Part shown: positions 1-64,000 of the stretch, one piece after another
How positions within the stretch are numbered: the first letter of the stretch is position 1
Layout: every line of letters starts with the position of its first letter
Source of the DNA: Haloprofundus halobius
Lineage (GTDB): Archaea; Halobacteriota; Halobacteria; Halobacteriales; Haloferacaceae
Length of the DNA: 64,000 nucleotides
Direction of reading: 5' to 3'
Assembly: GCF_020097835.1 (NCBI RefSeq)
Contig: NZ_CP083668.1
Coordinates: forward strand, 62,001-126,000
Notes under the pieces: generated by a model
The model's input: only the letters and a program-made list of their open reading frames with translations
Told to the model about the DNA's origin: nothing
The model's database searches: none
Program-made: the position numbers and the translations under genes

Positions 1-1
1 A

Positions 2-505
2 GACCCGGAGCGAGACGATCCGCGTGAAGAACTGACGCAGGAGCAGTTGGCGGCGGTGAACACGCAGGCGATGCGATTGAGTGAGAAACTTGATGGTTGG
101 TCGCGAGCGGCGATTGGTCGGCGGCTGGGTGAAGTTGTAGCCGGTGGAACAGACATGATGAGCGCAGTCGTCGGGGTATTCGAGGAGTTACAGACGGCGC
201 CAGGGCAAGTAGTTCCCATTGGAAAGATTGAGGATGTCAATCGCAAGGAGGTCAGCATCGAAGGACGCGTTGAGACACTGTGGGAGCCCTCGCATCCGAG
301 TATCAGTCAGGTAGGTCTCATTGCCGACGACAGTGGACAAACTCGAGTGACGGTTTGGAAGGCGTCGGATGCACCGCTGATGGATGAAGGCGAGCAGGTG
401 CGCATCGATGGTGCTGCGCGAAACTGGTACGAAGGCCGTGTCTCACTGGCCGTGACCGGGTGGTCGAGTCTCACCTTCCCCGAGCGCGGTCGGTGGTGGG
501 AATAG
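2..505 (+). CDS. OB-fold ssDNA-binding protein (RPA-like), 5' end outside window
   Basis: The frame is open from position 2, so the true start lies upstream; the TTG at 47 is only an internal start-like codon. The C-terminal ~85 residues form one OB-fold of the replication factor A type: a first strand pair around 'VSIEGRVETLW', a 'TRVTVWKASD' strand and a closing 'EGRVSLAV' strand. An N-terminal ~70-residue helical part precedes it. Such proteins bind single-stranded DNA and are common on haloarchaeal plasmids. Role is inferred from the fold; which RPA subtype cannot be said from this fragment. Confidence 0.7.
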   Translation, partial: DPERDDPREELTQEQLAAVNTQAMRLSEKLDGWSRAAIGRRLGEVVAGGTDMMSAVVGVFEELQTAPGQVVPIGKIEDVNRKEVSIEGRVETLWEPSHPSISQVGLIADDSGQTRVTVWKASDAPLMDEGEQVRIDGAARNWYEGRVSLAVTGWSSLTFPERGRWWE

Positions 506-582
506 CCGGTCGGTGCGGCCTTCTTTTTTGCTAGGTGCCCGCTCGCCCGCTTCCCGCCACCCCACCCAACCTCCACGTTCCG

Positions 583-600
583 GGCGGCTCACGAGCCGCC
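583..600. terminator. GC hairpin downstream of the OB-fold gene
   Basis: GGCGGCTC, two bases, then GAGCCGCC: a perfect 8-bp stem about 80 bases after the stop codon. A T-run (TTCTTTTTTG) sits nearer the stop at about 520-530. Either could end transcription of the OB-fold gene; the hairpin itself has no downstream T-run. Confidence 0.35.
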
Positions 601-660
601 GGGCTTTCGCTATCGTTTGGTGATGAGTTCGCTCCGTGTGGACGGTCTTGGATTGATATC

Positions 661-713
661 GGTTGGTGATAGGTTTCTGCGGGCGTGCTGAATACAGAGC
701 GCGAGTCGGCTAC
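661..713 (+). repeat. Cassette repeat R1 (right half)
   Basis: Carries the conserved right end TGCTGAATACAGAGCGCG followed by AGTCGG, preceded by a 'GGTGATAGGTTTCTGCGGGCG' type of middle also seen in R7, R16, R20 and R22. It opens the first cassette array. The left inverted end is missing. Confidence 0.75.
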
Positions 714-792
714 TGGTCAGTAGTGGTCTGGCGAGGAATCAGATTGGTAGATACAGACAAAATATTTACCAATGCAATAGTTTCTCAAAATC

Positions 793-1356
793 ATGGATAG
801 ACGACAATTCTGCCGCGGTGCAACTACTGTTCTGGCAGTTAGTATCTCCGCAGGCTGTTCCACGACCACCAATTCTTCCCCCACCACAACGGAGTCCCCG
901 GCCAGCGAAGGAGCAGATAGAGTCACTCCGACAGCCTCTCCGACTCCCGACCACCTTCCGAACGTCCCAAAACCAACCAGTAACTGCCAGGTAAGTGAAC
1001 TACCTGACGCAACCTATCCATCTCTGCCTTCCTCGGTTTCAGAGTCAAGTGTGGTGAACTATTCACTTGAATTTGAGAAGGCGTACTCTTCGGCAACCGT
1101 GGAGAACGAGCGGGAGGTCACCTTCAGCGGCTTCGATGGATGGGATACCAAGGTCATGCAGAGGACGAAAGCAGGGTTTGTCGTCCGAGTGTGGGTGAGC
1201 TTAGACTTCACGAAGGAAGGCGGTAGCACGCCAGTCGCCGGGAGCGAGGAGTTCTACGGGTGGTATTACGTTACGGATGACTTCGCCGTTCACGCACCCG
1301 GAGATTCGTCGGACTCGATTCCTTCGGCTGGGTGGGAAACGGTCGCTTGTAAATAG
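793..1356 (+). CDS. Tat-type lipoprotein, cassette between R1 and R2
   Basis: 187 residues. N-terminus 'MDRRQFCRG' carries the Tat twin arginine, followed by a hydrophobic stretch and the lipobox SAGC at about residues 19-22, so the mature protein should be lipid-anchored outside the membrane. A Ser/Thr/Pro-rich linker (about 24-57) precedes a ~125-residue globular domain with several aromatic strands and one conserved-looking 'FYGWYYV' motif. Sole gene of its repeat-bounded unit. No known enzymatic family recognised; function unknown. Confidence 0.85.
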   Translation: MDRRQFCRGATTVLAVSISAGCSTTTNSSPTTTESPASEGADRVTPTASPTPDHLPNVPKPTSNCQVSELPDATYPSLPSSVSESSVVNYSLEFEKAYSSATVENEREVTFSGFDGWDTKVMQRTKAGFVVRVWVSLDFTKEGGSTPVAGSEEFYGWYYVTDDFAVHAPGDSSDSIPSAGWETVACK

Positions 1357-1423
1357 GCACGCTCTTCCTATCGGTCTGTTCAACTCATCCAGTATTAAAA
1401 AAGGACGCGGCTTGCTACATACA

Positions 1424-1500
1424 CCCTCTGTATCTCGCACAGTATTTCTGACTGATTCTTGGTAGTTCGTAGAGATGTTATTGAATAGAGGGCGCATGTG
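1424..1500 (+). repeat. Cassette repeat R2 (full, type B middle)
   Basis: Left end CCCTCTGTATCTCGCAC, middle of the 'TTTCTGACTGATTCTTGGTAG' type shared with R9, R10, R14 and R19, right end TTGAATAGAGGGCGC. Slightly diverged at the right end. Confidence 0.8.
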
Positions 1501-1714
1501 CATCAACTGCTCGCCCGAACGTATTTGTCGATTCATTATCCTAATCGAACTATGGCTGCCCCTGAGAACTTGCGTTCCGAAAACCAGCAATTGCTCTTCA
1601 TCAGTGGGAGTTCGGCCTTGATACCTGACTATTAGCACTGATATCGACTAAATTCACGTTTCAACAGACAATCACACTTATTGTACCGACGACCAACTTC
1701 AGAATGTAATTTCG

Positions 1715-2386
1715 ATGTTTACCCGTCGCAAGGCCCTCCAGGCTATCGGTTGCAGTGTTTTACTTACTGCCTCAGGCTGTGGCTCAAACACCTCAACTCG
1801 AGAATCTCCACCCAAAGCCACAACAGCACAGCGAATCAGCCAGACATCAGAGCCATCCCACTCAACACGATCACCGACTGCAGAGAAACCAACCCAAGAG
1901 AGCCCAACCTCTCGTACACCGACACCAACACCAACATCAGAGCCAGAGCCAGAGCCGAACTGTCCTCCTTCAACTCTCGCAACGGAGAACGGTGTCTGGA
2001 TTACACTCACGTTTGACAACACAGAAATGGACGCAGACGACCGGGAGGTGTCGATCAAGTGCAGTAAAATAATTCTTCGAGGCGGAACTGGACACAAACT
2101 TCGGACGTACAACATCGGAAGCCCTGATGAAGAGCCAAAGTTCGTTGACGGTGCTTACCTGCCAGAAGATGCTGATGGAGAGACGTATCGGTGGTTTGGA
2201 AAACAGACAACGATTCGGTTTCCGAAGTATACTAGTGACGATTTCGGCCTCTATGGTGGTATAGACGCAAAATTCGAACCAGCCTCCACACCACTGAAAA
2301 TCGGTGTCTGTACGTACCGCTCATACTTCGAACCAATAACAAAGTCTGGTTGGCAAACGGAATTCTTCGACTTTCATGGATGGTAG
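1715..2386 (+). CDS. Tat-type lipoprotein, cassette between R2 and R3
   Basis: 223 residues. 'MFTRRKALQAIG' is a Tat signal and TASGC the lipobox (about residues 18-22). A long Thr/Ser/Pro/Glu linker (about 25-85), ending in a PTPTSEPEPEP run, tethers a C-terminal domain of ~135 residues that begins 'NGVWITLTFDN' and is rich in beta-type sequence. Lone gene between two repeats. Probably a surface-exposed domain on a flexible stalk; ligand or activity unknown. Confidence 0.85.
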   Translation: MFTRRKALQAIGCSVLLTASGCGSNTSTRESPPKATTAQRISQTSEPSHSTRSPTAEKPTQESPTSRTPTPTPTSEPEPEPNCPPSTLATENGVWITLTFDNTEMDADDREVSIKCSKIILRGGTGHKLRTYNIGSPDEEPKFVDGAYLPEDADGETYRWFGKQTTIRFPKYTSDDFGLYGGIDAKFEPASTPLKIGVCTYRSYFEPITKSGWQTEFFDFHGW

Positions 2387-2397
2387 ATTTCAGTGGG

Positions 2398-2430
2398 GTG
2401 CTGAATAGAGTGCGCATGTCGGTTATCGGT
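2398..2430 (+). repeat. Cassette repeat R3 (right end only)
   Basis: GTGCTGAATAGAGTGCGC followed by ATGTCGGTTATCGG. Only the right end is present, about a dozen bases after the stop of the preceding lipoprotein gene, so the left part has been lost or was never there. Confidence 0.7.
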
Positions 2431-2504
2431 TCGGTCCGCGATGTGGGAAACTGGAACTGCTCGGTATAGAGAAAGTACTTACTCCGAATCATCTGTGTTA
2501 TCGT

Positions 2505-2666
2505 ATGGATTCGACAACCACTTCGACACCGCGTCCTCATCCTGATCCTGACCCAGCTGCGCAGTTTATCGGTGGTTTAATACGGACTGTTCAGGACGCG
2601 CTTCCATTCGTCCTCTTAGGGTTGGTACTTCTCGTTCTCGTTTGGTACTTCCTCAGAACCTCGTAG
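2505..2666 (+). CDS. 53-aa single-pass membrane protein, cassette between R3 and R4
   Basis: ATG at 2505, stop TAG at 2664-2666. A Thr/Pro-rich head (MDSTTTSTPRPHPDPDP) is followed by a short amphipathic part and one strong transmembrane helix (about residues 34-49) ending WYFLRTS. An almost identical copy lies on the minus strand at 13574-13735, together with its upstream region and left repeat arm. Conservation at protein level between two copies argues that this short frame is really translated. Function unknown. Confidence 0.8.
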   Translation: MDSTTTSTPRPHPDPDPAAQFIGGLIRTVQDALPFVLLGLVLLVLVWYFLRTS

Positions 2667-2681
2667 TTCATACGCGCTATA

Positions 2682-2822
2682 TCGCGGTTAGTCCAGCGAC
2701 GGTGAGACGGAATAAGCGAGGTTTTTGTGAGAGATGCATCCTCTGTATCTTGCACTCCGTTACTGACAGCGATTGAGGAGTTCGTTCACCGACTGCTGAA
2801 TACAGGGCGCAAATCGGTCACG
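2682..2822 (+). repeat. Cassette repeat R4 (long form, type A middle)
   Basis: Best reference copy. A ~55-base left arm (GCGGTTAGTCCAGC... GAGACGGAATAAGCGAGG) leads into the core: left end CCTCTGTATCTTGCAC, middle CTCCGTTACTGACAGC then TTGAGGAGTTCGTTCACCGAC, right end TGCTGAATACAGGGCGC and AAATCGGTCAC. CTGTAT near the left end is the reverse complement of ATACAG near the right end. Left arms of this kind recur in R9, R10 and, inverted, R13. Confidence 0.9.
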
Positions 2823-2902
2823 AGAATTCTCTTCGAATCTATCATTACAATCACCAATATAACTCAATTGCTTAAGTTATAGCTTCATAATTAACACAAA
2901 TT

Positions 2903-4027
2903 CTACTCCGGAGGATGAGGTGACATTGGCTGATCACGAATTTTATTTTGAACTATATCCCCCTTATTGAATACCTCTTTAAATTCCGTTATATGGCTTA
3001 AATCAAAGTCAACAGTGGCTAGGTGAATTGTCTCACTTTTGCCACTAATATCTTCGTATGTCAAGGTAACCCATATTCGAATCAATTCGTGTTCTTTATC
3101 AACATTTGTTAGTGCCGTTTGGAATTTATTTTTCTCGTAAATATCATCTTCACTTACATTTGGAAAATCTGGATTAAAAGTACTCACATAGTCATCAGCG
3201 AAAAATTTGGTGCTATCATTCTTGCTGGGCGCTATTCTTGTTTGACCGTCTATATCTGTTATTGGAATCTTAGGAAAGTACTCTGGTGATAGTTTTGGCA
3301 TCGATTCATCTTCTTCAACCCACTCTAAAGGTTGCATGTGCATCATCACGCTCATATTTTCAACTGCACTATTACCTAAGTTGAAAATCTCAAAATATAT
3401 TCTATTGTCATTTAGAACACCCCAGTTGTCTATTACTATCCAAGGAGCTTGCCCCGCCTCCGTCCAATTCGCTTGCGCTTCCATGATATTAACTTGCGCT
3501 TCCATGAGACGGGTTTGCTTAGTTTGAATGTCTGATTGATTAGAAAGAATTGAGCTCTGTCGAGAGTATAAATAAATAAGTGAAGCGGTTAAAACCACAG
3601 AAAAAACGCTTTCCGCACTGGACACCCATGGAGAGAGCCAAGAAATAACGAGTGAAATGAATTCTATTACGAGCGGAAAGGCTGAGTACCCAATGATAGC
3701 GATCCCAATACTGATCAACAATCTTTTCGCTATCTTCGAAGGATTTGATTGACGAGTGATGATTGGTCTCTTTTTATCATAGAAATAAATCAGGACGGCC
3801 GTTAAGGTGAATCGAAAAACGCTCACCCCAATAGAAATCCAAGGACGGACCCATGAAACAACGAATGAAATGAACCCGGTTACCAGGGGGTCGGCCAAGT
3901 ATCCTACAATAGCGATTCCAATACCGATTGACAATCTTTTTGCTACATTTGATTTTTCAATACTATCGAACCTATTCACGGATATGCGATTTATATTCTG
4001 TATGAGGTTAATAAAGTATTGAAACAT
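2903..4027 (-). CDS. Membrane protein with tandemly duplicated TM unit, cassette between R4 and R5
   Basis: 374 residues. Two clearly homologous ~68-residue units lie in tandem: about 29-97 (from 'AKRLSIGIGIAIVGY') and about 98-165 (from 'AKRLLISIGIAIIGY'), each with two membrane helices and a 'PW' after the first. A short coiled part with repeated 'MEAQ' (about 178-192) leads to a soluble C-terminal domain of ~180 residues. Codon and base use is visibly AT-richer than the plasmid genes, which fits transfer. No family recognised. Confidence 0.8.
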   Translation of the reverse strand: MFQYFINLIQNINRISVNRFDSIEKSNVAKRLSIGIGIAIVGYLADPLVTGFISFVVSWVRPWISIGVSVFRFTLTAVLIYFYDKKRPIITRQSNPSKIAKRLLISIGIAIIGYSAFPLVIEFISLVISWLSPWVSSAESVFSVVLTASLIYLYSRQSSILSNQSDIQTKQTRLMEAQVNIMEAQANWTEAGQAPWIVIDNWGVLNDNRIYFEIFNLGNSAVENMSVMMHMQPLEWVEEDESMPKLSPEYFPKIPITDIDGQTRIAPSKNDSTKFFADDYVSTFNPDFPNVSEDDIYEKNKFQTALTNVDKEHELIRIWVTLTYEDISGKSETIHLATVDFDLSHITEFKEVFNKGDIVQNKIRDQPMSPHPPE

Positions 4028-4186
4028 GACTATAAGTAGTCAAGAGGGTTGCTACACGTCTAAATTCAAGTAACTCTGAATGATATATGCAATACTCAAC
4101 AATTCGATGTTTGTCGATTGACGTAGCAATAACATCATTACATCGCAGAATGAGTAAAAAGAGTAACATACGCCTGCTGCATGCAA

Positions 4187-4269
4187 CCTCTATATCTTGC
4201 ATTCCGTTACTGACAATGGCTGAAAAGTTCGTTCACCGGCTGCTGAATACAGAGCGCGAGTCAATCACG
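4187..4269 (+). repeat. Cassette repeat R5 (full, type A)
   Basis: ACCTCTATATCTTGCA, then TTCCGTTACTGACAATGGC, then GTTCACCGGCTGCTGAATA with CAGAGCGCGAGTC. All core blocks present with a few substitutions. A CTGCTGCATGCA piece just before it looks like an extra, fused right-end fragment. Confidence 0.85.
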
Positions 4270-4306
4270 CAGATCCACTAACACGTTGGAAATAGGGGTT
4301 ATGAGA

Positions 4307-5131
4307 TTATTTCCTGCCTCCATTCCCTCGCCGAACAAGATAGTAGATGGCGTACATTGGGTAGAATGGCGAGAAGGGGAAGATAAGGTGACTGAGATAC
4401 GCAACAAAGAACTGAAGTGATGGGTTCGGATTCCACTCATTGGCGCTGCGACACAGGTAGCATGCGTCCATATAGACTGCAATCGGAAACAACGGTGAAA
4501 TCGCCACCAATGCTACAAACAGAAGGTTCCAGTCACCCGGCATGAAAAGAGGAACGAGTAGGTACGAGAGGGCGCAAACAACGACTCCAGGGATGAGTAG
4601 CCACCAGTAACGACTCGGCGCACTACTTTGAACATGTTTGTGTCGATAACCCAGATACCATACCGCACCCATTGGCGCTGTCACACTTAGCAGCACTGTT
4701 GGGGTGACTGGAGATATCAGAACCTGATTTGCGTACATAGTCATAACTGGGTGCAGTGCCGAAACTAAGGGTCCTCGAATCACTTCAAGAAGTGTCCCAC
4801 CAGCGATTGTCAAAAGGAAAGATCCAACGGCTAATCGGACGGGATGTGGATTCCAATTCAGATCACGCGATTTGAGAGTAGATGCATCAGCGTACACCAA
4901 TCCAGGGACAACAAATGCACTAATCCAGGTTGCACCACCTGCGAGGAACAACCCGATTACCGTTACTGCAAGGCCACTTTGAGTAGTGGGTAAACGAATG
5001 AATTGTGTTATCGCAGCACCAATTCCGCCAGCAGTAGTTGCTAGGATGAGTATCCACTTCAAGAGCCGTGCAGACTTCTCGTTTGCCTTCTCTTTAGATG
5101 GATGTGTTCTGTTTACCACTGAGTTCGACAT
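4307..5131 (-). CDS. Seven-helix membrane protein, cassette between R5 and R6
   Basis: 274 residues, about seven hydrophobic segments. Two internal motifs mirror each other: 'YADASTLKSRDLNWNPHP' (about 80-97) and 'YMDACYLCRSANEWNPNP' (about 217-234), so the protein looks like a duplicated unit with D...W-N-P-x-P before each hydrophobic hairpin. That motif occurs in haloarchaeal membrane proteins of unknown role. Sole gene of its cassette, ending about 38 bases inside the R5 boundary. Confidence 0.85.
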   Translation of the reverse strand: MSNSVVNRTHPSKEKANEKSARLLKWILILATTAGGIGAAITQFIRLPTTQSGLAVTVIGLFLAGGATWISAFVVPGLVYADASTLKSRDLNWNPHPVRLAVGSFLLTIAGGTLLEVIRGPLVSALHPVMTMYANQVLISPVTPTVLLSVTAPMGAVWYLGYRHKHVQSSAPSRYWWLLIPGVVVCALSYLLVPLFMPGDWNLLFVALVAISPLFPIAVYMDACYLCRSANEWNPNPSLQFFVAYLSHLIFPFSPFYPMYAIYYLVRRGNGGRK

Positions 5132-5238
5132 ATCGGATACTAACGAATAGTAGACATTGTTATAGACTGACTACTCAACCGAATCTGGATAAAACCGCAA
5201 AATACCCCCATCCAGAATCGAAGACCGTTTGCGGACTA

Positions 5239-5324
5239 TACCCTCTGTATCTCGCACTCCGTTATTGCCAGCCGTTGAGGAGTTCGCTCATCGACTGCTG
5301 AATACAGTGCGCGAGTCGGTTACG
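5239..5324 (+). repeat. Cassette repeat R6 (full, type A)
   Basis: CCCTCTGTATCTCGCAC, CTCCGTTATTGCCAGCCG, TTGAGGAGTTCGCTCATCG, TGCTGAATACAGTGCGCG, AGTCGGTTACG. Very close to R21, which borders the second copy of the adjoining cassette at 51 kb. Confidence 0.9.
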
Positions 5325-5376
5325 CGGTTTACCCAACTACGATGCCACGTACCGAGAATATCTACCTCTCACCAGA

Positions 5377-5799
5377 TTACCTGCGTCCAATCTGGCGGCG
5401 AAGCAACTCCCCGCCCACGTACCCGATACAGCCGAATAGCCACCCCCACGAGACGATTAGGAAATCGAGGTCAAAGAGAAAACCCAATCGCTCAGAGACC
5501 GTGAACCCTTGGTATAAGAAGAACACTTCGACAAGTCCAGTGGAGAAAAACACGAAACAGGAACTGGCAAGACCCAGAATGAATCCGCGACGGAGGTACG
5601 CGATTGCACCGGACAATATTATTGCAATTAGTGTCGCGACGAGCGGGGGGCTCGGGCCTCCCCACGAGACGAACGAAGCAGAGCCGAAGATGCCTGTTAG
5701 ATAACCGATTGCGACGACGAATGAGACGGCGAGAGACCCGACTATTGATGTCCTCAAGTCCACTTCGTTACTTCCAAAAAGAACTTCGGCCCAGTACAT
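5377..5799 (-). CDS. Four-helix membrane protein, cassette between R6 and R7 (copy 1)
   Basis: 140 residues with four hydrophobic helices (about 20-40, 53-70, 75-97, 110-132). The stretch 'SASFVSWGGPSPPLVATLIA' is identical in the 143-residue protein encoded at 51160-51591; the rest differs by scattered substitutions. Flanking DNA on both sides, including the repeats, is also homologous, so the whole cassette exists twice in this window. Function unknown. Confidence 0.85.
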   Translation of the reverse strand: MYWAEVLFGSNEVDLRTSIVGSLAVSFVVAIGYLTGIFGSASFVSWGGPSPPLVATLIAIILSGAIAYLRRGFILGLASSCFVFFSTGLVEVFFLYQGFTVSERLGFLFDLDFLIVSWGWLFGCIGYVGGELLRRQIGRR

Positions 5800-5895
5800 C
5801 CTAAGCCACGACTTCGCAACCTGTATTTGTAGGTTTTCTGTCTAAGACTCGGCGTACTACGAATACCCACCGAGTGGGTGTTTCGTCGTTGATTG

Positions 5896-5992
5896 CCTGC
5901 TGAACTCACCCTCTGAGTGTTGCACACCACTTCTGACAGCATTCGGTGAGGTTTCTGCGGTCGTGATGAATAGAGGGCGCGTATCGGTCACT
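5896..5992 (+). repeat. Cassette repeat R7 (full, type C middle)
   Basis: CTGCTGAACTCACCCTCTG opens it, followed by AGTGTTGCACACCACTTCTG, a GTGAGGTTTCTGCGG middle and right end TGATGAATAGAGGGCGCG, TATCGGTCAC. The left edge looks like a right-end fragment (CTGCTGAAC) fused to a left end, as in R11. Confidence 0.8.
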
Positions 5993-6087
5993 GAGATTGT
6001 TTCGGGTCACTTCTTCTCTCGTTGTTTCAGTGATTCTAACCGAAAGCGTAACAATCGTCACGAGAACGTATGAAACTCCATACAGAG

Positions 6088-6702
6088 TTATCCGCAACTT
6101 CCGCCACCAGTGATAGACCCAGAGTTCTCTGAAAGTTCTACTTGTACTTCTCGAAGCGTCGATTGAGATTCTGAGGATGACTTTGATGGCGGACATTGGG
6201 TTGTTGAGACTGCGACGACCGGCGTTCCTGATTTGGTACTACTCACGACAGTCATTACTGTCACATTTGTGCGTTCAACCGGCACTGGAAGTGTAACAGT
6301 AGAGTCTGCAACTAAGTATGCCGACCACCGAGCAACAGGTGTGCTATTCGTCGGCTGTATCTCAGTGACGTTATGTGCCCCACCATAAATATACTCGAAT
6401 GTCGAGTCAATCGGTCTCGTGAGTACCGTTCCATTGCTGAGTGTGAAGTTCACCTCTGAAACCGGCCCATTGATGACCTGAACACTCACCAGATAATCTG
6501 TTGACCGATTATTTACGATAGATATTTCTTGAGAATTGGTCGTGGATTGAGTGGGCGTCTTCTGTGGGACATCAAGTACTTGAGTAGTTGTTTCTCCTGG
6601 CGTTGAGACGTCGTTCTCGCTGGGTACAGTATTGCACCCAGCTGTGATGACGAGCAATACTATCAAGATGAGTGAGTGATGTGTGGAGGTTCGCGAGTTC
6701 AT
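6088..6702 (-). CDS. Lipoprotein, cassette between R7 and R8
   Basis: 204 residues. Sec-type signal with lipobox ITAGC at about residues 19-23 ('LLVITAGCNTVPS'). A Thr/Pro/Gln linker (about 28-57) is followed by a beta-rich domain that starts 'QEISIVNNRSTDYLVSVQV', which resembles Ig-like or carbohydrate-binding folds, and a Ser-rich tail ending GGGSCG. Sole gene of its unit. No specific function can be given. Confidence 0.85.
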   Translation of the reverse strand: MNSRTSTHHSLILIVLLVITAGCNTVPSENDVSTPGETTTQVLDVPQKTPTQSTTNSQEISIVNNRSTDYLVSVQVINGPVSEVNFTLSNGTVLTRPIDSTFEYIYGGAHNVTEIQPTNSTPVARWSAYLVADSTVTLPVPVERTNVTVMTVVSSTKSGTPVVAVSTTQCPPSKSSSESQSTLREVQVELSENSGSITGGGSCG

Positions 6703-6736
6703 TTCTAAAATGAAAATGTAGATATTGATAAATGTA

Positions 6737-6819
6737 CCCTCTGTAACTCGCAGCCCGTTACTGACAGCAGTTGAGATGTTCGCTCATCGACTGCTGAATA
6801 CACAGCGCGTATCGGTCAG
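6737..6819 (+). repeat. Cassette repeat R8 (full, type A)
   Basis: CCCTCTGTAACTCGCAG, CCCGTTACTGACAGCAG, TTGAGATGTTCGCTCATCG, TGCTGAATACACAGCGCG, TATCGGTCAG. All blocks present. Confidence 0.88.
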
Positions 6820-6898
6820 CGGTTCCGCGCTCGACGTGACCGAACTGAATCGTTCAGTACAGAGAAGGTATTTAGCGTATCCCCTGAACCTTCGAGAT

Positions 6899-7105
6899 AT
6901 GCCTAATGCGTCCCTTGTCCGTTTTGTCGGTACGGTCTTAGTCGCGCTCATCATTGCGTTTAATCTCGCGGCTATTTTCGGGCCTCCCGATCCGTTCTCA
7001 CAACTTCGTATAGCAGGAATCGCGCTGATAATCGTGGCACCGCTTGCTTACGCTCTCATCTACAGACGAGGATACAAATCTATCTTGAAACAAGTGAATC
7101 GATAA
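6899..7105 (+). CDS. Small two-helix membrane protein, cassette between R8 and R9
   Basis: 68 residues from ATG 6899; an upstream in-frame start would run through repeat R8 and is unlikely. Two hydrophobic helices (about 8-26 and 37-54), a short loop with 'FGPPDPF', and a basic tail YRRGYKSILKQVNR. Sole gene between two repeats. Function unknown. Confidence 0.75.
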   Translation: MPNASLVRFVGTVLVALIIAFNLAAIFGPPDPFSQLRIAGIALIIVAPLAYALIYRRGYKSILKQVNR

Positions 7106-7121
7106 CAAGCACACCTACTTA

Positions 7122-7260
7122 GCGGTTAGTTCAGCACCGGTGAGACGAAATAAACGAGGTCTCCGTGAGAGATGCACTCTCTGTATGCAGCGCGGTGTTT
7201 CTGACAGAACCTCGGTAGCTCGCAGAGGTTCTGCTGAATACAGGGCGCGTATCGGTTATC
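7122..7260 (+). repeat. Cassette repeat R9 (long form, type B)
   Basis: Long left arm (GCGGTTAGTTCAGC, GAGACGAAATAAACGAGG), then CTCTCTGTATGCAGCGC, GTGTTTCTGACAGAACCTCGG, and TGCTGAATACAGGGCGCG, TATCGG. Its left end reads TGTATGCAGC, making the two ends an even better inverted pair than in type A. Confidence 0.88.
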
Positions 7261-7321
7261 GGCTCGGCAATCAATATGGGCAAATCGAATCGCTACGTAC
7301 AGGGTTTATCAGAAACGGTTT

Positions 7322-7522
7322 ATGAAGAAGTCTCGAATAGAGGGTATGGAGTTGAGCCCCCTCCAAGAAGTGAAAAAGCTCGTTCTTGCGTTTAAACGAT
7401 GGGTTTTAGTAATTATTCTTCTCATTCTTGCAACTCTTTTTCTACCTCTCCCAGAATCTCCATTTCTCCTTGGGGGGGCACTCGCCATCATCTTATGGCT
7501 ACTCAAAAGATACCTCTCATAG
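7322..7522 (+). CDS. Small two-helix membrane protein, cassette between R9 and R10
   Basis: 66 residues. A short charged head (MKKSRIEGMELSPLQEVKK) precedes two hydrophobic helices (about 25-42 and 46-62). The internal ATG at 7346 (MELSPLQ) is an alternative start. Sole gene of a 290-bp cassette, one of the smallest in the array. Confidence 0.7.
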   Translation: MKKSRIEGMELSPLQEVKKLVLAFKRWVLVIILLILATLFLPLPESPFLLGGALAIILWLLKRYLS

Positions 7523-7547
7523 AGTGGTATCTTCGCACACCTACTGA

Positions 7548-7675
7548 GCGGTTAGTTCAGCGTCGGAGAGATGGAATAAACGAGGCCACTGTGAGAGATA
7601 CATCCTCTGTATCTCGCACGGTGTTTCTGACTGAACCTTGGTAGTTCGCAGAGATGCTGCTGAATACAAGGCGCT
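7548..7675 (+). repeat. Cassette repeat R10 (long form, type B)
   Basis: Shares with R9 a stretch reaching further left (CACACCTACTGAGCGGTTAG), then GAGATGGAATAAACGAGG, CATCCTCTGTATCTCGCAC, GGTGTTTCTGACTGAACC, and TGCTGAATACAAGGCGC. R9 and R10 flank a tiny cassette and are nearly direct repeats of each other. Confidence 0.88.
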
Positions 7676-7697
7676 TTTCTTGCACGCGACATGTGGG

Positions 7698-8042
7698 TCA
7701 GCTTGTCGCTTTTCGGCTGTGTTTTCGACTTATCTTGTGCCGGAGGAGGGCGAACAACAGAATGAGTATGCTTACTACCTCAGCCCCGATAGCCGGGAGA
7801 ACTCGCCAGAGGGGAGTGGGTAGTCCAAACCCGGCTCTCGGATACATGACTGCGTGAAAGTAGCCGAAGCGAAGGAGCGTCATGAACAAGAGCGCGGTTA
7901 CGCCGACTAACGCGAACGCTGTCACGAGCGTCTGAAGCGATTTATTGAGAGTGTTGTTACGAGTCCACACCAGCCAAATTGACGAGCCTGTAATTGCAAT
8001 TCCGGCGAGTATGAAGTCTGGTGTTGCAGATGGAGGAACCAT
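7698..8042 (-). CDS. Three-helix membrane protein, cassette between R10 and R11
   Basis: 114 residues, three hydrophobic helices (about 10-26, 36-59, 83-104) and a very basic tail (RHKISRKHSRKATS). The stop lies about 20 bases from R10. No family recognised; consistent with the other cassettes it is predicted to be in the cytoplasmic membrane. Confidence 0.75.
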   Translation of the reverse strand: MVPPSATPDFILAGIAITGSSIWLVWTRNNTLNKSLQTLVTAFALVGVTALLFMTLLRFGYFHAVMYPRAGFGLPTPLWRVLPAIGAEVVSILILLFALLRHKISRKHSRKATS

Positions 8043-8106
8043 ATCGTAAAGAGTGACTGGCGTTCGTTATTGACCTTTGGAAAGCTGAGAGAAAGTTACC
8101 ACCTCC

Positions 8107-8200
8107 GTGCTGAACTCACCCTCTGTATCTTGCAGTCCGTTACTGACAGTGGTTGAGGAGGTCGCTTATCGAGTGCTGAATACAGCGCGCAAATGCGTCA
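8107..8200 (+). repeat. Cassette repeat R11 (full, type A)
   Basis: CGTGCTGAACTCACCCTCTG, TATCTTGCAGTCCGTTACTG, ACAGTGGTTGAGGAGG, AGTGCTGAATACAGCGCGC, AAATGCGTCA. The next cassette gene (minus strand) ends exactly in this right end: its stop codon is the TCA at 8198-8200. Confidence 0.88.
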
Positions 8201-8368
8201 TTCAGATTGATACTGCCGATACTCTTTGAAAAGCACGAGAGCGCCTAAGAGACTACCAAAGAGAAGAACAAACGAGACTCCTGAAAATGGCTCCTGCTTA
8301 GCAGCTAAGCCAAAAGGTATCCCCGTTAGGAGGGCCGCAACGATCAACCTCGTCTTCTCGGAGACCAT
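8198..8368 (-). CDS. Small two-helix membrane protein, last cassette of array 1
   Basis: 56 residues from ATG 8368; a longer frame from 8446 adds a basic, unlikely N-terminus reaching into R12. Two hydrophobic helices (about 6-20 and 30-46) and tail FKEYRQYQSE. The stop codon overlaps the end of repeat R11. Confidence 0.6.
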   Translation of the reverse strand: MVSEKTRLIVAALLTGIPFGLAAKQEPFSGVSFVLLFGSLLGALVLFKEYRQYQSE

Positions 8369-8439
8369 ATTCTGGACATGTCTCTGGCTCTGAAGAATAT
8401 GCTTCTTTCGTCGCCTCATCCGAGCAAAATGCGTTACTG

Positions 8440-8490
8440 AGTTCACCCTCTATATTCAGCACGCACTTCTTGTCAGAACCTAAGAATTTA
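8440..8490 (+). repeat. Cassette repeat R12 (left part)
   Basis: TTCACCCTCTATATTCAGCAC, CACTTCTTGTCAGAACCTAAG. Right end missing. It closes the first array; 20 bases further on begins the oligo-T/hairpin leader of the TFB gene. Confidence 0.7.
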
Positions 8491-8508
8491 GACGAGACCG
8501 CACGGCTG

Positions 8509-8535
8509 TTTTTCTGCCCCTGAAGGGTGAGGGGC
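8509..8535 (+). promoter_or_regulatory. Oligo-T plus hairpin leader of the TFB gene
   Basis: TTTTT, then stem GCCCC, loop TGAAGGGTGA, stem GGGGC, 43 bases before the ATG at 8578. The CCC of the 5' strand can instead pair with GGG of the loop, so two structures compete. One of twelve such leaders in this window. Confidence 0.75.
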
Positions 8536-8577
8536 GCGTGGAGACGTGCGATTCGTCTGGTGTCCCTCGTGAGTACC

Positions 8578-9534
8578 ATGGCAACGAGAAACATCTACGA
8601 AACGGTCTTCGATGAAGACGTCCAGCATGAATCCAGTTCGAACAACTGTCCCGAATGCAACGGACACGTGGCGACTAACGCAGTGGAAACAGTTTGTGAA
8701 GACTGTGGTCTCGTCATCGCAGACCAGCAGATTGACCACGGTCCTGAATGGCGCTCGTTCGAAGACGACGACAGCAACCACAAACGGACAGGGTCCACAC
8801 TCACGGCAGCCCGTCACGACCGAGGCTTATCGACCGAGATTGGTCGCAGGACCGATGGGAAGGGAAACACGCTCTCTGGGTCGAAACGATGTCAGCTTGC
8901 CCGACTGCGACGTGAACAGACGCGGGGACGATTCCAGTCGAAAGCCGAGCGGAACCTCGCACACGGCTTGGGTGAGGTTCGACGAGTCGCAAGCGCTTTC
9001 GGGCTTGCTGGTTCGGTTCGCGACCAAGCGTGTCAGCTCTTCCGGAGTGCCCAACGTGAGGACCTCTTGCTTGGTCGATCAATCGAAGCGATCGCCGCCG
9101 CCAGCGTCTATGGGGTCTGTCGGTGTCACGGACGGCCAATCGCGCGCGATGACCTCGTCGACGTTGCTCGAGTCGACCACTCGGGCGTAACAAACGCGTA
9201 CAAAACGTTGAACAGAGAACTGGGACTCCCGACAAAGCCCGTCGCCCCACAATCACTGATTCCGAAGCTCGCTTCGGAACTCGATGTCGACAAGCGGGTT
9301 CGTCGTCGAGCGCGGGCGCTTGCCGAGCGTGCGCACGAGACGTCCATTGCGAACGGCTGTCTGCCGTCCGGAGTTGCTGCAGCCTGTCTCTATCTCGCCA
9401 GTCGTGAACACGGAGAGTCGCTGACACAGACACAAGTTGCTGAAGCCGCTGGAACGACGCCGACAACACTTCGAGCGCGACGTGCAGAACTTACCGAGCT
9501 GGTCGACGGGGAGGTCCAAGTCGCATCAACGTAG
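8578..9534 (+). CDS. tfb: Transcription initiation factor TFIIB homologue (orphan TFB)
   Basis: 318 residues from ATG 8578. The N-terminal zinc ribbon has C-P-E-C ... C-E-D-C (about 21-42), followed by the B-finger region with 'GPEWRSFEDDD', then two cyclin-type repeats (about 120-205 and 215-305), the second containing 'VAAACLYLASREHGESLTQ' and ending in a helix-turn-helix. Binds TBP and the BRE to recruit RNA polymerase. Haloarchaea carry several TFBs; plasmid copies are often divergent. It lies between the cassette array and the TA genes and has the shared hairpin leader, so its own expression probably follows that regulon. Confidence 0.93.
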   Translation: MATRNIYETVFDEDVQHESSSNNCPECNGHVATNAVETVCEDCGLVIADQQIDHGPEWRSFEDDDSNHKRTGSTLTAARHDRGLSTEIGRRTDGKGNTLSGSKRCQLARLRREQTRGRFQSKAERNLAHGLGEVRRVASAFGLAGSVRDQACQLFRSAQREDLLLGRSIEAIAAASVYGVCRCHGRPIARDDLVDVARVDHSGVTNAYKTLNRELGLPTKPVAPQSLIPKLASELDVDKRVRRRARALAERAHETSIANGCLPSGVAAACLYLASREHGESLTQTQVAEAAGTTPTTLRARRAELTELVDGEVQVAST

Positions 9535-9566
9535 GGGTTCTTCAGATGCGTCGTTGGAACAGTCGC

Positions 9567-10061
9567 TCACTCTGCATCCGGCCATTCCGAGAGTGATGGT
9601 TGTCCATCCTGCCACCGAATCGCCTCCAAAGCGGTTGGCAACTGCTGAAGTCGTTGATCGAGTGCTGCAAGCGGATGTGCATCGAGAAATGCCGCAGTAT
9701 GCCTGTCAACAGCGGTGTCCTCGTGGTTAAGTTGAATGTGACAAGGCCCCAATTCAGGATGGTCAGCGTCTTGGTGGAACCCGAGCATGAGGTTCCGCGT
9801 TGGTTCGATCCAATTGATTCGGTAGTACTCGTGGTCAACACCGATTGGATACCAGAATCGAATCTCTAGTCGTGCAGTTTCGATGTCGTAGGAATGATTC
9901 AGGAACGTTGCTGTGTCGATATCAGCGATGACAAAGCGTGGACGACGACGAGATGGACGGTAGCGCACATTCTCACAGCCAGCGTGTTTCGATAGCCGAC
10001 TGTGTACTTCTCGAAGCAGGGTACGTTGCGTATAGCGGTCGCGATTCGCAAGGAAGATCAT
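9567..10061 (-). CDS. TumE-like (DUF6516-like) putative toxin
   Basis: 164 residues. A basic N-terminal half ('RYRPSRRRPRFVIADID') precedes 'HEYYRINWIEPTRNLMLGFH' and 'HPELGPCHIQLNHED', the pattern I associate with haloarchaeal TumE-like proteins. It follows the DUF7342 gene with an 18-base gap on the same strand, the usual order DNA-binding protein then TumE-like partner. Expected role: toxin of a type II toxin-antitoxin pair; the family assignment is from memory and the biochemical target is not known. Confidence 0.6.
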   Translation of the reverse strand: MIFLANRDRYTQRTLLREVHSRLSKHAGCENVRYRPSRRRPRFVIADIDTATFLNHSYDIETARLEIRFWYPIGVDHEYYRINWIEPTRNLMLGFHQDADHPELGPCHIQLNHEDTAVDRHTAAFLDAHPLAALDQRLQQLPTALEAIRWQDGQPSLSEWPDAE

Positions 10062-10079
10062 CGTGGTAGAAAAGAGAGG

Positions 10080-10631
10080 TTAGCTCGTAGCGCGGTCTGC
10101 TGCGTCGGTCATCTGTTTGCGAGTGGTTTCAACATCCGAATACAGTTCGAGAGCGTGCTTGATGAGTTGACGGTCTTCTTCGTTCGCACGCCAGAACGCG
10201 ATGATCTCGCGTCGCTCACGAATTTCAGCGCTAGAGACCTCGCCATCTGCAAGCGACTGTTCGAGCTCTTCCCACGTCTCTACGTTGTAGGTGTCTTGCC
10301 ATCCCTCGATTTCTTCAGCAATGGCCGCCAACTCACTCTGGAGTTCCTCGCGGGCGTTCTCCTCGATGAGGGTGCGGATTTCCTCGAAGAGCAACCGGGT
10401 ATAGTCTGGCTGATACAGCGTAGTGTCACCAGCTTCAATGCGGCGTAACCGACCTTGCTCAACGAGCTCATTCAGCTCGTTGGAGGTGGTACTCCATGCC
10501 GCATCTGCTTGGTCGCTAATCCAATTGGTCGAACGTGGCTCACGGAGTGTTTCGGCGACGGATCGAATCCGCTCACGTGCACTCATTGTCTCTGTCCACG
10601 ATGTAACACCTTCCCGTGGAGACTCAGTCAT
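10080..10631 (-). CDS. DUF7342-type winged-helix protein, putative antitoxin
   Basis: 183 residues from ATG 10631; the frame is open further upstream but would run into the divergent gene. A winged-helix part ('RSVAETLREPRSTNWISDQ', about 23-70) is followed by a long helical tail ('EEIRTLIEENAREELQSEL') and ends near 'ALELYSDVETTRKQM'. Same fold arrangement as the protein at 31665-32240. Upstream partner of the TumE-like gene at 9567; likely binds the shared promoter and neutralises the toxin. Confidence 0.7.
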   Translation of the reverse strand: MTESPREGVTSWTETMSARERIRSVAETLREPRSTNWISDQADAAWSTTSNELNELVEQGRLRRIEAGDTTLYQPDYTRLLFEEIRTLIEENAREELQSELAAIAEEIEGWQDTYNVETWEELEQSLADGEVSSAEIRERREIIAFWRANEEDRQLIKHALELYSDVETTRKQMTDAADRATS

Positions 10632-10763
10632 CTTAGTCACCTCTTGTACTAGCGTTCGTGTCTGGTTCTCATATATCTTTGTGTCTTCTCGAATAATCAA
10701 GAGCGAGAAGTCGGAGTCGTCTCGAAGTTGAAGTACCATGTCGGATGAAATCGAGACAAGCCG

Positions 10764-11558
10764 ATGACTGACCACTACGCCGACTACGAAGCACTCCGTC
10801 CGGTGGGTGAAGCTACCCAAACACCTGACCGCGAACTCAATGCTCGATTCGACGCTCAAGATCGAGAAGAGTCTCTCGTAGGTTACCCAGAGGGTCACCA
10901 GCGAGAGACCAACTGTGCCTCTTGTGGGACATCAATTCTTCCCGGCCAGCCGAAGTGCCGGTTCTGTCTCACTCACCATCTCGATTCATCGGACGAGCAG
11001 CGTCGCTCGGACACCGAGCTGTCGCTCCTGCACGTCGTACACCTGTTTGTCGAGTCGTCGACGTACTACGGCGCCGTCGCGAAGGGAGCCGCCGCAGCGA
11101 GACTACTTGCGACAAATGGGTTCAATCCCGCCGTCGACGAATGCCAGCTCATCTACGACTTCGACGAGGAGCCTGCCGCACAGGTGACCGATGCGTGGCC
11201 GACGCTTCCTGCTGCAATACGAGTCGCTTCAGAGCGTGGCGAGGAGGTACTTGAGGTTGCCCGTGAACGGACGATCTGGCGAAGCACAACTTGCTCACCG
11301 AATAAACACTCGACGTACCTCTACGACGAAAGCGGGAGCGCCATTCAGGATGAAGCGCATCTTTCGACACTCCTTGAGAGCGCAGGCGACGACGGCTGGC
11401 TCGTACCAGCGATTGCCCTCCAGCACTCTCCCATGGAGGGGAGTTCTGAGTCTCGAAAGTACCAGGCACCAATGAAGACATCACTACAGTGTTGGGAGTG
11501 TGGCCGAGAGACTGTACATCGGTTTTCGGCGTTTGAGGAGAGTCCCAACGACGCGTAG
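10764..11558 (+). CDS. Zinc-binding plasmid protein, C-terminal ribbon cut by an in-frame TAG
   Basis: 264 residues to the TAG at 11556. Two zinc sites are visible: C-A-S-C ... C-R-F-C (about 52-68) and C-W-E-C (about 243-246). After the TAG the frame continues for 24 codons to a TAA at 11631-11633 and supplies the missing half of the second ribbon (C-T-L-C plus a further Cys). The ancestral protein was thus about 290 residues, and a single base change created the stop. Central part is alpha-helical with no family I can name. Role unknown. Confidence 0.75.
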   Translation: MTDHYADYEALRPVGEATQTPDRELNARFDAQDREESLVGYPEGHQRETNCASCGTSILPGQPKCRFCLTHHLDSSDEQRRSDTELSLLHVVHLFVESSTYYGAVAKGAAAARLLATNGFNPAVDECQLIYDFDEEPAAQVTDAWPTLPAAIRVASERGEEVLEVARERTIWRSTTCSPNKHSTYLYDESGSAIQDEAHLSTLLESAGDDGWLVPAIALQHSPMEGSSESRKYQAPMKTSLQCWECGRETVHRFSAFEESPNDA

Positions 11559-11654
11559 GCTGGACAGCCAATCTGGGAGTGTACTCTGTGTGGAACACCG
11601 TGCTTTGGGCCTGAACCCAGCAAAAGAGAGTAAGCTCACGCAGAGAGATTTATC

Positions 11655-11674
11655 CACCCCTGAAGGGTGCGGGG
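11655..11674 (+). promoter_or_regulatory. Hairpin leader of the 36-aa/46-aa gene pair
   Basis: CACCC, CTGAA, GGGTG forms one hairpin; CCCC (11657-11660) can alternatively pair with GGGG (11671-11674). The T-run is weaker here (ATTTAT). Start codon 30 bases downstream. Confidence 0.65.
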
Positions 11675-11704
11675 CACTCAAGGACGGCCGTCCCGCGGTT
11701 AGCA

Positions 11705-11815
11705 ATGACACCGAAAGATACCACCAGTCAGACGTTCCTCAAGGGAAATAGACGTATCAACCTCAGCAACACCGGATATCAGATGAGATACATCGCACGG
11801 CAAGGTGTGAACTAA
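11705..11815 (+). CDS. 36-aa basic peptide
   Basis: ATG 11705, stop TAA 11813-11815 overlapping the next start (TAATG). Basic (pI high, unusual for a haloarchaeon) with 'FLKGNRRINLSNTGYQMRY'. Placement directly behind a hairpin leader and in translational overlap with the zinc-ribbon gene supports it being expressed, possibly as a leader peptide. No family recognised. Confidence 0.5.
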   Translation: MTPKDTTSQTFLKGNRRINLSNTGYQMRYIARQGVN

Positions 11816-11955
11816 TGAAACGGTTGCTCATGCGCCTGTTCTCTCCTGACGAGACCGTTGTCCACGAGTGTCGTCGCTGTGGAACAACACTCAACAGCAC
11901 AGATGACTCGTGTTCGGTCTGCGATTCAACCGACGTCGCGACCTACCGATTCTGA
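11815..11955 (+). CDS. 46-aa zinc-ribbon mini-protein
   Basis: ATG 11815 overlaps the stop of the 36-aa frame. Pattern C-R-R-C ... C-S-V-C with 15 residues between (about 19-37), preceded by 'PDETVVHE'. A paralogue with the same layout is encoded at 62569-62712 ('TVHECRNCGTTL'). Such haloarchaeal mini-proteins usually bind one zinc and may act as adaptors or regulators; the specific role is unknown. Confidence 0.7.
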   Translation: MKRLLMRLFSPDETVVHECRRCGTTLNSTDDSCSVCDSTDVATYRF

Positions 11956-12054
11956 GCGCGGAGTGCTTTGGCTGTGGGCAATAGTCTATTCGGAGGGTGT
12001 TGGGAGCCAGCCCAACACACTTTTGGTGTTGGGGGCCATCCCAACAGATAACGG

Positions 12055-12369
12055 ATGGGCCAGGAACTCACACGTCGCTATACGCACGTCGAAGCCGGAC
12101 TCGTCGAAAACGTCGTCATCCGGCGAACAACCGATACAGACACCTACCCATCCGGATGGAAATACACGCTTCACCTCGGAACGCTCGAAGATCTCACGCT
12201 CGTCCGGTACGACAACGCCCACGAAGACACAAAGGGCCACGAACTCCACACTGCGGCCGGCGACACCGACGTTGAGTTCCCGGGTATGGAAGAACTCCTC
12301 GTCGAATTCTGGGCCAGCGCTGACGAATATTGGGATGCCATCGGGGGCAGCCCACCACGGTCGTACTAA
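12055..12369 (+). CDS. tumE: TumE-family toxin
   Basis: 104 residues from ATG 12055. Features of the TumE (DUF6516) family: 'YPSGWKYTLHLGTLEDLTL', then 'VRYDNAHEDTKGHELHT'. It precedes its presumed antitoxin (12400) by 30 bases on the same strand. TumE is the toxin of the TumE-TumA type II pair; the exact target is not established for haloarchaeal members. Confidence 0.78.
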   Translation: MGQELTRRYTHVEAGLVENVVIRRTTDTDTYPSGWKYTLHLGTLEDLTLVRYDNAHEDTKGHELHTAAGDTDVEFPGMEELLVEFWASADEYWDAIGGSPPRSY

Positions 12370-12399
12370 ACTACAATCACAGTCCCAACCAAGACCACC

Positions 12400-12819
12400 A
12401 TGACGACACTTCACATCACCGTCGGCGACCGAGCACAGCTCCGTGAGGACTCCCTGCAGTTCATCCAAAACGCAGAAGCTGATGAGGGAACGGTAGAGGA
12501 TGACCGAGCAATCCTTCAGTTTGGATCCTACGACGATCTCGTCGATAGCCTCACCCCGCTGCGTCTCGAACTTATTCAAGCAATCGCGACAGAACAGCCC
12601 TCAAGTATGCGTGAGGCAGCCCGACTGGTCGACCGCGACGTCTCCGATGTCCACGCAGACTTGAAACATCTGGAGGTACTGGGCATCCTTGAACTCAAAG
12701 AAGGCGGTCCCGGTGGCGCGATTCAACCAGCCGTTCCCTTCGACAAGATTGAGATGCACATCGACTATCCGCTCCTCGACGACGTTGACGCAGACAGTGC
12801 CCCTGCTAGCGCTGACTAG
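12400..12819 (+). CDS. tumA: HVO_A0114-type DNA-binding protein, TumA-like antitoxin
   Basis: 139 residues. Central winged helix with the family signature 'LTPLRLELIQAIATEQPSSM' then 'REAARLVDRDVSDVHADLK' (about 48-90), followed by 'LGILELKEGG' and 'VPFDKIEMHIDYP'. These match the HVO_A0114 family of putative DNA-binding proteins that accompany TumE toxins. Toxin-first order suggests autoregulation by the pair. Confidence 0.8.
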   Translation: MTTLHITVGDRAQLREDSLQFIQNAEADEGTVEDDRAILQFGSYDDLVDSLTPLRLELIQAIATEQPSSMREAARLVDRDVSDVHADLKHLEVLGILELKEGGPGGAIQPAVPFDKIEMHIDYPLLDDVDADSAPASAD

Positions 12820-12961
12820 TTCAATTGGTAGCAAGGCGGATTCCCGCGCACGGTGGTGCGGGGTTGTTGACGAACCTGAAAAGGAGTAGTGTGGCTACAT
12901 TCAAAAAATCAGTGAGACTCATCGGAATCAGAACGACTCAACGCTGAACGCTCCACAGAGG

Positions 12962-12989
12962 TTTTTCTGCCCCCTGAAGGGTGCGGGGC
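12962..12989 (+). promoter_or_regulatory. Oligo-T plus hairpin leader of the SWIM protein
   Basis: TTTTT, stem GCCCC, loop CTGAAGGGTGC, stem GGGGC. Directly overlapping it, GGCAC (12986-12990) can pair with GTGCC (13000-13004) to form a second hairpin that would break the first stem. ATG at 13014. Confidence 0.75.
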
Positions 12990-13013
12990 ACTCAAGAGGT
13001 GCCTCGTAGACCT

Positions 13014-13418
13014 ATGACGAATGCATTTGCACACCTCGACACAACCCGGAGAGTCGTCAAACGAGCCCAGTATGAGGCATTTGAGTTCGAATGCTGCGAC
13101 GGCGGTATTCGCGTCAGAAACTGCAGTCACGCCGAGCCAGCGGATCATGAGTATCACGTTACTGTCGACGACGGAATCCCAGTCGCCTGTGAGTGTCCAG
13201 CCGACGCAAAGTACTCCTCAGCATGTAAACACCGGGTGGCGGTTGCGATTCGACCCCTACTCCTTGATGCCGCTGCAACGCAGGCGGTCGCCGATGGCGG
13301 AACCGTCGTGAGCGACGACGAGACTGCGGAATCAGATGGGTGTGACTGCGCAGATCTCGGCGACGGGTTTCCCTGCTGGGAGTGTTATCGAACCGGGAAG
13401 CGAACGCTGCCGGAGTGA
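13014..13418 (+). CDS. SWIM zinc-finger protein
   Basis: 134 residues from ATG 13014. SWIM motif C-E-C-P-A-D ... C-K-H (about 61-73: 'CECPADAKYSSACKHRVAVA'). A C-terminal cluster C-D-C ... C-W-E-C (about 110-126) may bind a second metal. SWIM domains bind DNA or proteins and are frequent in plasmid and recombination-linked genes. A truncated paralogue lies at 56276-56602. Expressed behind the shared hairpin leader. Confidence 0.85.
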   Translation: MTNAFAHLDTTRRVVKRAQYEAFEFECCDGGIRVRNCSHAEPADHEYHVTVDDGIPVACECPADAKYSSACKHRVAVAIRPLLLDAAATQAVADGGTVVSDDETAESDGCDCADLGDGFPCWECYRTGKRTLPE

Positions 13419-13483
13419 CATCGACCCACGGCTCAAGAAGCGAGCAGCTAGCGGTCCATTTCTCCAAATAATGACAGAAATTG

Positions 13484-13569
13484 TGTGCTGCATACAGAGG
13501 ATGCATCTCTCAGAGAAATCTCGCTTATTCCGTCTCATCGACGCTGGACTAATTGCGATATAGCGCGTA
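13484..13569 (-). repeat. Cassette repeat R13 (inverted, left arm)
   Basis: Reverse complement of the R4 left arm and left end: GTGCTGCATACAGAGGATGC, CTCGCTTATTCCGTCTCA, TGGACTAATTGCGATATAGC. It opens the inverted array next to the second copy of the 53-aa cassette. Confidence 0.85.
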
Positions 13570-13573
13570 CGAA

Positions 13574-13735
13574 CTATGAGGTTCTGAGGAAGTACCAAAC
13601 GAGAACGAGAAGAACCAACCCTAAGAGGACGAATGGAAGTGCGTCCTGAATAATCCGTATTAAACTACCGACAAACTGTGCAGCTGGGTCGGGATCAGGA
13701 TGGGGACGCGGTGTCGAAGTGGTTGTCGAATCCAT
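13574..13735 (-). CDS. 53-aa single-pass membrane protein, inverted copy
   Basis: Minus strand, ATG at 13735, TAG at 13574-13576. It differs from the protein at 2505-2666 by only a handful of residues (for example GSLIRIIQ against GGLIRTVQ). The ~70 bases before the start and the repeat arm after the stop are also conserved, so the duplicated unit is the whole cassette. Confidence 0.8.
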   Translation of the reverse strand: MDSTTTSTPRPHPDPDPAAQFVGSLIRIIQDALPFVLLGLVLLVLVWYFLRTS

Positions 13736-13813
13736 ACGATGACATAGATGATTCGGAGTAAGTACTTTCTCTCTACCGAGCAGTTCGAGTCCCCCAGATG
13801 ATAATTAACCAGT

Positions 13814-13894
13814 AGCCGATACGCGCCCTGTATGCAGCAACACCTCTGCAAACTACCAAGCTTCGGTCAGAAACTCTGTGCGAGATACAAAGGT
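13814..13894 (-). repeat. Cassette repeat R14 (inverted, full, type B)
   Basis: Reads CCGATACGCGCCCTGTATG, CAGCAACACCTCTGC, CTACCAAGCTTCGGTCAG, GTGCGAGATACAAAGG; the reverse complement has all type B blocks. Confidence 0.85.
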
Positions 13895-13958
13895 TGTCTT
13901 CAGTAATAAACTACATGACTGAGAGGTCACGTTCCACGTCACCATCTATCCAAACATC

Positions 13959-14042
13959 ATGAACCGAAAAAAGTCCTCAAATAACTCGGGCCCTTGGCGG
14001 TGTGTCGTATCTTGCTGGCTGTAGTAACGTTGATGCGTTTCA
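13959..14042 (+). pseudogene. Broken lipoprotein signal peptide
   Basis: ATG 13959 starts 'MNRKK', and after two frame shifts the sequence reads 'GVSYLAGCSNVDAF', a perfect lipobox LAGC. Then the frame runs into the convergent lipoprotein gene. It looks like the 5' end of a Tat/Sec lipoprotein gene whose body was lost when the neighbouring gene was placed here. Confidence 0.5.
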
Positions 14043-14846
14043 GTCATCTGCTGTCTGTTCGCTTTGATTTTTGGACCTCTCCACCCACTCAGGCCGACTA
14101 ACTTTCGTTATTCCGAGATCCGTGATTCGCATCCGTTCTGTTACGTGAAGCATCATTCCACCTCGCTCGGTCTCGTATTGTAACTCGTACGACCGAACAA
14201 TCCCGGTATAGTCGATGTGAGCAGTGAAACTGACGTTTTGCAGTTTTTCACCATTGACGGACAGTTGCTGTGTCGAGGCCTCCAGTCGGTGAACTGAGTC
14301 GTCGATCGTTTCCGGTGCTACTGTGGCATTCAGAAGTCTGAAGAGAGTATAAAGGCGTTTTGAGTGCGTACCGTTCTGTACAAGCACTACGCGGTCACTT
14401 TGGCGATAGGTATAATGAACCTCTCCATCGTCCGATTTGCTGTATGTGGCAAGTTCAGAGGTCTTCGGGTCATACCAAATGAAGCTTCGTTTTGGCGAGT
14501 TTGTCACGTTCTTAGGGCCTTTCGACCGTTCTTCAGCGAGTTTTGGCCCACGGTTAACCATCACACGGGTGACGAGGGTCGTGTTCGCGACGACGGTTCC
14601 GTTCTCGGCTCTAAAGACCTGCGTCTGCGTCGATGTACGCGCCTGAGACGACACCGTTTTGCGATGCGTCTGGATGAGTGCCTTCGCGTTGATGACGCCA
14701 TCGCTCGTTAGACCAGGGGCGAGCCAACGTGGATCGCTTGTATGATCCTCACGCGGTTGCCTCTGTGAGAAGTCGTTAAGCAGGCCCCCACACCCCGAGA
14801 GGAGGACTAGTGCGACCACTGCAAGCAAAGCAGCCTTGGAGGGCAT
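14040..14846 (-). CDS. DUF7537-like lipoprotein, cassette between R14 and R15
   Basis: 268 residues. Signal with lipobox LLSGC at about 15-19 ('VALVLLSGCGGLL'). The mature part follows the pattern I know from haloarchaeal DUF7537 lipoproteins: an initial helix 'DGVINAKALIQTHRKTVSSQ', strands with 'TVVANTTLVTRVMV', 'RSFIWYDPKTSELATYSK', and a membrane-distal part near 'IDYTGIVRSYELQYE'. Surface-anchored; function unknown. Confidence 0.8.
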   Translation of the reverse strand: MPSKAALLAVVALVLLSGCGGLLNDFSQRQPREDHTSDPRWLAPGLTSDGVINAKALIQTHRKTVSSQARTSTQTQVFRAENGTVVANTTLVTRVMVNRGPKLAEERSKGPKNVTNSPKRSFIWYDPKTSELATYSKSDDGEVHYTYRQSDRVVLVQNGTHSKRLYTLFRLLNATVAPETIDDSVHRLEASTQQLSVNGEKLQNVSFTAHIDYTGIVRSYELQYETERGGMMLHVTERMRITDLGITKVSRPEWVERSKNQSEQTADD

Positions 14847-15008
14847 AGATGAAACGTTCGGGGGAGGAAATATTAATTTACTGTGACTTCTGATTCTCAG
14901 AGTCTACAGTTCGCTCACTTAGGCTCAATTGGTGGTGAAATTATTTGGGTTGGTCCCCTCATCACTCTCCCCGCTACTATCACCTATGGACTTGCCCGTC
15001 GCTTGTAG

Positions 15009-15090
15009 TAACCGATACGCGCTCTGTATTCAGCAGTCGGTAAACGAAACCTCTCGACTGCTGTCAGTAACGGAGTGCAAGATACAGAGT
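15009..15090 (-). repeat. Cassette repeat R15 (inverted, full, type A)
   Basis: ACCGATACGCGCTCTGTATT, CAGCAGTCGG, CTCTCGACTGCTGTCAGTAA, CGGAGTGCAAGATACAGAG. The inner TACTGACAGCAG block identifies it as type A. Confidence 0.88.
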
Positions 15091-15152
15091 ATCTATCCAT
15101 CGACCGATTCTCGTTCGAAACGGACCGACAAGAAGGCGTGTAAAGGTTTTAG

Positions 15153-15428
15153 TTATTCTCCGTTCCTCCGTTCTCGCTCCTTTTCTAATCTCTCAATTTT
15201 CGGTCTAAGTCGAAACATCACCACGAGAAAGACCGGCAATCCGACTAGCATAGTACCCATATAGGAAACCGCAACAATTTGAGCTAACCTTCCAGGGTCA
15301 TCGTGTTCGGCTTTTCTTGCAGCGGCATATACACCAGCCGCAGACAGTAACGCTGCGGGAAGCGAGAATGCAAACAGCATCCCTAATAAACTATATTGGA
15401 TGCTCTGAGCAAGCGCAAGAAGCGTCAT
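15153..15428 (-). CDS. Small two-helix membrane protein, cassette between R15 and R16
   Basis: 91 residues; hydrophobic helices at about 8-34 and 49-71, followed by a charged tail (RLRPKIERLEKERERRNGE) that should be cytoplasmic and helical. Sole gene of its cassette. Function unknown. Confidence 0.75.
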   Translation of the reverse strand: MTLLALAQSIQYSLLGMLFAFSLPAALLSAAGVYAAARKAEHDDPGRLAQIVAVSYMGTMLVGLPVFLVVMFRLRPKIERLEKERERRNGE

Positions 15429-15511
15429 TGCTCATTTCCTACCCCTCCTACGTTTATAAGTTCGGGAGTTTTGCTGAACTATTTCATTCGTTCATACTAA
15501 CCGCCGACCGA

Positions 15512-15582
15512 GTGACCGATACGCGCATTGTATGCAGCACGGCTCCTGAAACCTATCACCGATTGAGGATTTCAACAGAACT
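15512..15582 (-). repeat. Cassette repeat R16 (inverted, right half)
   Basis: TGACCGATACGCGCATTGTA, TGCAGCACGG, CTGAAACCTATCACCGATTG. Same type as R1 and R20; followed by GATTTCAACAGA, which resembles the end of an IS5-like element also seen near 27240. Confidence 0.75.
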
Positions 15583-15890
15583 CAATGAAGACTGTCGTCT
15601 CCGACCTTTTGACCGCAGGTGAATGCGTTGAGTTGGTTGCTTCAGCGCTGATCCCGCCAGATTGAGCAGCAAAATGGATTCGGTCAGCCTTTCGTGAGTA
15701 GCAACGCTGCAAAATTGTAGCAGAAGTCACCTAGTTTATGATACTCACTCAACAGAGCTACAGATATTCTGTACTTCGTATGTTAATTCGCCCTATGGAT
15801 CCTCGATGAAAAGGGAATGTGTTCTGAAAGTAGGCCATCCTCCGAAACTGTGATACCCTTGAGCGGTGGGAATATTTCTTCGAAACTCAC
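15583..15890. other. Intergenic region without recognisable gene
   Basis: About 300 bases of moderately AT-rich sequence between R16 and the convergent end of the surface lipoprotein gene. I see no start codon with a plausible frame and no repeat block. Confidence 0.5.
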
Positions 15891-17108
15891 TCAATCGATC
15901 TCGATATGGACTGTGTCTTCCGTGCTGGTATCTACCTGATATTCTCTACCTTTAGAGCCAACGATGAGGACTACTGTGTCGGGTTTTGGGGACTTCACAT
16001 AGTATGTTGTATTTTCGGTCTCGAAGGTCCCGACTGAGCTGTCATCCGCTATTTTTCCTAAGTACCGTTCGAGTGCTTCCGAGAACTCTTCCGCTTGCTC
16101 TGCGTCGTCCCAGCGGCTGACCCAAATATACTCTTGACTTCCATCCTCGCCGTCCAGTTCATATAACTTGTCATTTCCCCATCCTTCTGCTCCTGTAGCT
16201 GCTTCTTCTTCACTGAGCCTTGACTTCAGAAGATTTCTCGTCGTTAGCTCTCCTAGAGTATCTGACTTGGAGTATTGCTGGCTTCGATTTGATACTAATT
16301 TCACATTCAAATCGACTGGTGGATGTTCATTGGCACGGTAACGGTGAATGATTTGCTCCGTCGTATTTGGAGGTTCCTCGAAGATTTTCCACGATTTCTG
16401 AGTTGATTTCGAGTGTGTCTCGAAGTACTCTGAGCCAAAATAATATACTCCAGCTTGATGATAGCCACGGTGATTTTGATACTGCCTGTATGCGTCTCTA
16501 TCGGATTTTCCGAGATATTCCAACTCGTACTCGCGCTCTATGTATTCCGCTTGACCCTCGATGAGAGCTCGTCGCACTGCTGCTCCATCAGTCGTCTTGG
16601 GACCACTCAGCGAGTTGTACGAGATGCCCTGCTTTGATTGGATTGAGTGGACGAATTCATGAGCCAGTACTGACTCTATCTCGCTTGCTAAAGCGCTATC
16701 TGTCGTTTGTATGGTCACTCCAGACGAAGTTTGAGAAACACGTCCTGTTACGGGGGGATATTTACCATTATATTCACAAGGAGCGCCCATTCGCTTAAAG
16801 AATTGCGTCTGATAACAGGAACTCATGACACCTTGATTGCGAGACACTTGAGAAACCGTTGTTGAAGATGGGTCTGTACCGAGCAACTCATTAGTTCGAA
16901 GATACACAACATCTTCATTCAGTGGGAGAGAACCTGCCCGGAGAACGACTGGATTATCGGGCACACTCGTCGTTGGAGGCGATGTCTGATGATCTGAAGC
17001 CGAATTCGATCCTGTTACTGTCGGAGGCTGGGGCGAGTCATGGATGCCTCCACATCCACTAATGACAACCAGTATTACCACCAGCACGGTAACACGTATA
17101 GAATTCAT
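15891..17108 (-). CDS. Hvo_1808-like surface lipoprotein with HExxH motif
   Basis: 405 residues. Lipobox ISGC at about 16-19 ('VVISGCGGIHDS'), Pro/Thr/Ser linker to about 50, then a domain with 'LAHEFVHSIQSKQG' (about 150), an HExxH zinc-metallopeptidase-like signature, followed by 'LIEGQAEYIEREYEL' in which the Glu could be the third ligand. This is the layout of the Hvo_1808-type surface proteins. Predicted to be lipid-anchored outside the cell. Proteolytic activity is inferred from the motif only. It lies outside the nearest repeat and is not clearly a cassette. Confidence 0.85.
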   Translation of the reverse strand: MNSIRVTVLVVILVVISGCGGIHDSPQPPTVTGSNSASDHQTSPPTTSVPDNPVVLRAGSLPLNEDVVYLRTNELLGTDPSSTTVSQVSRNQGVMSSCYQTQFFKRMGAPCEYNGKYPPVTGRVSQTSSGVTIQTTDSALASEIESVLAHEFVHSIQSKQGISYNSLSGPKTTDGAAVRRALIEGQAEYIEREYELEYLGKSDRDAYRQYQNHRGYHQAGVYYFGSEYFETHSKSTQKSWKIFEEPPNTTEQIIHRYRANEHPPVDLNVKLVSNRSQQYSKSDTLGELTTRNLLKSRLSEEEAATGAEGWGNDKLYELDGEDGSQEYIWVSRWDDAEQAEEFSEALERYLGKIADDSSVGTFETENTTYYVKSPKPDTVVLIVGSKGREYQVDTSTEDTVHIEID

Positions 17109-17231
17109 GTACTACCATCTGATACCTGAGTTAAGTATTTTTTTATCGTGTGATATGATATATGTGAAGCTTCTATACTGGCCTACCCAAGAGCTTCTTT
17201 GAATATTAAGGCATCGCAGCCTTCACATTGA

Positions 17232-17471
17232 ACAAACGAAACATCTATCGAACTACAACAGGTTTCAACAACACTCGTCTTTACTTCGACGTCGCCCGTA
17301 CACGATGGGCAGTGCACCTATTTCGGCCAACACGTCAAGCGACATCGCGCATATTACGCCGCCTACAACTCGGATACGTTCTCGGTTGAGTTCAAGGACA
17401 ATTACGAGATCGGAGACTTGACGATCACCGCCATGAAGGAAGATTGCCAGTCGGAGTTCGAGAGCGCCTAG
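17232..17471 (+). pseudogene. 5'-truncated gene remnant
   Basis: An 79-codon open stretch with no plausible start after the TGA at 17229. Its end reads 'SDTFSVEFKDNYEIGDLTIT' and 'KEDCQSEFESA', which looks like the C-terminus of a small haloarchaeal protein. Probably inactive. Confidence 0.4.
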
Positions 17472-17489
17472 TCAGCGTCGTCAGTACTA

Positions 17490-17520
17490 TTTTTTGAGCG
17501 CCGGCGATGGGTGCCGGCGC
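17490..17520 (+). promoter_or_regulatory. Oligo-T plus hairpin leader of the 163-aa gene
   Basis: TTTTTT, then GCGCCGGC, loop GATGGGT, GCCGGCGC: a perfect 8-bp stem. A further CGTC-GGCA-GACG hairpin follows before the ATG at 17577. Confidence 0.75.
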
Positions 17521-17576
17521 ATCACGTAGCGAGGCAGTGTGCAGTCGCGTGCGTCGGCAGACGAAGGTGAAAACCG

Positions 17577-18068
17577 ATGCACATAGTCATTTACACTCTG
17601 GTAGAGGCATCGACGCGAGACGACGCAGTGGCCACTGGTAAAGCAGTGTTCGATCGACTGATTGGGGCCGACCCACACGCTGGCGCCGTGTTTGACTACT
17701 ACGTCACATTCGATCAAGAAGGCACGATGGTGGCAGGGAAAGCCCGTTGGGGCGACCTCCCAGTTGCAGCGCGCGTAGACTCTGACGAAGGTCAGGAACT
17801 CCTGGAGCGCGGTTGGGACGCGACGAAGAGCGAGTTCCAGCGGAACCTCAATCGAGTACGGGAGGCACTCGACGAACTCAGTGATGACGAAATAATGCGT
17901 GATGAGGATCTCGCCCGGCACGCCTTCCATCAAGTCGGTGCCTACGACGGCCCTTCGATCTTCTTGCACGACGAACACGGTTGCGGGATTCGCCACCGAA
18001 ACCAGCTGGATCGCATCGTCGACGAGAGTGACGACCTCTGGATCGTTCCAGCGGACGTCCACTTCTAA
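17577..18068 (+). CDS. Conserved haloarchaeal plasmid protein of unknown function
   Basis: 163 residues, strongly acidic, starting 'MHIVIYTLVEASTRDDAVAT'. The first ~90 residues look like a small ferredoxin-like alpha-beta domain; a helical part and 'YDGPSIFLHDEHGCGI' with 'DDLWIVPADVHF' close the protein. Followed after 13 bases by the next gene, with a GGAGG ribosome site, so the two form an operon. Family not named. Confidence 0.8.
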   Translation: MHIVIYTLVEASTRDDAVATGKAVFDRLIGADPHAGAVFDYYVTFDQEGTMVAGKARWGDLPVAARVDSDEGQELLERGWDATKSEFQRNLNRVREALDELSDDEIMRDEDLARHAFHQVGAYDGPSIFLHDEHGCGIRHRNQLDRIVDESDDLWIVPADVHF

Positions 18069-18081
18069 GGAGGACTTCACC

Positions 18082-18447
18082 ATGCCATCCATTCCTAACT
18101 GGACCCAAGAGAGCCGGACCCCGAGTCTTGAGTATCGAAATATGGAGACTGGAGCCCGAGCAGTCCTCCACCGCGCCCCGGACTCGTACGTTCACAAGTG
18201 GCGTGCGGCGATCCTCGTTGAAGGCTACCCAGTGTGGTCGCGGGGCGTCAAGACGAAAGAGGCCGATGCACTTCGTGATGGACTCCGAAAACGTCCAAAT
18301 CCCCGCCTTATATGCCCTGAATGCCCGAATGACAACGTCGTCGTCTGCCAGAAGAGTGCTGACGGCGCCAAGGTACAACGGTGGTTCGAGTGTCGAGAAT
18401 GCGGCTTCGAAAGCCGCTCGGCGATCGTCTACGGCGCCGAACGCTGA
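18082..18447 (+). CDS. Zinc-ribbon plasmid protein
   Basis: 121 residues from ATG 18082, which has AAGGAGGA 10 bases upstream. N-terminal alpha-beta part ('YVHKWRAAILVEGYPVWSRG') and C-terminal ribbon C-P-E-C ... C-R-E-C (about 82-110). Second gene of the leader-controlled operon. A co-occurring pair of this kind is familiar from haloarchaeal plasmids but I cannot give a function. Confidence 0.8.
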   Translation: MPSIPNWTQESRTPSLEYRNMETGARAVLHRAPDSYVHKWRAAILVEGYPVWSRGVKTKEADALRDGLRKRPNPRLICPECPNDNVVVCQKSADGAKVQRWFECRECGFESRSAIVYGAER

Positions 18448-18483
18448 GATTCTTCCGCGAGTACAGCATCCACCGAGCACGGA

Positions 18484-18515
18484 TTAACCAACGTATAGTC
18501 GGTGGTGTTGGTTAG
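18484..18515. promoter_or_regulatory. TTAACCAAC inverted repeat, copy 1
   Basis: TTAACCAAC ... GTTGGTTA with 14 bases between. Same arms as two 41-bp elements at 54096 and 56888, here about 9 bases shorter in the middle. Lies 70 bases before the hairpin leader of the DUF6166 gene. Confidence 0.5.
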
Positions 18516-18554
18516 CTCGTTCAAGGGCAACTGCAACTCAGGGACTGCAACAAG

Positions 18555-18582
18555 TTTTTCACCCCCTGAGGGGTGCGGGGGT
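18555..18582 (+). promoter_or_regulatory. Oligo-T plus hairpin leader of the DUF6166 gene
   Basis: TTTTT, then CACCCC-CTGA-GGGGTG as a short hairpin, or CCCCC pairing with GGGGG (18577-18581). Overlapping that, GGTGCTC (from 18580) pairs with GAGTACC around GAAC, a second exclusive hairpin. ATG 18611. Confidence 0.75.
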
Positions 18583-18610
18583 GCTCGAACGAGTACCTTC
18601 GAACAGACCC

Positions 18611-19018
18611 ATGAGTAGAACTATCAACTCACAGTCGCTCCAACAGAGAAGCCAGAGAAGTGACCGCGATATCGTCTACGTCGGCTACCGACAGCGAGGG
18701 CGTGCCGTCGTGGAGAAGCTACCTAAACAGGAACGCCTCACTCCAGACCGAAGCCTCAAGCTGGTAAACCACAGTCCCTCGGGGTTCGAATGGGGATACA
18801 GTGGGAGTGGGCCAGCGCAGCTCGCACTCGCGCTCCTGCTCGACTACACCGAGGACGAAGAATTTGCGCTAACGCACTACACCCAGTTCAAGAACGAAAT
18901 TGTGAGTCAACTGGAGTGCGCCGGTCCCACAGAGCGTTGGCGACTCACCGGTAGCGAGATTGAGTCCGCCCTTGGTGTGACCGGCCCAGAGGTTCTCCCA
19001 GCGTCTGCAGGACAGTGA
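18611..19018 (+). CDS. DUF6166-domain protein
   Basis: 135 residues from ATG 18611. Contains 'VYVGYRQRGRAVVEKLP' and the characteristic 'GFEWGYSGSGPAQLALALLL' (about 59-78), the signature I associate with DUF6166. C-terminal helical part ends 'ALGVTGPEVLPASAGQ'. DUF6166 proteins are common on haloarchaeal plasmids and their viruses; function not known. Confidence 0.8.
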   Translation: MSRTINSQSLQQRSQRSDRDIVYVGYRQRGRAVVEKLPKQERLTPDRSLKLVNHSPSGFEWGYSGSGPAQLALALLLDYTEDEEFALTHYTQFKNEIVSQLECAGPTERWRLTGSEIESALGVTGPEVLPASAGQ

Positions 19019-19072
19019 AATTGCCTGTTACAGCTGCACGGATAACCCAAGGACGGCGTCTGATAGAATCGT

Positions 19073-19117
19073 GTTTTTTGCCCTCGGGAGGGGCGCGAGG
19101 ACCTTCCAATAGTCCTC
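19073..19117 (+). promoter_or_regulatory. Oligo-T plus two overlapping hairpins before the 92-aa gene
   Basis: TTTTTT, stem CCTCG (19082-19086) with CGAGG (19096-19100). GAGGAC (19097-19102) can instead pair with GTCCTC (19112-19117). The two stems share GAGG and cannot form together. ATG 19129. Confidence 0.78.
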
Positions 19118-19128
19118 GTGGGAATATA

Positions 19129-19407
19129 ATGTCTGACTCGAAGCAACCAGCCACTGACTCGGCAGAATCGGCAATGAACGGAGATCAAACGGAGCGAACA
19201 GAGCACGTCAAACGCACTGATGTTGGTGTCTCGCTGACCGTGAAACTCAAACGCGGAACCGGGACCCGAGATGAAGACCAGATCAAAGCCAAGGTGAAGG
19301 CGAAAACGCTGGAAGACGCCCGCAATGATATGGAGACACTTCGCGAGTACATCCACGACCTCGCCGAAGACGCTCGCCAAATCCAGCCAGCAGACCCACA
19401 CGAATAG
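19129..19407 (+). CDS. Small acidic plasmid protein, paralogue A1
   Basis: 92 residues from ATG 19129. After a variable acidic head, the core 'VKRTDVGVSLTVKLKRGTGT' and 'MDTLR/METLR ... HDLAEDARQIQP' is shared with the protein at 22594-22857 at high identity. Strand-turn-strand then a long helix. I recall this as DUF7389, with low certainty. Each copy is followed downstream by a copy of the B-type gene (20489, 22912). Confidence 0.78.
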   Translation: MSDSKQPATDSAESAMNGDQTERTEHVKRTDVGVSLTVKLKRGTGTRDEDQIKAKVKAKTLEDARNDMETLREYIHDLAEDARQIQPADPHE

Positions 19408-19422
19408 TACTTCTTTAGAGCG

Positions 19423-19440
19423 TTGCACATAATTGTGCAA
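19423..19440. promoter_or_regulatory. Perfect palindrome before the wHTH gene
   Basis: TTGCACA, TAAT, TGTGCAA: an 18-base perfect inverted repeat ending 7 bases before ATG 19448. Placement suits an operator at which the wHTH protein represses its own gene. Confidence 0.6.
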
Positions 19441-19447
19441 CTATAGG

Positions 19448-20107
19448 ATGTACGTAGTGTGCGGTGAGAAGGAACTCAAGGTCATCCTTGCACTCGACTC
19501 AGGTGATTCCATCTCCGGTGTCGCACGGAAGATCGACGAGAACCGGGAGACGATTCGGCGCGTCGTGAACCGTATCGAGGAAGCGGGATACGTCGAATAC
19601 GATGACGGCCTCCAGGTCGTCGACCAGACAATTCGGGACGCCGGTCTCGAGTTCCTGACGGCCTCAGCAGTCATCTCGCCGCCATCTATCCCGGAAGCGT
19701 ACGTCATCCCGCAGTTCGCAGGGATGGAGTATGCTTACACCGGCATCGATGCGGTCTATGTCTGGACTCGCGGTGGCTACCAGGTCGCTCGCGACCCAGA
19801 GGACTATTCGCTGTTCATCGCCGTCCACGAGTCCGACCTCGACGCCTGGGTGGCGTTCTTCGACCGGTTTGGAATCCCGACTGCAGAGGAGCGCCAGCCC
19901 GCTGACGACCTCGATGGACCGATACAGGTGGTCCTCGAGCCGGAGGCACAGATCGAGGCCGAGATGGTCGACGGACGGCCCGTTATCTCCCTCCAAGAAA
20001 CCGTAGCATTCGCAAACGAGCACTACGCGCACTTCCAGTCAGCACTCGACATGCTCGACCGTATGTATGACGACGTTAACATTGACGCGAACTACTGTCC
20101 AAACTAA
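19448..20107 (+). CDS. Winged-helix regulator with sensor-like C-terminal domain
   Basis: 219 residues from ATG 19448 (an upstream TTG would include the palindrome). N-terminal HTH 'DSISGVARKIDENRETIRRV' then 'VNRIEEAGYVEYDDGLQVV' (about 20-60). The C-terminal ~150 residues include 'YAYTGIDAVYVWTRGGYQVA' and 'DYSLFIAVHESDLDAWVAFF', a pattern seen in haloarchaeal proteins that pair a wHTH with a small toxin-antitoxin partner. It precedes a decayed antitoxin gene. Confidence 0.75.
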   Translation: MYVVCGEKELKVILALDSGDSISGVARKIDENRETIRRVVNRIEEAGYVEYDDGLQVVDQTIRDAGLEFLTASAVISPPSIPEAYVIPQFAGMEYAYTGIDAVYVWTRGGYQVARDPEDYSLFIAVHESDLDAWVAFFDRFGIPTAEERQPADDLDGPIQVVLEPEAQIEAEMVDGRPVISLQETVAFANEHYAHFQSALDMLDRMYDDVNIDANYCPN

Positions 20108-20167
20108 CCTAGACTGCCAACAGAGTATCCACAGACGGTTAGGTCATTGCAGAGCAATTGTGTAGAC

Positions 20168-20407
20168 ATGGCTAGGGATCTCACCGAACAGGTCCAAGAA
20201 ATCGCGGAAGCGCGAGGTATCCCCGAATCGGAGATCCTCGAATAGGTGCTGGAACACGGTGTCGAAGACCTCATCCTCTCACGGTACGTGAACGACGAAA
20301 TCGACCGAGAAACGGCGATTGAACTCGTTGGACGTGACCGCGTCAGGCGTGCAGAACGTGAACTGCAGGCAGTCGAAGACGATGTTTGGTGGGGTCTGAA
20401 TGCGTGA
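20168..20407 (+). pseudogene. Antitoxin-like gene with in-frame TAG
   Basis: 80 codons ATG 20168 to TGA 20405-20407, interrupted by TAG at 20243-20245 (after 'IPESEILE'). Downstream 'LEHGVEDLILSRYVNDEIDR' and 'ELVGRDRVRRAERELQAVED' give the typical helical antitoxin that accompanies a PIN or similar toxin. No toxin follows; only a short meaningless frame before the next leader. The TAG most simply replaces a CAG (Gln). Confidence 0.65.
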
Positions 20408-20452
20408 CGTGCAACTGATAGCCGGTCACGGAAGCAGGTCAACCTATAGCCG

Positions 20453-20481
20453 TTTTTTCTCGCCTCAAAAGCGCGGAGGCG
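20453..20481 (+). promoter_or_regulatory. Oligo-T plus hairpin sequestering the ribosome site
   Basis: TTTTTT, stem CGCCTC, loop AAAAGCGCG, stem GAGGCG. GGAGG (20475-20479) inside the 3' strand is the Shine-Dalgarno sequence of GTG 20489, so the folded leader should block translation. Confidence 0.75.
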
Positions 20482-20488
20482 AACATCA

Positions 20489-20710
20489 GTGAGTAAGTCA
20501 TCAGATCAATCTGTAGAATCGGGCGGTCTTACGCCAAAACAGCGTCTCGAGCCACCAAACACTCGACTCATCAACGCCGGTATCATGACGATCCACGACA
20601 TGGAGACACTACGAGCCTGCGTTGCCTACGAGAATGCGAATCGGGGACGTGTTCAGATCCTTCGTCGGCTCAAACAACAAGCCGACGAAATCCGCTCACA
20701 AGAGGAATAA
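20489..20710 (+). CDS. Small plasmid protein, paralogue B1
   Basis: 73 residues from GTG 20489. The core 'TRLINAGIMTIHDMETLRAC' and 'VAYENANRGRVQILRRLKQQ' is shared with 22912-23133. Mostly helical, acidic tail. GTG is chosen because the GGAGG site ends 9 bases upstream. Function unknown. Confidence 0.78.
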   Translation: MSKSSDQSVESGGLTPKQRLEPPNTRLINAGIMTIHDMETLRACVAYENANRGRVQILRRLKQQADEIRSQEE

Positions 20711-20750
20711 TCCAGCATTCAACCTTCGTTTTTCGAAGCCTCCGGTAATG

Positions 20751-21977
20751 TCATTGTTCGGTTACAGGGAGTTCCCACGAAAGAATTACTCCAGAACCAA
20801 CGATGAGGACAACTCCTCCGACAGCTAGCGCAAACAGTGGAGACACATAGTCCGAGAGAACACCGCTTCCAAGTTGAAATGGAATGACGGCTAAGCCGCT
20901 GACCATCGCCATAGCGCTCAACACAGTTGCGCGTCCGAGCGTTTCGATTCGGTTATTAACGTACTGTCCAGCGAACGACCGTGTGACGTCCGAGAGCCCT
21001 CGAGCGACGAGGAAGGTCGGCAGCGCAAGTATCGGAACGAAATACATCCCGACCAGTGCTGCACCGACGATGAATGGCAGGATGATGAACCACGTCTGGA
21101 TACCGATGAAGTCCTTGATCGCACCGGTATAGTAGCTGAGTACCGCGCCGACGAGACTGTACGCTGCGTAGAACCATCCCAGAAGTGATTCGACTTGTTC
21201 AGGGGAGACCCCTAAATCGACAACGACGGTCTGGAATATTGGTTGGAGAAAAACGAATACGAGGTACGTCACAGCGGCGTAGAGGACGTAATAATAGAGA
21301 ATGAATGCCCTGAGATTCCGCTCGGAAAGCGCCTCCTTGACGATACCAACGGTTCGGCGGAAGCTCAACTCGTCCGTGTCTGTCTTTTTGTACGTTTCAG
21401 GTTCGTCTAGTGTGAGCAGTACCACGGCGCCGAACCCAGTAACTGCAGCTGCGACGAACCACGGGTACGAGAGATCGATACTCCCGAGATACCCGCCAAC
21501 AATGGCTGCACCAGCACCAACCGCGAGCGCTGCAGATTCTCCTCGCCCTCGTACGTGTGCGAACTCGTCTTCCGAAAGGTCGTCTGTGAGCGTGTCGTAT
21601 AACCACGCATCCTCACTCCCGGATCTAAAGTTGTACCCCGCAGACCAGCAGACATAGAGAACCGCCAACGCGAAAAACGACTCAGAAAGGCCAATCCCCA
21701 GAAGCGTTACCGCGATCAGCACCGTCCCGATAAGGAGGCTGTTCCGTCGACCAACGCGGTCCCCGATGTACCCCGTCGGTATTTCACCGACCAATGTTGT
21801 TAGATTATATATCGCTTCGAGGACGGCGATTTGCGTGAAGCTGAGTCCCTGTGCCAGGAAGAAGAGATACATAATCGGCCGGTAGAATTCGACCGCTTTG
21901 GTGGACTTGTAGAGATAGTATTTGATGATACTCCCACGTGCTGATTCTTTCCAGATAGACCCAGAGAGACGACCCAT
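20751..21977 (-). CDS. MFS transporter
   Basis: 408 residues, about twelve membrane helices. 'GEIPTGYIGDRVGRRNSLLI' (about 64-83) is the loop 2-3 signature (G-x-x-x-D-R-x-G-R-R) of the major facilitator superfamily. Central cytoplasmic loop near 'LDEPETYKKTDTDELSFRRT'. Divergently placed from nikR with ~100 bases between, so it may be a metal efflux carrier under NikR-type control; substrate is inference. Confidence 0.88.
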   Translation of the reverse strand: MGRLSGSIWKESARGSIIKYYLYKSTKAVEFYRPIMYLFFLAQGLSFTQIAVLEAIYNLTTLVGEIPTGYIGDRVGRRNSLLIGTVLIAVTLLGIGLSESFFALAVLYVCWSAGYNFRSGSEDAWLYDTLTDDLSEDEFAHVRGRGESAALAVGAGAAIVGGYLGSIDLSYPWFVAAAVTGFGAVVLLTLDEPETYKKTDTDELSFRRTVGIVKEALSERNLRAFILYYYVLYAAVTYLVFVFLQPIFQTVVVDLGVSPEQVESLLGWFYAAYSLVGAVLSYYTGAIKDFIGIQTWFIILPFIVGAALVGMYFVPILALPTFLVARGLSDVTRSFAGQYVNNRIETLGRATVLSAMAMVSGLAVIPFQLGSGVLSDYVSPLFALAVGGVVLIVGSGVILSWELPVTEQ

Positions 21978-22078
21978 TATTCGGACATCGATAAGAGAGA
22001 CTCAATTACGTTCCGTTATTTTGATTCTGAGGAATCGTAATAACAGGGTCCTAAGTAGCTCTCAACGGAAGGTCGCAT

Positions 22079-22471
22079 ATGCGAACGAGCCTCAACGTTC
22101 CACAGGAGGTACTCGATTCTTTCGACGAGACGTGGAACTCCGAGGGGATGGAGTCACGGTCACGAGCAGTCCGTGAAGCGATGCAAGAATACATCGAGCG
22201 CCACACTCGGTTAGAAGAGATTGAAGGAGAAGCTGTTGCGGCAATAGCGTTCGACTACGAACACACACTTGTCATCGGAGAACTCCATACAATTCAACAC
22301 GAGTTCGAGGACATCATTGGAACGACTCAACACATGCATCACGGGGACTGGTGTCTGGAGACCATTTTTTGTACTGGTCCCGCAAATCGGATTCGTGAGT
22401 TAGTGTATCAGCTCCGGGATTTCGATGCTGTTGGGCGTGTGAACGTCATGTTCCTCCAGCCGGTAGCCTGA
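22079..22471 (+). CDS. nikR: NikR-like ribbon-helix-helix metal regulator
   Basis: 130 residues. Residues 1-45 form an RHH DNA-binding domain ('MRTSLNVPQEVLDSFDE', then 'SRSRAVREAMQEYIE'). The C-terminal half is the ACT-like metal domain with 'LHTIQHEFED' and 'QHMHHGDWCLETIF', which supplies the His, His-x-His and Cys ligands of the NikR nickel site. Probably represses the divergent MFS gene or itself in response to nickel or a related metal. Confidence 0.85.
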   Translation: MRTSLNVPQEVLDSFDETWNSEGMESRSRAVREAMQEYIERHTRLEEIEGEAVAAIAFDYEHTLVIGELHTIQHEFEDIIGTTQHMHHGDWCLETIFCTGPANRIRELVYQLRDFDAVGRVNVMFLQPVA

Positions 22472-22541
22472 GTCTGTGGAACTGACTCGATTCGCCGATT
22501 GAATAGGCTGGCTTTCAAGGAGTCGATAGATTCGCAGGGGA

Positions 22542-22583
22542 TTTTTCAACCCCCAAAGGGGTCCGGGGGACAGAGACCCCACG
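22542..22583 (+). promoter_or_regulatory. Oligo-T plus hairpin leader of paralogue A2
   Basis: TTTTT, CCCCC (22550-22554), loop AAAGGGGTCC, GGGGG (22565-22569). GGGG can instead pair with CCCC at 22577-22580 of GAGACCCCACG. ATG 22594. Confidence 0.75.
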
Positions 22584-22593
22584 CAGTGAAGCA

Positions 22594-22857
22594 ATGACTG
22601 ACGACAACCCAACAGCGACAAAGCCGAATCGAGAGGAAGCAACCCAGACGGAATACGTCGAGCGCAGCGACGTTGGTGTCTCATTGACGGTGAAGCTGAA
22701 ACGTGGAACGGCGACGAGAGACCAGGACGAGCTGACGGCTAAAGTCAAGGCACGAACGCTTGCAGAGGCCCGCGAAGACATGGACACGCTGCGAGCGTAT
22801 CTGCACGATCTCGCTGAGGACGTTCGGCAAATTCAGCCCGACAGGAAGGCAAAGTAG
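22594..22857 (+). CDS. Small acidic plasmid protein, paralogue A2
   Basis: 87 residues; same core as A1 ('VERSDVGVSLTVKLKRGTAT', 'LHDLAEDVRQIQPD'). The A2-B2 pair (22594, 22912) repeats the A1 ... B1 order with the intervening wHTH and antitoxin genes absent, so it represents the uninterrupted arrangement. Confidence 0.8.
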   Translation: MTDDNPTATKPNREEATQTEYVERSDVGVSLTVKLKRGTATRDQDELTAKVKARTLAEAREDMDTLRAYLHDLAEDVRQIQPDRKAK

Positions 22858-22874
22858 GGCGCTCAAAGAGCTGG

Positions 22875-22904
22875 TTTTTCGCGCCTCCAGAATGGCTGGA
22901 GGCG
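22875..22904 (+). promoter_or_regulatory. Oligo-T plus strong hairpin sequestering the ribosome site
   Basis: TTTTT, CGCCTCCAG, loop AATGG, CTGGAGGCG: perfect 9-bp stem. GGAGG (22898-22902) is the Shine-Dalgarno of ATG 22912. Confidence 0.8.
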
Positions 22905-22911
22905 AAACTTA

Positions 22912-23133
22912 ATGAGTAACGACTCAGCTGAGTCAACGGCAGCGACCGGCCTGACACTGGAGCAGCGTCTCGAAGCACCGACCACGCACCTCATCGATGC
23001 GGGCATCGCGACCATTCACGATATGACGACGCTTCGAGCCTGTGTCGCCTACGAGAATACGAATCAACAGCGTGCACAGATTCTCCGACGGCTCGAACAC
23101 AGGGCTCAGGAGATTCAGACACAAGAGGAGTGA
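22912..23133 (+). CDS. Small plasmid protein, paralogue B2
   Basis: 73 residues, same length as B1, with 'THLIDAGIATIHDMTTLRAC' and 'VAYENTNQQRAQILRRLEHR'. Translation start ATG 22912 lies 7 bases after the leader stem. Function unknown; conservation of both paralogue pairs with their leaders suggests selection for them as a module. Confidence 0.8.
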   Translation: MSNDSAESTAATGLTLEQRLEAPTTHLIDAGIATIHDMTTLRACVAYENTNQQRAQILRRLEHRAQEIQTQEE

Positions 23134-23208
23134 ATCGGGCTCAGTAGTCAGCAGAGTAATTGTCCGCGTCTGTGGATAGGTCCTCTGAGGTCTCGGTTCC
23201 GCAAGACA

Positions 23209-23236
23209 TTTTTGAGCCTCAGAGGGCTGGAGGCTC
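23209..23236 (+). promoter_or_regulatory. Oligo-T plus hairpin sequestering the ribosome site
   Basis: TTTTT, GAGCCTC, loop AGAGGGCTG, GAGGCTC. GGAGG at 23229-23233 is the ribosome site for ATG 23244. AGCC can alternatively pair with GGCT in the loop. Confidence 0.78.
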
Positions 23237-23243
23237 GATTCAA

Positions 23244-23543
23244 ATGAGCAACCGACTAGACATCTCAGTGCATCGGCAGACAGCCTTTGGTGACGATGGT
23301 CAACTCGAAGTGACCGAAACGAGCGTCGAAACCTCGATCGAAGACTTCGGCGCAGAAGTCGACCATCGCGACCGCGAGTCACGACTCGACCAACCAGCGG
23401 CGAGCGAGTTCGGCGTCGACGACCGACCGGAAGTGGCCCGTGCATCTGAGGGCGACCAGTCGGCGCTTTTCGCAGATTTCGACGAGAACCAGCAGACGCT
23501 CGCCGGCAACGAGGCAGCCGCTCGCTGCTTGTTTGAGGAGTAA
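23244..23543 (+). CDS. Acidic 99-aa plasmid protein
   Basis: 99 residues from ATG 23244, very rich in Asp and Glu. Sequence 'HRQTAFGDDGQLEVTETSVE', 'DDRPEVARASEGDQSALFAD', and a helical end 'GNEAAARCLFEE'. Likely mostly disordered with two short motifs. No family recognised. Confidence 0.72.
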   Translation: MSNRLDISVHRQTAFGDDGQLEVTETSVETSIEDFGAEVDHRDRESRLDQPAASEFGVDDRPEVARASEGDQSALFADFDENQQTLAGNEAAARCLFEE

Positions 23544-23597
23544 CCAACAGAGTGGGACCGATTCCGGTCTTGTTGGGTAATGCATCCCACAGTAGTG

Positions 23598-23646
23598 TTT
23601 TTCCGCCCCTGAGAGCTGCGGGGCGGCAGAGTCCCGCAGGAGACTC
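23598..23646 (+). promoter_or_regulatory. Oligo-T plus two hairpins before the DUF6610 gene
   Basis: TTTTT, CCGCCCC, loop TGAGAGCTGC, GGGGCGG (23620-23626). Then GAGTC (23629-23633) and GACTC around CCGCAGGA form a second hairpin just before GTG 23650. Confidence 0.75.
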
Positions 23647-23649
23647 CCT

Positions 23650-24663
23650 GTGTCCATTCACGACTTCTCTAGAGCAACCAGCGACAGCGCGACAAACACC
23701 TACGCCGACGCTCGACAGGCGGAGTATGTGGCATTTCTCCATCGCGTCCCATTTGCCATCGACGCGTTGAACCTCGGCTTCCTTACCGGCTTTCGAGAGG
23801 ACTGCAGCTACCAACAACAGCAGTTCCTCAATCTCGACCTACCAGTCGGCATGCTCGACAACGACTTCAAAAATCCAGATCTCGACCGCTACACGGAGCG
23901 AGTTCTGAAACACGAACCCGACGTCGGTATCATCGGTGATGCCTACGATAGTGCAGAGGCCCAGTCGTACGTTCGGGCAGTGCGAGACCTCCAAGAGCAG
24001 GTTCCCAAAACGGAGTTTGTCATCGTCCCAAAATGCAAAGCGGCACTTGAGGAGATACCAGACGACATCGTCGTCGGCTACTCCCGTGGTTACGCGGATA
24101 TTCTGGCACACGAGTTCTCAGATCCAGTGGATTGGCGAGGCCGTCGAGTCCACATCCTCGGAGGTAGTCCACCCAAACAACTCACTGTCGTCGACCAGTT
24201 GACGCAACCGACGCTGACAGGCGACCCACCAGCCGACATCGTCGGCCTCGATTGGAACGGACTCCATCGCGGTGCGCAGTTCGGCGAATTCTGGACGGAT
24301 AGAGGGTGGGACGACAGCGGTCGCGATGCCGACCACCTGACGGTTCGAGCAACGGTCCGCCACGGGCTTGGCCATGTCCGTTCGTTTTGGGAGAATCAAG
24401 GCGTCTGGCCGGAGAAACCGACTGGGTGTAATAACCAGACACAGTATCAACCTCCGACACCGGCCGACCTTCACTCATCGGCCTGCGTCGAGTGTGAAGA
24501 CGACGTCTGGACGGGGTCGCGTGGCCCATTCGTCGCGGAGTACGATACTGGAGAGATTTGTGGGTACTGCTGTTACGATTGTTACTTCACGCACCGCACT
24601 CGGAACCACCTCGAGGAGGTCATGGGCGAGGCCAGTGTCTACATCCCGCCCGCGATGCACTAG
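23650..24663 (+). CDS. DUF6610-like protein
   Basis: 337 residues from GTG 23650. Distinct motifs: 'RVPFAIDALNLGFLTGFRED', 'PVGMLDNDFKNPDLDRY', 'VGIIGDAYDSAEAQSYV', 'FVIVPKCKAALEEIP', 'VGYSRGYADILAHEFSD', 'VHILGGSPPKQL', and 'IVGLDWNGLHRGAQFGEFW'. Alternating buried strands and Gly/Pro loops suggest a TIM-barrel-like or tRNA-guanine transglycosylase-like fold. A C-terminal zinc site C-V-E-C ... C-G-Y-C-C-Y-D-C follows. I recall the family as DUF6610 of haloarchaeal plasmids and viruses; function unknown. Confidence 0.75.
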   Translation: MSIHDFSRATSDSATNTYADARQAEYVAFLHRVPFAIDALNLGFLTGFREDCSYQQQQFLNLDLPVGMLDNDFKNPDLDRYTERVLKHEPDVGIIGDAYDSAEAQSYVRAVRDLQEQVPKTEFVIVPKCKAALEEIPDDIVVGYSRGYADILAHEFSDPVDWRGRRVHILGGSPPKQLTVVDQLTQPTLTGDPPADIVGLDWNGLHRGAQFGEFWTDRGWDDSGRDADHLTVRATVRHGLGHVRSFWENQGVWPEKPTGCNNQTQYQPPTPADLHSSACVECEDDVWTGSRGPFVAEYDTGEICGYCCYDCYFTHRTRNHLEEVMGEASVYIPPAMH

Positions 24664-24711
24664 CACGTTCACACACGGATTTTTCCGACTGATTCCATTT
24701 GCTCGGAAGAG

Positions 24712-24758
24712 TTTTTCTGTCCCCGAAGGGTGCGGGGCATTCCAAACCTGGAGTGCTC
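24712..24758 (+). promoter_or_regulatory. Oligo-T plus two overlapping hairpins before ardC
   Basis: TTTTT, TGTCCCC (24718-24724), loop GAAGGGTGC, GGGGCA (24734-24739). GCATTCC (24738-24744) can instead pair with GGAGTGC (24751-24757). ATG 24771. Confidence 0.78.
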
Positions 24759-24770
24759 GCGAGACAACTC

Positions 24771-25697
24771 ATGGCGAGTAGTGACTACGCAGCGGTGTCG
24801 TTCGACGATTCCGACACCCGACGTGACGAGATGCACAGTACCATCGAGCAGTGGATCAACGACCTTGTCGACTCCGTCGACGACGCGCAAGCGAGTGCAG
24901 AGTTTCAGGCGTGGCTTGACGTCCAACGGCAGTTCCACGATTACTCCTACCGAAACACGCTGCTCATCAAACAGCAGTGTCCTGAAGCGAGTCATGTCGC
25001 CGGATATCGAACGTGGCAAGACGAGTTCGACCGCCACGTCGAGGAAGGTGAACAGGCTATCTGGATTTGGGCACCCATCATCACGAAGCGATGTCCCGAG
25101 TGTGCAAACTCGCCGAGTTACCACGCCAACACTGACTGTGAGTACGACGCGACGCCACCCGAGGAGTGGTCGAGAGGGCTCGTCGGGTTCAAACCAGCTC
25201 CTGTCTTCGATGTATCTCAGACGGAAGGAGAACCGCTTCCCGAACTGGAGACGGCGGCGACGGGCGACGACAACGACCTGGTGCCAGCGCTCAAAGATGC
25301 AGCTGATGAACTCGGTGTGACGGTTCGCATCGTAGATGCCGACGACTGGGAACATGGCGACGCGAAAGGGGTCTGTAAGTATCGGGGCCTACATGACTTC
25401 CAGCCAGTCGTCGAGGCGAGGGCTCGGTCGAACCAAGCAGATCTCGCGGTCACGCTGATTCACGAATACGCCCACGCGCTGCTCCACTTCGATATCGACG
25501 ATGAACCCGAACGGGCAAAACGCGAGGTCGAAGCGGAAGCTGTCGCGTACATCGTCGGTCGATATTTCGGACTCGACACGAGTGGTTCTGCGTTCTATCT
25601 CGCTGCGTGGCAGGGCGATGACTCGGAGGCGATTCAAGAGCGCCTCGGTCGAATCAGTTCCACCGCTCAGGAGATCATTGGGTTACTCGTGGAATAA
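24771..25697 (+). CDS. ardC: ArdC-like antirestriction protein with IrrE-type protease domain
   Basis: 308 residues from ATG 24771. The N-terminal ~100 residues ('WLDVQRQFHDYSYRNTLLI' and 'VAGYRTWQDEFDRHVEEGE', 'AIWIWAPI') match the ArdC-like ssDNA-binding domain. A four-cysteine insertion (C-P-E-C ... C) sits at about 105-125. The C-terminal domain carries 'VTLIHEYAHALLHF' (about 228) with E-V-E-A-E-A-V-A-Y further on, the zinc-peptidase site of the ImmA/IrrE family. ArdC proteins protect incoming plasmid DNA from restriction during conjugation, so this gene marks a transfer-related module. Confidence 0.85.
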   Translation: MASSDYAAVSFDDSDTRRDEMHSTIEQWINDLVDSVDDAQASAEFQAWLDVQRQFHDYSYRNTLLIKQQCPEASHVAGYRTWQDEFDRHVEEGEQAIWIWAPIITKRCPECANSPSYHANTDCEYDATPPEEWSRGLVGFKPAPVFDVSQTEGEPLPELETAATGDDNDLVPALKDAADELGVTVRIVDADDWEHGDAKGVCKYRGLHDFQPVVEARARSNQADLAVTLIHEYAHALLHFDIDDEPERAKREVEAEAVAYIVGRYFGLDTSGSAFYLAAWQGDDSEAIQERLGRISSTAQEIIGLLVE

Positions 25698-25768
25698 CGA
25701 TTCGCACAACCTCTGGAGCATCGATTACAGTCGGCTCCATTGGAATTTTCAGAATCTGATAGAAACGG

Positions 25769-25797
25769 CGTGCTGAATAGAGAGAATGTATTCAGCA
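25769..25797. repeat. Cassette repeat R17 (fused ends)
   Basis: GTGCTGAATA, GAGAGAATG, TATTCAGCA: only the two outer ends facing each other with a few bases between. It marks the left edge of the third cassette group. Confidence 0.65.
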
Positions 25798-25902
25798 AAA
25801 GGGTGTCATTCGTTTCACTCCCTTAGTGGTGGAACAACCGTTAGGTAGGTCTGCGGACTTCATGACCACAAAGATTATTCTAAATGTCACTTATCTCCGA
25901 GT

Positions 25903-26064
25903 ATGCCCACAACGGGGTTCCTTCTCTTCTGGGTGCCAATTGCGTTCGTATTCATCGTCGTTGCTTCGTTCACGGGCACTATACTTGCTCTCCAAGTCTA
26001 CTATGGCAACAGAACTCTGTCTCTCACAGAATTTACGAAGCGATTCAACAACGACAGGAGATAA
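25903..26064 (+). CDS. 53-aa single-pass membrane protein, cassette between R17 and R18
   Basis: ATG 25903, TAA 26062-26064. A transmembrane helix starts almost at the N-terminus (about 5-30, 'FVFIVVASFTGTILAL'), followed by a basic cytoplasmic part 'EFTKRFNNDRR'. Not homologous to the other 53-residue cassette protein apart from size. Short, so moderate confidence. Confidence 0.6.
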   Translation: MPTTGFLLFWVPIAFVFIVVASFTGTILALQVYYGNRTLSLTEFTKRFNNDRR

Positions 26065-26115
26065 TTACATTTTCTACACTGAGCTATTCAGGTAGCATGC
26101 ATCAAGTGCCGAGCC

Positions 26116-26148
26116 AGTGACCGAGACGCGCACTGTATGTAACACCGA
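26116..26148 (-). repeat. Cassette repeat R18 (inverted, right end)
   Basis: GTGACCGAGACGCGCACTGT, ATGTAACACC. Right end only, 15 bases before R19, so two right ends lie in tandem. Confidence 0.7.
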
Positions 26149-26163
26149 GGTCGAAAAAGCTGC

Positions 26164-26247
26164 GTGACCGACTCGCGCACTCTATTCAGCAGCACCTCTA
26201 CGAACTGCCAAGGTTCAATCAGAAACACCATGCGAGATACAGAGGGT
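26164..26247 (-). repeat. Cassette repeat R19 (inverted, full, type B)
   Basis: GTGACCGACTCGCGCACTCT, ATTCAGCAGCACC, TGCCAAGGTTCAATCAGAAA, CATGCGAGATACAGAGGG. All type B blocks present. Confidence 0.88.
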
Positions 26248-26383
26248 GTAATCAGCACGATAACGCCTTTCTATTTAGTGAACTAATTTCTGTCTGTCGA
26301 GTATAGCGCGCTGAAAACGGAGTATCTATCCAGGAACGGGCTGCTCTGTCAAGAGAGCATCTCGTCTCTCATTGGGAATTGAT

Positions 26384-26893
26384 ATGGGGCTTTATTATTT
26401 TGCCAGTGAAATCAGTGGTATGACGCTTGATGTAGAGGTTCCGGAATCACCGGACCTCTCGAACCGAGGGATGCCACGCGAGTTTGAGTGGCAGGAAGAA
26501 ACGCTCGGATCAGAGGACTTCTACCGCGAGGATATCGAAGATCTACTTCAGGAGGGTGCGTGGAAGGAGGGATTCAACGAGTGGACCGAGTACACGAATC
26601 TCGACGAAGAGCAGGTCCAAATCGTCAGCGACCTTGGCCTGTTCCAGGCGTTCGACTTCTACTGGGACCCAACCGAAGATCGTCTTCGCTTCGATGCCCC
26701 GACGATTCCGGACGACTGGCGGGAGCAAGACGCGACCGAATCACTCGATTCGAGTGCGGTTTCGATGATTGATGCCGCGTTAGATGATCTCGGCCGAGCT
26801 ATGCAGGAGGTACTGGAGAACTACCTTGAACGGAACGACGAAGCGTCCGATTATGGTTGGGGTGAGGAGACCTACGGAAAACGCGGAGAGTGA
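26384..26893 (+). CDS. Acidic soluble protein, cassette between R19 and R20
   Basis: 169 residues from ATG 26384 (a TTG four codons earlier is possible). Acidic, aromatic-rich: 'GLYYFASEISGMTLDVEVP', 'WKEGFNEWTEYTNLDEEQ', 'GLFQAFDFYWDPTEDRLRF'. A C-terminal helix 'IDAALDDLGRAMQEVLENYL'. No signal peptide or membrane helix; it is the one cassette gene here that does not look like an envelope protein. Function unknown. Confidence 0.78.
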   Translation: MGLYYFASEISGMTLDVEVPESPDLSNRGMPREFEWQEETLGSEDFYREDIEDLLQEGAWKEGFNEWTEYTNLDEEQVQIVSDLGLFQAFDFYWDPTEDRLRFDAPTIPDDWREQDATESLDSSAVSMIDAALDDLGRAMQEVLENYLERNDEASDYGWGEETYGKRGE

Positions 26894-27318
26894 CCCCAGT
26901 GTGGTTTCTCGCTGCCGCGACCCATAGATACCAATAGAAGCCACGTTTGACGCGCATGATTGCACGATTGAGGTCCATCTCGGGAATCGGCGCAGCTGGC
27001 GAAGAAAAACGAAAGTCTCCTTCTCTCTACTGAGTGGTATGTCATCTGTGTCTCCACTTCGTCCCCTCATAGCAGGACAATTGCTCGGTAACCGATACGC
27101 GATGTGTATTCAACACGCTCGCTGAAACCTATCACCGACTGAGGATTTCACCAAGGCCAATCATCTTTATCTGACAATATCTTTCTGTGCGAGAAAGCCT
27201 ATAACTGGAGATCAACAACGCCGGTGTATGTCTAGTTGGCTCTGTTGAAATCCTCTACTTTAGACATTCAAACACGCGAAACAACTGCTCATCTACGTGC
27301 GTATTGAGCAGATGTTGA
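26894..27318. other. Intergenic region with R20 and an IS5-like end
   Basis: No intact gene. Holds repeat R20 (27088-27150) and, at about 27238, GGCTCTGTTGAAATCCTC, which resembles terminal sequences of IS5-type haloarchaeal elements; a matching GATTTCAACAGA lies beside R16. Confidence 0.5.
27088..27150 (-). repeat. Cassette repeat R20 (inverted, right half)
   Basis: GTAACCGATACGCGATGTGT, ATTCAACACG, CTGAAACCTATCACCGACTG. Same type as R1 and R16. Closes the third cassette group. Confidence 0.75.
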
Positions 27319-28098
27319 CTACAGTGCAAGATAGGGTCCGACGACGATGAGTACAATACCTGATACCACTTTTAACCTCGCAGGGTTAATCAGGTGAGCC
27401 ACCTTCCACCCGGCGACAACGCCTGCGAGTAATGGGAGGCCAACTAACACTGCGAGTGGCACCGACACGTTGCCTTGGATGAGGTATCCTGTGGTTGCAA
27501 ACGCTGCAATGAAGATTGATTGTACCTGAGCGACAGCAAGAGCCAGCAACATTGGGACACCAATTAGGATCAGTGCCGGAACTGCGATCACAGGGCCCCC
27601 GACACCTAATAAACCGCTGGTGACTCCGAGAGCGAATCCTAAGACGCCGAGGACGACCTGTCCCTCTCGTCTTGCTACATTTAGCTGGTATAATGGACTG
27701 AGATCACGCCGTTCACGATAGACAATAGTGATACCAGTCGCCATCGCAACGATACCCAATAGGAGTCCGAAGATCGTTCTCGGAACGAAGGAGTTCACGT
27801 ATGCACCGATGAGGGCCCCAATAATACACGAGAGACTGAGTATAAGCGCCATCGCGCGCGCTTCGCCGGTTTTCAGCTCCCCAGAGTGAACATATGCAGC
27901 ACTTCCGACTATACCAGTCGCGATAAATGTCGCATGTGCAGTTCCCGCGACTGTACCCGACGAAACAGGTGTAAGCGAATATAATGCAATCGTCACAAAA
28001 ATACCCCCTGGGCCAATTGTCGTAATGCCGATGCCAGAGAGGAATGCGATTACCATTAGCACGATGATGAGCGGGAAACCAATTGCAAAATCGAACAT
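27319..28098 (-). CDS. TSUP (TauE/SafE-like) membrane permease
   Basis: 259 residues from ATG 28098; an upstream start would add a non-hydrophobic head. About eight membrane helices in two halves. 'GIGITTIGPGGIFVTIALY' near the start and 'GVTSGLLGVGGPVIAVPALI' in the second half are the paired Gly-rich signatures of the TSUP family, which export or import sulfite, sulfoacetate or similar anions. Substrate unknown. Next to an IS end, transcribed away from the amidase. Confidence 0.88.
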   Translation of the reverse strand: MFDFAIGFPLIIVLMVIAFLSGIGITTIGPGGIFVTIALYSLTPVSSGTVAGTAHATFIATGIVGSAAYVHSGELKTGEARAMALILSLSCIIGALIGAYVNSFVPRTIFGLLLGIVAMATGITIVYRERRDLSPLYQLNVARREGQVVLGVLGFALGVTSGLLGVGGPVIAVPALILIGVPMLLALAVAQVQSIFIAAFATTGYLIQGNVSVPLAVLVGLPLLAGVVAGWKVAHLINPARLKVVSGIVLIVVGPYLAL

Positions 28099-28214
28099 CC
28101 TATCCAACCCGTTTTTTTGATACGATATAGTCTCTGCGAACATAATAACAGGGAGATACAAAATTGCTTGATTATCACGGACGATCTGTCCGGTCTTTTC
28201 GGCGGTGGCAGCAA

Positions 28215-28300
28215 GAAACGTGCGTGGTTGCCCACCAAGCAGAACTTGGTAGATAATTAGCTTGTGCGGTGGGGGGCGCTAAGGCCCCTTCCTCCGCGAG
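28215..28300. mobile_element. Remnant end of an IS200/IS605-type element
   Basis: A hairpin ACCAAG-CAGAA-CTTGGT (about 28228-28246) is followed by TTAGCTTGTGCGGTG and GCGCTAAGGCCCCTTCCTCC. The TTAGCTTGTGCGG and CTAAG...CCTCC blocks recur, inverted, at 53302-53392. No transposase gene is left here. Confidence 0.55.
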
Positions 28301-28409
28301 TGCCGGGCAGGGGAGTTCGCAAACCTAAGCACTCTCTATCCTCTATAGAACCGGAAGTCTGTGCAGTGCTACACAATCACTATGTTGCTCTCCGTTCGAG
28401 TTACAACCA

Positions 28410-29714
28410 ATGTCTGAACAGATCCACGACGTACTCGAAGTAGACGAATTCACACTTGGACTTGTTGGCCCTGAACAGGAATCAGGAGGCACTGTCACTG
28501 ACGGCGGAACTGTGAAAACGCACACTCCAGCCGGATGCTGGGGTCCTATGATTACACCACAGTTCCGCGGCGGACACGAAGTCACGCGCCCAATCTACAT
28601 TGAGAACGCCGAACCTGGCGATGCCCTGGTCGTCCGAATCAAGGATGTCGAAGTAACGAGCATTGCCACAAGTACCGGGAGCATGGCAGAACGGGCGGAT
28701 GCATTTGGTGATGATCCCTTCGTTGACCACCGCTGCCCAGAATGTGGAACGGAATGGCCGAAAACAGTTGTTGAAGGAACCGGTGAAGGCGCAATTCGAT
28801 GTGCAGAATGCGGGGCGAATGCCTCCTCATTCGGCTTCGAATATGGATACACCGTCGTCTTCGATGACGACAAAACAGTCGGTATTACGGTCGGCGAAGA
28901 CGGTGCCCACGACCTCGCTACACGAGCAGACGAAGCACTCGCACTCCCCGAGAACTCACGACAGCACCCAATCTTGCTGTACGAACCTGATGAGGTTCCG
29001 GGTACACTTGGGCGGCTCCGACCATTCATCGGCAACATCGGCACGACACCCGCAATCGAACTTCCAGACTCGCACAACGCTGGAGACTTCGGGCAATTTC
29101 TCATCGGTGCCGAACACGACTGGGGGCTTCCAGATGAAGACGCACTTGAAGCACGTACTGACGGCCACCTCGACTCGAACGACGTCCGGCCAGGGGCGAC
29201 CCTCATCTGTCCAGTCCGTGTCGACGGAGCCGGTCTCTACGTCGGTGACCTCCACGCAAATCAGGGTGATGGTGAACTCTCGTTACACACGACTGACGTG
29301 AGTGGGAAGACCGAACTCGAAGTCGAGGTTATCAAAGGACTCGAATTGGATGGCCCGCTTCTCCTGCCAAACGAGGAAGACCTGCCTCACATTGCAAAAC
29401 CATACACTGACAGTGAGCGTGAGGCTGGAGATGAACTTGCATCTGAATACAGTGTGGACTCCGTACACGATGCTGGCCCCATCCAAGTTATTGGGTCAGG
29501 TGCAACGATTAATGACGCCACACAGAACGCGTTCGACAGAGCGAGCGCATTACTCGATATGACTGAAGGTGAGGTCCGTGCACGCTGTACATTCACCGGA
29601 GGTGTTGAAATCGCTCGACTTCCGGGTGTGGTTCAACTGTCGATGCTCGTCCCGATGGAGAAACTCGAAGAAGTTGGGCTAGCAGAGACGGTCAAGAGCC
29701 AGTACAACCTCTAG
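28410..29714 (+). CDS. Acetamidase/formamidase family protein
   Basis: 434 residues. Opening 'TPAGCWGPMITPQFRGGHE' and 'NAEPGDALVVRIKDVEVTS' are typical of the acetamidase/formamidase fold, which hydrolyses short amides to ammonia and the acid. A four-cysteine zinc ribbon (C-P-E-C ... C-A-E-C, about 110-135) is inserted, and 'DLHANQGDGELSLHTTDVSG' (about 275) is the conserved metal/catalytic region. Ends near 'GVVQLSMLVPMEKLEEVGLA'. Single gene; may serve nitrogen supply. Confidence 0.88.
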   Translation: MSEQIHDVLEVDEFTLGLVGPEQESGGTVTDGGTVKTHTPAGCWGPMITPQFRGGHEVTRPIYIENAEPGDALVVRIKDVEVTSIATSTGSMAERADAFGDDPFVDHRCPECGTEWPKTVVEGTGEGAIRCAECGANASSFGFEYGYTVVFDDDKTVGITVGEDGAHDLATRADEALALPENSRQHPILLYEPDEVPGTLGRLRPFIGNIGTTPAIELPDSHNAGDFGQFLIGAEHDWGLPDEDALEARTDGHLDSNDVRPGATLICPVRVDGAGLYVGDLHANQGDGELSLHTTDVSGKTELEVEVIKGLELDGPLLLPNEEDLPHIAKPYTDSEREAGDELASEYSVDSVHDAGPIQVIGSGATINDATQNAFDRASALLDMTEGEVRARCTFTGGVEIARLPGVVQLSMLVPMEKLEEVGLAETVKSQYNL

Positions 29715-29736
29715 TTCACACAGATGCAAGGAGGAA

Positions 29737-29898
29737 GCCCATCCCTTTAGGGGTGGCAGACGTCTTCGAGTGAAGGCACACCCTGTCAGTGTGTGCTGCC
29801 GTCAGGGACGCTGAACCTGAACAGCGAGTTCCGCGCCTACTCCGTAACGGAGGCAGAAGGGGAGTCCACTGACAAGCCCATGACTTCAGTCGTGGGTC
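29737..29898. mobile_element. Non-autonomous IS200/IS605-type MITE
   Basis: Left end GATGCAAGGAGGAAGCCCAT with a CCC...GGGG hairpin; right end GGGAGTCCACTGACAAGCCC followed by ATGACTTCAGTCGTGGGTC, whose ACTTCAG... palindrome is the typical terminal hairpin. The same left end is found inverted at 39306-39345 and the right end at 42062-42112. About 160 bases, no coding capacity. Confidence 0.7.
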
Positions 29899-30161
29899 AC
29901 TGACCCACCTCGCATTGCAGGGAACAATTTCATTGTCGCATCAGACGAAAGGGTATCGTTGAGCGAGACTCGTTCGTCTTCAATCAAGATACGGACACTT
30001 GGACGAATTTTGTCTTCCTCGTCGACAAGTTGTGATGCAGTGCGTGGATACGTCGAGACGAATGACTCGACGGCATCTTGTACTGAATTGCCGTCCACTG
30101 TGAGTTCAATCGTCTTTTCACCAGTTACAGACCGGAGCGGACCGTACACGAGTACCTTCAT
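29886..30161 (-). CDS. MoaD/SAMP-like ubiquitin-fold protein with extended C-terminus
   Basis: 91 residues, beta-grasp fold: 'MKVLVYGPLRSVTGEKTIEL' start, 'VSLNDTLSSDATMKLFPAM' before the C-terminal R-G-G. Normally the protein ends at the double glycine, which is adenylated and thiocarboxylated for molybdopterin synthesis or conjugated to proteins. Here SVTHD follows; the codons for H-D and the stop lie inside the right end of the MITE at 29737-29898. The protein would need trimming to work, or is inactive. Assignment to MoaD versus SAMP is open. Confidence 0.78.
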   Translation of the reverse strand: MKVLVYGPLRSVTGEKTIELTVDGNSVQDAVESFVSTYPRTASQLVDEEDKIRPSVRILIEDERVSLNDTLSSDATMKLFPAMRGGSVTHD

Positions 30162-30217
30162 AGCTCAATAGCAGAGTTGAACAGATTAGGTTCTTTGGTG
30201 CGTACTTCTGGAGGAGG

Positions 30218-30357
30218 TTACTCGACGCGGTCTCTTTGCGTATCCCGTTCTACGCGAATTTTATCGTATAGTGTCGTGACATGCCTTCCTTCCTCGAAAA
30301 GAGTAGTCGACCGGTTTCTTCGCTGAGCGTAATTGTCGTCACCACTTCGGGCCGTTT
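30218..30357 (-). pseudogene. Diadenylate cyclase (DacZ-like) 3' fragment, copy B
   Basis: About 133 bases nearly identical to 32299-32432: it encodes 'RPEVVTTITLSEE' then 'LFEEGRHVTTLYDKIR', with a one-base shift in the middle. The break point is exactly at the end of CACTTCGGGCCG. A direct repeat of copy A, on the other side of the toxin-antitoxin genes. Confidence 0.65.
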
Positions 30358-30398
30358 TGAGACGTGGGTTTTGGTCGCCCGGCTGTGGTGGTCGCAGT

Positions 30399-30815
30399 TC
30401 ATTGCCGCTCGGTTTGTTCGTCCCACCGCTTCTTATCCAACCACTTCGAGAGTTCGTCTCGTTCGGCCGTCTCGCCCTCGAGCGCCTCGTACTCGGCTTC
30501 CGCACGGTCGAGAAGCGTCTGTTCAACGTCGGGGTCCGTTGACCCACCGACGTAGTCAGCCCACGACGGGAACTCGGTGTCGACGGCGCGATCTATCGCC
30601 CGGAGAATGCGTTGATGCTCGATATCTGAGCGTCCAAGTTCTTCGAGTACGAGCAGCGAGAGATCACGGGCGTCCGCAAGAACACGTTGGGTATCGTCGG
30701 CCGTGACTCGTCCGTCGTCGCCTCTCTCGGTGTGGTCGACAATCGCGTTGGCGAGCGAACGGATTGCTTCACGTTCGGGTTGGTCTATCGGGTCGTCTGT
30801 TTCGTGTGCGGTCAT
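30399..30815 (-). CDS. Helical protein of a possible two-gene stress module
   Basis: 138 residues, acidic, almost entirely helical: 'AIRSLANAIVDHTERGDDGR', 'ARDLSLLVLEELGRSDIEHQ', 'RAIDRAVDTEFPSWADYVGG'. Its ATG overlaps the stop of the 38-aa gene upstream (GCATGACC). Position between decayed mobile elements and two TA pairs hints at a TA-like or abortive function, but no family is recognised. Confidence 0.65.
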   Translation of the reverse strand: MTAHETDDPIDQPEREAIRSLANAIVDHTERGDDGRVTADDTQRVLADARDLSLLVLEELGRSDIEHQRILRAIDRAVDTEFPSWADYVGGSTDPDVEQTLLDRAEAEYEALEGETAERDELSKWLDKKRWDEQTERQ

Positions 30816-30928
30816 GCGGAGAGTTCTCCAAAAGTTGTTTTCTCTGCGGATTCTGCGCAGAGTCGGTTCAGTTCGTGTCGTGTCTTGGCGTCGTCAAAGT
30901 CGATGTTCGCGAGTTCGTCCAAGAGCAT
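30812..30928 (-). CDS. 38-aa peptide overlapping the helical protein gene
   Basis: ATG 30928, TGA 30812-30814, four-base overlap with the next gene. 'MLLDELANIDFDDAKTRHEL' then 'NRLCAESAEK': amphipathic helices. Could be an antitoxin-like partner or a truncated remnant. Low confidence because of size. Confidence 0.45.
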   Translation of the reverse strand: MLLDELANIDFDDAKTRHELNRLCAESAEKTTFGELSA

Positions 30929-30984
30929 ACTCGCAACTGTCGCTCAATGTGGCTTAAACGTACGCGTCGGGCGTATAGTCGTGT

Positions 30985-31215
30985 TTAGTTTGGAGCATTG
31001 AGCCAGCCAGCAAATGCTTGGAGCACTTTTCGGCGGTTTGCGGCTCACCGTGGTTGAAGCAATTTGAGAAGGAAAAAGTGCGGTGCTTGAGCTCTCAAAA
31101 ATTCGTTCGATGGCGTTCAGATTTTCAGTTCGTTCAGTTTGAAATCGGAGTCCAGCTCTGGCCAGCGCAGTTTGGAGGTGTTGAGCACCATCGACCAGAA
31201 ACACAGCAAATTCGA
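30985..31215 (-). pseudogene. IS6-family transposase C-terminal remnant
   Basis: 'VFLVDGAQHLQTALARAGLR' followed by 'FQTERTENLNAIERIF' matches the C-terminal part of haloarchaeal IS6-type transposases; the remaining residues continue in other frames with the expected Ser/Arg-rich helix. N-terminal catalytic domain missing. Confidence 0.7.
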
Positions 31216-31224
31216 CATCGTGTT

Positions 31225-31668
31225 CTACTCCTCCCAGAAGGCACGCTGTCTGTCTTCGATCTCTGAAAGGACCATCGAGAGGACATCTCGCCAGTCCGCC
31301 GGATGTGACGTGTCGTCACCGGGTGTCGGTGCGTCAGGCCCTGGATGGACGTGGTCACGGGTGTTGTGACCGGACGGGTGTCTGTCCCATCGGTGATCGA
31401 ACTCGCCGCTTTCGTGTTCCTCGTGGTAGTGTAGAGAGAAGTCTCCGTTTTCGAACCAGACTACTTCCAGGCGAGCAGCACGAACTCGTTCCGGGTAGAA
31501 CCGTTGATCATACACGCACACTAGACGCTCCGGGGCAAACGCCGGCTGATCAGCGATTCGTTTGAAACGGTCATCAGCCGCGAAGCGCTCTCGGATGGTG
31601 TCAAGTCGGTCGAAATCAATCGGCGCACCGTGAAACGGGTCTGACGTGTTCTCGTCTCCGCCACTCAT
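31225..31668 (-). CDS. TumE-like putative toxin (His-rich)
   Basis: 147 residues. 'RLEVVWFENGDFSLHYHEEH', then 'FDHRWDRHPSGHNTRDHVHP' and 'DWRDVLSMVLSEIEDRQRAF' are the motifs of haloarchaeal TumE/DUF6516 proteins. Its start overlaps the stop of the DUF7342 gene by four bases, as expected for a coupled pair. Toxin role is inferred from family and context. Confidence 0.7.
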   Translation of the reverse strand: MSGGDENTSDPFHGAPIDFDRLDTIRERFAADDRFKRIADQPAFAPERLVCVYDQRFYPERVRAARLEVVWFENGDFSLHYHEEHESGEFDHRWDRHPSGHNTRDHVHPGPDAPTPGDDTSHPADWRDVLSMVLSEIEDRQRAFWEE

Positions 31669-32240
31669 ACCGCGGACTGTAGATCAGCGCCGTCACCGGA
31701 CTCAGTCGTGAGCGCTCGTTCGAGGAGCGCCACCCGACGACGGGCTGTTTGCCACGCAGAGAGGCGTTCCCAGACTTCCTCAATGGTTCGGTCAGTCTCG
31801 CTCGCATAGCGTGAAATCGAGATTTCGTCCGGTGATTTGACGTTGAATTCCCTCTCCAGCGTCTCTTCGCGCTTTGATTCCGTCTTCAGAAGGTCGAGAA
31901 GCTCTTCAGTGGCGTACTCCTGCCGGAGTTTCTGGACCCGTCGCCAGCTCAGGTACTCCTGGTTACGTTCGTAGGTGGCTGGTGATTCCGTGACCTGAGT
32001 CACGATCCCCATCCGTTCGAACCAGTCCAAGTACTCGCGTGCGGCATCGACACCGTGACCCGCGAGCTCGGCGACGTCGGTCGCCGTCGCTGGACTGTCG
32101 AGCGCGAGGACGGCGTCGAAGAAATCATCCCGCGTTCGGTCGCCACGCACCAAGTCCTCCAAGGGAGTCAACGCATCGAAGTCGGGTGCCTCAGCACGCT
32201 CGTCGGCGTCGACCTTCAGTTCGTCGCGCGGTTCGTCCAT
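31665..32240 (-). CDS. DUF7342-type winged-helix protein, putative antitoxin
   Basis: 191 residues from ATG 32240. 'RTRDDFFDAVLALDSPATAT', 'VAELAGHGVDAAREYLDWFE' and 'MGIVTQVTESPATYERNQEY' form the DUF7342 winged helix, followed by 'LSWRRVQKLRQEYATEELLD'. Upstream half of the pair with the TumE-like gene; similar to 10080-10631 in layout but distant in sequence. Confidence 0.75.
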   Translation of the reverse strand: MDEPRDELKVDADERAEAPDFDALTPLEDLVRGDRTRDDFFDAVLALDSPATATDVAELAGHGVDAAREYLDWFERMGIVTQVTESPATYERNQEYLSWRRVQKLRQEYATEELLDLLKTESKREETLEREFNVKSPDEISISRYASETDRTIEEVWERLSAWQTARRRVALLERALTTESGDGADLQSAV

Positions 32241-32298
32241 ACTCGCTTTCTCGGTATGGAGCGGAATAAATCTTGGCTTCACGTAATAATCCGCTAAA

Positions 32299-32658
32299 TC
32301 ACTCGACGCTGTCTCCTTGCGTATTCCGTTCATCACGGATTTTATCGTATGGCGTCGTGACATGCCTTCCTTCCTCGAAAAGAGTTAGTCGACCGGCTTC
32401 TTCGCTGAGCGTAATTGTCGTCACCACTTCGGGCCGAACCGACGTATCGGCCGCACTCATGTGGCGCGAACCCATCCAGTCTTCATACTCTACGGCGTGT
32501 TCACCCTGAGGTACCGTGTCGGGGGTAAAATCGAGGAACCGAACCATCTGCCTTTGGATCACTCCGTCGACGCTAATCACCACCGCACCGTCTCGCGACA
32601 TGGCGACTTCGCTTGCTGCGTCGTAGAAACTGTCGACGTCGTCGTTGTAGAGCCGACA
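32299..32658 (-). pseudogene. Diadenylate cyclase (DacZ-like) fragment, copy A
   Basis: Open frame from just after the first CRISPR repeat to 32299: 'RLYNDDVDSFYDAASEVAMS', 'RDGAVVISVDGVIQRQMVRF', then 'WMGSRHMSAADTSVRPEVV', 'TTITLSEEAGRLTLFEEG'. D-G-A and R-H-x-S are the catalytic motifs of DAC-domain enzymes that make c-di-AMP. The N-terminal two thirds are absent; a TGA formed by the CRISPR repeat edge closes the frame. Internal ATG 32601 would give 100 residues. Confidence 0.65.
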
Positions 32659-32661
32659 AAG

Positions 32662-32821
32662 GCTTCAACCCCACAAGGGTTCGTCTGAATCTTTCGGACC
32701 GGACTCCCGCCGGTTGTCGGCAAGCTGCTTCAACCGCACTAGCGTTCGTCTGTAACGATTCGAGCGCGTGTGATATGAGCTTCGACATCACGCTTCAACC
32801 GCACTAGCGTTCGTCTGTAAC
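32662..32821. CRISPR. Three-repeat CRISPR array
   Basis: 30-base repeats at 32662-32691, 32727-32756 and 32792-32821, with two 35-base spacers. Repeats begin GCTTCAACC and end TTCGTCTG plus AATC or TAAC; read on the other strand they match the familiar haloarchaeal type I-B repeat (GTT.CAGACGAAC ... GGTTGAAGC). Repeats 2 and 3 are identical; repeat 1 differs at five central or terminal positions (CCACAAGG against GCACTAGC). No leader or cas gene is seen nearby, so the array probably depends on Cas proteins encoded elsewhere, or is a relic. Confidence 0.88.
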
Positions 32822-32874
32822 CATGGCCAATTTGCGGCCCTGAACGCTCCTGGGTGGCGATTTCACAAGGGTGT

Positions 32875-32920
32875 TTCCGTCGATCCTCAATAACTGGTTA
32901 CCCCCTGGGGGTCGACGGAA
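32875..32920. repeat. Nested palindrome with G-run (possible ORB-like site)
   Basis: TTCCGTCGA (32875-32883) and TCGACGGAA (32912-32920) face each other; CCCCC T GGGGG lies at 32901-32911 between them. G-runs beside TTCC/GGAA dyads recall archaeal origin recognition boxes, but no orc gene is in the window. Confidence 0.35.
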
Positions 32921-33191
32921 CCGTCCATACAGCACCAAAAATTCACGTCAACGCTCGTTATCCACGGTAATGGTCGACCATCAGCCACGGTCGAAAACCA
33001 CCCCCTTAATCACACTCGTTGTGATGAGCCTCAATCGCACAGCTACCCCACCCTCGTTTCTTCTCCGTCTACTACTCCTATCTACGGAGAGGTTCCTCCG
33101 AGTACTGCGGCTCACAATACCGCAGACTACCGCGTTGGTGTCAGCGGACGACGTCTCCCGATGTGACTAACCCGCCGTAATCACAGCCCCG
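32921..33191. other. Intergenic region without gene
   Basis: Short inverted repeats (CACACTCGTTGTG, and GTACTGCGG with CCGCAGTAC-like pairing) but no frame with a plausible start. Lies between the palindrome above and the convergent coiled-coil gene. Confidence 0.45.
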
Positions 33192-33830
33192 TTAGCGCCA
33201 CCTCATCACAACGTCCGTGATACCACCAGTTGACGACGTACCCGCGAGTTCAGTCACCGCACGCTCTGTGAACACAGCACGCTTGGTGCCATGACGTTTG
33301 ACCACCTGGACGTCTTCTTTCCCGAGTCGGTCGAGAAAGTCCATGACGCGACTCACGGTTTGGGTGTGGGGTGTCCTGTCTTCTTTGGCTTTCAGGACTT
33401 TTCGAATCGTACTGGAGTCGATGGCGTAGCCGGCGGGGACTTTCTTCGCGTACTCACGGATGTCTTTGGCGATGAAGCGAGCGCGCTTTTGGTTGGCTGT
33501 GAGTTTCGAGACAGCCTTTGAGGGGAGGCTGATGAGTTGCTGCAGCGGCGACCTTGTCGTATTTGTCTCATCCGAGTCTGCGCCCTGAGAATCTTCGAGG
33601 GCGTGGACGCGCTGTTGGAGGTGTTTTCGGTGGTCCCTCGATACAGTGAGTTTCTCCTCGTACTCATCCAAGCGCTTGCGTTGCTCGCGAAGTTGGTCAC
33701 GCTGGGAGGCAATTGTCTCAGCTTGTGCGTCGACTGTCTCTTCGAGATCTGATTTTTCGTCTTCGAGGGCGTCAACGCGGTCTTCGAGATCATCGAGGCG
33801 CGACTTGAGGTCTTCGACGGAGTCAGTCAT
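33192..33830 (-). CDS. Coiled-coil plus winged-helix plasmid protein
   Basis: 212 residues. Residues 1-80 are a continuous heptad coiled coil ('VEDLKSRLDDLEDRVDALED' onward). After a linker comes 'AVSKLTANQKRARFIAKDIR', 'EYAKKVPAGYAIDSSTIRKV' and 'QTVSRVMDFLDRLGKEDVQV', a winged-helix DNA-binding part, ending 'KRHGTKRAVFTERAV'. A dimeric DNA-binding protein, perhaps for plasmid maintenance or replication control. Function not established. Confidence 0.8.
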   Translation of the reverse strand: MTDSVEDLKSRLDDLEDRVDALEDEKSDLEETVDAQAETIASQRDQLREQRKRLDEYEEKLTVSRDHRKHLQQRVHALEDSQGADSDETNTTRSPLQQLISLPSKAVSKLTANQKRARFIAKDIREYAKKVPAGYAIDSSTIRKVLKAKEDRTPHTQTVSRVMDFLDRLGKEDVQVVKRHGTKRAVFTERAVTELAGTSSTGGITDVVMRWR

Positions 33831-34111
33831 TCTGAGACCTCGAGCGTGAGGGGTGGCTGTGCGACGAGAGCTTTTTGCGTTGGGGGTGTGTTCGATGACA
33901 TGCGGTATTCCTCAAACGACCGCACCGGATCCGTGCTACAACACGGGTCCTTTCTGAGAGGACCAGATGATCCGATGAGCGGTCGCTATCCCGAACAAGG
34001 AATGCATGGAGAATAAATCTTAGCCTATTCGGTCTATATATTGGACTTTATAGTGTTAGTCTGCTGAGTAATCGACGGAACCATACCACTCGTTGTGGAT
34101 ACTCGCGACGA
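33831..34111. other. Intergenic region, promoter area
   Basis: About 280 bases. ACCGGATCCGTGCTAC with CACGGGTCC suggests a weak hairpin near 33925-33950; TATATATTGGACTTTATAG (about 34038) is a likely TATA region for the wHTH gene at 34112. No gene seen. Confidence 0.4.
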
Positions 34112-34363
34112 ATGAAGCCGAGTGAATATACCGTCTTAGACTTTCTCGGCAGAACCCGACTTTCGCTGCCTCCCTCCGTCTTACACTACAATATGGTGAA
34201 GTCAGGTCACGAAATCGGGTATTCCACAGTCAAAGCAAACCTTGCGTCTCTTTCAGAGCATAATCTAGTCACAAAGGAGAAAGAAGAGGAGGGATACTAC
34301 GCGATTACTGACCGCGGAATAGCGTACTTAGAGGGCGAGCTCGACCCTGACGAAATCGATTGA
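34112..34363 (+). CDS. Winged-helix protein (PhiH1-repressor-like)
   Basis: 83 residues, one winged helix: 'YTVLDFLGRTRLSLPPSVLH', 'KSGHEIGYSTVKANLASLSE', wing 'LVTKEKEEEGYYAITDRGIA'. Such single-domain regulators are common on haloarchaeal plasmids and proviruses. Convergent with the next gene, two bases apart. Confidence 0.8.
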   Translation: MKPSEYTVLDFLGRTRLSLPPSVLHYNMVKSGHEIGYSTVKANLASLSEHNLVTKEKEEEGYYAITDRGIAYLEGELDPDEID

Positions 34364-34365
34364 AT

Positions 34366-34620
34366 TTATTGCTCTCGTGGGTCTTCGACAAATCGATAGA
34401 GGCCTCGAACTGACTGGCCTTCTACCTGTACTTGCTCAACCCATCCGGCGGCGATGAGACTCTTCAGCGCATCGTTCACACGCTGTTTCTTCAGGCCGGT
34501 CTCTAATCGGATTCGCATCGGATTTGCATAGCCCCACGGCTCGTTTTCTTCACGGTTGAGTTTGAAGACCGACAGCACATCCTCCTGATTTTCAGTCGGT
34601 GTGAATTCTCGATTGACCAT
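34366..34620 (-). CDS. Small winged-helix regulator
   Basis: 84 residues: 'TENQEDVLSVFKLNREENEP', 'IRLETGLKKQRVNDALKSLI', 'AAGWVEQVQVEGQSVRGLYR'. A MarR-like or DUF-type wHTH. The palindrome at 34680-34696, between it and the structured leader of the divergent gene, is a likely operator for it. Confidence 0.75.
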   Translation of the reverse strand: MVNREFTPTENQEDVLSVFKLNREENEPWGYANPMRIRLETGLKKQRVNDALKSLIAAGWVEQVQVEGQSVRGLYRFVEDPREQ

Positions 34621-34679
34621 TAAGTACTGAAACGCTCGTATGGCTGGTTGATAAAGTGTTACTCTTGGAGTGCTTCAGT

Positions 34680-34696
34680 CCGTTACTTAGTAACGG
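34680..34696. promoter_or_regulatory. Perfect palindrome in a divergent promoter region
   Basis: CCGTTACTTAGTAACGG: arms CCGTTAC and GTAACGG around TTA. Located 60 bases upstream of the wHTH gene (minus) and 28 bases before the structured leader of the plus-strand gene, so it could control both. Confidence 0.6.
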
Positions 34697-34723
34697 TTAA
34701 GTTGGTGTAGACTGTAGTTGTAA

Positions 34724-34792
34724 TTGAGAAGCACTGGGTTCGCCTTTCTGTAGAAAGGCCGCGTGCGCCAACACGCGACCGGGGCTTCTCAA
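34724..34792 (+). promoter_or_regulatory. Three-way-junction leader RNA
   Basis: TTGAGAAGC (34724-34732) pairs perfectly with GCTTCTCAA (34784-34792). Inside are two perfect hairpins: GCCTTTC-TGTA-GAAAGGC (34742-34759) and CGCGTG-CGCCAA-CACGCG (34760-34777). A fourth hairpin GGCT-AGGA-AGCC places AGGA in its loop just before ATG 34808. All stems are uninterrupted, the shape of a structured regulatory RNA. Confidence 0.75.
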
Positions 34793-34807
34793 TGGGCTAG
34801 GAAGCCA

Positions 34808-35110
34808 ATGTCAACTAGGAAACCCGCGACACAAGAGCCTACCGTATCGCTCATCGACCACTTCACGCGAGCGCTCGCGCGCTCATTCGCCCTCGGTGTC
34901 GACGAAGAGGGCTACACGCATCACTACTACCAGCCTGCCGACGCCGTCGTCCACAACGGTCGCGAGCTCGACCACTACCAACCACTCAACGGTCGCCCAC
35001 TCACCCACTGGCAGAAATACGTCGCCCAGAAACGCGGTTGGGAGTCGATGGGTCAGCTCGCACACGTTGGACTCAGAGTCGACGCACAGCAGAAGGAGAC
35101 CCAAGCGTGA
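34808..35110 (+). CDS. Conserved plasmid protein behind the structured leader (copy 1, intact)
   Basis: 100 residues from ATG 34808. 'SLIDHFTRALARSFALGVDE', 'YTHHYYQPADAVVHNGRELD', 'GRPLTHWQKYVAQKRGWESM', 'GQLAHVGLRVDAQQKETQA'. A 5'-truncated second copy is at 36006-36135. Its stop overlaps the GTG of the following gene, as in the second copy. Family not recognised; possibly a small DNA- or RNA-binding protein. Confidence 0.72.
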   Translation: MSTRKPATQEPTVSLIDHFTRALARSFALGVDEEGYTHHYYQPADAVVHNGRELDHYQPLNGRPLTHWQKYVAQKRGWESMGQLAHVGLRVDAQQKETQA

Positions 35111-35311
35111 GCGCACGCGAAGAACTCCGTATGCATCTCTCAAGCCTTATCGCGAACGAAGAACCCAGATGTCCAAGCACACCTGCACGCACCGCTGGAG
35201 TCGTGTGAGGACCTCTCGTCGACTTCTCTGGTAGAGTGTCCTGTCTGTCAGAAGGTAGGGTTGCCCGAGCGAATCAGGGTCCATGACTGTCGGGGAGATT
35301 ACGTGGATTGA
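35107..35311 (+). pseudogene. Frameshifted zinc-binding gene (copy 1)
   Basis: GTG 35107 starts 'SAREELRMHL', then compared with 36132-36329 about two bases are missing near 35140-35160 and the frame is lost. In the other frame it continues 'DVQAHLHAPLESCED', 'VECPVCQKVGLPERIRVHDC'. The intact version is the gene at 36132. Confidence 0.75.
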
Positions 35312-35353
35312 GCCCAAGTGGATTGCTGTAGAGAAGCAATCAGTTTGAATTGC

Positions 35354-35743
35354 TCAGAGCAATTCTTCTGGCGCAACACCGCCGTGATCGAGCATCTCTC
35401 CATCGAAGGTGGTCAATGTCGCATCCAAGTCGTCGGCTAATGCAAGAAGTACACAGTCTAGTGTATAGAGGAGATTATCTTCCTGTAATTCATAGGCACT
35501 AATCTGGTCGCTGATTTCGGGAGCGTAGATATCTACGTTACCATAGATGTCTGACAATACTGCTTCGACCCGCTCTTGCTCAACGCGCTTCTTTTTTGTC
35601 ATAACAGACCGAATCTCCATGAGATTCAAAATCGACGTGCAGAACTCGTGGTCCTCGTTGAGTAACTGTGTCGCAATTTCACCACGATCTGGTTCATCAG
35701 TTAAACTTGCAATGAAAACGTTCGTATCGACGAAAACCTTCAT
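35354..35743 (-). CDS. vapC: PIN-domain toxin (VapC-like)
   Basis: 129 residues. 'MKVFVDTNVFIASLTDEPDR' holds the first catalytic Asp, 'SILNLMEIRSVM' the conserved Glu, and 'LLYTLDCVLLALADDLDATL' with 'TTFDGEML' the C-terminal acidic residues of a PIN ribonuclease. Its ATG overlaps the stop of the 50-residue antitoxin gene (ATGA). Expected to cleave RNA when free of antitoxin. Confidence 0.88.
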   Translation of the reverse strand: MKVFVDTNVFIASLTDEPDRGEIATQLLNEDHEFCTSILNLMEIRSVMTKKKRVEQERVEAVLSDIYGNVDIYAPEISDQISAYELQEDNLLYTLDCVLLALADDLDATLTTFDGEMLDHGGVAPEELL

Positions 35744-35892
35744 TCCCGTCTTCGTTCGCTACGCACCGCTTCGACAGAATCAACGTCGACGTCTGCTAGT
35801 CGGCCTGAGAGTAAATCACCGAGCGGTAGTTGAGAGTCATCATTCTCAGACGACTCATTTACCCAATTCGGTGGTGTTGCATAACTACCCAT
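35740..35892 (-). CDS. VapB-like antitoxin
   Basis: 50 residues: 'MGSYATPPNWVNESSENDDS', 'LPLGDLLSGRLADVDVDSVE', 'AVRSERRRE'. No DNA-binding fold at the N-terminus, but the acidic-then-helical layout and four-base overlap with the PIN gene make it the antitoxin. Confidence 0.75.
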   Translation of the reverse strand: MGSYATPPNWVNESSENDDSQLPLGDLLSGRLADVDVDSVEAVRSERRRE

Positions 35893-36005
35893 GACCAAGC
35901 CTTGCAGACGTGTCTGTAAATCGTTTTCTCTCCCTCAGAATCAGTGGCTGAGATATAGAGCAGAGGTGCTGCTGCCCACCGTGGCCGTAACTTCGATTAC
36001 TTTTA

Positions 36006-36135
36006 ACCACTCAACGGACGGCCACTCAGCCATTGGCAAAAATACGTCGCCCAGAAACGCGACTGGGAATTCATGGGTCAACTCGCCCACACTGGACTCA
36101 AGATCGATGCTCAACAGAAAGAGGCCCAGGCGTGA
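36006..36135 (+). pseudogene. 5'-truncated copy of the 34808 gene (copy 2)
   Basis: Reads 'PLNGRPLSHWQKYVAQKR', 'WEFMGQLAHTGLKIDAQQKE', 'AQA' after an in-frame TAA. The 5' half and structured leader are missing; a junction with unrelated DNA lies near 35990. Confidence 0.75.
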
Positions 36136-36329
36136 GCGCCCGTGAAGAACTCCGCATGCATCTCCCACAAGCGTTGTCTCGGACGGAGAACCCCGATGTG
36201 CAAACGCACTTGCACGCGGCACTGGAGTCGTATGAGGAACCCCCCTCAACGCCTCTAGTAGAGTGTCCGGTATGTCGGAAGATTGGGTTGCCCGAGCGAA
36301 TCAGAATGCACGATTGTCGGGGGAGATAG
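36132..36329 (+). CDS. Small zinc-binding protein (copy 2, intact)
   Basis: 65 residues from GTG 36132, overlapping the stop of the truncated gene. 'AREELRMHLPQALSRTENPD', 'LVECPVCRKIGLPERIRMHD', C-R-G-R end: Cys-x2-Cys with a later His-x-x-Cys, a likely single zinc site. Without the upstream promoter-leader it may be poorly expressed. Confidence 0.7.
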   Translation: MSAREELRMHLPQALSRTENPDVQTHLHAALESYEEPPSTPLVECPVCRKIGLPERIRMHDCRGR

Positions 36330-36357
36330 CTACTAAATTCGGCTAAACCACCGACGC

Positions 36358-36498
36358 TTACTCGTGTTCGGGGGCGTCGTATACGCCACGATGTTCGTCG
36401 CGGCCGGCTTTTGCAACACGGAGGACGAGCTCACGTCGAATATCGTTCATCACTTCATCAAGCGGTGATTGCTCGCTTATGTCTTCTTTTGTTGCCAT
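36358..36498 (-). CDS. 46-aa protein of unknown function
   Basis: ATG 36498, TAA 36358-36360. 'MATKEDISEQSPLDEVMNDI', 'RRELVLRVAKAGRDEHRGVY', 'DAPEHE'. One amphipathic helix; convincing codon pattern for a haloarchaeal gene. Divergent from the DUF1508 gene. Family not recognised. Confidence 0.55.
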   Translation of the reverse strand: MATKEDISEQSPLDEVMNDIRRELVLRVAKAGRDEHRGVYDAPEHE

Positions 36499-36606
36499 AC
36501 GAGATCGTTCTCCTGTCTCTCGTATTCTGAGCCCTGGTCACTCCCTATACGCTGCTCCGAAGCACAGCAACTACTAGTCCTGAAAGGATAATACAGAAGT
36601 AATTGT

Positions 36607-36792
36607 ATGGCTACGTTCGAGGTATTTCGGGATAAGGCAGGTGAATGGCGGTGGCGTCTTGTCGCCACTAACGGGAACATAATTGCAGATAGCGGGGAAG
36701 GCTATCAATCAAAGCAAGGTGTCAAAAGAGGAATAGAGAGTGTAAAAAGAAGTGTCCCTATAGCAGAAGCTGAGTTCTTGAACGAGTCTTGA
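36607..36792 (+). CDS. HVO_2922/DUF1508 (YegP-like) protein
   Basis: 61 residues: 'MATFEVFRDKAGEWRWRLVA', 'TNGNIIADSGEGYQSKQGVK', 'RGIESVKRSVPIAEAEF'. This is one complete YegP/DUF1508 repeat, a small alpha-beta fold that forms dimers. Role unclear, often called stress- or DNA-related. Confidence 0.88.
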   Translation: MATFEVFRDKAGEWRWRLVATNGNIIADSGEGYQSKQGVKRGIESVKRSVPIAEAEFLNES

Positions 36793-36815
36793 CAATACGC
36801 CACAGTCTGAGTAAC

Positions 36816-37232
36816 TCATGGCGTCCAACTCGTTAAACGACCACAAAGGTGTGTGAGAGTCCCAATTGCAAGGAGGCCCGCGGCAAAGGCGAGGAATATG
36901 AGCCACGTTGGCGAGTCAGTACTTGGGGGTAAGACGAGGTGAAACCCGATTAAATATACGAAGAGTCCACCAACTGGACCTAACGAGAGGAGAACTGCCG
37001 TTGTGATGTCTTGACCGTTTATTGATGCGTAGAAGGCACTTATCCCGACAACGAGTAGTACACCACCCATCACATACGCAGGTACTTCTCCAAGCGACCG
37101 ACTCGCTGTTTCATACACGAGCCGTTCAGTCCCGAACGTTACCAGTGTGACAGCCCCCAAAATTGTAGAGAGCCTACGATAGCCAATTCGAGGGGGCTTA
37201 CCTGCCTTATGGAGGTTATTCAGGGCGCTCAT
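36816..37232 (-). CDS. Four-helix membrane protein
   Basis: 138 residues, four hydrophobic helices (about 20-38, 50-70, 78-98, 110-132). No repeats bound it. The C-terminus 'LTHLCGRLTSWTP' may be a short cytoplasmic tail. Function unknown. Confidence 0.75.
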   Translation of the reverse strand: MSALNNLHKAGKPPRIGYRRLSTILGAVTLVTFGTERLVYETASRSLGEVPAYVMGGVLLVVGISAFYASINGQDITTAVLLSLGPVGGLFVYLIGFHLVLPPSTDSPTWLIFLAFAAGLLAIGTLTHLCGRLTSWTP

Positions 37233-37607
37233 ATACCAAAACCACTATTCAGGTGACAATATCTCTTCGGGTCATCCAGACTGAACCCTCAAGATCACCC
37301 GTTTGGTCGAATTAGTGAACATCAACCTATTGTTAATTGATGTGCAGTCGCCAAGCGGCGCAATCTTGGGTTACGTTTCAGAATCACCTGGATTGAGGCG
37401 CTAAACAATACTCTCCAATGTTCGATGATGGCTCCCTACCCCCTTACACGTGAGTGTGTGGCCGTTTCAAGGCTTCAGAAGCCAATATTATAGAATAGGC
37501 GCTAAAACAAGGATTCTTGCTTCTCAGCGACTCTGAAGCCCAAACTCAGCCAGAAGACCAACATCTTGTGAATTAACAACATAGATTCTGTGTATTCTCC
37601 TGAATTA
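37233..37607. other. Intergenic region before the exchanger gene
   Basis: About 375 bases, no gene. GGCTTCAGAAGCC (about 37473) is a small hairpin of the kind left by IS200/IS605 ends. GAATTAACAACATAG near 37570 may contain the promoter. Confidence 0.4.
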
Positions 37608-38939
37608 ATGCTGTCTCGATTACGTCATCCGCTCGCTGCTGTTAGCGTTGCACTGCTCCTCACTGTCCCCTGGATTGGATTCTTCATCACATACGGTGGA
37701 TATGGAACCGTCCATCCAGGCGAGAACATCACACCAATTACGGCAGTCTTGGTCGCTGGGCTTGCAATTCTCGGGGCAGCATTTCTCCTTGCATGGGCAG
37801 CAGAAACAGCTGAGAAAGACGTCCCGCAAGCGTTTGCGATTGCGGTCCTTGCAGTGCTAGCGGTCGCGCCGGAATACGCTGTCGACGCACTCTACGCGTG
37901 GGAGGCAGGCACTGGGTCCACTCAGGCTGCCAATCTCGCAGTGGCTAACATGACGGGCGCAAACCGGATCCTTATCGGCCTTGGGTGGTCCGGCATTGCC
38001 CTGTTTACGATTTACCGTGCAAAGCGCACTGCAGACCCAGCAGTTGAGCAACGTTCCGGATTTCTTGCAGATGCGGTCACACTCGACCGCGGGATTTCCA
38101 CCGAGATTACATTCTTACTTGTGGCTACCGTGTTTGCGTTTTTCGTCCCATTCAATGGCGGTATTGGACCGATTGACACGGTCTTGCTCGTCGGACTCTT
38201 CCTCCTGTATCTCCTCGTCGTCATCCGTGGTGATGTCGATGAATCAGAGGAACACGTTGGCGTTCCCGCTTACTTCCAACAATACCCGAAGGCCCAGCGA
38301 ATAGCAGTTATCCTCTTCGGATTCGCGTTCTCAGGTGCGATAATATTCACTGCGGTTCACCCCTTTGCCGAGGGACTCGAACAACTAGGACTCCAGTACG
38401 GTATCCCCGAGTTCTTCATGATTCAGTGGCTCGCACCACTCGCCAGTGAGAGCCCCGAACTCATTGTCGTTGCCTATCTTGTGAATAAATCTCGGTCGAC
38501 GGCGGGATTCAACGCGCTCATCTCCTCGAAATTGAACCAGTGGACGTTGCTCATCGGAACACTTGCGGTGGTATATTCGATCTCAGCAGGGGCTATTGGA
38601 ACGCTTCCGTTCGATTCGAAGCAAGCAGCCGAAATCTGGATTACCGCAGCGCAGAGCTTCTTCGCAATTGCGATTCTCACGAACTTCGAGATTAGTACTC
38701 GTGAGGCAATCGCCCTGCTCGTCCTATTTGCTACACAGGTCCTCGCGGAATTCTATGTAATTCAGACCGTAACTGAACCGGCCGCAACAAACGTGAGCAT
38801 GCTCATACTCTACATCTACACAGCAGTTTATGTCGCACTTGGCGTCGGACTGTTCCTGAGACGACGTGAAAGCGTCCAAGGGCTCATCAAGCGTACCGTC
38901 TCGAATACGCGCTCAGCAATAGGGGCTAGTTCGAAGTAG
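37608..38939 (+). CDS. Na+/Ca2+ exchanger-like cation antiporter
   Basis: 443 residues from ATG 37608 (a GTG six codons earlier is possible). About eleven membrane helices. Two alpha-repeat signatures: 'LAVAPEYAVDALYAWEAG' with 'ANLAVANMTGANRILIGLGW', and 'LASESPELIVVAYLVNKS' with 'GFNALISSKLNQWTLLIGTL'; the paired P-E motifs are the cation-binding sites of the CaCA superfamily. Exports Ca2+ (or exchanges other cations) against Na+ or H+. A 255-base fragment of it is duplicated at 53049. Confidence 0.85.
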   Translation: MLSRLRHPLAAVSVALLLTVPWIGFFITYGGYGTVHPGENITPITAVLVAGLAILGAAFLLAWAAETAEKDVPQAFAIAVLAVLAVAPEYAVDALYAWEAGTGSTQAANLAVANMTGANRILIGLGWSGIALFTIYRAKRTADPAVEQRSGFLADAVTLDRGISTEITFLLVATVFAFFVPFNGGIGPIDTVLLVGLFLLYLLVVIRGDVDESEEHVGVPAYFQQYPKAQRIAVILFGFAFSGAIIFTAVHPFAEGLEQLGLQYGIPEFFMIQWLAPLASESPELIVVAYLVNKSRSTAGFNALISSKLNQWTLLIGTLAVVYSISAGAIGTLPFDSKQAAEIWITAAQSFFAIAILTNFEISTREAIALLVLFATQVLAEFYVIQTVTEPAATNVSMLILYIYTAVYVALGVGLFLRRRESVQGLIKRTVSNTRSAIGASSK

Positions 38940-39035
38940 GGACTGCTCTAGTGAATCAGGCAGAAACATAGATGGGACGAGTCCAATCAATAAACTGGTA
39001 ATTATAACCAACAATCAGATGGTCTTAGAATCGAA

Positions 39036-39299
39036 TTAGTTGGAGGAATCGTTTTCCGTCACTCGGCATCCCTTCGTAGGGGCCCCTGTGTGCGTTTTCG
39101 GCATCACTATCTGGTACGTGCGAATTCCTCCGCTCACAAGGGGGTAACTGAAAACCCAAAACAGTGTGCTATCGACACCCCGTAGAAGGACGATGCTGAG
39201 GACAGCTACAACGATGATGGCTACGAGAGGGTCGCCGAGTATGCCCGCCGCCTGAATGAACTTCGAGTTTGCGCCCTCCCACTGAATAACACCATACGT
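39036..39299 (-). pseudogene. Truncated membrane protein fragment
   Basis: Minus strand, 88 codons without start: 'YGVIQWEGANSKFIQAAGIL', 'GDPLVAIIVVAVLSIVLLRG', 'DSTLFWVFSYPLVSGGIRTY'. The frame is cut at 39300, where an IS200/IS605-type end begins. Confidence 0.55.
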
Positions 39300-39345
39300 C
39301 AGCCACCCACGACTTCAGTCGTGGGCTTCCTCCTTGCATCTCTGT
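39300..39345. mobile_element. IS200/IS605-type left end remnant (inverted)
   Basis: CCCACGACTTCAGTCGTGGG, then CTTCCTCCTTGCATC. The perfect palindrome and the GATGCAAGGAGGAAG block (inverted) equal the left end of the MITE at 29737. It truncates the membrane protein fragment on its left. Confidence 0.7.
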
Positions 39346-39440
39346 GAGAGACTCTCTTAGACGATGGAGCCGTCTTCGTTCGAACCCCCGACAATGGCTG
39401 GTGGTACTGTAATATAGGGGTAGACGTAAGATATCAAGTG

Positions 39441-40694
39441 ATGCTCGATCACGTTGAAACCCTCGAATGTACACTCTGTGGGGCGACGTACGACCCCGAC
39501 CAGGTCATCTACACCTGTCCGGAACATGACGGCGTCGCCGGTATCCTCGATGTCGTTTACGACTACGATGTCATCCACGACCGGTTCGACGCTCCGCTTG
39601 ACGGCGACATCCGGAGCCAGTGGAAATATCGGGCGTTCCTCCCAGTGGACACGGAGGCGACGCCAGTCACGCTCGACGAGGGTGGGACGGACCTACTCGA
39701 CGCACCCCGACTGGGCGCGGAACTCGGGGTCGACGTTAGCGTCAAAAACGACGGCCGGAACCCGACGGGCTGCTTCAAGGACCGTGCGACCAGCGTCGCC
39801 GTCACCAAGGCACGCCACGCCGGTCGGGACGTCATCACCTGCGCGTCAACGGGTAACGCCGCCGCGTCGCTCGCAGGCTACGCGGCGCGGGCCGGCCTCG
39901 ACTGCCGCATTTTCGTGCCCGAGAGCGCACCCGAGGGAAAGCTCGTCCAGCCTCGCGTCTACGGGGCGGACGTCCTCGCGGTCGCCGGGAGTTACGACGA
40001 GGCGTACGATTTGAGTCTCGAGGTAACCAATTCTTATGGGTGGTACAATCGAAACGCCGCGATCAACCCCTTCCAGATTGAGGGCAAGCGGACCGTGGGC
40101 CACGAACTTGCCGAACAAACCCAGGATTCGATTCCCGACTGGGTCGTCTTCTCCATGGGCGACGGTTGTACCATCGCCGGCTGCTGGAAGGGGCTCCGGG
40201 AGTTCGCCGAGCTAGGATACGTCGACGACACTCCCAAGATGCTCGGTGTGCAGCCCGAAGGGGCGAGTGCAATCCATGATGCATTCCACGGCCACGACGA
40301 GGTCGACGATGTCGCGGATACGCTCGCCGATGCAGTCGCCGTCGGTCGACCCCGGAACACGCTCAAAGCCTGTCGCGCGCTCGAAGAAAGCGGCGGAACC
40401 GCACTAACCGTAACCGACGAGGACATCCTCGCGGCAGAAACCCTGCTCGGACGGACAGAAGGAATCTACGCCGAACCAGCGGGCGCGGCCCCCATTGCCG
40501 GCATTCGCCAGGCTCGTGAGCGAGGAATCATCAGCCCCGACGAGTCGGTCGTTGCGGTTGTCACCGGCATTGGACTGAAGGACACCGCCGGTGCGGAGCG
40601 AGCAGTCGGCGATGTGACCCGTATCGAACCGACGCTCGATGACGTTGCGAACCAGTATGGAACGGCGGAAGACGAAATGGAGCCCTCGCTATGA
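39441..40694 (+). CDS. thrC: Threonine synthase-like PLP enzyme
   Basis: 417 residues from ATG 39441. N-terminal C-T-L-C ... C-P-E-H zinc-like site (about 8-27) is typical of archaeal threonine synthases. PLP lysine in 'NPTGCFKDRATSVAVTKA' (about 113). Phosphate-binding 'CASTGNAAASLAGYAARAGL' and 'VFSMGDGCTIAGCWKGLREF'. Converts O-phosphohomoserine to threonine, or a related beta-replacement. The four-base overlap with an M20 peptidase is not the usual thr operon, so another substrate is possible. Confidence 0.85.
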   Translation: MLDHVETLECTLCGATYDPDQVIYTCPEHDGVAGILDVVYDYDVIHDRFDAPLDGDIRSQWKYRAFLPVDTEATPVTLDEGGTDLLDAPRLGAELGVDVSVKNDGRNPTGCFKDRATSVAVTKARHAGRDVITCASTGNAAASLAGYAARAGLDCRIFVPESAPEGKLVQPRVYGADVLAVAGSYDEAYDLSLEVTNSYGWYNRNAAINPFQIEGKRTVGHELAEQTQDSIPDWVVFSMGDGCTIAGCWKGLREFAELGYVDDTPKMLGVQPEGASAIHDAFHGHDEVDDVADTLADAVAVGRPRNTLKACRALEESGGTALTVTDEDILAAETLLGRTEGIYAEPAGAAPIAGIRQARERGIISPDESVVAVVTGIGLKDTAGAERAVGDVTRIEPTLDDVANQYGTAEDEMEPSL

Positions 40695-41893
40695 ATGACG
40701 ATCCGAGCGGGTCAAAGCAGTATCCGACCGATCTCCCGTCGCTCGCCGCCGCGCTGGTTCGCATCGAGTCCGAGAACCCTCCCGGCAACGAGAGTGCATG
40801 CGCCGAGTACGTCCACGAATGGTTCACATACCACGGGGTTGATTCGACTGTGGTCGACAAACCAGATCCTGACCGCCAGCAGGTGGGCGCGCGAATCGGA
40901 AGCGGCCGCCCCACGTTAGTGTTGAACGGACACCTTGACGTCGTCCCTGCCGGCGACCCCGACGAGTGGACGTTTCCTCCCTACGGCGGCGTCATCGAGG
41001 ACGGCAGACTCTACGGTCGCGGGAGCGTGGACATGAAGACGGCCGTCGCCATCGCCATGCTCGTGGCTCTCGACCTTCGATCGGAGATCGAGAACGGGAG
41101 TTTGGACGGTTCGATCGTCGTCCACGCCGCGATGGGCGAGGAGACGGCCGATCCCGGAACCAAATCGCTTCTTGATGCGGGTTTCGACGGCGATGTCGGT
41201 GTCGTGCTCGAACCGACGCAGTGCCGTGTCGCAACCAGTGAAAAGGGGATGGCCTGGTACGAGATCAGCTGGCCTGGAGAGCCCGCACACGCGAGCGACC
41301 CCGATCAAGGGACGAACCCGATCGACCACGTTCGGTCGGTTCTCGCCAAGTTGGACGACTACGACGCTCGCCTCCGCGAACGACGCGATCCTCTCTGTGG
41401 TCGGGCATACGCCACGGTCACCCAGATCAGTGCGGGTGCCGGTTCTAATAAGGCCGTACTCGCAGATCGGGCGTCCGTTATCCTCGACCGGCGGATTCTC
41501 CCCGACGAGACGATCAGTGAGGTGGACGACGAGGTTGACGGAGTCATCTCGGAACTTAATCGCGACCTCAGTATCGAAGCTACGTGGGAGCGCGCCGAGA
41601 CCTATTCCTCAGCTGAGATTCCGATCGACCATCCATTAGCGGAGGTCTTCCGCGAACACTCAACGGCGGTCGCAGACGTGTCACCGGAACCATGGGGAAT
41701 TCGGGCATCGACCGACGTACGGGATTTCATCAATCACGCCGACATTCCGGCGATTACGTGGGGTCCTGGGAGTTTGGCGCAGGCACATACTGTCGACGAG
41801 TACGTCGACCTCAACGACATGAAGGACGGGCTGGAGATTCTGAAACGGACGGCGAGGACGATCCTGTCGAGAGACGTTTCTGAGTTTAACTGA
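40691..41893 (+). CDS. M20 family metallopeptidase (ArgE/DapE-like)
   Basis: 400 residues. 'LVLNGHLDVVPAGDPDEWTF' (about 75-95, metal-binding His and Asp), 'GRGSVDMKTAVAIAMLVAL', 'AAMGEETADPGTKSLLDAG' (catalytic Glu and metal Glu), and 'WGPGSLAQAHTVDEYVDL' (C-terminal His) cover the full active site of M20 deacylases. ATG overlaps the stop of the PLP enzyme gene, so both are translated together; they may process an N-acylated amino acid and its product. Confidence 0.88.
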   Translation: MNDDPSGSKQYPTDLPSLAAALVRIESENPPGNESACAEYVHEWFTYHGVDSTVVDKPDPDRQQVGARIGSGRPTLVLNGHLDVVPAGDPDEWTFPPYGGVIEDGRLYGRGSVDMKTAVAIAMLVALDLRSEIENGSLDGSIVVHAAMGEETADPGTKSLLDAGFDGDVGVVLEPTQCRVATSEKGMAWYEISWPGEPAHASDPDQGTNPIDHVRSVLAKLDDYDARLRERRDPLCGRAYATVTQISAGAGSNKAVLADRASVILDRRILPDETISEVDDEVDGVISELNRDLSIEATWERAETYSSAEIPIDHPLAEVFREHSTAVADVSPEPWGIRASTDVRDFINHADIPAITWGPGSLAQAHTVDEYVDLNDMKDGLEILKRTARTILSRDVSEFN

Positions 41894-41960
41894 CGCAAGG
41901 GGAGCTGCGGTGTTACTGCTGTTTGTTTCCCAGCAATTTGGCCTCCGCTTTGTGGAGGTG

Positions 41961-42035
41961 TTAGTGAAGCGTGGAAGTTGCAATGTCGAGTTCAGCTGCT
42001 AGTTCGGTACCGGTGACCTCTTTCGGCCATTCACA
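41961..42035 (-). pseudogene. bat-type HTH fragment
   Basis: Minus strand 'CEWPKEVTGTELAAELDIAT', 'STLH' then stop: the recognition part of a bacterio-opsin-activator type HTH. Nothing of the rest of the gene remains; an IS end lies next to it. Confidence 0.45.
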
Positions 42036-42061
42036 GCGATTACACCGCCTATTCCAATTCG

Positions 42062-42112
42062 GAGGTAGACCGGGAGTCCACGGACAAGCCCACGGCTTCA
42101 GCCGTGAGTCGA
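42062..42112. mobile_element. IS200/IS605-type right end remnant
   Basis: GGGAGTCCACGGACAAGCCC, then ACGGCTTCAGCCGTGAGTCG with the GGCTTCAGCC palindrome. Same as the right end of the MITE at 29737-29898. No transposase attached. Confidence 0.65.
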
Positions 42113-42916
42113 TTGTGTAGCGTTGTGTACCGATTTCTTCAACCGGCGACCAATAATGATGGCTGTGCGCTGGACGAAATGTAGATCTCCATTCTGCCAA
42201 AACGGCCGAGCCCCGCTTAGATCCTCATTTGCATCCTCTTTGATCATCTCTCGAACCTTGTCAGCTCGGGAGTCCGGTGTTTGTGCATTGCTGAGCCACT
42301 GTTCCACTTCTGGTACGAGGACGCCCGTCTCCACATTGTGGACCTCTAACCCGTTCTCAGTAAACAGCTCTATCAAACTGCTCATCGAGAGAGCACGCAC
42401 ATGCGAGGGGTCTCTGAGTTGCTCAAATCGGTTTTGGTAATTTCCACGTTTGGAATATTCACTCACGATGAGATCAGCCACGCCGACAGTACCGTTTGGA
42501 CGGCATACTCGAGCCATCTGCTGAAGAACTCGTGACGGGTTTTCAAAATGATGAAACGCGAGACGGCAAACCACGATATCAAACGTGTTGTCGTCGAACG
42601 GCAGCATTTCAGCGTCACCCTTCTGGAAGTGGACATTAGTTACACCACGTTTTTGTCTTGTTTCCTCGGCTATGACGAGCGGTGCCTCGGTCAGATCTAT
42701 ACCGACGACCTCATCGCATACGTCAGCGAATCCAAGCGCAATATGGCCGGGTCCTGTCGCGACCTCAAGGACGCGTGCATCGGAGGAGGCATTAGTGGCC
42801 CGGATCAACCGATCTACTTTTTCGGGGTCAGTGAGTGAGGCGTTTGCTGCGTAAGCAGTGGCTTGTTTTGTGAATTCCTCGCGGACAGTGCTTTTATGAT
42901 TAGACGAGTCCGGCAT
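42098..42916 (-). CDS. Class I SAM-dependent methyltransferase
   Basis: 272 residues. 'RVLEVATGPGHIALGFADVC' (motif I), 'VVGIDLTEAPLVIAEE' (acidic end of strand 2), 'FQKGDAEMLPFDDNTFDIVV' (motif II/III), and 'RVLQQMARVCRPNGTVGVAD' belong to the UbiE/COQ5-like methyltransferases. 'REEFTKQATAYAAN' at the start is typical. The substrate cannot be told. The stop is inside the IS end, so the extreme C-terminus may have been altered. Confidence 0.85.
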   Translation of the reverse strand: MPDSSNHKSTVREEFTKQATAYAANASLTDPEKVDRLIRATNASSDARVLEVATGPGHIALGFADVCDEVVGIDLTEAPLVIAEETRQKRGVTNVHFQKGDAEMLPFDDNTFDIVVCRLAFHHFENPSRVLQQMARVCRPNGTVGVADLIVSEYSKRGNYQNRFEQLRDPSHVRALSMSSLIELFTENGLEVHNVETGVLVPEVEQWLSNAQTPDSRADKVREMIKEDANEDLSGARPFWQNGDLHFVQRTAIIIGRRLKKSVHNATQSTHG

Positions 42917-43099
42917 ACTGTGGTACTCTCGCTTAGAGCTCTGCTACTGTATAAACAACGCCTTACTCGAAATTGGGCTGTCTCGGTCAGCCGCTCGCGG
43001 TAGAACCGGTCGTTTACTAGCCGATTCATAGAGACCTGTGATAAGCTCGAATTTCTGTGGGTGAACGGATCTCACCAGTAGTCGTCTGGCATATCGCCG

Positions 43100-43600
43100 T
43101 TCGACAGTATGTCGGCTTACTCCAGCGCTTCGACCGTATTCGCCTCAAAGAAGGTTCGTCGTGCAATGAGCGAGCGTACCGTCTCCTCTGGGAGGACGGT
43201 CACGTCGAGTCGGTCGATAATGTCCTGCAAACTGGCACCCCCATTGTCAGTCACCCTTTCCGCCGTTTCACGGCGACCACGGTGGTCTGAACAGTTTCGA
43301 GTGCGTTCGCGATTCCTGCGGCTGGGCCGCGATCCGGGACCAAATCCTGTGCTGGCGCAACCGGTATGTTGACTGCGTCGAAGATCGGCGTGAATTACCC
43401 TACCCTACTTGCTCACGGTTGAAATCAGCGAGCTACACCTTGTGACAGTTGACGACGGCGTCAACAGCCGGTGTGATCCCCTCGATAGCGTGGGCCAGCA
43501 GCGGCTTGCCGGAGAGGTCGGCTTGCATCTTGTCGCCATCCTCGAGTAGGGATTCGAACCACCCAACGAGGACGACTCCGGTACGCGGTGATGTCAGTTC
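43100..43600 (-). pseudogene. mobA: Decayed mobA (molybdenum cofactor guanylyltransferase)
   Basis: N-terminal part (about 43440-43580): 'VVLVGWFESLLEDGDK', 'LSGKPLLAHAIEGITPAVDA', which matches the MobA nucleotide-binding start with the glycines damaged. C-terminal part (about 43110-43300) in another frame: 'IDRLDVTVLPEETVRSLIAR', 'RTFFEANTVEALE', preceded by 'PAAGIANALETVQTTVVAV'. Internal frames are broken, so the gene is dead. Confidence 0.6.
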
Positions 43601-43606
43601 GAACTG

Positions 43607-43852
43607 GTGCCGAAGTTCGTCCCAGAGGCCGTCGGTGGGGCATCCGGCTGGATCAGTGGGATCGGGGGTGGCGGTACCCTTGTTATCCTCCCACTGATGG
43701 GACTTTTCGTGGACATCTACGGGCACATCGGGTACGCAAGAGGATTTGCCGTCTTCATCGTCTTAAGTGGACTCTGTATCATCGTTGCAGCCGCACTCAA
43801 ATGGCTGGTTTCGGAGCCTGAAGAGGTTGCTGACGGGGCCGCTCTCCACTAA
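43607..43852 (+). pseudogene. C-terminal fragment of an MFS transporter (NarK-like)
   Basis: 'PEAVGGASGWISGIGGGGTL', 'VILPLMGLFVDIYGHIGYAR', 'GFAVFIVLSGLCIIVAAALK'. Two membrane helices and the end of a nitrate/nitrite-type MFS protein. It overlaps the mobA remnant on the other strand. Both point to a lost nitrate/molybdenum gene cluster. Confidence 0.55.
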
Positions 43853-43909
43853 ACTCTCATCACTCCTCTACGTTTACTGAGGAACGGAGACACTGTTGAC
43901 GTCCGTATC

Positions 43910-44356
43910 TTACTCTTCTGGGTCGCGATGAACAGTTAACACCGGAATCTCGGAGTGACGCACGACGTTCTCGGTCACACTTCCGAGGAGGGCACGTTCG
44001 ACCCCAGTGCGTCCGTGTGTCCCCATGACGATGACGTCAATATCATTGTCTTCTGCGTAGATGAGAATGTCATCGTGGGGATTTCCACGACGGACCGCTG
44101 TTGTCGTCTCGATATCCCGCTTTCTAGCTTGTTCGACGACGGCTTTTGTCGCCTGTTGCCCCCGTTCTTCGAGCGCATCCAGAAGGTCATCGAGACCAGA
44201 GAATCCCTCCCCCATGCCAGACACGAACGTGGGCTGATCAACTATATAGAGCACATGGAGCGTTGCATCATGCGCTGCAGCGAGGTTGAGCGCCATGTCC
44301 ACCGCGGGCTTGGTTGGGTCACTGCCGTCCGTCGGGATGAGTATTCGGTCGAACAT
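43910..44356 (-). CDS. Universal stress protein (UspA family)
   Basis: 148 residues from ATG 44356. 'MFDRILIPTDGSDPTKPAVD' and 'VIVMGTHGRTGVERALLGSV', 'TENVVRHSEIPVLTVH' give a complete Usp fold with the ATP-binding G-x2-G-x9-G-S/T-pattern. Single-domain; role in stress survival is general for the family. Confidence 0.92.
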   Translation of the reverse strand: MFDRILIPTDGSDPTKPAVDMALNLAAAHDATLHVLYIVDQPTFVSGMGEGFSGLDDLLDALEERGQQATKAVVEQARKRDIETTTAVRRGNPHDDILIYAEDNDIDVIVMGTHGRTGVERALLGSVTENVVRHSEIPVLTVHRDPEE

Positions 44357-44517
44357 GAGTTGATGCGTTCCGCTTGGATGTTTCTTTGCAGTACGGATAA
44401 TATTGTTCACGCTTCACTGGGAGACTGATTGCGAACAACAAGACAGAAGAAACGGCACCACAATCGTTACAACAATTATTGGTACTAATACGGCTTTGGT
44501 CAACTATCTCACTCTAC

Positions 44518-45190
44518 TTCGCTCACCTTGAGGGGTTCGCTCGTTGAGGGTGTCGCCAAAAGTCGAAGACTTCTGGTGATGGGACTTGTCCATGAACTCG
44601 GCTTCCAACCCATTTGGGTAGGCGGTAATTCTGCCCTTCGGCGTCACCGTTCCAGATTTTAGGGCGAGCTGACTGTTACCCGTCCGCTGAGACGACTGTT
44701 GGCCTCAGCGAACATACCGCATACCGATGTTCTTCGCCGCGTTGTAATCCGCGTTCGTTTCCGACCCACATTTCTGACAACAGAAGTTGGTGCGAGTCGA
44801 ACGATTTTCGTCCGCCGTGAATCCACACTCTGAACACCGCTTCGGCCTTGTACTCCACCTGCTCGTAGAGCGTTCGGAACGCCCACTTGTAACCTCACGA
44901 CGCGCCGGTTCGGTCGCGGATGTGGGTTAAGTCCTCGAACGCGATTACGTCGCAGTCGTAGCGGAGTGCTTCGTCTACCAGTACGTTCGACGCGCAGTGT
45001 AGCACGTCGCGGACGTGGCGAAGTTCCCGACCATTCGACTGTACGAGCGTCCGGTGGCCACTTCGCGTTCCGGTCTGTTGCAACCCGGCGCGTACCTTCT
45101 CAAGCTCTTGGAGGTTGTGAGTCAACCCTCTCCCGCTGAAGAAGTAGGCGGTACTGGTGACGGCGAGATGATTGGTGACGTGCTTTGACG
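44518..45190 (-). pseudogene. tnpB: Decayed TnpB (IS1341-type) gene
   Basis: Reading order on the minus strand: 'SSKHVTNHLAVTSTAYFFSG', 'VQSNGRELRHVRDVLHCASN', '[19 protein letters not shown]' (catalytic Glu region), then after a stop the zinc part '[20 protein letters not shown]', '[19 protein letters not shown]', and a tail with a further stop. At least two disruptions. An RNA-guided nuclease homologue in origin, now inactive. Confidence 0.8.
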
Positions 45191-45306
45191 AGTGACCGGA
45201 ACGATATACCGAACAGCAATTCGCACTCTATGATGATAATTACTAGTCACAGAATCCCGACCCACTGAGCGCAATGTAGCGCCCAAACAGAAGGCTACCT
45301 ACGCAA

Positions 45307-45843
45307 TTATCTCTGATTCGATGTTACTGAGAAAATTCCACCAGAGGTAGCAGCTTCTGTATTCGGTTCAGGACCCAACTTCTGTCGGACTACCTGAAGA
45401 CCGGCGACACAAAGGATAGCCACTCCGACAACGGCGAGGGCCTGAATGGACGGGAATGCACCAATTGCTGCGGTGAACGTAGTAACATAGGCCATCGGAT
45501 GTTCTATGTGAAGCGCATAGAAGACAGCTGTACTAGCCGCAAAGCCGAGAAGTGCGCTCCCGACGATCCGCAGCCCGGGCTCCGACATAGGCTCGATCCT
45601 AGTCGGCGGAATCGCCTGAGCAAGTGCGGTATACGTCACCCACCCAATAATTAACGCGGTCAGGTGGCTGCGCACGACCGTCTTCGGGGTGTTATCTGCA
45701 TCATGCGGGAAGAATACGAGAAGGTACGCAGCAGGTGCAAGTGCGATCAGGATCCCCCAGTAGCCGGAGACAAATGCGATTCCTGCGAGTACGACAAGGA
45801 GGGCAACTCCATGGCCACTCGCCCAAATCATCCGTTCATCCAT
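45307..45843 (-). CDS. HPP-family membrane protein
   Basis: 178 residues from ATG 45843; the open frame extends upstream to 46107 but that part has no hydrophobic or family signature. About five membrane helices with 'LVVLAGIAFVSGYWGILIAL', 'APAAYLLVFFPHDADNTPKT' and 'HIEHPMAYVTTFTAAIGAFP', matching the HPP integral membrane domain, linked to nitrite or anion transport in other organisms. Start uncertain. Confidence 0.75.
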   Translation of the reverse strand: MDERMIWASGHGVALLVVLAGIAFVSGYWGILIALAPAAYLLVFFPHDADNTPKTVVRSHLTALIIGWVTYTALAQAIPPTRIEPMSEPGLRIVGSALLGFAASTAVFYALHIEHPMAYVTTFTAAIGAFPSIQALAVVGVAILCVAGLQVVRQKLGPEPNTEAATSGGIFSVTSNQR

Positions 45844-46284
45844 CGCTTGTCTCCAAGATGCGTCTTTGCTCTCAATGAGTGTTACGTACGAGGCGTAAGG
45901 TGTGGTTGAGAACCAGTACAGTCTCGATGCTATTTTTCGTGGCGTCGACAGGGTGACATCTCTCCGCCGTACACAGTAGTTCGGAATCCTATTTAACGCG
46001 TGCAGTTGCCACCACCAGACGTCGACAGGGTGTGGCTGCACGCCATCTAAGCGTTCGGAACTACTGTAAAGGATTCTCTCCTTGAGGGCAGATAGAATCC
46101 AGGGCAATGTCTAGTTGAGCCGAATTAGGTGATTTTCTCGAAAGCCAAAAGGCGGTTTCCAAAGACAAGCCCAACGTTTTCGGAACTGCTCTCTCTTTCA
46201 GGAAGTGGGTCGTCAGAACTACCGTCGGTAGTTCGTTGTGCTGACGCACGTTCACTTGCCGTTCGACGGCCCGTGGTGAAATCT

Positions 46285-46755
46285 ATGACCGACGAGAGTG
46301 AGAACACTGCGGACGAACGCAAATCAACTCGACGAACCGTGCTGAAAACCGGCGCACTGTCCGCTGGCGGCCTTGGGCTCGGTCTGTCGGCGACCGGCGG
46401 CGCCGCCGCCCAGACCGACGGGAACCAGCCCCGCTACAAGGCGCTGTTTCAGGCCAACAACTTCAACCCCGGTGCGAGACTCCGAATCGTCTCCGGAGTG
46501 GTGAACTACACGCCGCAGGAGACCGGCTTCACCGCCTGGAGCGACTACAACACGCGCATCGCAAGGTACCTCAACACGAACGAGCGGGTCCTCGTGTATC
46601 CTGCCAACGACGCAAACATCCAGCAGGATCAGGTGTACCGCGTCCGCCCGAACTACTCGTTCCTGCCCGAGGACGACCAAGGCTTCGTCGACGCCCAGTT
46701 GATTCCGGTGCAGGGCGGCGGCGGTGACGACGGCGGTAACGATACGAGCAACTGA
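46285..46755 (+). CDS. Tat-exported protein of unknown function
   Basis: 156 residues from ATG 46285. 'STRRTVLKTGALSAGGLGLG' is a Tat signal; cleavage probably after A-A-A. The mature ~115 residues include 'RYKALFQANNFNPGARLRIV' and 'LNTNERVLVYPANDANIQQD', a beta-rich small domain, and an acidic Gly-rich tail (GGGGDDGGNDTSN). Secreted or loosely surface-bound. Family unknown. Confidence 0.8.
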   Translation: MTDESENTADERKSTRRTVLKTGALSAGGLGLGLSATGGAAAQTDGNQPRYKALFQANNFNPGARLRIVSGVVNYTPQETGFTAWSDYNTRIARYLNTNERVLVYPANDANIQQDQVYRVRPNYSFLPEDDQGFVDAQLIPVQGGGGDDGGNDTSN

Positions 46756-47031
46756 CGGACGCGCCTTTCTTTTCGTCTCCGTGTGACCGCGATCGCCGAT
46801 TAGGGAGATTCGAAGCGTCAACTAACGGGAGAGAGATCGCCGAGGGGGACAGATCGATCGGTTCGATGAACAGCGGATTTTCGACCGTGGACGACACTCT
46901 ACCGAGCGTGAGCCTCCACGATATCGAAATAGGGGTTCAGGTGCGAGGGGGCGCGAACAATGTAACACTCTTCGGGAGATGAACGTGGTGGAACGAATTG
47001 AGACTCGTTTCGCGCTGTAGTTCGATACGGA

Positions 47032-47646
47032 TCACGTTTCACTCTTGGAACGAAGTCGTTCTCTGAAGAACCCTATTACCCCGTCCACATAGCCAGTCCC
47101 CCAAATGGCTACGATTATCGCACCGACTGCGTTGAACACTATGTCAGTAACGATGTCGTCGATTCCATAGACGGTGACGAGTCCGCTGAAAACGAACTCC
47201 AGTACCTCCCAAAACATTCCTGCAGCGAGGACGAATACGACGATGAACACTGCCCGAAACTCCGATGGAACGTCGATGTTCTTGGAATGGAGTTCTAACG
47301 CCCTGAAGGCTGCATAACCCAACCCAGCGGTGACGGTCGCCGATATCGTGTGCGTTATCTCGTCGTACCAGTGGTACTGGTCGTAGAAGCCAAGAAAGCC
47401 GACGACGTGGAGGATCATCGCGAGTGAAATCCAGAGAACGAGACCAGCGTCCATGCGGTAGCCGTACTCACGGCGGAGTAGTGCCGGGAGAAACGTTACA
47501 GCGAGTCCAATAACCGTCGCTGCAACGATCGCCATCTGGGCTACCGCTAGCCCGTAGACGAGCAGTCCCGCCAGCGCGATTTGTAGAACCCACACGAGAA
47601 CGCGTTCGTGGAAATTTGATAATCCCAGTGCGTCGCCGAGCGTCAT
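47032..47646 (-). CDS. Membrane protein, DUF2238 (YjdF)-like
   Basis: 204 residues from ATG 47646, which overlaps the stop of the upstream gene (ATGA). About six helices. 'GFYDQYHWYDEITHTISATV' with 'TAGLGYAAFRALEL' and 'AAGMFWEVLEFVFSGLVTVY' with 'GIDDIVTDIVFNAVGAIIV' contain the acidic membrane residues characteristic of the family. Function unknown. Confidence 0.8.
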   Translation of the reverse strand: MTLGDALGLSNFHERVLVWVLQIALAGLLVYGLAVAQMAIVAATVIGLAVTFLPALLRREYGYRMDAGLVLWISLAMILHVVGFLGFYDQYHWYDEITHTISATVTAGLGYAAFRALELHSKNIDVPSEFRAVFIVVFVLAAGMFWEVLEFVFSGLVTVYGIDDIVTDIVFNAVGAIIVAIWGTGYVDGVIGFFRERLRSKSET

Positions 47647-48230
47647 GTCGTCTCCTCGTGCTTCGATGACCCGTCGACGGAACCAATAGGTTCGAACCGT
47701 GCAAAGTACCACTGGAAGAGACCACCCAAGACGAATCCCACAATCGTGACGGTCACGATGTCCTTTTGCAGTTCGGTTTGTGTGCTGAGAAATTCGGTTT
47801 TGAGCCACTGATCAGAGTAGAACTGAGCGACGATCCAGACAGCCTGGAGCGCCATCGTCGTCAGGACAGCAAACACGATTGCGAACCGACGGCTTAGTTT
47901 GACCGACGTAAACACATCGAGTTCAACGACGACAATGAGTGCGAGCGCCGCGATAGCGAGGTATCCTGCAATCTCGGCGTAGAACTCGATCACTCTCGCA
48001 AGTACAGCGACAGCGACGACAGACAGAAGTGACCAGGATACGATCGCCGTCCAGTTGCGAGTCGTCAGCCCTGGTAGCGATACCACGACCACAACGAATA
48101 CCGAGAAGACTCCCCAGAGGATCTCGCCCGTGAGAACGCTCTGGATGGCACCCAGTGCGACGGTTCCCGTGAGTATCCACCCAATGATGGCGTTCACCCG
48201 TTTTTCGTGGATCAGGCGGTCGAGAGACAC
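47643..48230 (-). CDS. Multi-helix membrane protein
   Basis: 195 residues, about five to six hydrophobic helices, basic head 'MSLDRLIHEKRVNAIIGWIL'. Coupled to the DUF2238-like gene downstream by a four-base overlap, so the two probably form a complex or act together. No family recognised. Confidence 0.78.
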   Translation of the reverse strand: MSLDRLIHEKRVNAIIGWILTGTVALGAIQSVLTGEILWGVFSVFVVVVVSLPGLTTRNWTAIVSWSLLSVVAVAVLARVIEFYAEIAGYLAIAALALIVVVELDVFTSVKLSRRFAIVFAVLTTMALQAVWIVAQFYSDQWLKTEFLSTQTELQKDIVTVTIVGFVLGGLFQWYFARFEPIGSVDGSSKHEETT

Positions 48231-48495
48231 TAGGTTGTAGTTCGGTGTCGTTGCTTGTGAAGCTTGTAGCCACCTCCGAGGACTGGGAGCTGAGCGTCGT
48301 CCTCAAGGTTTAGAGAGTAGGTTCAGTATCGCAGTCACGGCTGTCAGTTGTATCACCGCCGTCAGTGTTCGACAAGTTTCGTCTAAGACCCGGCGAGTAG
48401 GTCGAGATTTGATAATCACTAATCTTGACGCCGCAATTGATTTGGCTACAGTGTCTTCCGGAACAACTGTTAAAGTTCATTTTCAACGAGTGAAA
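48231..48495. other. Intergenic region, AT-rich toward the right
   Basis: About 265 bases without a recognisable gene between divergent-looking units. The base composition drops to AT-rich here and stays so until about 50.6 kb. Confidence 0.4.
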
Positions 48496-48753
48496 TCAAT
48501 TCCACCAAGGTGAATCGAGAGGATGGATATTCAGTGAAGTCTTGCCTAAGGGTGTCGTTTGATACATCCCATCAACGTATTCTACACACTTCTGTTCTAT
48601 CAAGTCTGATACTGCTCTGTCGATGGTAGACCGAGAGCTATCTACTTTCTTAACAAGTTCTGGTTTTCTCTGCGGAGCTTCATCGATAGATTCGAGAACT
48701 TTGAACCGTTTATTTAGGGTTTCTCTGAGAGGGGTTCCTGGAGAGTCATTCAT
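48496..48753 (-). CDS. Winged-helix regulator, short
   Basis: 85 residues from ATG 48753. 'ETLNKRFKVLESIDEAPQRK', 'PELVKKVDSSRSTIDRAVSD', 'LIEQKCVEYVDGMYQTTPLG' is the N-terminal wHTH of larger haloarchaeal ArsR-like regulators (~260 residues), here ending soon after the wing. Probably a truncated but possibly still DNA-binding protein. Confidence 0.65.
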   Translation of the reverse strand: MNDSPGTPLRETLNKRFKVLESIDEAPQRKPELVKKVDSSRSTIDRAVSDLIEQKCVEYVDGMYQTTPLGKTSLNIHPLDSPWWN

Positions 48754-48918
48754 TGTTATCGTTATTTTTCTAAATTTACTTATCCACGATAATATATGTT
48801 CTGCGGTCTTACAGGAGAAGGTGACTAACAACCACACAAAGAATTCCTGAATGTGCCTATTATTCATCCTACCAAGGGAATAAAGATTTTTGCTTGCACT
48901 ATGTCGTAATATTCTTCT

Positions 48919-49173
48919 TCAGATTTTCCAATCTACTTCGCATTCGTGAATCGCATCGTCGACTGAAGCCTGTATCTTCATCAGCATAACTGTACTGAAG
49001 AAAACCAGCAGGGGCACTATATCCTCTGAGTTGTGGAATACGTACGCAAGGTTATATTCTAAAAGTTGCTTGGCCTCTATTGATCTGAGCGTACGCCTAA
49101 TTCTTCGATGAGAGTAGCTCCCCGTCCTGATTCGCTTGGATATGTAATGATTCCATTTTGAAGAATTCACCAA
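48919..49173 (-). CDS. Hypothetical 84-aa protein
   Basis: 84 residues: basic N-terminus (KRIRTGSYSHRRIRRTLRSI), then a hydrophobic stretch 'DIVPLLVFFSTVMLMKIQAS'. Low-complexity and AT-rich codon use make it uncertain whether it is translated. Confidence 0.35.
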   Translation of the reverse strand: MVNSSKWNHYISKRIRTGSYSHRRIRRTLRSIEAKQLLEYNLAYVFHNSEDIVPLLVFFSTVMLMKIQASVDDAIHECEVDWKI

Positions 49174-49324
49174 GCTAGGATTATCATAACAGATTTTGAT
49201 ATTTCATCATCTCCTGAATATACATAATAGCAAAACCAACGGATGAAAATAATTTCATGTTGTCTCAATATAATCAGTAGATGATGTAATGGACTTGTCT
49301 AACTTTCTGTGAAATGGACCAGCT

Positions 49325-50158
49325 ATGAAATGGTCAAACCACGGTAAGAGCAGTCGAAGAAGCTTCCTCAGAAAAAGCGGTGCATTCGCAACTGCATCGA
49401 TCGTCGGAGCCTCAGTGGTGGGCACTGTTGCAGCAAGTTCCAGTATCTCTGCAGAAGAAGCTGGAATTGCCGATGAAGTTACTCAATTACTGCACGATAA
49501 CGAAGTCCTTTCTGCAGTAAGTTTGCTCGAAGATAACAACGTCCAGCACCAACATATCCGTCAATTTGAGCCTGCGGATGACGGTACTACCACCAATGAA
49601 AGCGGTTCAGGTGGTGCTTCCACACAGGATTTCTATGTCAAATCCAAATCAAGCATGGACCTCGTCACCTACAATGCGGGCGGAAATGAACCCAAATACG
49701 GTACCTATTGGGACCTAGTTCGGGAGAACGCCGACTACGATGGTCCCAAACCAGAAGACGTCGCTGTTCTTGCATTCGACAACACCCACTTCGATTACGT
49801 CGTGGGTTCTGTCAATCACGGCGGACAACTAGGCGATGGTTCCATCTACGACGACCAGACTAACCTTCTCACTTGGCCCTCGAAAGCAAATGCCGAGTAC
49901 CGAGATCGGGCCGTCGTCTCCTTCAACGATGGAGACGCACAAGTTAAAGATGCAAGCGGATACTTAGAGATGAACGTCACTACTGGTTCTGGAACTTCGT
50001 GGCTTTCTGCCAACTATACGCATACTTGGAGTTTTACGAATACTGCCCAATGGGGCGATATTCTAGATGCGATCTCAATCGCGTTAGGTGGTACAATCTC
50101 TGTGTCTCCTCCTGACACCGCCGATTCTTGGGAACTCAACGACGAAGTAGTCGCTTAA
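49325..50158 (+). CDS. Tat-exported protein, possible secreted effector
   Basis: 277 residues. 'SSRRSFLRKSGAFATASIVG' is a Tat signal. A predicted helical propeptide-like part (about 45-85, 'ADEVTQLLHDNEVLSAVSLL') precedes a Ser/Gly linker and a beta-rich domain: 'QDFYVKSKSSMDLVTYNAGG', 'KPEDVAVLAFDNTHFDYVVG', 'SWLSANYTHTWSFTNTAQWG'. No cysteines, unlike halocin C8. AT-richer than the flanks. A small membrane protein gene follows, which could be a partner or immunity protein. Confidence 0.75.
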   Translation: MKWSNHGKSSRRSFLRKSGAFATASIVGASVVGTVAASSSISAEEAGIADEVTQLLHDNEVLSAVSLLEDNNVQHQHIRQFEPADDGTTTNESGSGGASTQDFYVKSKSSMDLVTYNAGGNEPKYGTYWDLVRENADYDGPKPEDVAVLAFDNTHFDYVVGSVNHGGQLGDGSIYDDQTNLLTWPSKANAEYRDRAVVSFNDGDAQVKDASGYLEMNVTTGSGTSWLSANYTHTWSFTNTAQWGDILDAISIALGGTISVSPPDTADSWELNDEVVA

Positions 50159-50253
50159 GACTACTTGGTCCCCTTTTCTTTTATTAAGGAAGTGGGGTCC
50201 TCTCTGACAAAGATTTAATACACCCTGAAACACATAAACAAATAGTCGATAGT

Positions 50254-50619
50254 ATGAGCCGAACACACATACAGCAACGTTTCGCAGACCGAGGGTGGTG
50301 GAAGTTGCTCATCTTAATTCCCTTGCTGTTCCTACTATGGCTTCTTCTGTCTCTTACGAATAACTTCATCGCCTTTTATCTCAGCGCACGCCTCTCTGGA
50401 TACATCACTACTCTCCAACAGTGGGTAATCGTCGCAAACATCGCCGTCTCTCTCTACTCTCCCTTCCTTATATTCCACGACCGAAAATTCGTCGCGGAGC
50501 ATACAGCTTGGACGCCAAACATCCTCTACGTCATCTCGTTTATCCCCATCGTGAACGTGCTGATTGTAAGTGCCTATCTAATTCAGCGTCGACAATACAA
50601 CCAACAAGTAACTCAATAA
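50254..50619 (+). CDS. Three-helix membrane protein next to the exported protein
   Basis: 121 residues with hydrophobic helices at about 18-36, 50-75 and 88-108. Same strand as the Tat-exported gene, 95 bases downstream. Basic termini. Function unknown; immunity or export helper are guesses from position. Confidence 0.7.
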   Translation: MSRTHIQQRFADRGWWKLLILIPLLFLLWLLLSLTNNFIAFYLSARLSGYITTLQQWVIVANIAVSLYSPFLIFHDRKFVAEHTAWTPNILYVISFIPIVNVLIVSAYLIQRRQYNQQVTQ

Positions 50620-50659
50620 CAGTTCTTTAGTTGCCCTGCTATCCCTGCCGTGAGGTTTA

Positions 50660-50988
50660 TGTTCCTAGTAACAGTTCTCCGTGTTCATAGCCGCCGTGTT
50701 CGTGACAAGCCTAGTCATGGTTATCGTTGCGGTTGACCCACTGCAGCCGGAAACGGAGGGGGAAGGGGCTCACAGAGAACGAGTCTACAACGCTGATCGC
50801 GCAATGTGGATAACTACATCGGTCGAGAGGAGTACGCGGTGATGGACAAATAGTATAGCACAAAATCTGAAACAGATGTCTGTCTCGCTGACGGAGACTA
50901 CCGCTTCGAGGAAGAATCCCTCCCCACGAAAGGGTACGGAGACAACGTGGAACGAATTCGGTTGGAGGTTTACGCTATCTTTCAATAA
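50660..50988 (+). pseudogene. Decayed gene before R21
   Basis: Fragments in different frames: 'VTSLVMVIVAVDPLQPETEG', 'GAHRERVYNADRAMW', then 'LADGDYRFEEESLPTKGYGD', 'NVERIRLEVYAIF' and a stop at about 50986. The end looks like the last strands of a secreted beta-domain protein such as a cassette lipoprotein. Confidence 0.35.
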
Positions 50989-51039
50989 TTAGTGAATGCC
51001 ATCTGTTTAACTGTATGTGTATCTAAGATGACGGCTACA

Positions 51040-51121
51040 CCCTCTGTATCTTGCACTCCGTTACTGACAGTTGTCGAGAGGTTCGCTCACCAACTGCTGA
51101 ATACAGCGCGCGAATCGGTCA
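51040..51121 (+). repeat. Cassette repeat R21 (full, type A)
   Basis: CCCTCTGTATCTTGCAC, CTCCGTTACTGACAGTTG, GAGGTTCGCTCACCAAC, TGCTGAATACAGCGCGCG, AATCGGTC. Closest relative is R6, which stands in the same place relative to the homologous cassette. Confidence 0.9.
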
Positions 51122-51159
51122 AGTGGTCTCCTGATTACGATACCCTCTACGAGGCCTAC

Positions 51160-51591
51160 CTAACCCGATTCCTCATCTCCAACCCTACGGCGGAGCAATT
51201 CTCCACCCACGCACCCGATACAGCCGAATACACACCCCCATGAGATAATTAGGAACTCGAGGTCGTGGAGAAAACCCAGCCGCTCTGAGAAGGTGAATCC
51301 TCGGTAGATGAAGAAAACTTCCACAATCCCCGTTGAGAGGAACACGAAACAAGAACTGGCACCCCCCAGAATGAATCCTCGACGGACGTATGCGATTGCA
51401 CCGGACGATATTATTGCGATGAGTGTCGCAACGAGTGGTGGACTCGGGCCACCCCACGAGACGAACGAAGCCGAGCCAAAGACGCCTGTCAGATACCCGA
51501 TTGCGACAACAAGTGAAGCAGCAAGAGACCCGAGTATCGGTGTCCTCCACTCGCCCTCGCTACTCCCGAAAAGGACTTCGGCCCAGTCCAT
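51160..51591 (-). CDS. Four-helix membrane protein, cassette between R21 and R22 (copy 2)
   Basis: 143 residues, homologous over its whole length to 5377-5799. Differences concentrate at both ends (MDWAEVLFGSSEGEWRTPIL; tail RRRVGDEESG). DNA outside the frame is also alignable, for example CTGTATTTGTAGGTTTTCTG against CTGTAATTGTAGGCTTTCTG. Preservation of the frame in both copies indicates selection on the protein. Confidence 0.85.
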   Translation of the reverse strand: MDWAEVLFGSSEGEWRTPILGSLAASLVVAIGYLTGVFGSASFVSWGGPSPPLVATLIAIISSGAIAYVRRGFILGGASSCFVFLSTGIVEVFFIYRGFTFSERLGFLHDLEFLIISWGCVFGCIGCVGGELLRRRVGDEESG

Positions 51592-51688
51592 GCTCTGCTC
51601 AGATGCCGGAACCTGTAATTGTAGGCTTTCTGTCTGAGACAGTGAGTACTTCGCGGGAGTTTAGACAGGGCTGTTTCGATAGTAGCCG

Positions 51689-51760
51689 CCTGCTGAATAC
51701 ATCCTCTGTATGCAGCACGCGACTTCTGATAGAATCTAGGTAGGTTTCTGCGGGCATGAG
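51689..51760 (+). repeat. Cassette repeat R22 (fused ends plus type C middle)
   Basis: TGCTGAATACATCCTCTGT, ATGCAGCACGCGACTTCTG, ATAGAATCTAGGTAGG, TTTCTGCGGGC. TGCTGAATACA and TGTATGCAGCA face each other around CCTC, that is, a right end fused to a left end. Confidence 0.75.
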
Positions 51761-51872
51761 TCTTGAAGATGGACTCACTCGCCGACTTGGTTCCTGGTCT
51801 GTGTAAATTCACCACACGCCAGACACATGACCAGCTTCATACCTCTCTTTGGGTCGTCTCAGTGACAACTCT

Positions 51873-52196
51873 CTACCGTTCTGCTGTCTTTTCCACACTG
51901 GGAGTTCCACGGTATCTGATTGTGTGGGTCCGAGCGTCGTAATCGATGATACCGGCAGCCGCCAGCTTCGGTAAGTCGACGTGGTGGAGTCGTACCAGGG
52001 TACGCTCATACGACCGAGCGTCCTCTCCCTCACGACGGTCAACGAGGTAGTCCGCGAGGTCCTCAAGCAACGCCGTCTCCCGGGGAGTACCGTCGAAGTA
52101 GTCGAGCATTGCCCGACGACTCTCGTTCGCTAACACGGAGTGCAATCGGTCTATCATCGCTCGTTCTCCGCTCGCCTCGTTTGGTGAGGTGGTCAT
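51873..52196 (-). CDS. DUF7344-type winged-helix protein
   Basis: 107 residues from ATG 52196. 'MIDRLHSVLANESRRAMLDY', 'LLEDLADYLVDRREGEDARS', 'RTLVRLHHVDLPKLAAAGII', 'DYDARTHTIRYRG' is the ArsR-like DUF7344 domain common in haloarchaea. Probably a transcription regulator. It lies with the HTH-10 gene between R22 and R23, the only two-gene cassette seen. Confidence 0.82.
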   Translation of the reverse strand: MTTSPNEASGERAMIDRLHSVLANESRRAMLDYFDGTPRETALLEDLADYLVDRREGEDARSYERTLVRLHHVDLPKLAAAGIIDYDARTHTIRYRGTPSVEKTAER

Positions 52197-52277
52197 CGCG
52201 TCACCAAATGGTATCAGACCACTCCGAGTAAGGCCGTTTGTTGTCCAAACCACTCTTTTAAATCCTCTCGCGAATCA

Positions 52278-52937
52278 TCAGTCCGATTCCACCGCCGAGG
52301 TGAGCAAGGCTTCGGACAACACCTGCTTCGACCCCCGACGAATCCGGCTCGAAATGGCCTGTTGGGAAATCCCGAGTTCCTCGGCCAGTTCGTTCAGCGA
52401 GACTTGGCTCGGTGTATCGAAGTACCCACGCCGAAGCCCCAGAACGAGTGCTTCCCGTTGTTGCTGCGAAAGGCCGAACTGGTGTCCGATATCGCTTCGC
52501 TCGGTGAGTGTATAGCTTCGGTCGATATGGATGGTTATGTCGTGCTCGGTACAGAAATTGTAAAATTGTGAGAGGGCGTCGTGGTTCGGGAACCGGAGCC
52601 GGAACTCCCACCCTCTGTTGCCATTCGCTTCAAGGATTACGCCTCCAGTCTGATCGATACCCTCCAATAGACTGTGTGGTTCGTCTGTCCACTCAACGCG
52701 GTACAGCACCTCGTCGTCCAACTGGTCGAGAACGACGAGTTCGGCGACACGCTCGCTTCCCTGGACCCGATCTTCGAACGTCCGGTAGTTTTCACCCCGC
52801 ACCCAGAGGAACGGGATGACCGACGAGCCGGTCGGGACGATCCGTTCGAGTTCGATGTGCATGTCGGGCGGATCAGAAAGCACCTGACCGAGGATGAATT
52901 CCTCGTCAGCGACGGTGAACTCAACAATGACACTCAT
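52278..52937 (-). CDS. bat-type (HTH-10) transcription regulator
   Basis: 219 residues from ATG 52937. N-terminal ~150 residues form the bacterio-opsin-activator sensor-like beta domain ('MSVIVEFTVADEEFILGQVL', 'YRVEWTDEPHSLLEGIDQTG'). C-terminal HTH-10: 'LSQQQREALVLGLRRGYFDT', 'VSLNELAEELGISQQAISSR', 'IRRGSKQVLSEAL'. Likely regulates nearby or envelope genes. R23 begins 76 bases upstream of its start. Confidence 0.85.
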   Translation of the reverse strand: MSVIVEFTVADEEFILGQVLSDPPDMHIELERIVPTGSSVIPFLWVRGENYRTFEDRVQGSERVAELVVLDQLDDEVLYRVEWTDEPHSLLEGIDQTGGVILEANGNRGWEFRLRFPNHDALSQFYNFCTEHDITIHIDRSYTLTERSDIGHQFGLSQQQREALVLGLRRGYFDTPSQVSLNELAEELGISQQAISSRIRRGSKQVLSEALLTSAVESD

Positions 52938-53012
52938 ACTGGGTTTCCCTATGACACCTACGGTGGTAGGTGTACTGCCGGAGAGTATCAGTCTCGCTTG
53001 AAGACAGTCCTT

Positions 53013-53040
53013 TGCTGAACAGATCCTCTGGATGCAGCAC
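53013..53040. repeat. Cassette repeat R23 (fused ends)
   Basis: TGCTGAACAGATCC, TC, TGGATGCAGCA: a right end fused to a left end, nearly perfectly palindromic. The duplicated exchanger fragment begins nine bases later. Confidence 0.65.
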
Positions 53041-53048
53041 ACAGATCC

Positions 53049-53303
53049 AACGCGCTCGTCTCCTCGAAATTGAACCAGTGGACGTTGCTCATCGGAACAC
53101 TTGCGGTGGTATATTCGATCTCAGCAGGGGCCAGTGGAACACTCCCCTTCGATTCGAAGCAAGCAGCCGAAATCTGGATTACCGCAGCGCAGAGCTTCTT
53201 CGCAATTGCGATTCTCACGAGCTTCGAGATTAGTACTCAGGAGGCAATCGCTCTGCTCGTACTGTTTACCACACAAATCCTCGCGGAGTTTTACCTGAAT
53301 TGA
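53049..53303 (+). pseudogene. Duplicated 3' fragment of the exchanger gene
   Basis: 255 bases homologous to 38511-38765 with only scattered changes; it encodes 'SKLNQWTLLIGTLAVVYSIS' and 'LLVLFTTQILAEFYLN' before TGA. It lacks the first three quarters of the protein and the final helix. High identity means the duplication is recent relative to other repeats. Confidence 0.85.
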
Positions 53304-53392
53304 GGCGCTAAGGGCCCTCCCTACTCGCTCGCTTTGCTCACTCCTTGAGGAAGGGGGCTTAGAACCCTGCACCGCACAAGCTAAAGGTGTAA
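53302..53392. mobile_element. IS200/IS605-type end remnant
   Basis: GCGCTAAGGGCCCTCCC and GGAAGGGGGCTTAG can pair; CCGCACAAGCTAA equals, inverted, TTAGCTTGTGCGG at 28258. Joined directly to the exchanger fragment, so the IS probably took part in its transfer. Confidence 0.55.
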
Positions 53393-53764
53393 TTTTACGA
53401 TAACCTTGTGAAGAGGGAGGGGGAGAGGGTGGTACACGAAGGCGTGGTCCGAGTACTCACCTAGAAATTACCTCGCGCTCAGAGAGGTACCAATGGCCCT
53501 AGTGTGTTTCTTCGGTCCACGCAAATACTTGTATTGTGCCATGGGATAAACACTTTCGCAATCAGCAAATAGATAACAAGATGATGAAACGCAATTACCA
53601 ATCTAGTCAGTAGATCACCTCTGTCAGTGACGGAAGGTTTCAATAGAGTCTCCGAGATAGGAACGGCTCAGTGACCGATACGCGCCCTGTATTTAATAAA
53701 CTCCAGAATTATAAGCAATTGTGATACTACGAAATTCTATATACAACTTCGTTGTTCATGACAT
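53393..53764. other. Intergenic region with R24
   Basis: About 370 bases without a gene. Contains R24 at 53670-53699. GATACTACGAAATTCTATAT (about 53722) is the likely promoter of the PadR-type gene. Confidence 0.45.
53670..53699 (-). repeat. Cassette repeat R24 (inverted, right end)
   Basis: AGTGACCGATACGCGCCCTG, TATTTAATAA. Right end only, in inverted orientation relative to R21-R22. Last clear member in the window; a weaker TGCTGATAAAGCGCG, TATATCGGTCA lies at 54220-54245. Confidence 0.65.
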
Positions 53765-54046
53765 ATGGACAACTTGAGTGGATTCCAACGTGACCTCCTC
53801 TACGTCATCGCAGGGCTCGAGCAACCATCAGGACAAGACGTCAAAGACGAACTCGAACAGTACGTCGACGGCGAAATCAACCACGGACAACTCTATCCAA
53901 ACCTCGATTCGCTCGTAAAGAAAGAGTACGTTGAGAAGGGACCACTCGACCGTCGAACGAACTACTATGCGATCACAGAGCAGGGACAAGAGGTGCTTCG
54001 TGATCGACGAAGGTGGGAAGACCAATACACGGCGATCGAAGCGTAA
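53765..54046 (+). CDS. PadR-family transcription regulator
   Basis: 93 residues: 'FQRDLLYVIAGLEQPSGQDV', 'GEINHGQLYPNLDSLVKKEY', 'VEKGPLDRRTNYYAITEQGQ'. The full PadR winged helix with short C-terminal helix, as in the haloarchaeal minimal PadR proteins. Target not visible. Confidence 0.88.
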   Translation: MDNLSGFQRDLLYVIAGLEQPSGQDVKDELEQYVDGEINHGQLYPNLDSLVKKEYVEKGPLDRRTNYYAITEQGQEVLRDRRRWEDQYTAIEA

Positions 54047-54095
54047 TCTGGTCGAAATCCATTAGTAGACTTCTCTTCAACCATCTATAGCAGTC

Positions 54096-54136
54096 TTAAC
54101 CAACAACAGCCAAGGGGATGGTTCAATGTTGGTTAA
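54096..54136. promoter_or_regulatory. TTAACCAACA inverted repeat, copy 2
   Basis: TTAACCAACA, 21 bases, TGTTGGTTAA: 41 bases overall, arms perfect. Same arms and same total length as copy 3 at 56888-56928. It lies 50 bases after the PadR gene. Confidence 0.6.
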
Positions 54137-54360
54137 CTCCTACGTGGCAATTTCCGCTCGAAAACAACAGTCATCGTAAAAGCGTTCTCTAAGATCCTCA
54201 AATTGAGACAGAAGTTGTGTATGCTGATAAAGCGCGTATATCGGTCATAACGGATTTCGGCCCTAAGGGAGGTAATACCGGTGCTTTCTGTTGGGCGCTG
54301 AACTCCAACCACTCTATTCGATACTTAATTGGTTCCATGAACCCATATGATAATACGAGA

Positions 54361-54737
54361 ATGCCAATTTCCAACGATGAACTCGAAGCAGGGACTGTCG
54401 AAGTGAGCGGTGACGGTCCGATTGCCAACGACGAAGAAGGGCCCATTGAGACCGAAAAGGATCTCATCACGTCGTTTCTGAGCGAACGTCCTGACAAGAC
54501 CTTCGAACGGGAAATCGTCCTCGGTGTCGATTTTACCCCTCCTTTTATGAACCGAACACGACATCCCTCGGTTCACTCTCTGATAGCCTAATCGACTTCG
54601 CTGGTGACGTGACTGCCACAACAATCGTCGTTGACGATATTGATGGGGCACTCAACGAACTCGTCGAAGAGGAGACCGTGACAAGCAAGGAGGTCGAAAC
54701 GGAGGACGGTACTTCACTCTACTATCGATTAGGATAA
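54361..54737 (+). pseudogene. Frameshifted winged-helix gene
   Basis: First part 'IETEKDLITSFLSERPDKTF', 'EREIVLGVDFTPP'; after a frame shift near 54545 'DSLIDFAGDVTATTIVVDDI', 'GALNELVEEETVTSKEVETE', 'DGTSLYYRLG' and TAA. Together they make one haloarchaeal wHTH protein of about 125 residues, now broken. Confidence 0.6.
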
Positions 54738-55457
54738 AGACGAATGCTGAGGGACTCGAGTCCTCATCGCCGACGGCATCGCTCTCTCGACAAGGGAGTA
54801 CATCGATACTGGGTTCCTCAACGACAAGCGCTACCTGGACGATGGAGACTGAGAATGGGTCCGACAATGCGTCGACGTTCAACACACCAGATTACTTCGG
54901 CGACGATACCTCGCTGGATAGGGAACAAGCCGTCAAGTTCGGGGATGTTAGCGAACACTACGAGTGAACGTTCACAGCGAGTACACAGTCCTGAAGACAC
55001 GTTCGAGTGATGGATACGCGTCGACGACTAGATCAACGGAGTTCCGACGTGCGAATACTTCGTCGACGGGCAGTCAGCGAACTGAACGTTGCCGTTAACC
55101 TTCGCTGGCAGAACGTAGAAGGTCAAGGCGTTCGTCAGCCAGTCGAACACAGAGTTTGCCTCCGTCCAGTTCGACACCGTCGGGAGTGTCGTCCAGAGGC
55201 GGGCGACGCTCGGACAATACAGAGAGCATCTCCAGGGACGGAGATAAACATCGACGAGATAGAAATTATTGAAAGGGGGGAAGGGAGTGTCGGGGGTGCC
55301 TCTGACTGTCGTAATGGGTGTGTCAGCACTACGACGCCCGATTTCGATGATGCAGTACGCTACTGCATCTCCTACTATTGATTACAGAAATATAATCTAA
55401 CTGATTTGTTTTTGAGAGATAGTCTAGTGTAATATCATTCGTGCTTGAATCCCGAAT
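54738..55457. other. 720 bases of decayed coding sequence
   Basis: No intact frame. Stretches such as 'NASTFNTPDYFGDDTSLDRE', 'AVKFGDVSEHYE' and 'FDTVGSVVQRRATLGQYR' appear in different frames and look like remains of a secreted or structural protein. I cannot name it. Confidence 0.4.
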
Positions 55458-55850
55458 TCACTCGTCGATAAGTCGAATACACTCTGTGGTGAATTGGTTC
55501 AAGTCTAGTCCAGCCTCTGGTTCGAGTGAGACCACGACACCTCGGTTCTGTCCTCGAGGGAAGTGCATGATGATGGCGTCCTCGAATCGACGGATAGTCA
55601 CGTACAGATCTCCGAGGGGGAACGCACGCTCTTCTGATGCAGAAAACTCTGGTTTCAACCGTGCAAGCATCCTGTCGATTTCGCTCAGTATCCGTTCTTT
55701 CCGGACATCGCTCGAAGGTAGAGGACCTCATTTTCGTCATCGTCGTACTGCAAAACACCGCGGAGGTAGCTTCCGGAACGATTCTCTAGATAGTTGAGTA
55801 AGTCTGTAGGTTTGAGGCTAAAGGTCTTGAAACTGATAGACTGAATGTTC
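55458..55850 (-). pseudogene. Frameshifted DUF7522-like gene
   Basis: 'LLNYLENRSGSYLRGVLQYD', 'DDENEVLYLR' then a one-base loss and 'DVRKERILSEIDRMLARLKP', 'LGDLYVTIRRFEDAIIMHFP', 'RGQNRGVVVSLEPEAGLDLN'. Matches the small haloarchaeal proteins that I recall as DUF7522. No start codon upstream of the first block is evident, so it is truncated as well as shifted. Confidence 0.6.
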
Positions 55851-55894
55851 GCGTGAGCGAGCAGCTACCCCTCGACCTGCTCGTGGACGATAAC

Positions 55895-56236
55895 CTAGCC
55901 ATTGGTCTGTACGACGATACGATGGCCACGATACATGAACTCAGTCGAGCACTGGCTGGTCTGAATGCTTGACCCCGAGCCGAATAACGCCGACTCGAGG
56001 GCGGCAGTATCGACCACCTCATACAGCGGGGGTTGTTTGATGTCGCTGGGTGAGACATCTTCTGCCTCGGCAACCGCGTAGATAATCGTGGTCGTCAACC
56101 CGTCGGATTCAGATGAGTCATAGGGGACCTGGGTGACTACCTCCCATTCGGCATCCTCGGGGACGTTCTCAGTAGTTCGGAACTCGTTAGTGGCTGTCCG
56201 GCGGTCGTTGGGTTGGTCTTCGGGGGCGTTTGTCAC
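55895..56236 (-). CDS. HalOD1 output-domain protein
   Basis: 113 residues. 'SESDGLTTTIIYAVAEAEDV', 'SPSDIKQPPLYEVVDTAALE', 'CSTEFMYRGHRIVVQTNG' is a complete HalOD1 domain, a haloarchaeal output domain usually found alone or in signalling proteins. Upstream of the DUF7522-like remnant on the same strand; HalOD1 and DUF7522-type genes often occur together. Confidence 0.88.
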   Translation of the reverse strand: MTNAPEDQPNDRRTATNEFRTTENVPEDAEWEVVTQVPYDSSESDGLTTTIIYAVAEAEDVSPSDIKQPPLYEVVDTAALESALFGSGSSIQTSQCSTEFMYRGHRIVVQTNG

Positions 56237-56275
56237 TTGATATCACTCCGTGCGTGGGCTTCCTGATCGCTGTCG

Positions 56276-56602
56276 TTGCCCCCGCCGGCGTTCTCCAACA
56301 CGGCGAGGACCAATCCAGACGAACACGAGTACACCGTCGAGGTTTCTGACGGAATTCCGGCCTTCTGTACCTGTCCCGCTGACCGAAAATACAGTGGCGC
56401 GTGCAAACACCGAGTCGCAGTTGCAATCCGAAGACCAGTGCTTGAGGCTGCGATGAATCGCGTTGCGACCGATGGCGGCAGTGTTGAAAAACATACGAAG
56501 GATACGGAGTCAAAGCGTCCAGATGACTGCGAGTGTTTCCCCTCGGATGCTGAACTGCCGTGTTGGAGTTGTGTCGAAAGCGGTCGTCGAAGTCTGGACT
56601 AG
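56276..56602 (+). pseudogene. 5'-truncated SWIM protein
   Basis: The frame reads 'DEHEYTVEVSDGIPAFCTCP', 'ADRKYSGACKHRVAVAIRR', and 'CECFPSDAELPCWSCVESGR', homologous to residues ~45-134 of 13014-13418. The first ~45 residues and the hairpin leader are missing and the opening frame is meaningless. It may still make a short protein from an internal start, but is probably a remnant. Confidence 0.65.
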
Positions 56603-56610
56603 CAAAGTAA

Positions 56611-56826
56611 TCAAGTCAGACGAATTGTGTTGTCGACCCTGTAGAGATAGCCTTTGAGGATGAGTCGCTCAAGAATTTCATCCGGGTGCGTATTGCCTGC
56701 GGCACAAATAGCCGCAAGGGCATCGGTGGGTGAAAGTTCCCCATCAGTATACTTGGCGAGTTGCTGGATGCGAGTGTAGGCCTCCTGTTCAATGTTCGTG
56801 AGTGGAGTTTCGAGGTTCCGCATCAT
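56611..56826 (-). CDS. Small helical DNA-binding-like protein
   Basis: 71 residues: 'TNIEQEAYTRIQQLAKYTDG', 'ELSPTDALAAICAAGNTHPD', 'EILERLILKGYLYRVDNTIR'. A compact winged-helix-like fold. Its promoter region contains the TTAACCAACA inverted repeat (copy 3), about 60 bases upstream of the start, so it is a candidate for the factor that binds it. Confidence 0.65.
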   Translation of the reverse strand: MMRNLETPLTNIEQEAYTRIQQLAKYTDGELSPTDALAAICAAGNTHPDEILERLILKGYLYRVDNTIRLT

Positions 56827-56887
56827 CTACACGTCAGGTGAGGCCAGTCTTGGCTCTTTGGGGTGGAGGATATCCAGATGAGCTTAC

Positions 56888-56928
56888 TTAACCAACACCG
56901 AAGTGAGTGTCTCGCCATTGTTGGTTAA
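56888..56928. promoter_or_regulatory. TTAACCAACA inverted repeat, copy 3
   Basis: TTAACCAACA, 21 bases, TGTTGGTTAA; 41 bases overall. The spacer has nothing in common with that of copy 2, so the arms and their distance are what is conserved. Confidence 0.6.
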
Positions 56929-57568
56929 CTCTCTGCAATGTGGTTTACAGCTCTATAGCCAGTAAAATCTATACTTGGAGAAGACGAGCGGGTTACGCAC
57001 TGAATCTGCGTCGACATCGAGTAGCGGTTCAATCAACGGTGAGCAACTCAAGACACTACAACTACCGCCAGCGAGCGGCTTGGTAGTCTGAAGTACATGG
57101 ACCTCTGACTCACAGTATGACCTCTGATCACGACCGCGCTCACCCGGATGGCGGGATTGACGCGCTGGCGTCAAAACCAACACCAGAGTTGGGAGGGTGC
57201 TTCTTTTTATTGGGAAACTGCACGCATTTTGGCGTTCGGAACTACTGTGAAGGACGGGGTTTTAGCCTTGTAACTTCCATAAGCACCGTCACACGGTCGA
57301 CCGTGAGATCTACCGCAGTTCGTCCTCACGCTGACAACGAGTAGTGTTGGCGAAGTAAATGTAAAATCAAATCGATAATTGATTGGAATACCAATTCGAG
57401 ATTAAAGAGCCTATTGAATCACGGGACAGTATTTTAATCGCTGTTCTTATCACGTTCCGGTCGCACATGCCGATTATGAGACACTCGAAGACCGACCGGT
57501 ACTGTCCGTTCAAAAATGTGTTCAAACAGCGCGAGTACGGGACGTAATCACCCGAAAGAGAACGAATC
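56929..57568. other. Intergenic region of ~640 bases
   Basis: No gene I can support. TTGGCGTTCGGAACTACTGT (about 57230) recurs, nearly identical, at 46048-46066, so it is a short dispersed repeat of unknown nature. The AT-rich part around 57370-57440 may hold the promoter of the TrkA-like gene. Confidence 0.4.
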
Positions 57569-57976
57569 ATGGAGACAGTAGTCATCGGTGGACAGGACCT
57601 CGGTCAAGAACTCTCAAAGCGCTTCCTTGAGCAGGAGATCGCCGTCGTGTTCCTTGATGACGATACAGCTACCATCGAGCGGGCAATCAAAGGAGGAATC
57701 GACGCGCATAAAACGGATATTTCGGATTTTCAAGCGCTCTCGGACGCTGGCCTTGACCAAGCCCACACAGTCATCGTCGCAACCGACAGCGATAGTAAAA
57801 ACCTGCTCATCGCACAACTTCTACGGGTCAAGTTCAAGACAGACCGCATCATCGTCCTCGTCAATCATCCGCAAAACCTAGACCTGTTCGATGAACTAGA
57901 TGTCGAGGTCATCAACTCGACGCAGGCGCTGACGACTGCGATCGAGAACGTCCACTCGGATAATCAAGACCACTAA
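57569..57976 (+). CDS. TrkA-N (RCK_N) NAD-binding protein
   Basis: 135 residues. 'METVVIGGQDLGQELSKRFL' is a Rossmann start (the usual G-x-G-x-x-G is G-G-x-D-L-G), 'AVVFLDDDTATIERAIKGGI' the acidic strand-2 end, and 'LDQAHTVIVATDSDSKNLLI' the core. Only the RCK_N half is present; the RCK_C half may be supplied by the AsnC-RCK_C protein at 62787. Followed by the CPA2 antiporter on the same strand, which it probably regulates in response to NAD(H) or nucleotides. Confidence 0.88.
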   Translation: METVVIGGQDLGQELSKRFLEQEIAVVFLDDDTATIERAIKGGIDAHKTDISDFQALSDAGLDQAHTVIVATDSDSKNLLIAQLLRVKFKTDRIIVLVNHPQNLDLFDELDVEVINSTQALTTAIENVHSDNQDH

Positions 57977-58080
57977 CAGACAGATGTTCGGAACCAACAG
58001 ACAGACAGTAGCACCGCGTAACCTAACAGAGCACTCGTTACAGAGTCAACTGGCTGCGATCATCCGAGGGGGATGCTGAA

Positions 58081-59325
58081 ATGGTCGAAGCTGCCGCACA
58101 AATTGACATTCTAAACCTACTGCTCGTCCTTGTACTCGCATGGATTGGCGGAGCCCTCGCCGAGCGCATCGGCTACCCCGCGATGATGGGTGAACTGCTC
58201 GCAGGCCTCGTATTTGGCCCACCAATCCTCGGGTTACTGGAGCCCTCGAACACGCTCGATATTTTGGCACAGCTCGGCGTATTCCTCCTGATGGTGTATG
58301 TCGGGATGGAAGTCGATCTTGATGATCTGTTCGACTTGGGGCCGCAAGCACTCATCGTTGCCATTGGTGCGTTCGTCATTCCGTTTGCACTCGGATACGT
58401 AGGCGGTGTGCTCACCATTGCGACTAGCGAGGGCGCGCTGTTTCTCGGCCTGGCGATGGCAGCTACGTCGCTTGCCACAAAATCGCGTATTCTGGTTGAC
58501 CTCGACATCCTAGATACGCGTATTGCGAGTGTCCTGCTCGGAGGTGCGTTAGTTTCCGACGTTGGCGTTCTGGTGGCGTTTGCGGCCGTCCTCGGATTCA
58601 TCCAGGCAGGTACGGTCAGCGCAGCCTCAATCGGGCTCATCCTCTCCAAAGCCATCGCGTTCTTCGCCATCACTCTGTTCATCGGCTACCGGTTCCTTCC
58701 ACACGTCTGGGACCAGTTCGATTCGCTCCGCGAGCGGTACGGTTTTGTCGACAAGACGACTGCATTCTCCATCGCGTTGCTTGTTGCGCTCGTCTTCGCG
58801 GAACTTGCCCACCTCGCTGGCCTCCATATGATCATCGGCGGGTTCATGGCGGGGCTATTCCTCCGGCAGGCGGATCTGCATGAGGAGTTCTACGAGCACA
58901 TGCATAGCGTCATCTACGACCTAGCAATCGGCTTTTTTGCCCCCATCTTCTTCGTGACGGTTGCGTTCCAAATCACCCTCGACGTCTTTACGCAGAACCT
59001 CGGATTGCTTGTTCTGCTTGTTGGTATTGCGTTCGTCGGGAAGATCGTCGGCTCGTGGTTGTTTGCACTACCGACGAACCTCACCTCCCGCGAAGGACTC
59101 GTCATCGGCTTCGGCATGAACGGCCGCGGAACCGTCGAGATCATCATTGCGTCGATCGGGCTCTCGAATGGTATTATCGACCAGGGGCTATTTTCCATCC
59201 TTGTGTTCCTGGCAATGTTCACGACCTCGCTAGTGCCGGTGACGGTCAAGTGGGGCGTTGATTGGCTTGATCGGTCCGGTGAATTAGTATATACGCAAGA
59301 CCCTGTCGAAGCCAAGGCTGATTGA
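58081..59325 (+). CDS. CPA2-family monovalent cation:proton antiporter (Kef-like)
   Basis: 414 residues, about twelve helices. 'ALAERIGYPAMMGELLAGLV' with 'FGPPILGLLEPSNTLDILAQ', 'GLAMAATSLATKSRILVDLD', and 'VIGFGMNGRGTVEIIIASIG' are Kef/NapA-type signatures; the S-x-x-T-S-x-A region takes the place of the usual S-D motif. Exchanges K+ or Na+ for protons. Forms a unit with the TrkA-N protein upstream (104-base gap). Confidence 0.9.
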   Translation: MVEAAAQIDILNLLLVLVLAWIGGALAERIGYPAMMGELLAGLVFGPPILGLLEPSNTLDILAQLGVFLLMVYVGMEVDLDDLFDLGPQALIVAIGAFVIPFALGYVGGVLTIATSEGALFLGLAMAATSLATKSRILVDLDILDTRIASVLLGGALVSDVGVLVAFAAVLGFIQAGTVSAASIGLILSKAIAFFAITLFIGYRFLPHVWDQFDSLRERYGFVDKTTAFSIALLVALVFAELAHLAGLHMIIGGFMAGLFLRQADLHEEFYEHMHSVIYDLAIGFFAPIFFVTVAFQITLDVFTQNLGLLVLLVGIAFVGKIVGSWLFALPTNLTSREGLVIGFGMNGRGTVEIIIASIGLSNGIIDQGLFSILVFLAMFTTSLVPVTVKWGVDWLDRSGELVYTQDPVEAKAD

Positions 59326-59775
59326 ATAAATTTTGCACTCATTCTGTTTCTGCTGGGTGATATTATTGGAGAATTATTGAGGGGTTTCTACCGAAGCGAC
59401 AAGGCGAGTGCGTCGGGGCTTGACCCCGAGGCGGTTCATGCTACTATCTTTGCTTTGAAGCCGGAGAGTCCCCAGAGCAGAGACGAAATAGACGGAGGCA
59501 GCTCCGGCCGTCGGCGGTTGGGGACTGATGTGATCGGTGAAAAACGAGAAATTCGGCCGGCGTCACTCATACCTTGACATCTCGCTCTAGATCCGCGCCC
59601 GTAGTGGGTGCCATAGGTGAGCGCCGTTGATCGAGGCGCCGCTGTCGGTCGCCAAATCGACGAGCGGCGTCCCGATGTAGCCCGCACCTTGACGATCAAG
59701 TACATGTAGCAACTTTCCAGAAGCGACTACCGAAATCCTACCGTACGCGCCGAAAGACGAGGAAGTGTCTTGGCG
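59326..59775. other. Intergenic region between antiporter and APC gene
   Basis: About 450 bases, both flanking genes converge on it. GGGGCTTGACCCCGAG near 59415 is a weak hairpin. Minus-strand fragment 'GAGYIGTPLVDLATDSGASI' could be a decayed end of a gene; nothing intact. Confidence 0.4.
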
Positions 59776-62049
59776 TCAACGCCCGCCGAACAGCCGTTCC
59801 CGCAGCGACCGCGACGAGGGTCGCTCCGAGAGCAGCACGGGCGTGTCGAGGTTCTCGATTGTGTCGAACGCGAGTGATCCACGGACGATCCGCGAGAGGA
59901 GCCCGCGCTCCGTCGCGCCGACGATCACGAGGCTGTACTCCTCGCCGACCCGGCCGATCGTTTCTTCTACGTCACCCGCCTCGATGCGCAGCTCCGCGTC
60001 ACCGAGGTCGTGTCCGTCGGCCCAGCCGGAGAGGAACTCTCGCCCGGACTCTTCTTCGCTGGAATCGACGACATACAGTAGCGAGAGATCGACACCGACG
60101 GTGTCACGGAGCGCACGGGCGACCTCAGCGGAGAGGTCCGAGGAGGGACCGCCGGCAGTCGGCACGAGCACGTCCGAGAGGTCCAGTTGCTGCCCGTCCA
60201 AGATGAGGAAGTCACACGGGAGGTCATGGGTCAGCTCGTCCAGCGAACCCTCGACGCGCCCGCCAGCGAACCTTGTTCCGCCATAGCCCATCACGACGGT
60301 GTCGGCGTCGTTTGTCCGTGCAGCGTCGAACACCTCCTCGATCCCACGGTGCGAGAGGATCGTCTTCGTCTCGATCGGGACGTCGAACGCCTGAGCGTCT
60401 TCGGTCGCGGCAGCCAGCAACTCCTCAGAGGACTGGTCGAGGCCGGTACGATTCTCGGCGGCTGTCTCCAGCGATGTCTGGTCCGGGACAGTGACGATGT
60501 GGGTCGCCAGTACGCGACCGCCCTTGTGTTGGGCGAGCACGCCGGCGAGTGTGATGAGCGCGCTCTCGGTCCGCGGGTTCGCCACGGCGACCATGACCGT
60601 CGGCCCCTCATCTCCCGTTCCGCTTGGCGCGACTGCGTCCGCGGCGTCGACCACCTGATCGGGGAGATCCGCTTCTCGGCTCCGGATGAACTCCGAGAGT
60701 ACACCCTGTTTGTCGGTCTTGTCCCGGGCGTAGATGAAGTACCACGCCACGGCCGCGATGACGAAGCCGGCCGACAGTGCGATCTCGATCCCTTCCATGA
60801 ACGCGACGAGCCCGAGAGACAGGACCGCGCCGAGTATCGGTGTGATCGGGTACAGCGGGACGGTGAAGTCCGGGTCGTACTCCGGGGTGTCGGCCTCGCG
60901 GAAGACGATGAGCGCCACGTTCATGAGCGCGTATACGATGAGGTGGAGGACGCTGGCCGCCTTCGCGAGCACCTCGATCTCTTGACCCAACAGCGCGATG
61001 AAGACGATGATGAGCGCCCCGGTCACGAGGATCGACCGGTACGGCGTCGCGTAATTCGGGTGGATCTCGTTGAGCCAGTTGGTGACGATCTTGTCCCGTC
61101 CCATCGCGAAGTTGATCCGGGCGGAGGCAAGGATCGACGCGTTCGCCGACGATGCGGTCGCGAGGAGCGCGCCCACGGTCATCACACCGGCGGCGATCCC
61201 CGCGACTCCCGTCACCGGTCCGATGGACTCGGGGAAGGCGACTTGCGCGGCCTGCGCGACTGGCGCGTCCTGGCTGAGTTCCGGCCACGGGACGACGCCG
61301 AGCATCATGGTCACGAGGATCGCGTAGATCACCGTGACGATGGCGACACTTCCGATGATGGCGATCGGGAGATTCCGGCCGGGGTTCTTCAGCTCCTCGG
61401 CGACAGTCGCGATCTTCGCGTACCCGAGGAACGAGACGAACACGAGCGCCGTCCCCGGGAGGATCGCCCCGTAGCCCGCCGGGGCGAGTCCGCCTTCGCT
61501 CCCAGCGAGTGTCGCGTAGTCGAACGAGAGAAACCCGGCGACAGAGAACGCGGCGAGGATCGAGAGCAGCAGGAAGACAATAACCGTCTGAATCCCGCCG
61601 GTCTCCTTCGCGCCGATGTAGTTGACCGCGACGAAGATCCCTCCGGCGACAAGCGCTCCCAACTGGATCGGATTGAGGAACGCGATCGACGGGAGACCGA
61701 CGAACACGGCGAGGTACTGGCCGAATCCAATACAGTAGAATGCGGAGGCGAACGCGAGCCCCATCCAGTCGCCCATCCCCGCGATTGACCCGAACATCGG
61801 GCCAAGCGACTTGTTGATGTAGTAGTAACCGCCGCCAGCCTTCGGCATCGCCGTGCCGAGCTCGGAGACGGAAAGCGCGTTCACCATTGCGATCAGCCCG
61901 CCGACAATGAACGAGACAACGACGACAGGCCCTGCTGCGTTCGCGGCGACCCCGGGCAGCACGAAGATGCCGGCGCCGATCATCGTCCCAATCCCGATCG
62001 TCATCGCCGAAATCAGCCCGAGGTCCTTCGCGAGCTCGTCGTCGCTCAT
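59776..62049 (-). CDS. APC-superfamily amino acid transporter fused to two Usp domains
   Basis: 757 residues. Residues ~1-445 are an APC permease with about twelve helices: 'ISAMTIGIGTMIGAGIFVLP' (helix 1 signature), 'GGGYYYINKSLGPMFGSIAG', 'GYAKIATVAEELKNPGRNLP'. Residues ~470-610 and ~615-757 are two UspA-type domains, the last ending with 'SLVIVGATERGLLSRIVRGS'. The fusion allows nucleotide control of transport. GC-richer than its neighbours. Its ATG overlaps the stop of the UspA gene upstream. Confidence 0.9.
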   Translation of the reverse strand: MSDDELAKDLGLISAMTIGIGTMIGAGIFVLPGVAANAAGPVVVVSFIVGGLIAMVNALSVSELGTAMPKAGGGYYYINKSLGPMFGSIAGMGDWMGLAFASAFYCIGFGQYLAVFVGLPSIAFLNPIQLGALVAGGIFVAVNYIGAKETGGIQTVIVFLLLSILAAFSVAGFLSFDYATLAGSEGGLAPAGYGAILPGTALVFVSFLGYAKIATVAEELKNPGRNLPIAIIGSVAIVTVIYAILVTMMLGVVPWPELSQDAPVAQAAQVAFPESIGPVTGVAGIAAGVMTVGALLATASSANASILASARINFAMGRDKIVTNWLNEIHPNYATPYRSILVTGALIIVFIALLGQEIEVLAKAASVLHLIVYALMNVALIVFREADTPEYDPDFTVPLYPITPILGAVLSLGLVAFMEGIEIALSAGFVIAAVAWYFIYARDKTDKQGVLSEFIRSREADLPDQVVDAADAVAPSGTGDEGPTVMVAVANPRTESALITLAGVLAQHKGGRVLATHIVTVPDQTSLETAAENRTGLDQSSEELLAAATEDAQAFDVPIETKTILSHRGIEEVFDAARTNDADTVVMGYGGTRFAGGRVEGSLDELTHDLPCDFLILDGQQLDLSDVLVPTAGGPSSDLSAEVARALRDTVGVDLSLLYVVDSSEEESGREFLSGWADGHDLGDAELRIEAGDVEETIGRVGEEYSLVIVGATERGLLSRIVRGSLAFDTIENLDTPVLLSERPSSRSLRERLFGGR

Positions 62050-62483
62050 CCGTCGCTGTCGGCTCGCGGCAGCGCGATTACGGGTCGATCAGCCTGTGTG
62101 ACGAGTTTGAGTGAGAGGTCGCCGGAGAGGAACTGCATGAGCCGGTTACCGCCGCGGGAGCGGTACGCGATGGCGGTCGCGTCGACCTTCTCGGCGGCGT
62201 CGAAGATGGCCCCGACGACGTCCCGAGCGTACGCGGTGTGGTCGTCGGCGTCCGGGAAGACCGAGCGGACGGCGGCGTAGGATTCCTCGGCGAGCTCCTC
62301 GGACTGCTCGATAGGTGTTTTGTCCGGGGCGCCGCCGGCCTTCTCGACAACGTGGAGCGCGGTGACCCGTTTGGGCTGGTAGGGTTCGAGTTCCCGTGCG
62401 GTAGCTCGTGCGTCCTCCTCGTGGGCAATCGGGAGGAGCACGTGTGCCAAGAGGTCTTGGTCGTCGTCTGTGGTTCGATTCAT
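62046..62483 (-). CDS. Universal stress protein (UspA-like)
   Basis: 145 residues from ATG 62483 (GTG at 62492 also possible). 'LLAHVLLPIAHEEDARATAR', 'KRVTALHVVEKAGGAPDKTP', 'ATAIAYRSRGGNRLMQFLSG' and 'DRPVIALPRA'. A single Usp domain, translationally coupled (ATGA) to the APC-Usp transporter. Confidence 0.85.
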   Translation of the reverse strand: MNRTTDDDQDLLAHVLLPIAHEEDARATARELEPYQPKRVTALHVVEKAGGAPDKTPIEQSEELAEESYAAVRSVFPDADDHTAYARDVVGAIFDAAEKVDATAIAYRSRGGNRLMQFLSGDLSLKLVTQADRPVIALPRADSDG

Positions 62484-62568
62484 ATCCGTCACTATCTGGC
62501 CATCCGCATAAAAACCTCACTCTCCAAATCTATACTTATAAGTGGGCGTGTGTAGACGGAATATCACC

Positions 62569-62712
62569 GTGATATTTCGTCGGCTACGCCAACTCGTCTC
62601 GGGGCAGACGGCGACGGTTCACGAGTGCCGGAACTGTGGGACAACCCTAGACGAGCCGATGGCAGAGTGTCCAACCTGTGGCCCTACCGAAACCGCGTCC
62701 TGCGAGCTGTAG
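62569..62712 (+). CDS. 47-aa zinc-ribbon mini-protein
   Basis: GTG 62569, TAG 62710-62712. 'TATVHECRNCGTTLDEP' then 'AECPTCGPTETASCEL': C-R-N-C and C-P-T-C 13 residues apart. Paralogue of 11815-11955. Between the UspA and the AsnC-RCK_C genes, divergent from the former. Confidence 0.7.
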   Translation: MIFRRLRQLVSGQTATVHECRNCGTTLDEPMAECPTCGPTETASCEL

Positions 62713-62786
62713 CGCTGCGGAACTCAGCCGCATCCCGTTGAACGATAGAAAGGTCAATTGTGGTGGCGCACGAACAACCGATAAGA

Positions 62787-63545
62787 ATGGATTATCGTCT
62801 TGACGAAATCGACCGGTTGGCGTTGTATTATCTCGGGTCGGACGCCCGGAACACGACGGCGACCGAAATTGCCGAGCAAGTGAACGTTTCGGCGGGAACC
62901 GTCCGGAATCGTCTCAATCAGCTCGAACAGCACGGCATTCTTCGCGGCTATCCCGCACACATCGACTATGAGCGCGCGGACGGCCTCCTCACCGGCCTCT
63001 TCGTCTGTAGCGCCAGCGTTTCCGAACGTGACCGCCTTACAAGGAAAATCCTCGATATTTCCGGCGTGGTCAACGTCCGCAACGTTATGTCCGGCGACGA
63101 CGGCCTCCACGTGAAAGCCATCGGCGAGGACACCACGTCGCTACAGCGCATCGCCAGCGAGATTGAGGACCTCGGCATCGCCATCGAGGACGAGAGCCTC
63201 ATTAAGGAAGAGTACCATCAGCCCTACCAGCCTTACGGCCCGACGGACGCCACGCACTCCCAGCCGGCGACGAACGTGTTAAGCCTCGTCGGTGACGCAC
63301 AAGTTGTAGACTTGACCGTCACCGAGGACGCGCCAGTCGCCGGCAAAACGCTGGCGGAGGCAAAAGAGCAGGGCTTGCTCGGCAAGGACGTCCTAGTAGT
63401 CGCCATCGAACGCGGAGAGGAAGTCGTGTCGGCAAACGGCCGTACCGAGATTCGACCCGGAGACCTCGTCTCCTTGTTTTCCCCAGTCGGTATCCGAAAC
63501 GACACCCTTGACGGGTTCGGCGGCACTGCAGCGAAGCGAGCGTAG
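62787..63545 (+). CDS. AsnC/Lrp-type HTH fused to an RCK_C (TrkA-C) domain
   Basis: 252 residues from ATG 62787. HTH: 'IDRLALYYLGSDARNTTATE', 'IAEQVNVSAGTVRNRLNQLE'; effector-like part 'VNVRNVMSGDDGLHVKAIGE'; C-terminal RCK_C (about 175-245): 'VVDLTVTEDAPVAGKTLAEA', 'LVVAIERGEEVVSANGRTEI', 'RPGDLVSLFSP'. This architecture occurs next to haloarchaeal transport genes. Probably regulates the APC-Usp, Usp and antiporter genes, sensing a ligand through RCK_C (c-di-AMP is a known RCK_C ligand in other proteins). Confidence 0.88.
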   Translation: MDYRLDEIDRLALYYLGSDARNTTATEIAEQVNVSAGTVRNRLNQLEQHGILRGYPAHIDYERADGLLTGLFVCSASVSERDRLTRKILDISGVVNVRNVMSGDDGLHVKAIGEDTTSLQRIASEIEDLGIAIEDESLIKEEYHQPYQPYGPTDATHSQPATNVLSLVGDAQVVDLTVTEDAPVAGKTLAEAKEQGLLGKDVLVVAIERGEEVVSANGRTEIRPGDLVSLFSPVGIRNDTLDGFGGTAAKRA

Positions 63546-63579
63546 GTCGTATTCAATTAGATGCACATGATTGGCAGGT

Positions 63580-63927
63580 GACCGGACTCGGTCGATTCGA
63601 GGAGTACGGACTGCAGTTCTTCCTTGCAGGTGAGCTCGCGTTCTGGTATGCGCCCGACGAGGAACTCACGCCGGGCGAAGTGGTGTGTCACAGGCTCGTC
63701 CTCGATAGCGATTCCCGCCGGGTTAACTAGCGATGCTGTTGATCGAGGCGTTGGACATCGATCAGGAGACGCTCACAGACACTGCAACGTGGTACGATCT
63801 GGAATCCACGGTCGCTGCGATGTACCAGGCACTGCAGGGAGGGGTCGACGACTCGGACGAGATCCCTGTCGTCCTTCCAAGTGAATCAGAATTTATGGCG
63901 CTCAAAGAGCAGTACGGTGTAGTATGA
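63580..63927 (+). pseudogene. Truncated, frameshifted partner of a nucleotidyltransferase
   Basis: First part 'TGLGRFEEYGLQFFLAGELA', 'FWYAPDEELTPGEVVCHRLV' ends with a stop in GTTAACTAG; one base shift later it continues from ATG 63733 'LLIEALDIDQETLTDTATWY', 'VVLPSESEFMALKEQYGVV'. The N-terminal HTH region expected upstream is missing. It overlaps the next gene by four bases (ATGA). Confidence 0.6.
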
Positions 63928-64000
63928 CGGTATTCAAGGGCGGCGAGGCGATCAAAGAGTTCCTCGAGGAGTTCGATAGCTGGCTGTCGGAGTCCGTGAC
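63924..64000 (+). CDS. Nucleotidyltransferase-like protein, 3' end outside window
   Basis: ATG 63924, open to the window edge: 'MTVFKGGEAIKEFLEEFDSW', 'LSESVT'. This start is typical of the DUF6036-type nucleotidyltransferases that pair with the HTH-containing gene upstream (an AbiEii/MNT-like toxin-antitoxin arrangement). Only 25 residues visible. Confidence 0.6.
   Translation, partial: MTVFKGGEAIKEFLEEFDSWLSESV

Follow-up and report, generated by a model that had tools for sequence, protein, structure and literature searches.

Why does a small gene of a haloarchaeal plasmid occur twice in opposite orientation, carrying with it part of a repeat, and what is the unit that was copied? This question arises from a window of 64,000 nucleotides (the whole stretch analysed, positions 62001-126000 of contig C3 in the 3.95-Mb genome of Haloprofundus halobius), where a gene for a 53-residue membrane protein was seen in two inverted copies. 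The gene is one cassette in arrays of single genes that salt-loving archaea appear to swap in and out at fixed two-part DNA sites, much as bacteria do with integrons, but with different sites and a different recombinase.

The duplicated cassette and the arrays of the window

The duplication that was first noticed is real. By BLASTN, 2450-2748 on the forward strand matches 13790-13492 on the reverse strand at 92.6% over 299 bp (E = 6e-121), and the 53-aa ORFs at 2505-2666 (+) and 13574-13735 (-) differ at 10 nucleotides, with 6 synonymous and 4 nonsynonymous codon changes. Ungapped identity per 10 bp is mostly 8-10 of 10, with one block of 7, from 2450 to 2749 and falls to background outside. 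At the 3' end, the homology stops not at the outer end of the repeat but inside its left 27-bp site, after CCTCTGTAT (2741-2749). Copy 1 then continues with a full repeat (2729-2821), while copy 2 continues with a terminal half site (13461-13511). At the 5' end, strong homology begins near 2441-2450, about 15-25 bp inside the right half site (2383-2426 / 13812-13853), and this breakpoint is not exactly at that site. The right sites also align when a gap is allowed, but this adds nothing, as all right sites resemble one another. The right site before copy 1 has lost its left partner, and the repeat arm beside copy 2 is a terminal left half. No copy of the 53-aa protein was found in other plasmids.

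The original prediction held that the gene, its upstream block and the left repeat arm had moved together as a mobile cassette, and named homology running past the repeats into neighbouring cassettes as the outcome that would count against it. This outcome was looked for and was not observed: neighbours on both sides are unrelated and the 3' breakpoint falls in the site. The interpretation is thus supported, with the refinement that the moving unit is gene plus site with the exchange inside the site, and that it belongs to genus-wide arrays rather than being one duplicated cassette.

The window holds four arrays of one-gene units separated by a composite site made of a left (L) and a right (R) palindromic site, so that arrays read R-gene-[L-39bp-R-gene]n-L. 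Array 1 starts at 644-713 (+) with a degenerate terminal-repeat-like stretch followed by the first R site (668-713). Its first cassette gene encodes a 187-aa lipoprotein-like product (793-1356, +) and is followed by an L-R site at 1414-1505 (73 bits with the repeat model). The second encodes a 223-aa Tat-type lipoprotein-like product (1715-2386, +), and its L site is missing, as no L hit precedes the R half site at 2383-2426 (22.7 bits, model positions 50-94). Cassette 3 is copy 1 of the duplicated unit (2450-2748, +), comprising a promoter-like block, the gene, a 3' segment and the left arm of L, and is followed by the L-R site at 2729-2821 (87.7 bits). Next come the 374-aa membrane protein gene of cassette 4 (2903-4027, -) and the L-R site at 4175-4268, the 274-aa membrane protein gene of cassette 5 (4307-5131, -) and the L-R site at 5231-5323, the 140-aa gene of cassette 6 (5377-5799, -) and the L-R site at 5898-5991, and the 204-aa lipoprotein-like gene of cassette 7 (6088-6702, -) and the L-R site at 6727-6819. 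They are followed by the DUF7534 membrane protein gene of cassette 8 (6899-7105, +; PF24378, 41 bits on the ORF 6725-7105) and the L-R site at 7167-7259, the 66-aa membrane protein gene of cassette 9 (7322-7522, +) and the L-R site at 7593-7680, and the 114-aa membrane protein gene of cassette 10 (7698-8042, -) and the L-R site at 8108-8201. Cassette 11 is an 82-aa ORF (8198-8446, -), whose real start is probably internal. The array ends in a terminal L site at 8437-8489 next to a TFB gene. All these sites lie on the forward strand.

Array 2 lies on the reverse strand. It starts at 15512-15582 with an R site (15512-15555) and the terminal inverted repeat AGTTCTGTTGAAATCCTCA, followed by a 91-aa membrane protein gene (15153-15428, -), an L-R site (15008-15100), a 268-aa lipoprotein-like gene (14040-14846, -), an L-R site (13812-13903, 79.1 bits) and, in the last position, copy 2 of the duplicated cassette (13492-13790, -), before the terminal L site at 13461-13511. 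Array 3 (25748-27158, -) has a terminal L at 25748-25797, an R at 26117-26146, an L-R at 26164-26257 and a first R at 27088-27132 with a terminal repeat at 27158, with ORFs at 25903-26064 and 26372-26893. Array 4 (51030-51757, +) has an L-R site at 51030-51122, a cassette gene at 51160-51591 (-) and an L at 51691-51757 with a decayed R. This gene is homologous to that of cassette 6, so a second cassette (140/143-aa membrane protein) is present twice in the window, here in the same orientation, with 79% identity over 619 bp including the site (5232-5848 and 51032-51640). In addition, cassettes with different genes share the same segment of about 65 bp just before the L site (2684-2748, 7109-7186, 7535-7612 and 13487-13552), which may be a common 3' or accessory element.

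Besides the arrays, a GC-rich palindromic element, CCCCTGAAGGGTGMGGGGC, recurs next to the array ends (about 8512-8535, 11650-11682 and 12965-12996) and on contig C2 of the same genome. Further internal repeats of 81-93% identity lie outside the arrays (30220-30354/32301-32436, 34980-35299/36005-36327 and 38506-38749/53044-53287). The Rfam search returned only a CRISPR repeat, a CRISPR-DR24 match at 32662-32821 with two exact 30-bp repeats, forming a short CRISPR-like array. PADLOC gave mostly TnpB/Cas12-like hits from two TnpB-type ORFs and a few other matches, with no defence theme.

Sites, distribution and cassette turnover

Thirteen full repeats from the window were aligned and modelled without structure. 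Each holds two palindromic 27-bp sites, L (consensus TGCTGAATACA-CCCTC-TGTATCTTGCA) and R (TGCTGAATACA-GNGCG-CGTATCGGTCA), inverted with respect to each other, whose central bases are conserved (CCTCT at L positions 13-17 and GCGC at R positions 14-17). The gap between L and R is 39 bp in 105 of 109 cases, over several genera, while the spacer sequence varies. Many hits are half repeats, as arrays start with an R half and end with an L half. In 20 loci of the own genome and 20 of relatives, plus the window, the order on one strand is R to L within 3 kb 129 times and L to R within 100 bp 118 times, with about 40 other transitions. The 132 units have a median length of 675 bp, and their main ORF is oriented 68 times with and 64 times against the site polarity. 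Gene content is diverse, including small membrane proteins, lipoproteins, HTH_10/BAT and DUF7344 regulators, methyltransferases and transporters, with 56 Pfam families and two TnpB-like ORFs; no integrase is among the most frequent families.

The repeat model finds 82 matches at E <= 1 in the own genome and matches in 37 of 60 relatives, with 58 in the relative G002 and 56 in G004, which carries the 356,276-bp plasmid of H. salinisoli. In a phylum-wide sample, 34 of 296 genomes are positive at E <= 1e-7, and all of these belong to the window's own order. An exact R pattern hits at least 80 stretches in many Halobacteria genera. In 79 of these loci, of up to 8 kb, there are 200 site calls with the same grammar and none after shuffling, although R is over-represented, because the loci were chosen by an R match.

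The decisive comparison is with Haloprofundus sp. MHR1, whose plasmid pMHR1-2 carries the same locus. Its left flank matches window positions 2-710, ending at the first R site, and its right flank matches 8444-11651 (86% from 8444 on), starting at the terminal L site. Between them the window has 11 cassettes and MHR1 has 6, and no homologous cassette was found apart from the sites and the short adjacent segments that several cassettes share. The second array behaves alike: the flank 12957-13513 is shared, and beyond it the window has copy 2 of the duplicated cassette while MHR1 has another gene. Flank homology (to 13513) and cassette homology (to 13492) overlap only in 22 bp of the L-site core. 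Identity in 150-bp blocks is 0.84, 0.93 and 0.80 outside the sites and 0.53, 0.53 and 0.57 inside, where random pairs give 0.54, with a standard deviation of 0.026 and a maximum of 0.61. Moreover, a paralogous locus on contig C2 shares the flank from 8434 (88%) and shows the same break at this L site, with 0.95 against 0.53. About eight other homologous unit pairs in the genus, in different species or contexts, also end at L position 13-26, and several start at the previous L site. Unit pairs whose repeats are of the same subtype show no visible break, so this clustering rests on the others.

Several arrays also lie between terminal inverted repeats (GGCTCTGTTGAAAYCC), as array starts are preceded by GGCTCTGTTGAAAYCCTCA and array ends followed by its inverse. 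Two have matching flanking duplications of 8-9 bp: locus L030, with one cassette, is flanked by GTTTCAGT on both sides, and locus L022, with three cassettes, by ATTTATTAA. A third, L026, matches at 7 of 8 positions, and others match at 6 of 8 or are decayed. The first cassette of L022 is the L030 cassette (87%), and L022 carries further cassettes beyond its L site, which suggests growth at the end L site. Regarding the source of these repeats, no parent transposon with the same ends was found, but only IS6-type transposases (PF13610), absent from the genome, and TIR-pair elements of the own genome were searched and no other transposase family, which leaves the origin of the platforms undecided. 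One TIR-pair element, on contig C1 (115120-116662), is bounded by the same GGCTCTGTTGAAATCC terminal repeats and carries HTH-type regulator genes without transposase, and no L or R site was called there.

Candidate recombinase and interpretation

No integrase gene was found in the window's arrays. However, of eight PF00589 proteins in the genome, one of 234 aa on contig C2 (locus L004, 1420-2124) sits 45 bp from an R site. Close homologues (72-93%) occur in Haloprofundus, Salinirubellus, Halorubrum, Natrinema, Haloarcula, Halorientalis and others, with a site at 44-70 bp upstream and 31-36 bp downstream (one at 103). Of 14 close copies, 13 have at least one site above 18 bits within 150 bp and 9 have both; two further close copies are fragments and have none, and neither do seven distant homologues (37-46%). 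The site matrix was trained on Haloprofundus and a few relatives, so its hits in Natrinema, Haloarcula and similar genera are largely independent. The gene lies in the L-R interval, which is 39 bp in ordinary arrays, and not in the cassette interval: in seven loci the order is L-int-R on one strand, in locus L232 it is L-int-LR, and in L225 the gene lies with L and L inverted. It is thus the likely enzyme, although its activity is not shown. The protein matches PF00589 over nearly its whole length (47-57 bits, cut-off 27.1). No relative of solved structure was found by sequence, and no copy in viral contigs. The copy of the window's genome has Y in place of the usual H at the HxxR motif, unlike the other intact copies aligned, and may be impaired. 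In addition, the relatives G001, G002 and G003 (the last with a contig of H. marisrubri) have sites but no close copy in the PF00589 search, so trans action, past presence or another enzyme must be assumed there and their arrays are orphan or otherwise served.

The best explanation, held with fair confidence, is that the repeated cassette is one unit of an integron-like gene-cassette system of Halobacteria. In this view, a cassette is one gene plus one composite site, and cassettes are gained, lost and shuffled by strand exchange within L (and, at array starts, R), so that tandem one-gene arrays grow between fixed terminal sites. The 234-aa recombinase would act in trans on integrase-less arrays such as those in the window, and platforms enclosed in terminal repeats with 8-bp target duplications could move too. 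The analysis itself demonstrates the units, the site grammar, the breakpoints in the sites, the cassette turnover at a conserved locus and the linkage of integrase and sites, while circular intermediates, the activity of the enzyme, the direction of insertion and the expression of the genes are inferred. No recombination event or circle was observed, which counts against this explanation, as do the sites without a close integrase copy in G001, G002 and G003, the integrase of the window's genome that may be impaired, and the 5' breakpoint of the cassette pair, which is not exactly at the R site. That these are discrete cassettes exchanged at the sites is held with high confidence, that the 234-aa family is the enzyme is more likely than not, and that arrays also move as transposable platforms is likely.

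ALTERNATIVES. The strongest rival for the enzyme, although unlikely, is the universal Xer-like recombinase L003 of Halobacteria, acting at dif-like sites as in Acinetobacter pdif modules, with the 234-aa integrase only a passenger. The sites are 11-5-11 palindromes close to the 11-6-11 dif format (PMC8371274), and genes lie between inverted sites as in dif modules (PMC6449649). The 353-aa L003 is single-copy in nearly all genomes searched (47 of 47 good ones have it), its best NCBIfam match is archaeal XerA, and G002 is rich in sites without a close integrase. However, the XerA match is below cut-off (113 bits against 220), L003 is not linked to arrays, whereas the 234-aa integrase is tightly linked to the sites, and no chromosomal dif-like site with this motif is shared by the five Haloprofundus genomes, and the only pattern match in G003 is neither L- nor R-like. 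A gene present everywhere cannot be tested by co-occurrence, and recombination by the host Xer was not assayed. Another candidate, a rare XerC-like integrase lying about 1.2 kb from an isolated start-type R site, was rejected as the enzyme because it is found in 6 of 60 relatives and is absent from the site-rich G002 and G004. Besides these, a 429-444-aa PF00589-like protein occurs once in four of the five Haloprofundus genomes, near a contig end in three of them.

It is doubtful that the units are non-autonomous, MITE-like transposons inserted next to each other, with the sites as transposase-binding ends and no site-specific recombination. Inverted ends, isolated single units and the terminal repeats with duplications agree with this reading, and haloarchaea carry many transposase-free elements (PMC3119063). 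However, terminal repeats and duplications lie at array ends and not around each cassette, no matching transposase was found in the genome (IS6-type PF13610 is absent, and other families were not searched), and pure transposition does not explain the conserved centres, which differ in this from target duplications, the fixed gap or the breakpoints inside L. Still less likely is ordinary homologous recombination or gene conversion between dispersed repeats without a dedicated enzyme. Repeats of about 80-90% identity could serve as short homology, haloarchaea are polyploid and recombine readily, and exchange of this kind could mimic part of the pattern, but breakpoints cluster in one 27-bp subsite rather than over the 93-bp repeat, and the fixed spacing and the linked integrase are not explained. 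Segmental duplication with inversion of this one region, suggested by the two inverted copies, is ruled out by the lack of shared neighbours and by unit pairs with the same limits across species.

A broader reading, slightly more probable than not, is that Halobacteria possess their own integron equivalent, evolved independently of bacterial integrons, with duplex composite L-39-R sites, a small catalytic-domain-only tyrosine recombinase as the integrase and arrays enclosed in transposable platforms, shuffling mainly small surface, membrane and regulatory genes between replicons and species. The system would explain where much of the strain-variable small membrane, lipoprotein and regulator gene content of haloarchaeal plasmids comes from, and would give archaea a gene-capture platform unrelated to IntI integrons and invisible to attC-based searches. 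It also points to a specific enzyme and a specific 27-bp site, so that mobility can be tested directly in genetically tractable haloarchaea.

Comparison with known systems

The system works like an integron but fails integron membership, as it has no IntI and no attC fold. As in integrons and CALIN arrays, tandem one-gene cassettes each have a recombination site made of two inverted simple sites, with exchange at one of them; turnover takes place at a fixed locus with breakpoints at the sites; a tyrosine recombinase gene lies beside the first site, usually divergent from the cassettes, although not next to the window's own arrays; and integrase-less arrays are common. However, the linked recombinase has no IntI-type match above cut-off (integrase_gron 15-19 bits, cut-off 265), the consensus lacks the attC R-box core, and single-strand folding is weak and inconsistent, with z-scores from +0.9 to -2.9 and only one of five beyond -2. 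Moreover, the sites are of duplex type and palindromic, and genes lie in both orientations. Integrase-catalysed excision and integration were not measured. Integrons reported in archaea come only from MAGs of nine phyla, in a paper that never mentions Halobacteria (PMC9668308), and a survey of halophile genomes with IntegronFinder, including 47 archaeal ones, reported, as far as seen, only a bacterial (Halorhodospira) array among the genomes (PMC7923331). No description of the present system was found in the open literature searched, which included no preprints and few subscription papers.

The pdif modules of Acinetobacter plasmids likewise have one or a few genes between inverted 11-n-11 palindromic sites, with many modules in one replicon, on plasmids and chromosomes. 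Their 28-bp sites have two 11-bp arms and a 6-bp centre, whereas the sites described here are 27 bp with a 5-bp centre, inverted around the gene as in pdif modules, and on this feature alone the comparison could go either way. The system described here differs in its composite L-39-R sites in long same-orientation arrays, in the dedicated linked recombinase and in the lack of a shared chromosomal dif of this motif.

The PATE, MITE and SMR elements of Haloquadratum walsbyi (PMC3119063) are also abundant transposase-free mobile repeats of haloarchaea, and the terminal repeats at array ends are MITE-like. However, PATEs have no terminal inverted repeats and have IS605-like near-terminal palindromes, whereas the units have inverted L/R ends and the arrays have terminal repeats; MITEs and SMRs are described as too short to code for a transposase and without cargo arrays, and none forms one-gene cassette arrays. 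Finally, mobile insertion cassettes, which are transposase-less elements with passenger genes, also have terminal repeats and target duplications, but here the passenger region is an array that gains and loses genes at internal recombination sites.

Follow-up and report, generated by a model that had tools for sequence, protein, structure and literature searches.

Probable exchange of haloarchaeal gene cassettes by a tyrosine recombinase within IS5-type platforms

Haloarchaeal genomes carry arrays of gene cassettes, and tyrosine recombination within IS5-type platforms is the likely means by which the cassettes are exchanged. In the scheme that we favour, a cassette would usually consist of one gene with an L dyad on its left and an R dyad on its right, and a tyrosine recombinase would join L with L and R with R. 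Joining of L with R would be barred by spacer mismatch, so cassettes would not be inverted. A unit of core plus cassette would be excised as a circle and then inserted at other sites, and the IS5-type shell would additionally let units and arrays transpose. We infer the enzyme, the L x L / R x R rule, the circles and present-day activity from sequence comparison. The analysis centres on one cassette at 51 kb of the window, the whole 64,000-nucleotide stretch of DNA that was analysed (C3:62001-126000 of the 3.95-Mb genome of a Haloprofundus host).

The 51-kb cassette, its bounding sites and its relatives

The focal cassette, its homolog at 5.2 kb and their bounding sites are as follows.

51108..51704, + strand: focal cassette, spacer to spacer from left dyad to right dyad, delimited by dyad positions and identity curves; its gene is on the - strand
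51160..51591, - strand: gene for a 143-aa hydrophobic protein with about four hydrophobic segments
51029..51121, + strand: full compound site on the left of the focal cassette (right dyad 51029-51055, core, left dyad 51095-51121)
51691..51758, + strand: truncated site on the right of the focal cassette (right dyad 51691-51717 and left part of the core, without left dyad)
5309..5911, + strand: homologous cassette in array 1, with a gene at 5377-5799 on the - strand (140 aa)
5230..5322, + strand: full site on the left of the 5.2-kb cassette (dyads 5230-5256 and 5296-5322)
5898..5990, + strand: full site on the right of the 5.2-kb cassette (dyads 5898-5924 and 5964-5990)

The similarity of the bounding repeats is far beyond chance. 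Scanning the window with a repeat model recovered full sites with E values of 1e-20 to 1e-26, and a blast search with the left repeat of the focal cassette found a dozen more copies in the genome. The 143-aa protein had no match in a PHROG comparison. Beyond the cassette, an isolated right-dyad remnant lies at 53013..53046 (+ strand); it is adjoined by 53044-53293, one of two copies (92% identity) of a 250-bp segment found also at 38506-38755.

The repeat of about 93 bp is compound: a right dyad (R) at its left end and a left dyad (L) at its right end enclose a core of some 39 bp. Each dyad is 27 bp long, with 10-bp inverted arms of the TGCTGAATAC/GTATTCAGCA type around a 7-bp spacer; R reads TGCTGAATAC-AYCCTCT-GTATTCAGCA and L reads TGCTGAATAC-AGNGCGC-GTATCGGTCA. 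This geometry was constant in 238 R and 231 L sites and the spacers were class-specific. The cores fall into several recurrent types with matched halves, and clear hybrids were rare (2 of 101). In each of the hybrid sites L068:8375 and L077:9819, the left part belongs to one core type and the right part to a different one, and the switch falls at the core centre. Of five full sites folded as single strands and compared with shuffles, one folded well (z -3.6) and four had z between -1.2 and +0.8; the case for a hairpin reading of the compound site is weak.

The original prediction held that the cassette at 51 kb recurs at 5.2 kb with repeats at both ends and with different neighbours. Pairwise alignment agreed, giving 77% identity over 737 bp (51035-51759 versus 5236-5966, E 2e-154, blast), and the flanking cassettes of the two copies proved non-homologous. 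The left sites of both copies (51029-51121 and 5230-5322) are full, 93 bp long and of one core type, which is why the alignment extends further left, whereas the right sites are unlike, full at 5898-5990 and truncated at 51691-51758. The breakpoints do lie within the repeats, as had been proposed, but not at their edges, the unit ending inside the 27-bp dyads at about 51108 and about 51704. With breakpoints at repeats and unrelated neighbours, the segment can be taken as the discrete mobile cassette that had been proposed, and the view that cassettes moved repeatedly gained from 18 homologous cassette pairs at an identity of at least 85%.

The claim that the cassette had been duplicated was not supported by comparison with other genomes, in which we found relatives in Haloferax prahovense, Salinigranum salinum and Halomicroarcula. 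The 5.2-kb copy shares 90-92% DNA identity with the Haloferax, Salinigranum and Halomicroarcula cassettes, compared with 77% with the 51-kb copy. Its homology to Haloferax begins in the left dyad at about 5296 and stops at about 5950, in the core of the site that follows. In the coding sequence it is 93.6% identical to the Haloferax prahovense cassette (dN 0.04, dS 0.15, NG86) and 81% identical to the 51-kb copy (dN 0.11, dS 0.65, dN/dS about 0.17, NG86). Judged by these distances, the 51-kb and 5.2-kb copies are not a local duplication. Since the 5.2-kb copy is nearer to Haloferax prahovense than to its companion in the window, the two are probably divergent alleles under purifying selection that were acquired separately.

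Arrays and their IS5-type outer ends

Arrays run from a START half (right part of a core plus L) through full sites to an END half (R plus left part of a core). Arrays 1 to 3 lie in the window.

641..8498, + strand: array 1, with START half 668-712, END half 8435-8496, full sites between them and generally one gene per interval
13443..15582, - strand: array 2, starting with an inverted-repeat tip at 15582, with full sites at 15101 and 13903 and END half at 13512
25733..27158, - strand: array 3, with tips at 27158 and 25733 and a single full site at 26257-26165

Depending on the threshold, the repeat-model search found 57 to 85 site matches in the host genome and 19 to 68 in four congeners. At least one match was present in 49 of the 60 genomes searched, and named plasmids with matches came from about a dozen haloarchaeal genera. 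We collected 185 units, mostly with one gene, whose interior had a median length of 705 bp; genes faced both ways relative to the sites (92 versus 83). Pfam matches in 127 unit proteins included HTH_10/BAT and DUF7344 regulators, hydrolases, methyltransferases, TrkH and Usp. Around the arrays, the same flank (acgagaccgcacggctgtttttctgcccctgaagggtgagggg) follows two array ends on different replicons, at window 8496-8540, where it adjoins a TFB-like gene, and in L078 near 12740. A 28-bp hairpin-like repeat (CCCCTGAAGGGTGNGGGG) has seven intergenic copies within window 8507-24737, and at window 34951-36322 neighbouring segments repeat at about 79% identity with a spacing of 1025 bp.

Many START and END halves carry GGCTCTGTTGAAA-type inverted repeats on their outer side. 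Target duplications of 8 bp with at most two mismatches flanked 7 of about 15 single units (chance 0.0043 per unit), and a perfect 8-bp duplication flanked 16 of 30 tip-bounded elements in relatives. For unit L099 the target site was empty in all four congeners, with one 8-bp copy (one mismatch) in G001. The tip GGCTCTGTTGAAA was found in 70 of 118 haloarchaeal genomes, and a reversed-tip control gave zero matches in the 118. These tips bound miniature elements of 125 bp, passenger-only units, and IS5-family elements that encode a 273-aa transposase and in some cases also passengers; in the autonomous elements the transposase matches NF033579 with E 4e-64. The two marks of IS5 membership, terminal inverted repeats and a duplication of fixed length, were thus found in single units and some arrays and not in the cassette alone. 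On the evidence of their tips and 8-bp duplications, single units and some whole arrays also move as transposons.

Among relatives, L184, L185, L187, L189, L190 and L191 are IS5-family elements with the 273-aa transposase (truncated in L185) and unrelated passenger genes between GGCTCTGTTGAAA tips, and several of them have perfect 8-bp target duplications. L168-L172 are miniature elements of 124-125 bp with the same GGCTCTGTTGAAA tips, and four of the five have perfect 8-bp duplications. Three other candidates were set aside. The IS6 family had been suggested as the mover by the tip GGCTCTGTTGAAA and the 8-bp duplications. It was rejected because an IS6 transposase is missing from the host genome, the ends of haloarchaeal IS6 elements are different, and one such element has itself inserted into an end tip; it lies at L125:1190-1960 (G006), where it interrupts the tip of a cassette array and has duplicated AACAGAGC. 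A 43-bp empty attachment site built from both tips had no exact match in 40 genomes. An IS5-type transposase within an array at C3:58171 has ends that differ from the GGCTCTGTTGAAA tips.

Position of the crossover and candidate recombinase

To locate the breakpoints, identity was calculated for each position around the dyads of 18 homologous cassette pairs (85-97% identical), with 2000 unrelated pairs as the baseline. In the R dyad, identity exceeded the baseline across the outer arm and into the beginning of the spacer, and was at baseline past position 11-12. In the L dyad, it stayed at baseline before position 14-17, up to the end of the spacer, and then rose in the inner arm. Core identity beside homologous cassettes equalled that of unrelated pairs. 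Because identity reaches the baseline inside the dyad spacers, these curves place the crossover in the 7-bp spacers of the R and L dyads; four positions are nearly invariant within each spacer class, and the crossover is resolvable no finer than the spacer. All 23 matched cassette pairs were the same way round and none was a full-length inverted pair; opposite-strand matches between cassettes were two, partial, at 71-74%. Homologous cassettes adjoined interchangeable modules, either various core types or transposon-tip modules. As read from these comparisons, spacer breakpoints and fixed orientation are what is expected from a tyrosine recombinase acting at L x L and R x R. Breaks at the core centre occur in the two hybrid sites, at the integrase insertion and at half-site ends; the hybrid cores in particular point to a second crossover position, beyond the simple L/R model.

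The arrays could instead be tandem, gene-carrying, non-autonomous IS5-type elements in which the transposase moves every unit without a site-specific recombinase. The single units with IS5-type tips and 8-bp duplications, and the autonomous relatives that share these tips and carry passenger genes, speak for such elements. We nevertheless regard this explanation as unlikely, together with its account of the 93-bp repeats as fused and eroded element ends produced by palindrome deletion where ends abut, although the END and START halves do match the two element ends. It predicts that each unit keeps its own END as far as the fusion point in the core, whereas homology is lost at the dyad spacer; the cores of homologous cassettes are exchanged and belong to recurrent types with matched halves; and searches of the host genome recovered no transposase that goes with these tips. 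Ordinary homologous recombination between dispersed repeats of 60-90 bp, with the dyads merely the best conserved part, seems still less probable. Same-type full sites are indeed numerous and very similar over about 60 bp, but crossovers would then be expected all through the core, where identity is that of unrelated pairs and clear hybrids make up just 2 of 101. The spacer breakpoints, as mapped, disagree with homologous recombination in the core.

For site-specific exchange by a tyrosine recombinase, the best candidate enzyme would be a 234-aa integrase, with the chromosomal Xer-like recombinase, whose conserved gene is present, as the alternative. Cassette genes were rejected as recombinase carriers, the 25 commonest Pfam families in the 127 unit proteins including no transposase or integrase, yet the integrase was located in the core position instead: its gene in the host genome (C2:80535-81236) splits a compound site. 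In five genomes the END half abuts the 3' end of the gene and the START half lies about 20-30 bp before its start, and the integrase is flanked by a short repeat, which in G004 reads GTTTGAGGAGTTTC / GTTGGGAGTATCG. A site adjoins the 3' end in 12 of 19 close homologs and in 0 of 11 distant ones. In 20 homologs R65, K124, R184 and W207 are invariant and H181 and Y216 are conserved in at least 90%, so the family retains the catalytic R, K, H, R, W and Y of tyrosine recombinases. Its NCBIfam matches were sub-cutoff ones of XerA/XerC/XerD type only, with no integron-integrase model of NCBIfam matched above threshold. In the host copy Y replaces the catalytic H, and the integrase is absent from the congeners G001, G002 and G003, all of which carry sites (about 68 in G002). 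The host integrase may therefore be inactive, or not the enzyme. Given the three site-bearing congeners, the action of the integrase may be transient, or the work may fall to a different recombinase, for instance the Xer-like protein.

Comparison with known cassette systems

Single-gene cassette arrays, diverse cargo and an integrase gene beside a site would also fit a genuine integron, or a CALIN, that has attC sites and an IntI integrase. This is very improbable: none of the 168 full sites contains the RYYYAAC...GTTRRRY box pair (chance expectation 0.3), and the integrase has no above-threshold NCBIfam integron-integrase match. Integron membership was rejected on these two grounds; strand folding of five full sites was mostly no better than that of shuffles. 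Like integrons, the system forms arrays of mobile gene cassettes (185 units, with homologous cassettes in different contexts), mostly of single genes, with an integrase gene beside a site and wide horizontal spread (PMC9668308). Unlike integrons, it has no attC boxes, convincing hairpin or IntI; each cassette has two double-strand dyads, and gene orientation is random (92 to 83). The text of the archaeal integron paper does not mention haloarchaea (PMC9668308).

Acinetobacter dif (p-dif) modules hold genes between 27-28-bp dyad sites with two 10-11-bp arms and a short spacer (PMC6449649; Blackwell and Hall 2017 as cited there). Both systems place genes between short dyads, conserve the inner arm bases most and shuffle modules among replicons (PMC6449649). 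The haloarchaeal sites differ in geometry (10-7-10 rather than 11-6-11), with a spacer of 7 bp and not 6 bp and arms of unrelated sequence, so that the two work alike while the site is not the same. Further differences are the two spacer classes that bound every haloarchaeal cassette, the fusion of sites through a compound core, the presence of an integrase gene within some of the sites, the IS5-type outer ends and the archaeal host. Mobile insertion cassettes and transporter IS have IS ends and a passenger gene, no transposase, and a target duplication; the haloarchaeal units differ in being concatenated in numbers and exchanged at internal dyads. In archaeal XerA/dif, a tyrosine recombinase acts on a dyad with 11-bp arms and a 6-bp spacer, and dif is single-copy, whereas haloarchaeal cassette dyads occur by dozens per genome (PMC2958812, PMC8371274).

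The system works like integrons and Acinetobacter dif modules, yet by attC boxes and integrase family it is not an integron. The recurrence of cassette genes at other places and in other species, with breaks that lie within the two-part site, suggests a shuffling of cassettes analogous to that of bacterial integrons and built of different parts. A literature search, with subscription papers mostly outside its reach, found no account of such a system in haloarchaea. Our judgement is evenly balanced on whether this is a third natural cassette-capture system besides integrons and dif modules, native to haloarchaea, with non-interchangeable L and R dyads, a removable core able to hold the integrase gene and an IS5-type shell that moves units and arrays. 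Haloarchaea are noted for gene exchange across genera. The cassette system would provide a concrete, sequence-defined vehicle for this exchange, present in most haloarchaeal genomes examined and loaded with membrane proteins, lipoproteins, regulators and small enzymes, and it would offer an independent origin of cassette shuffling for comparison with integrons.
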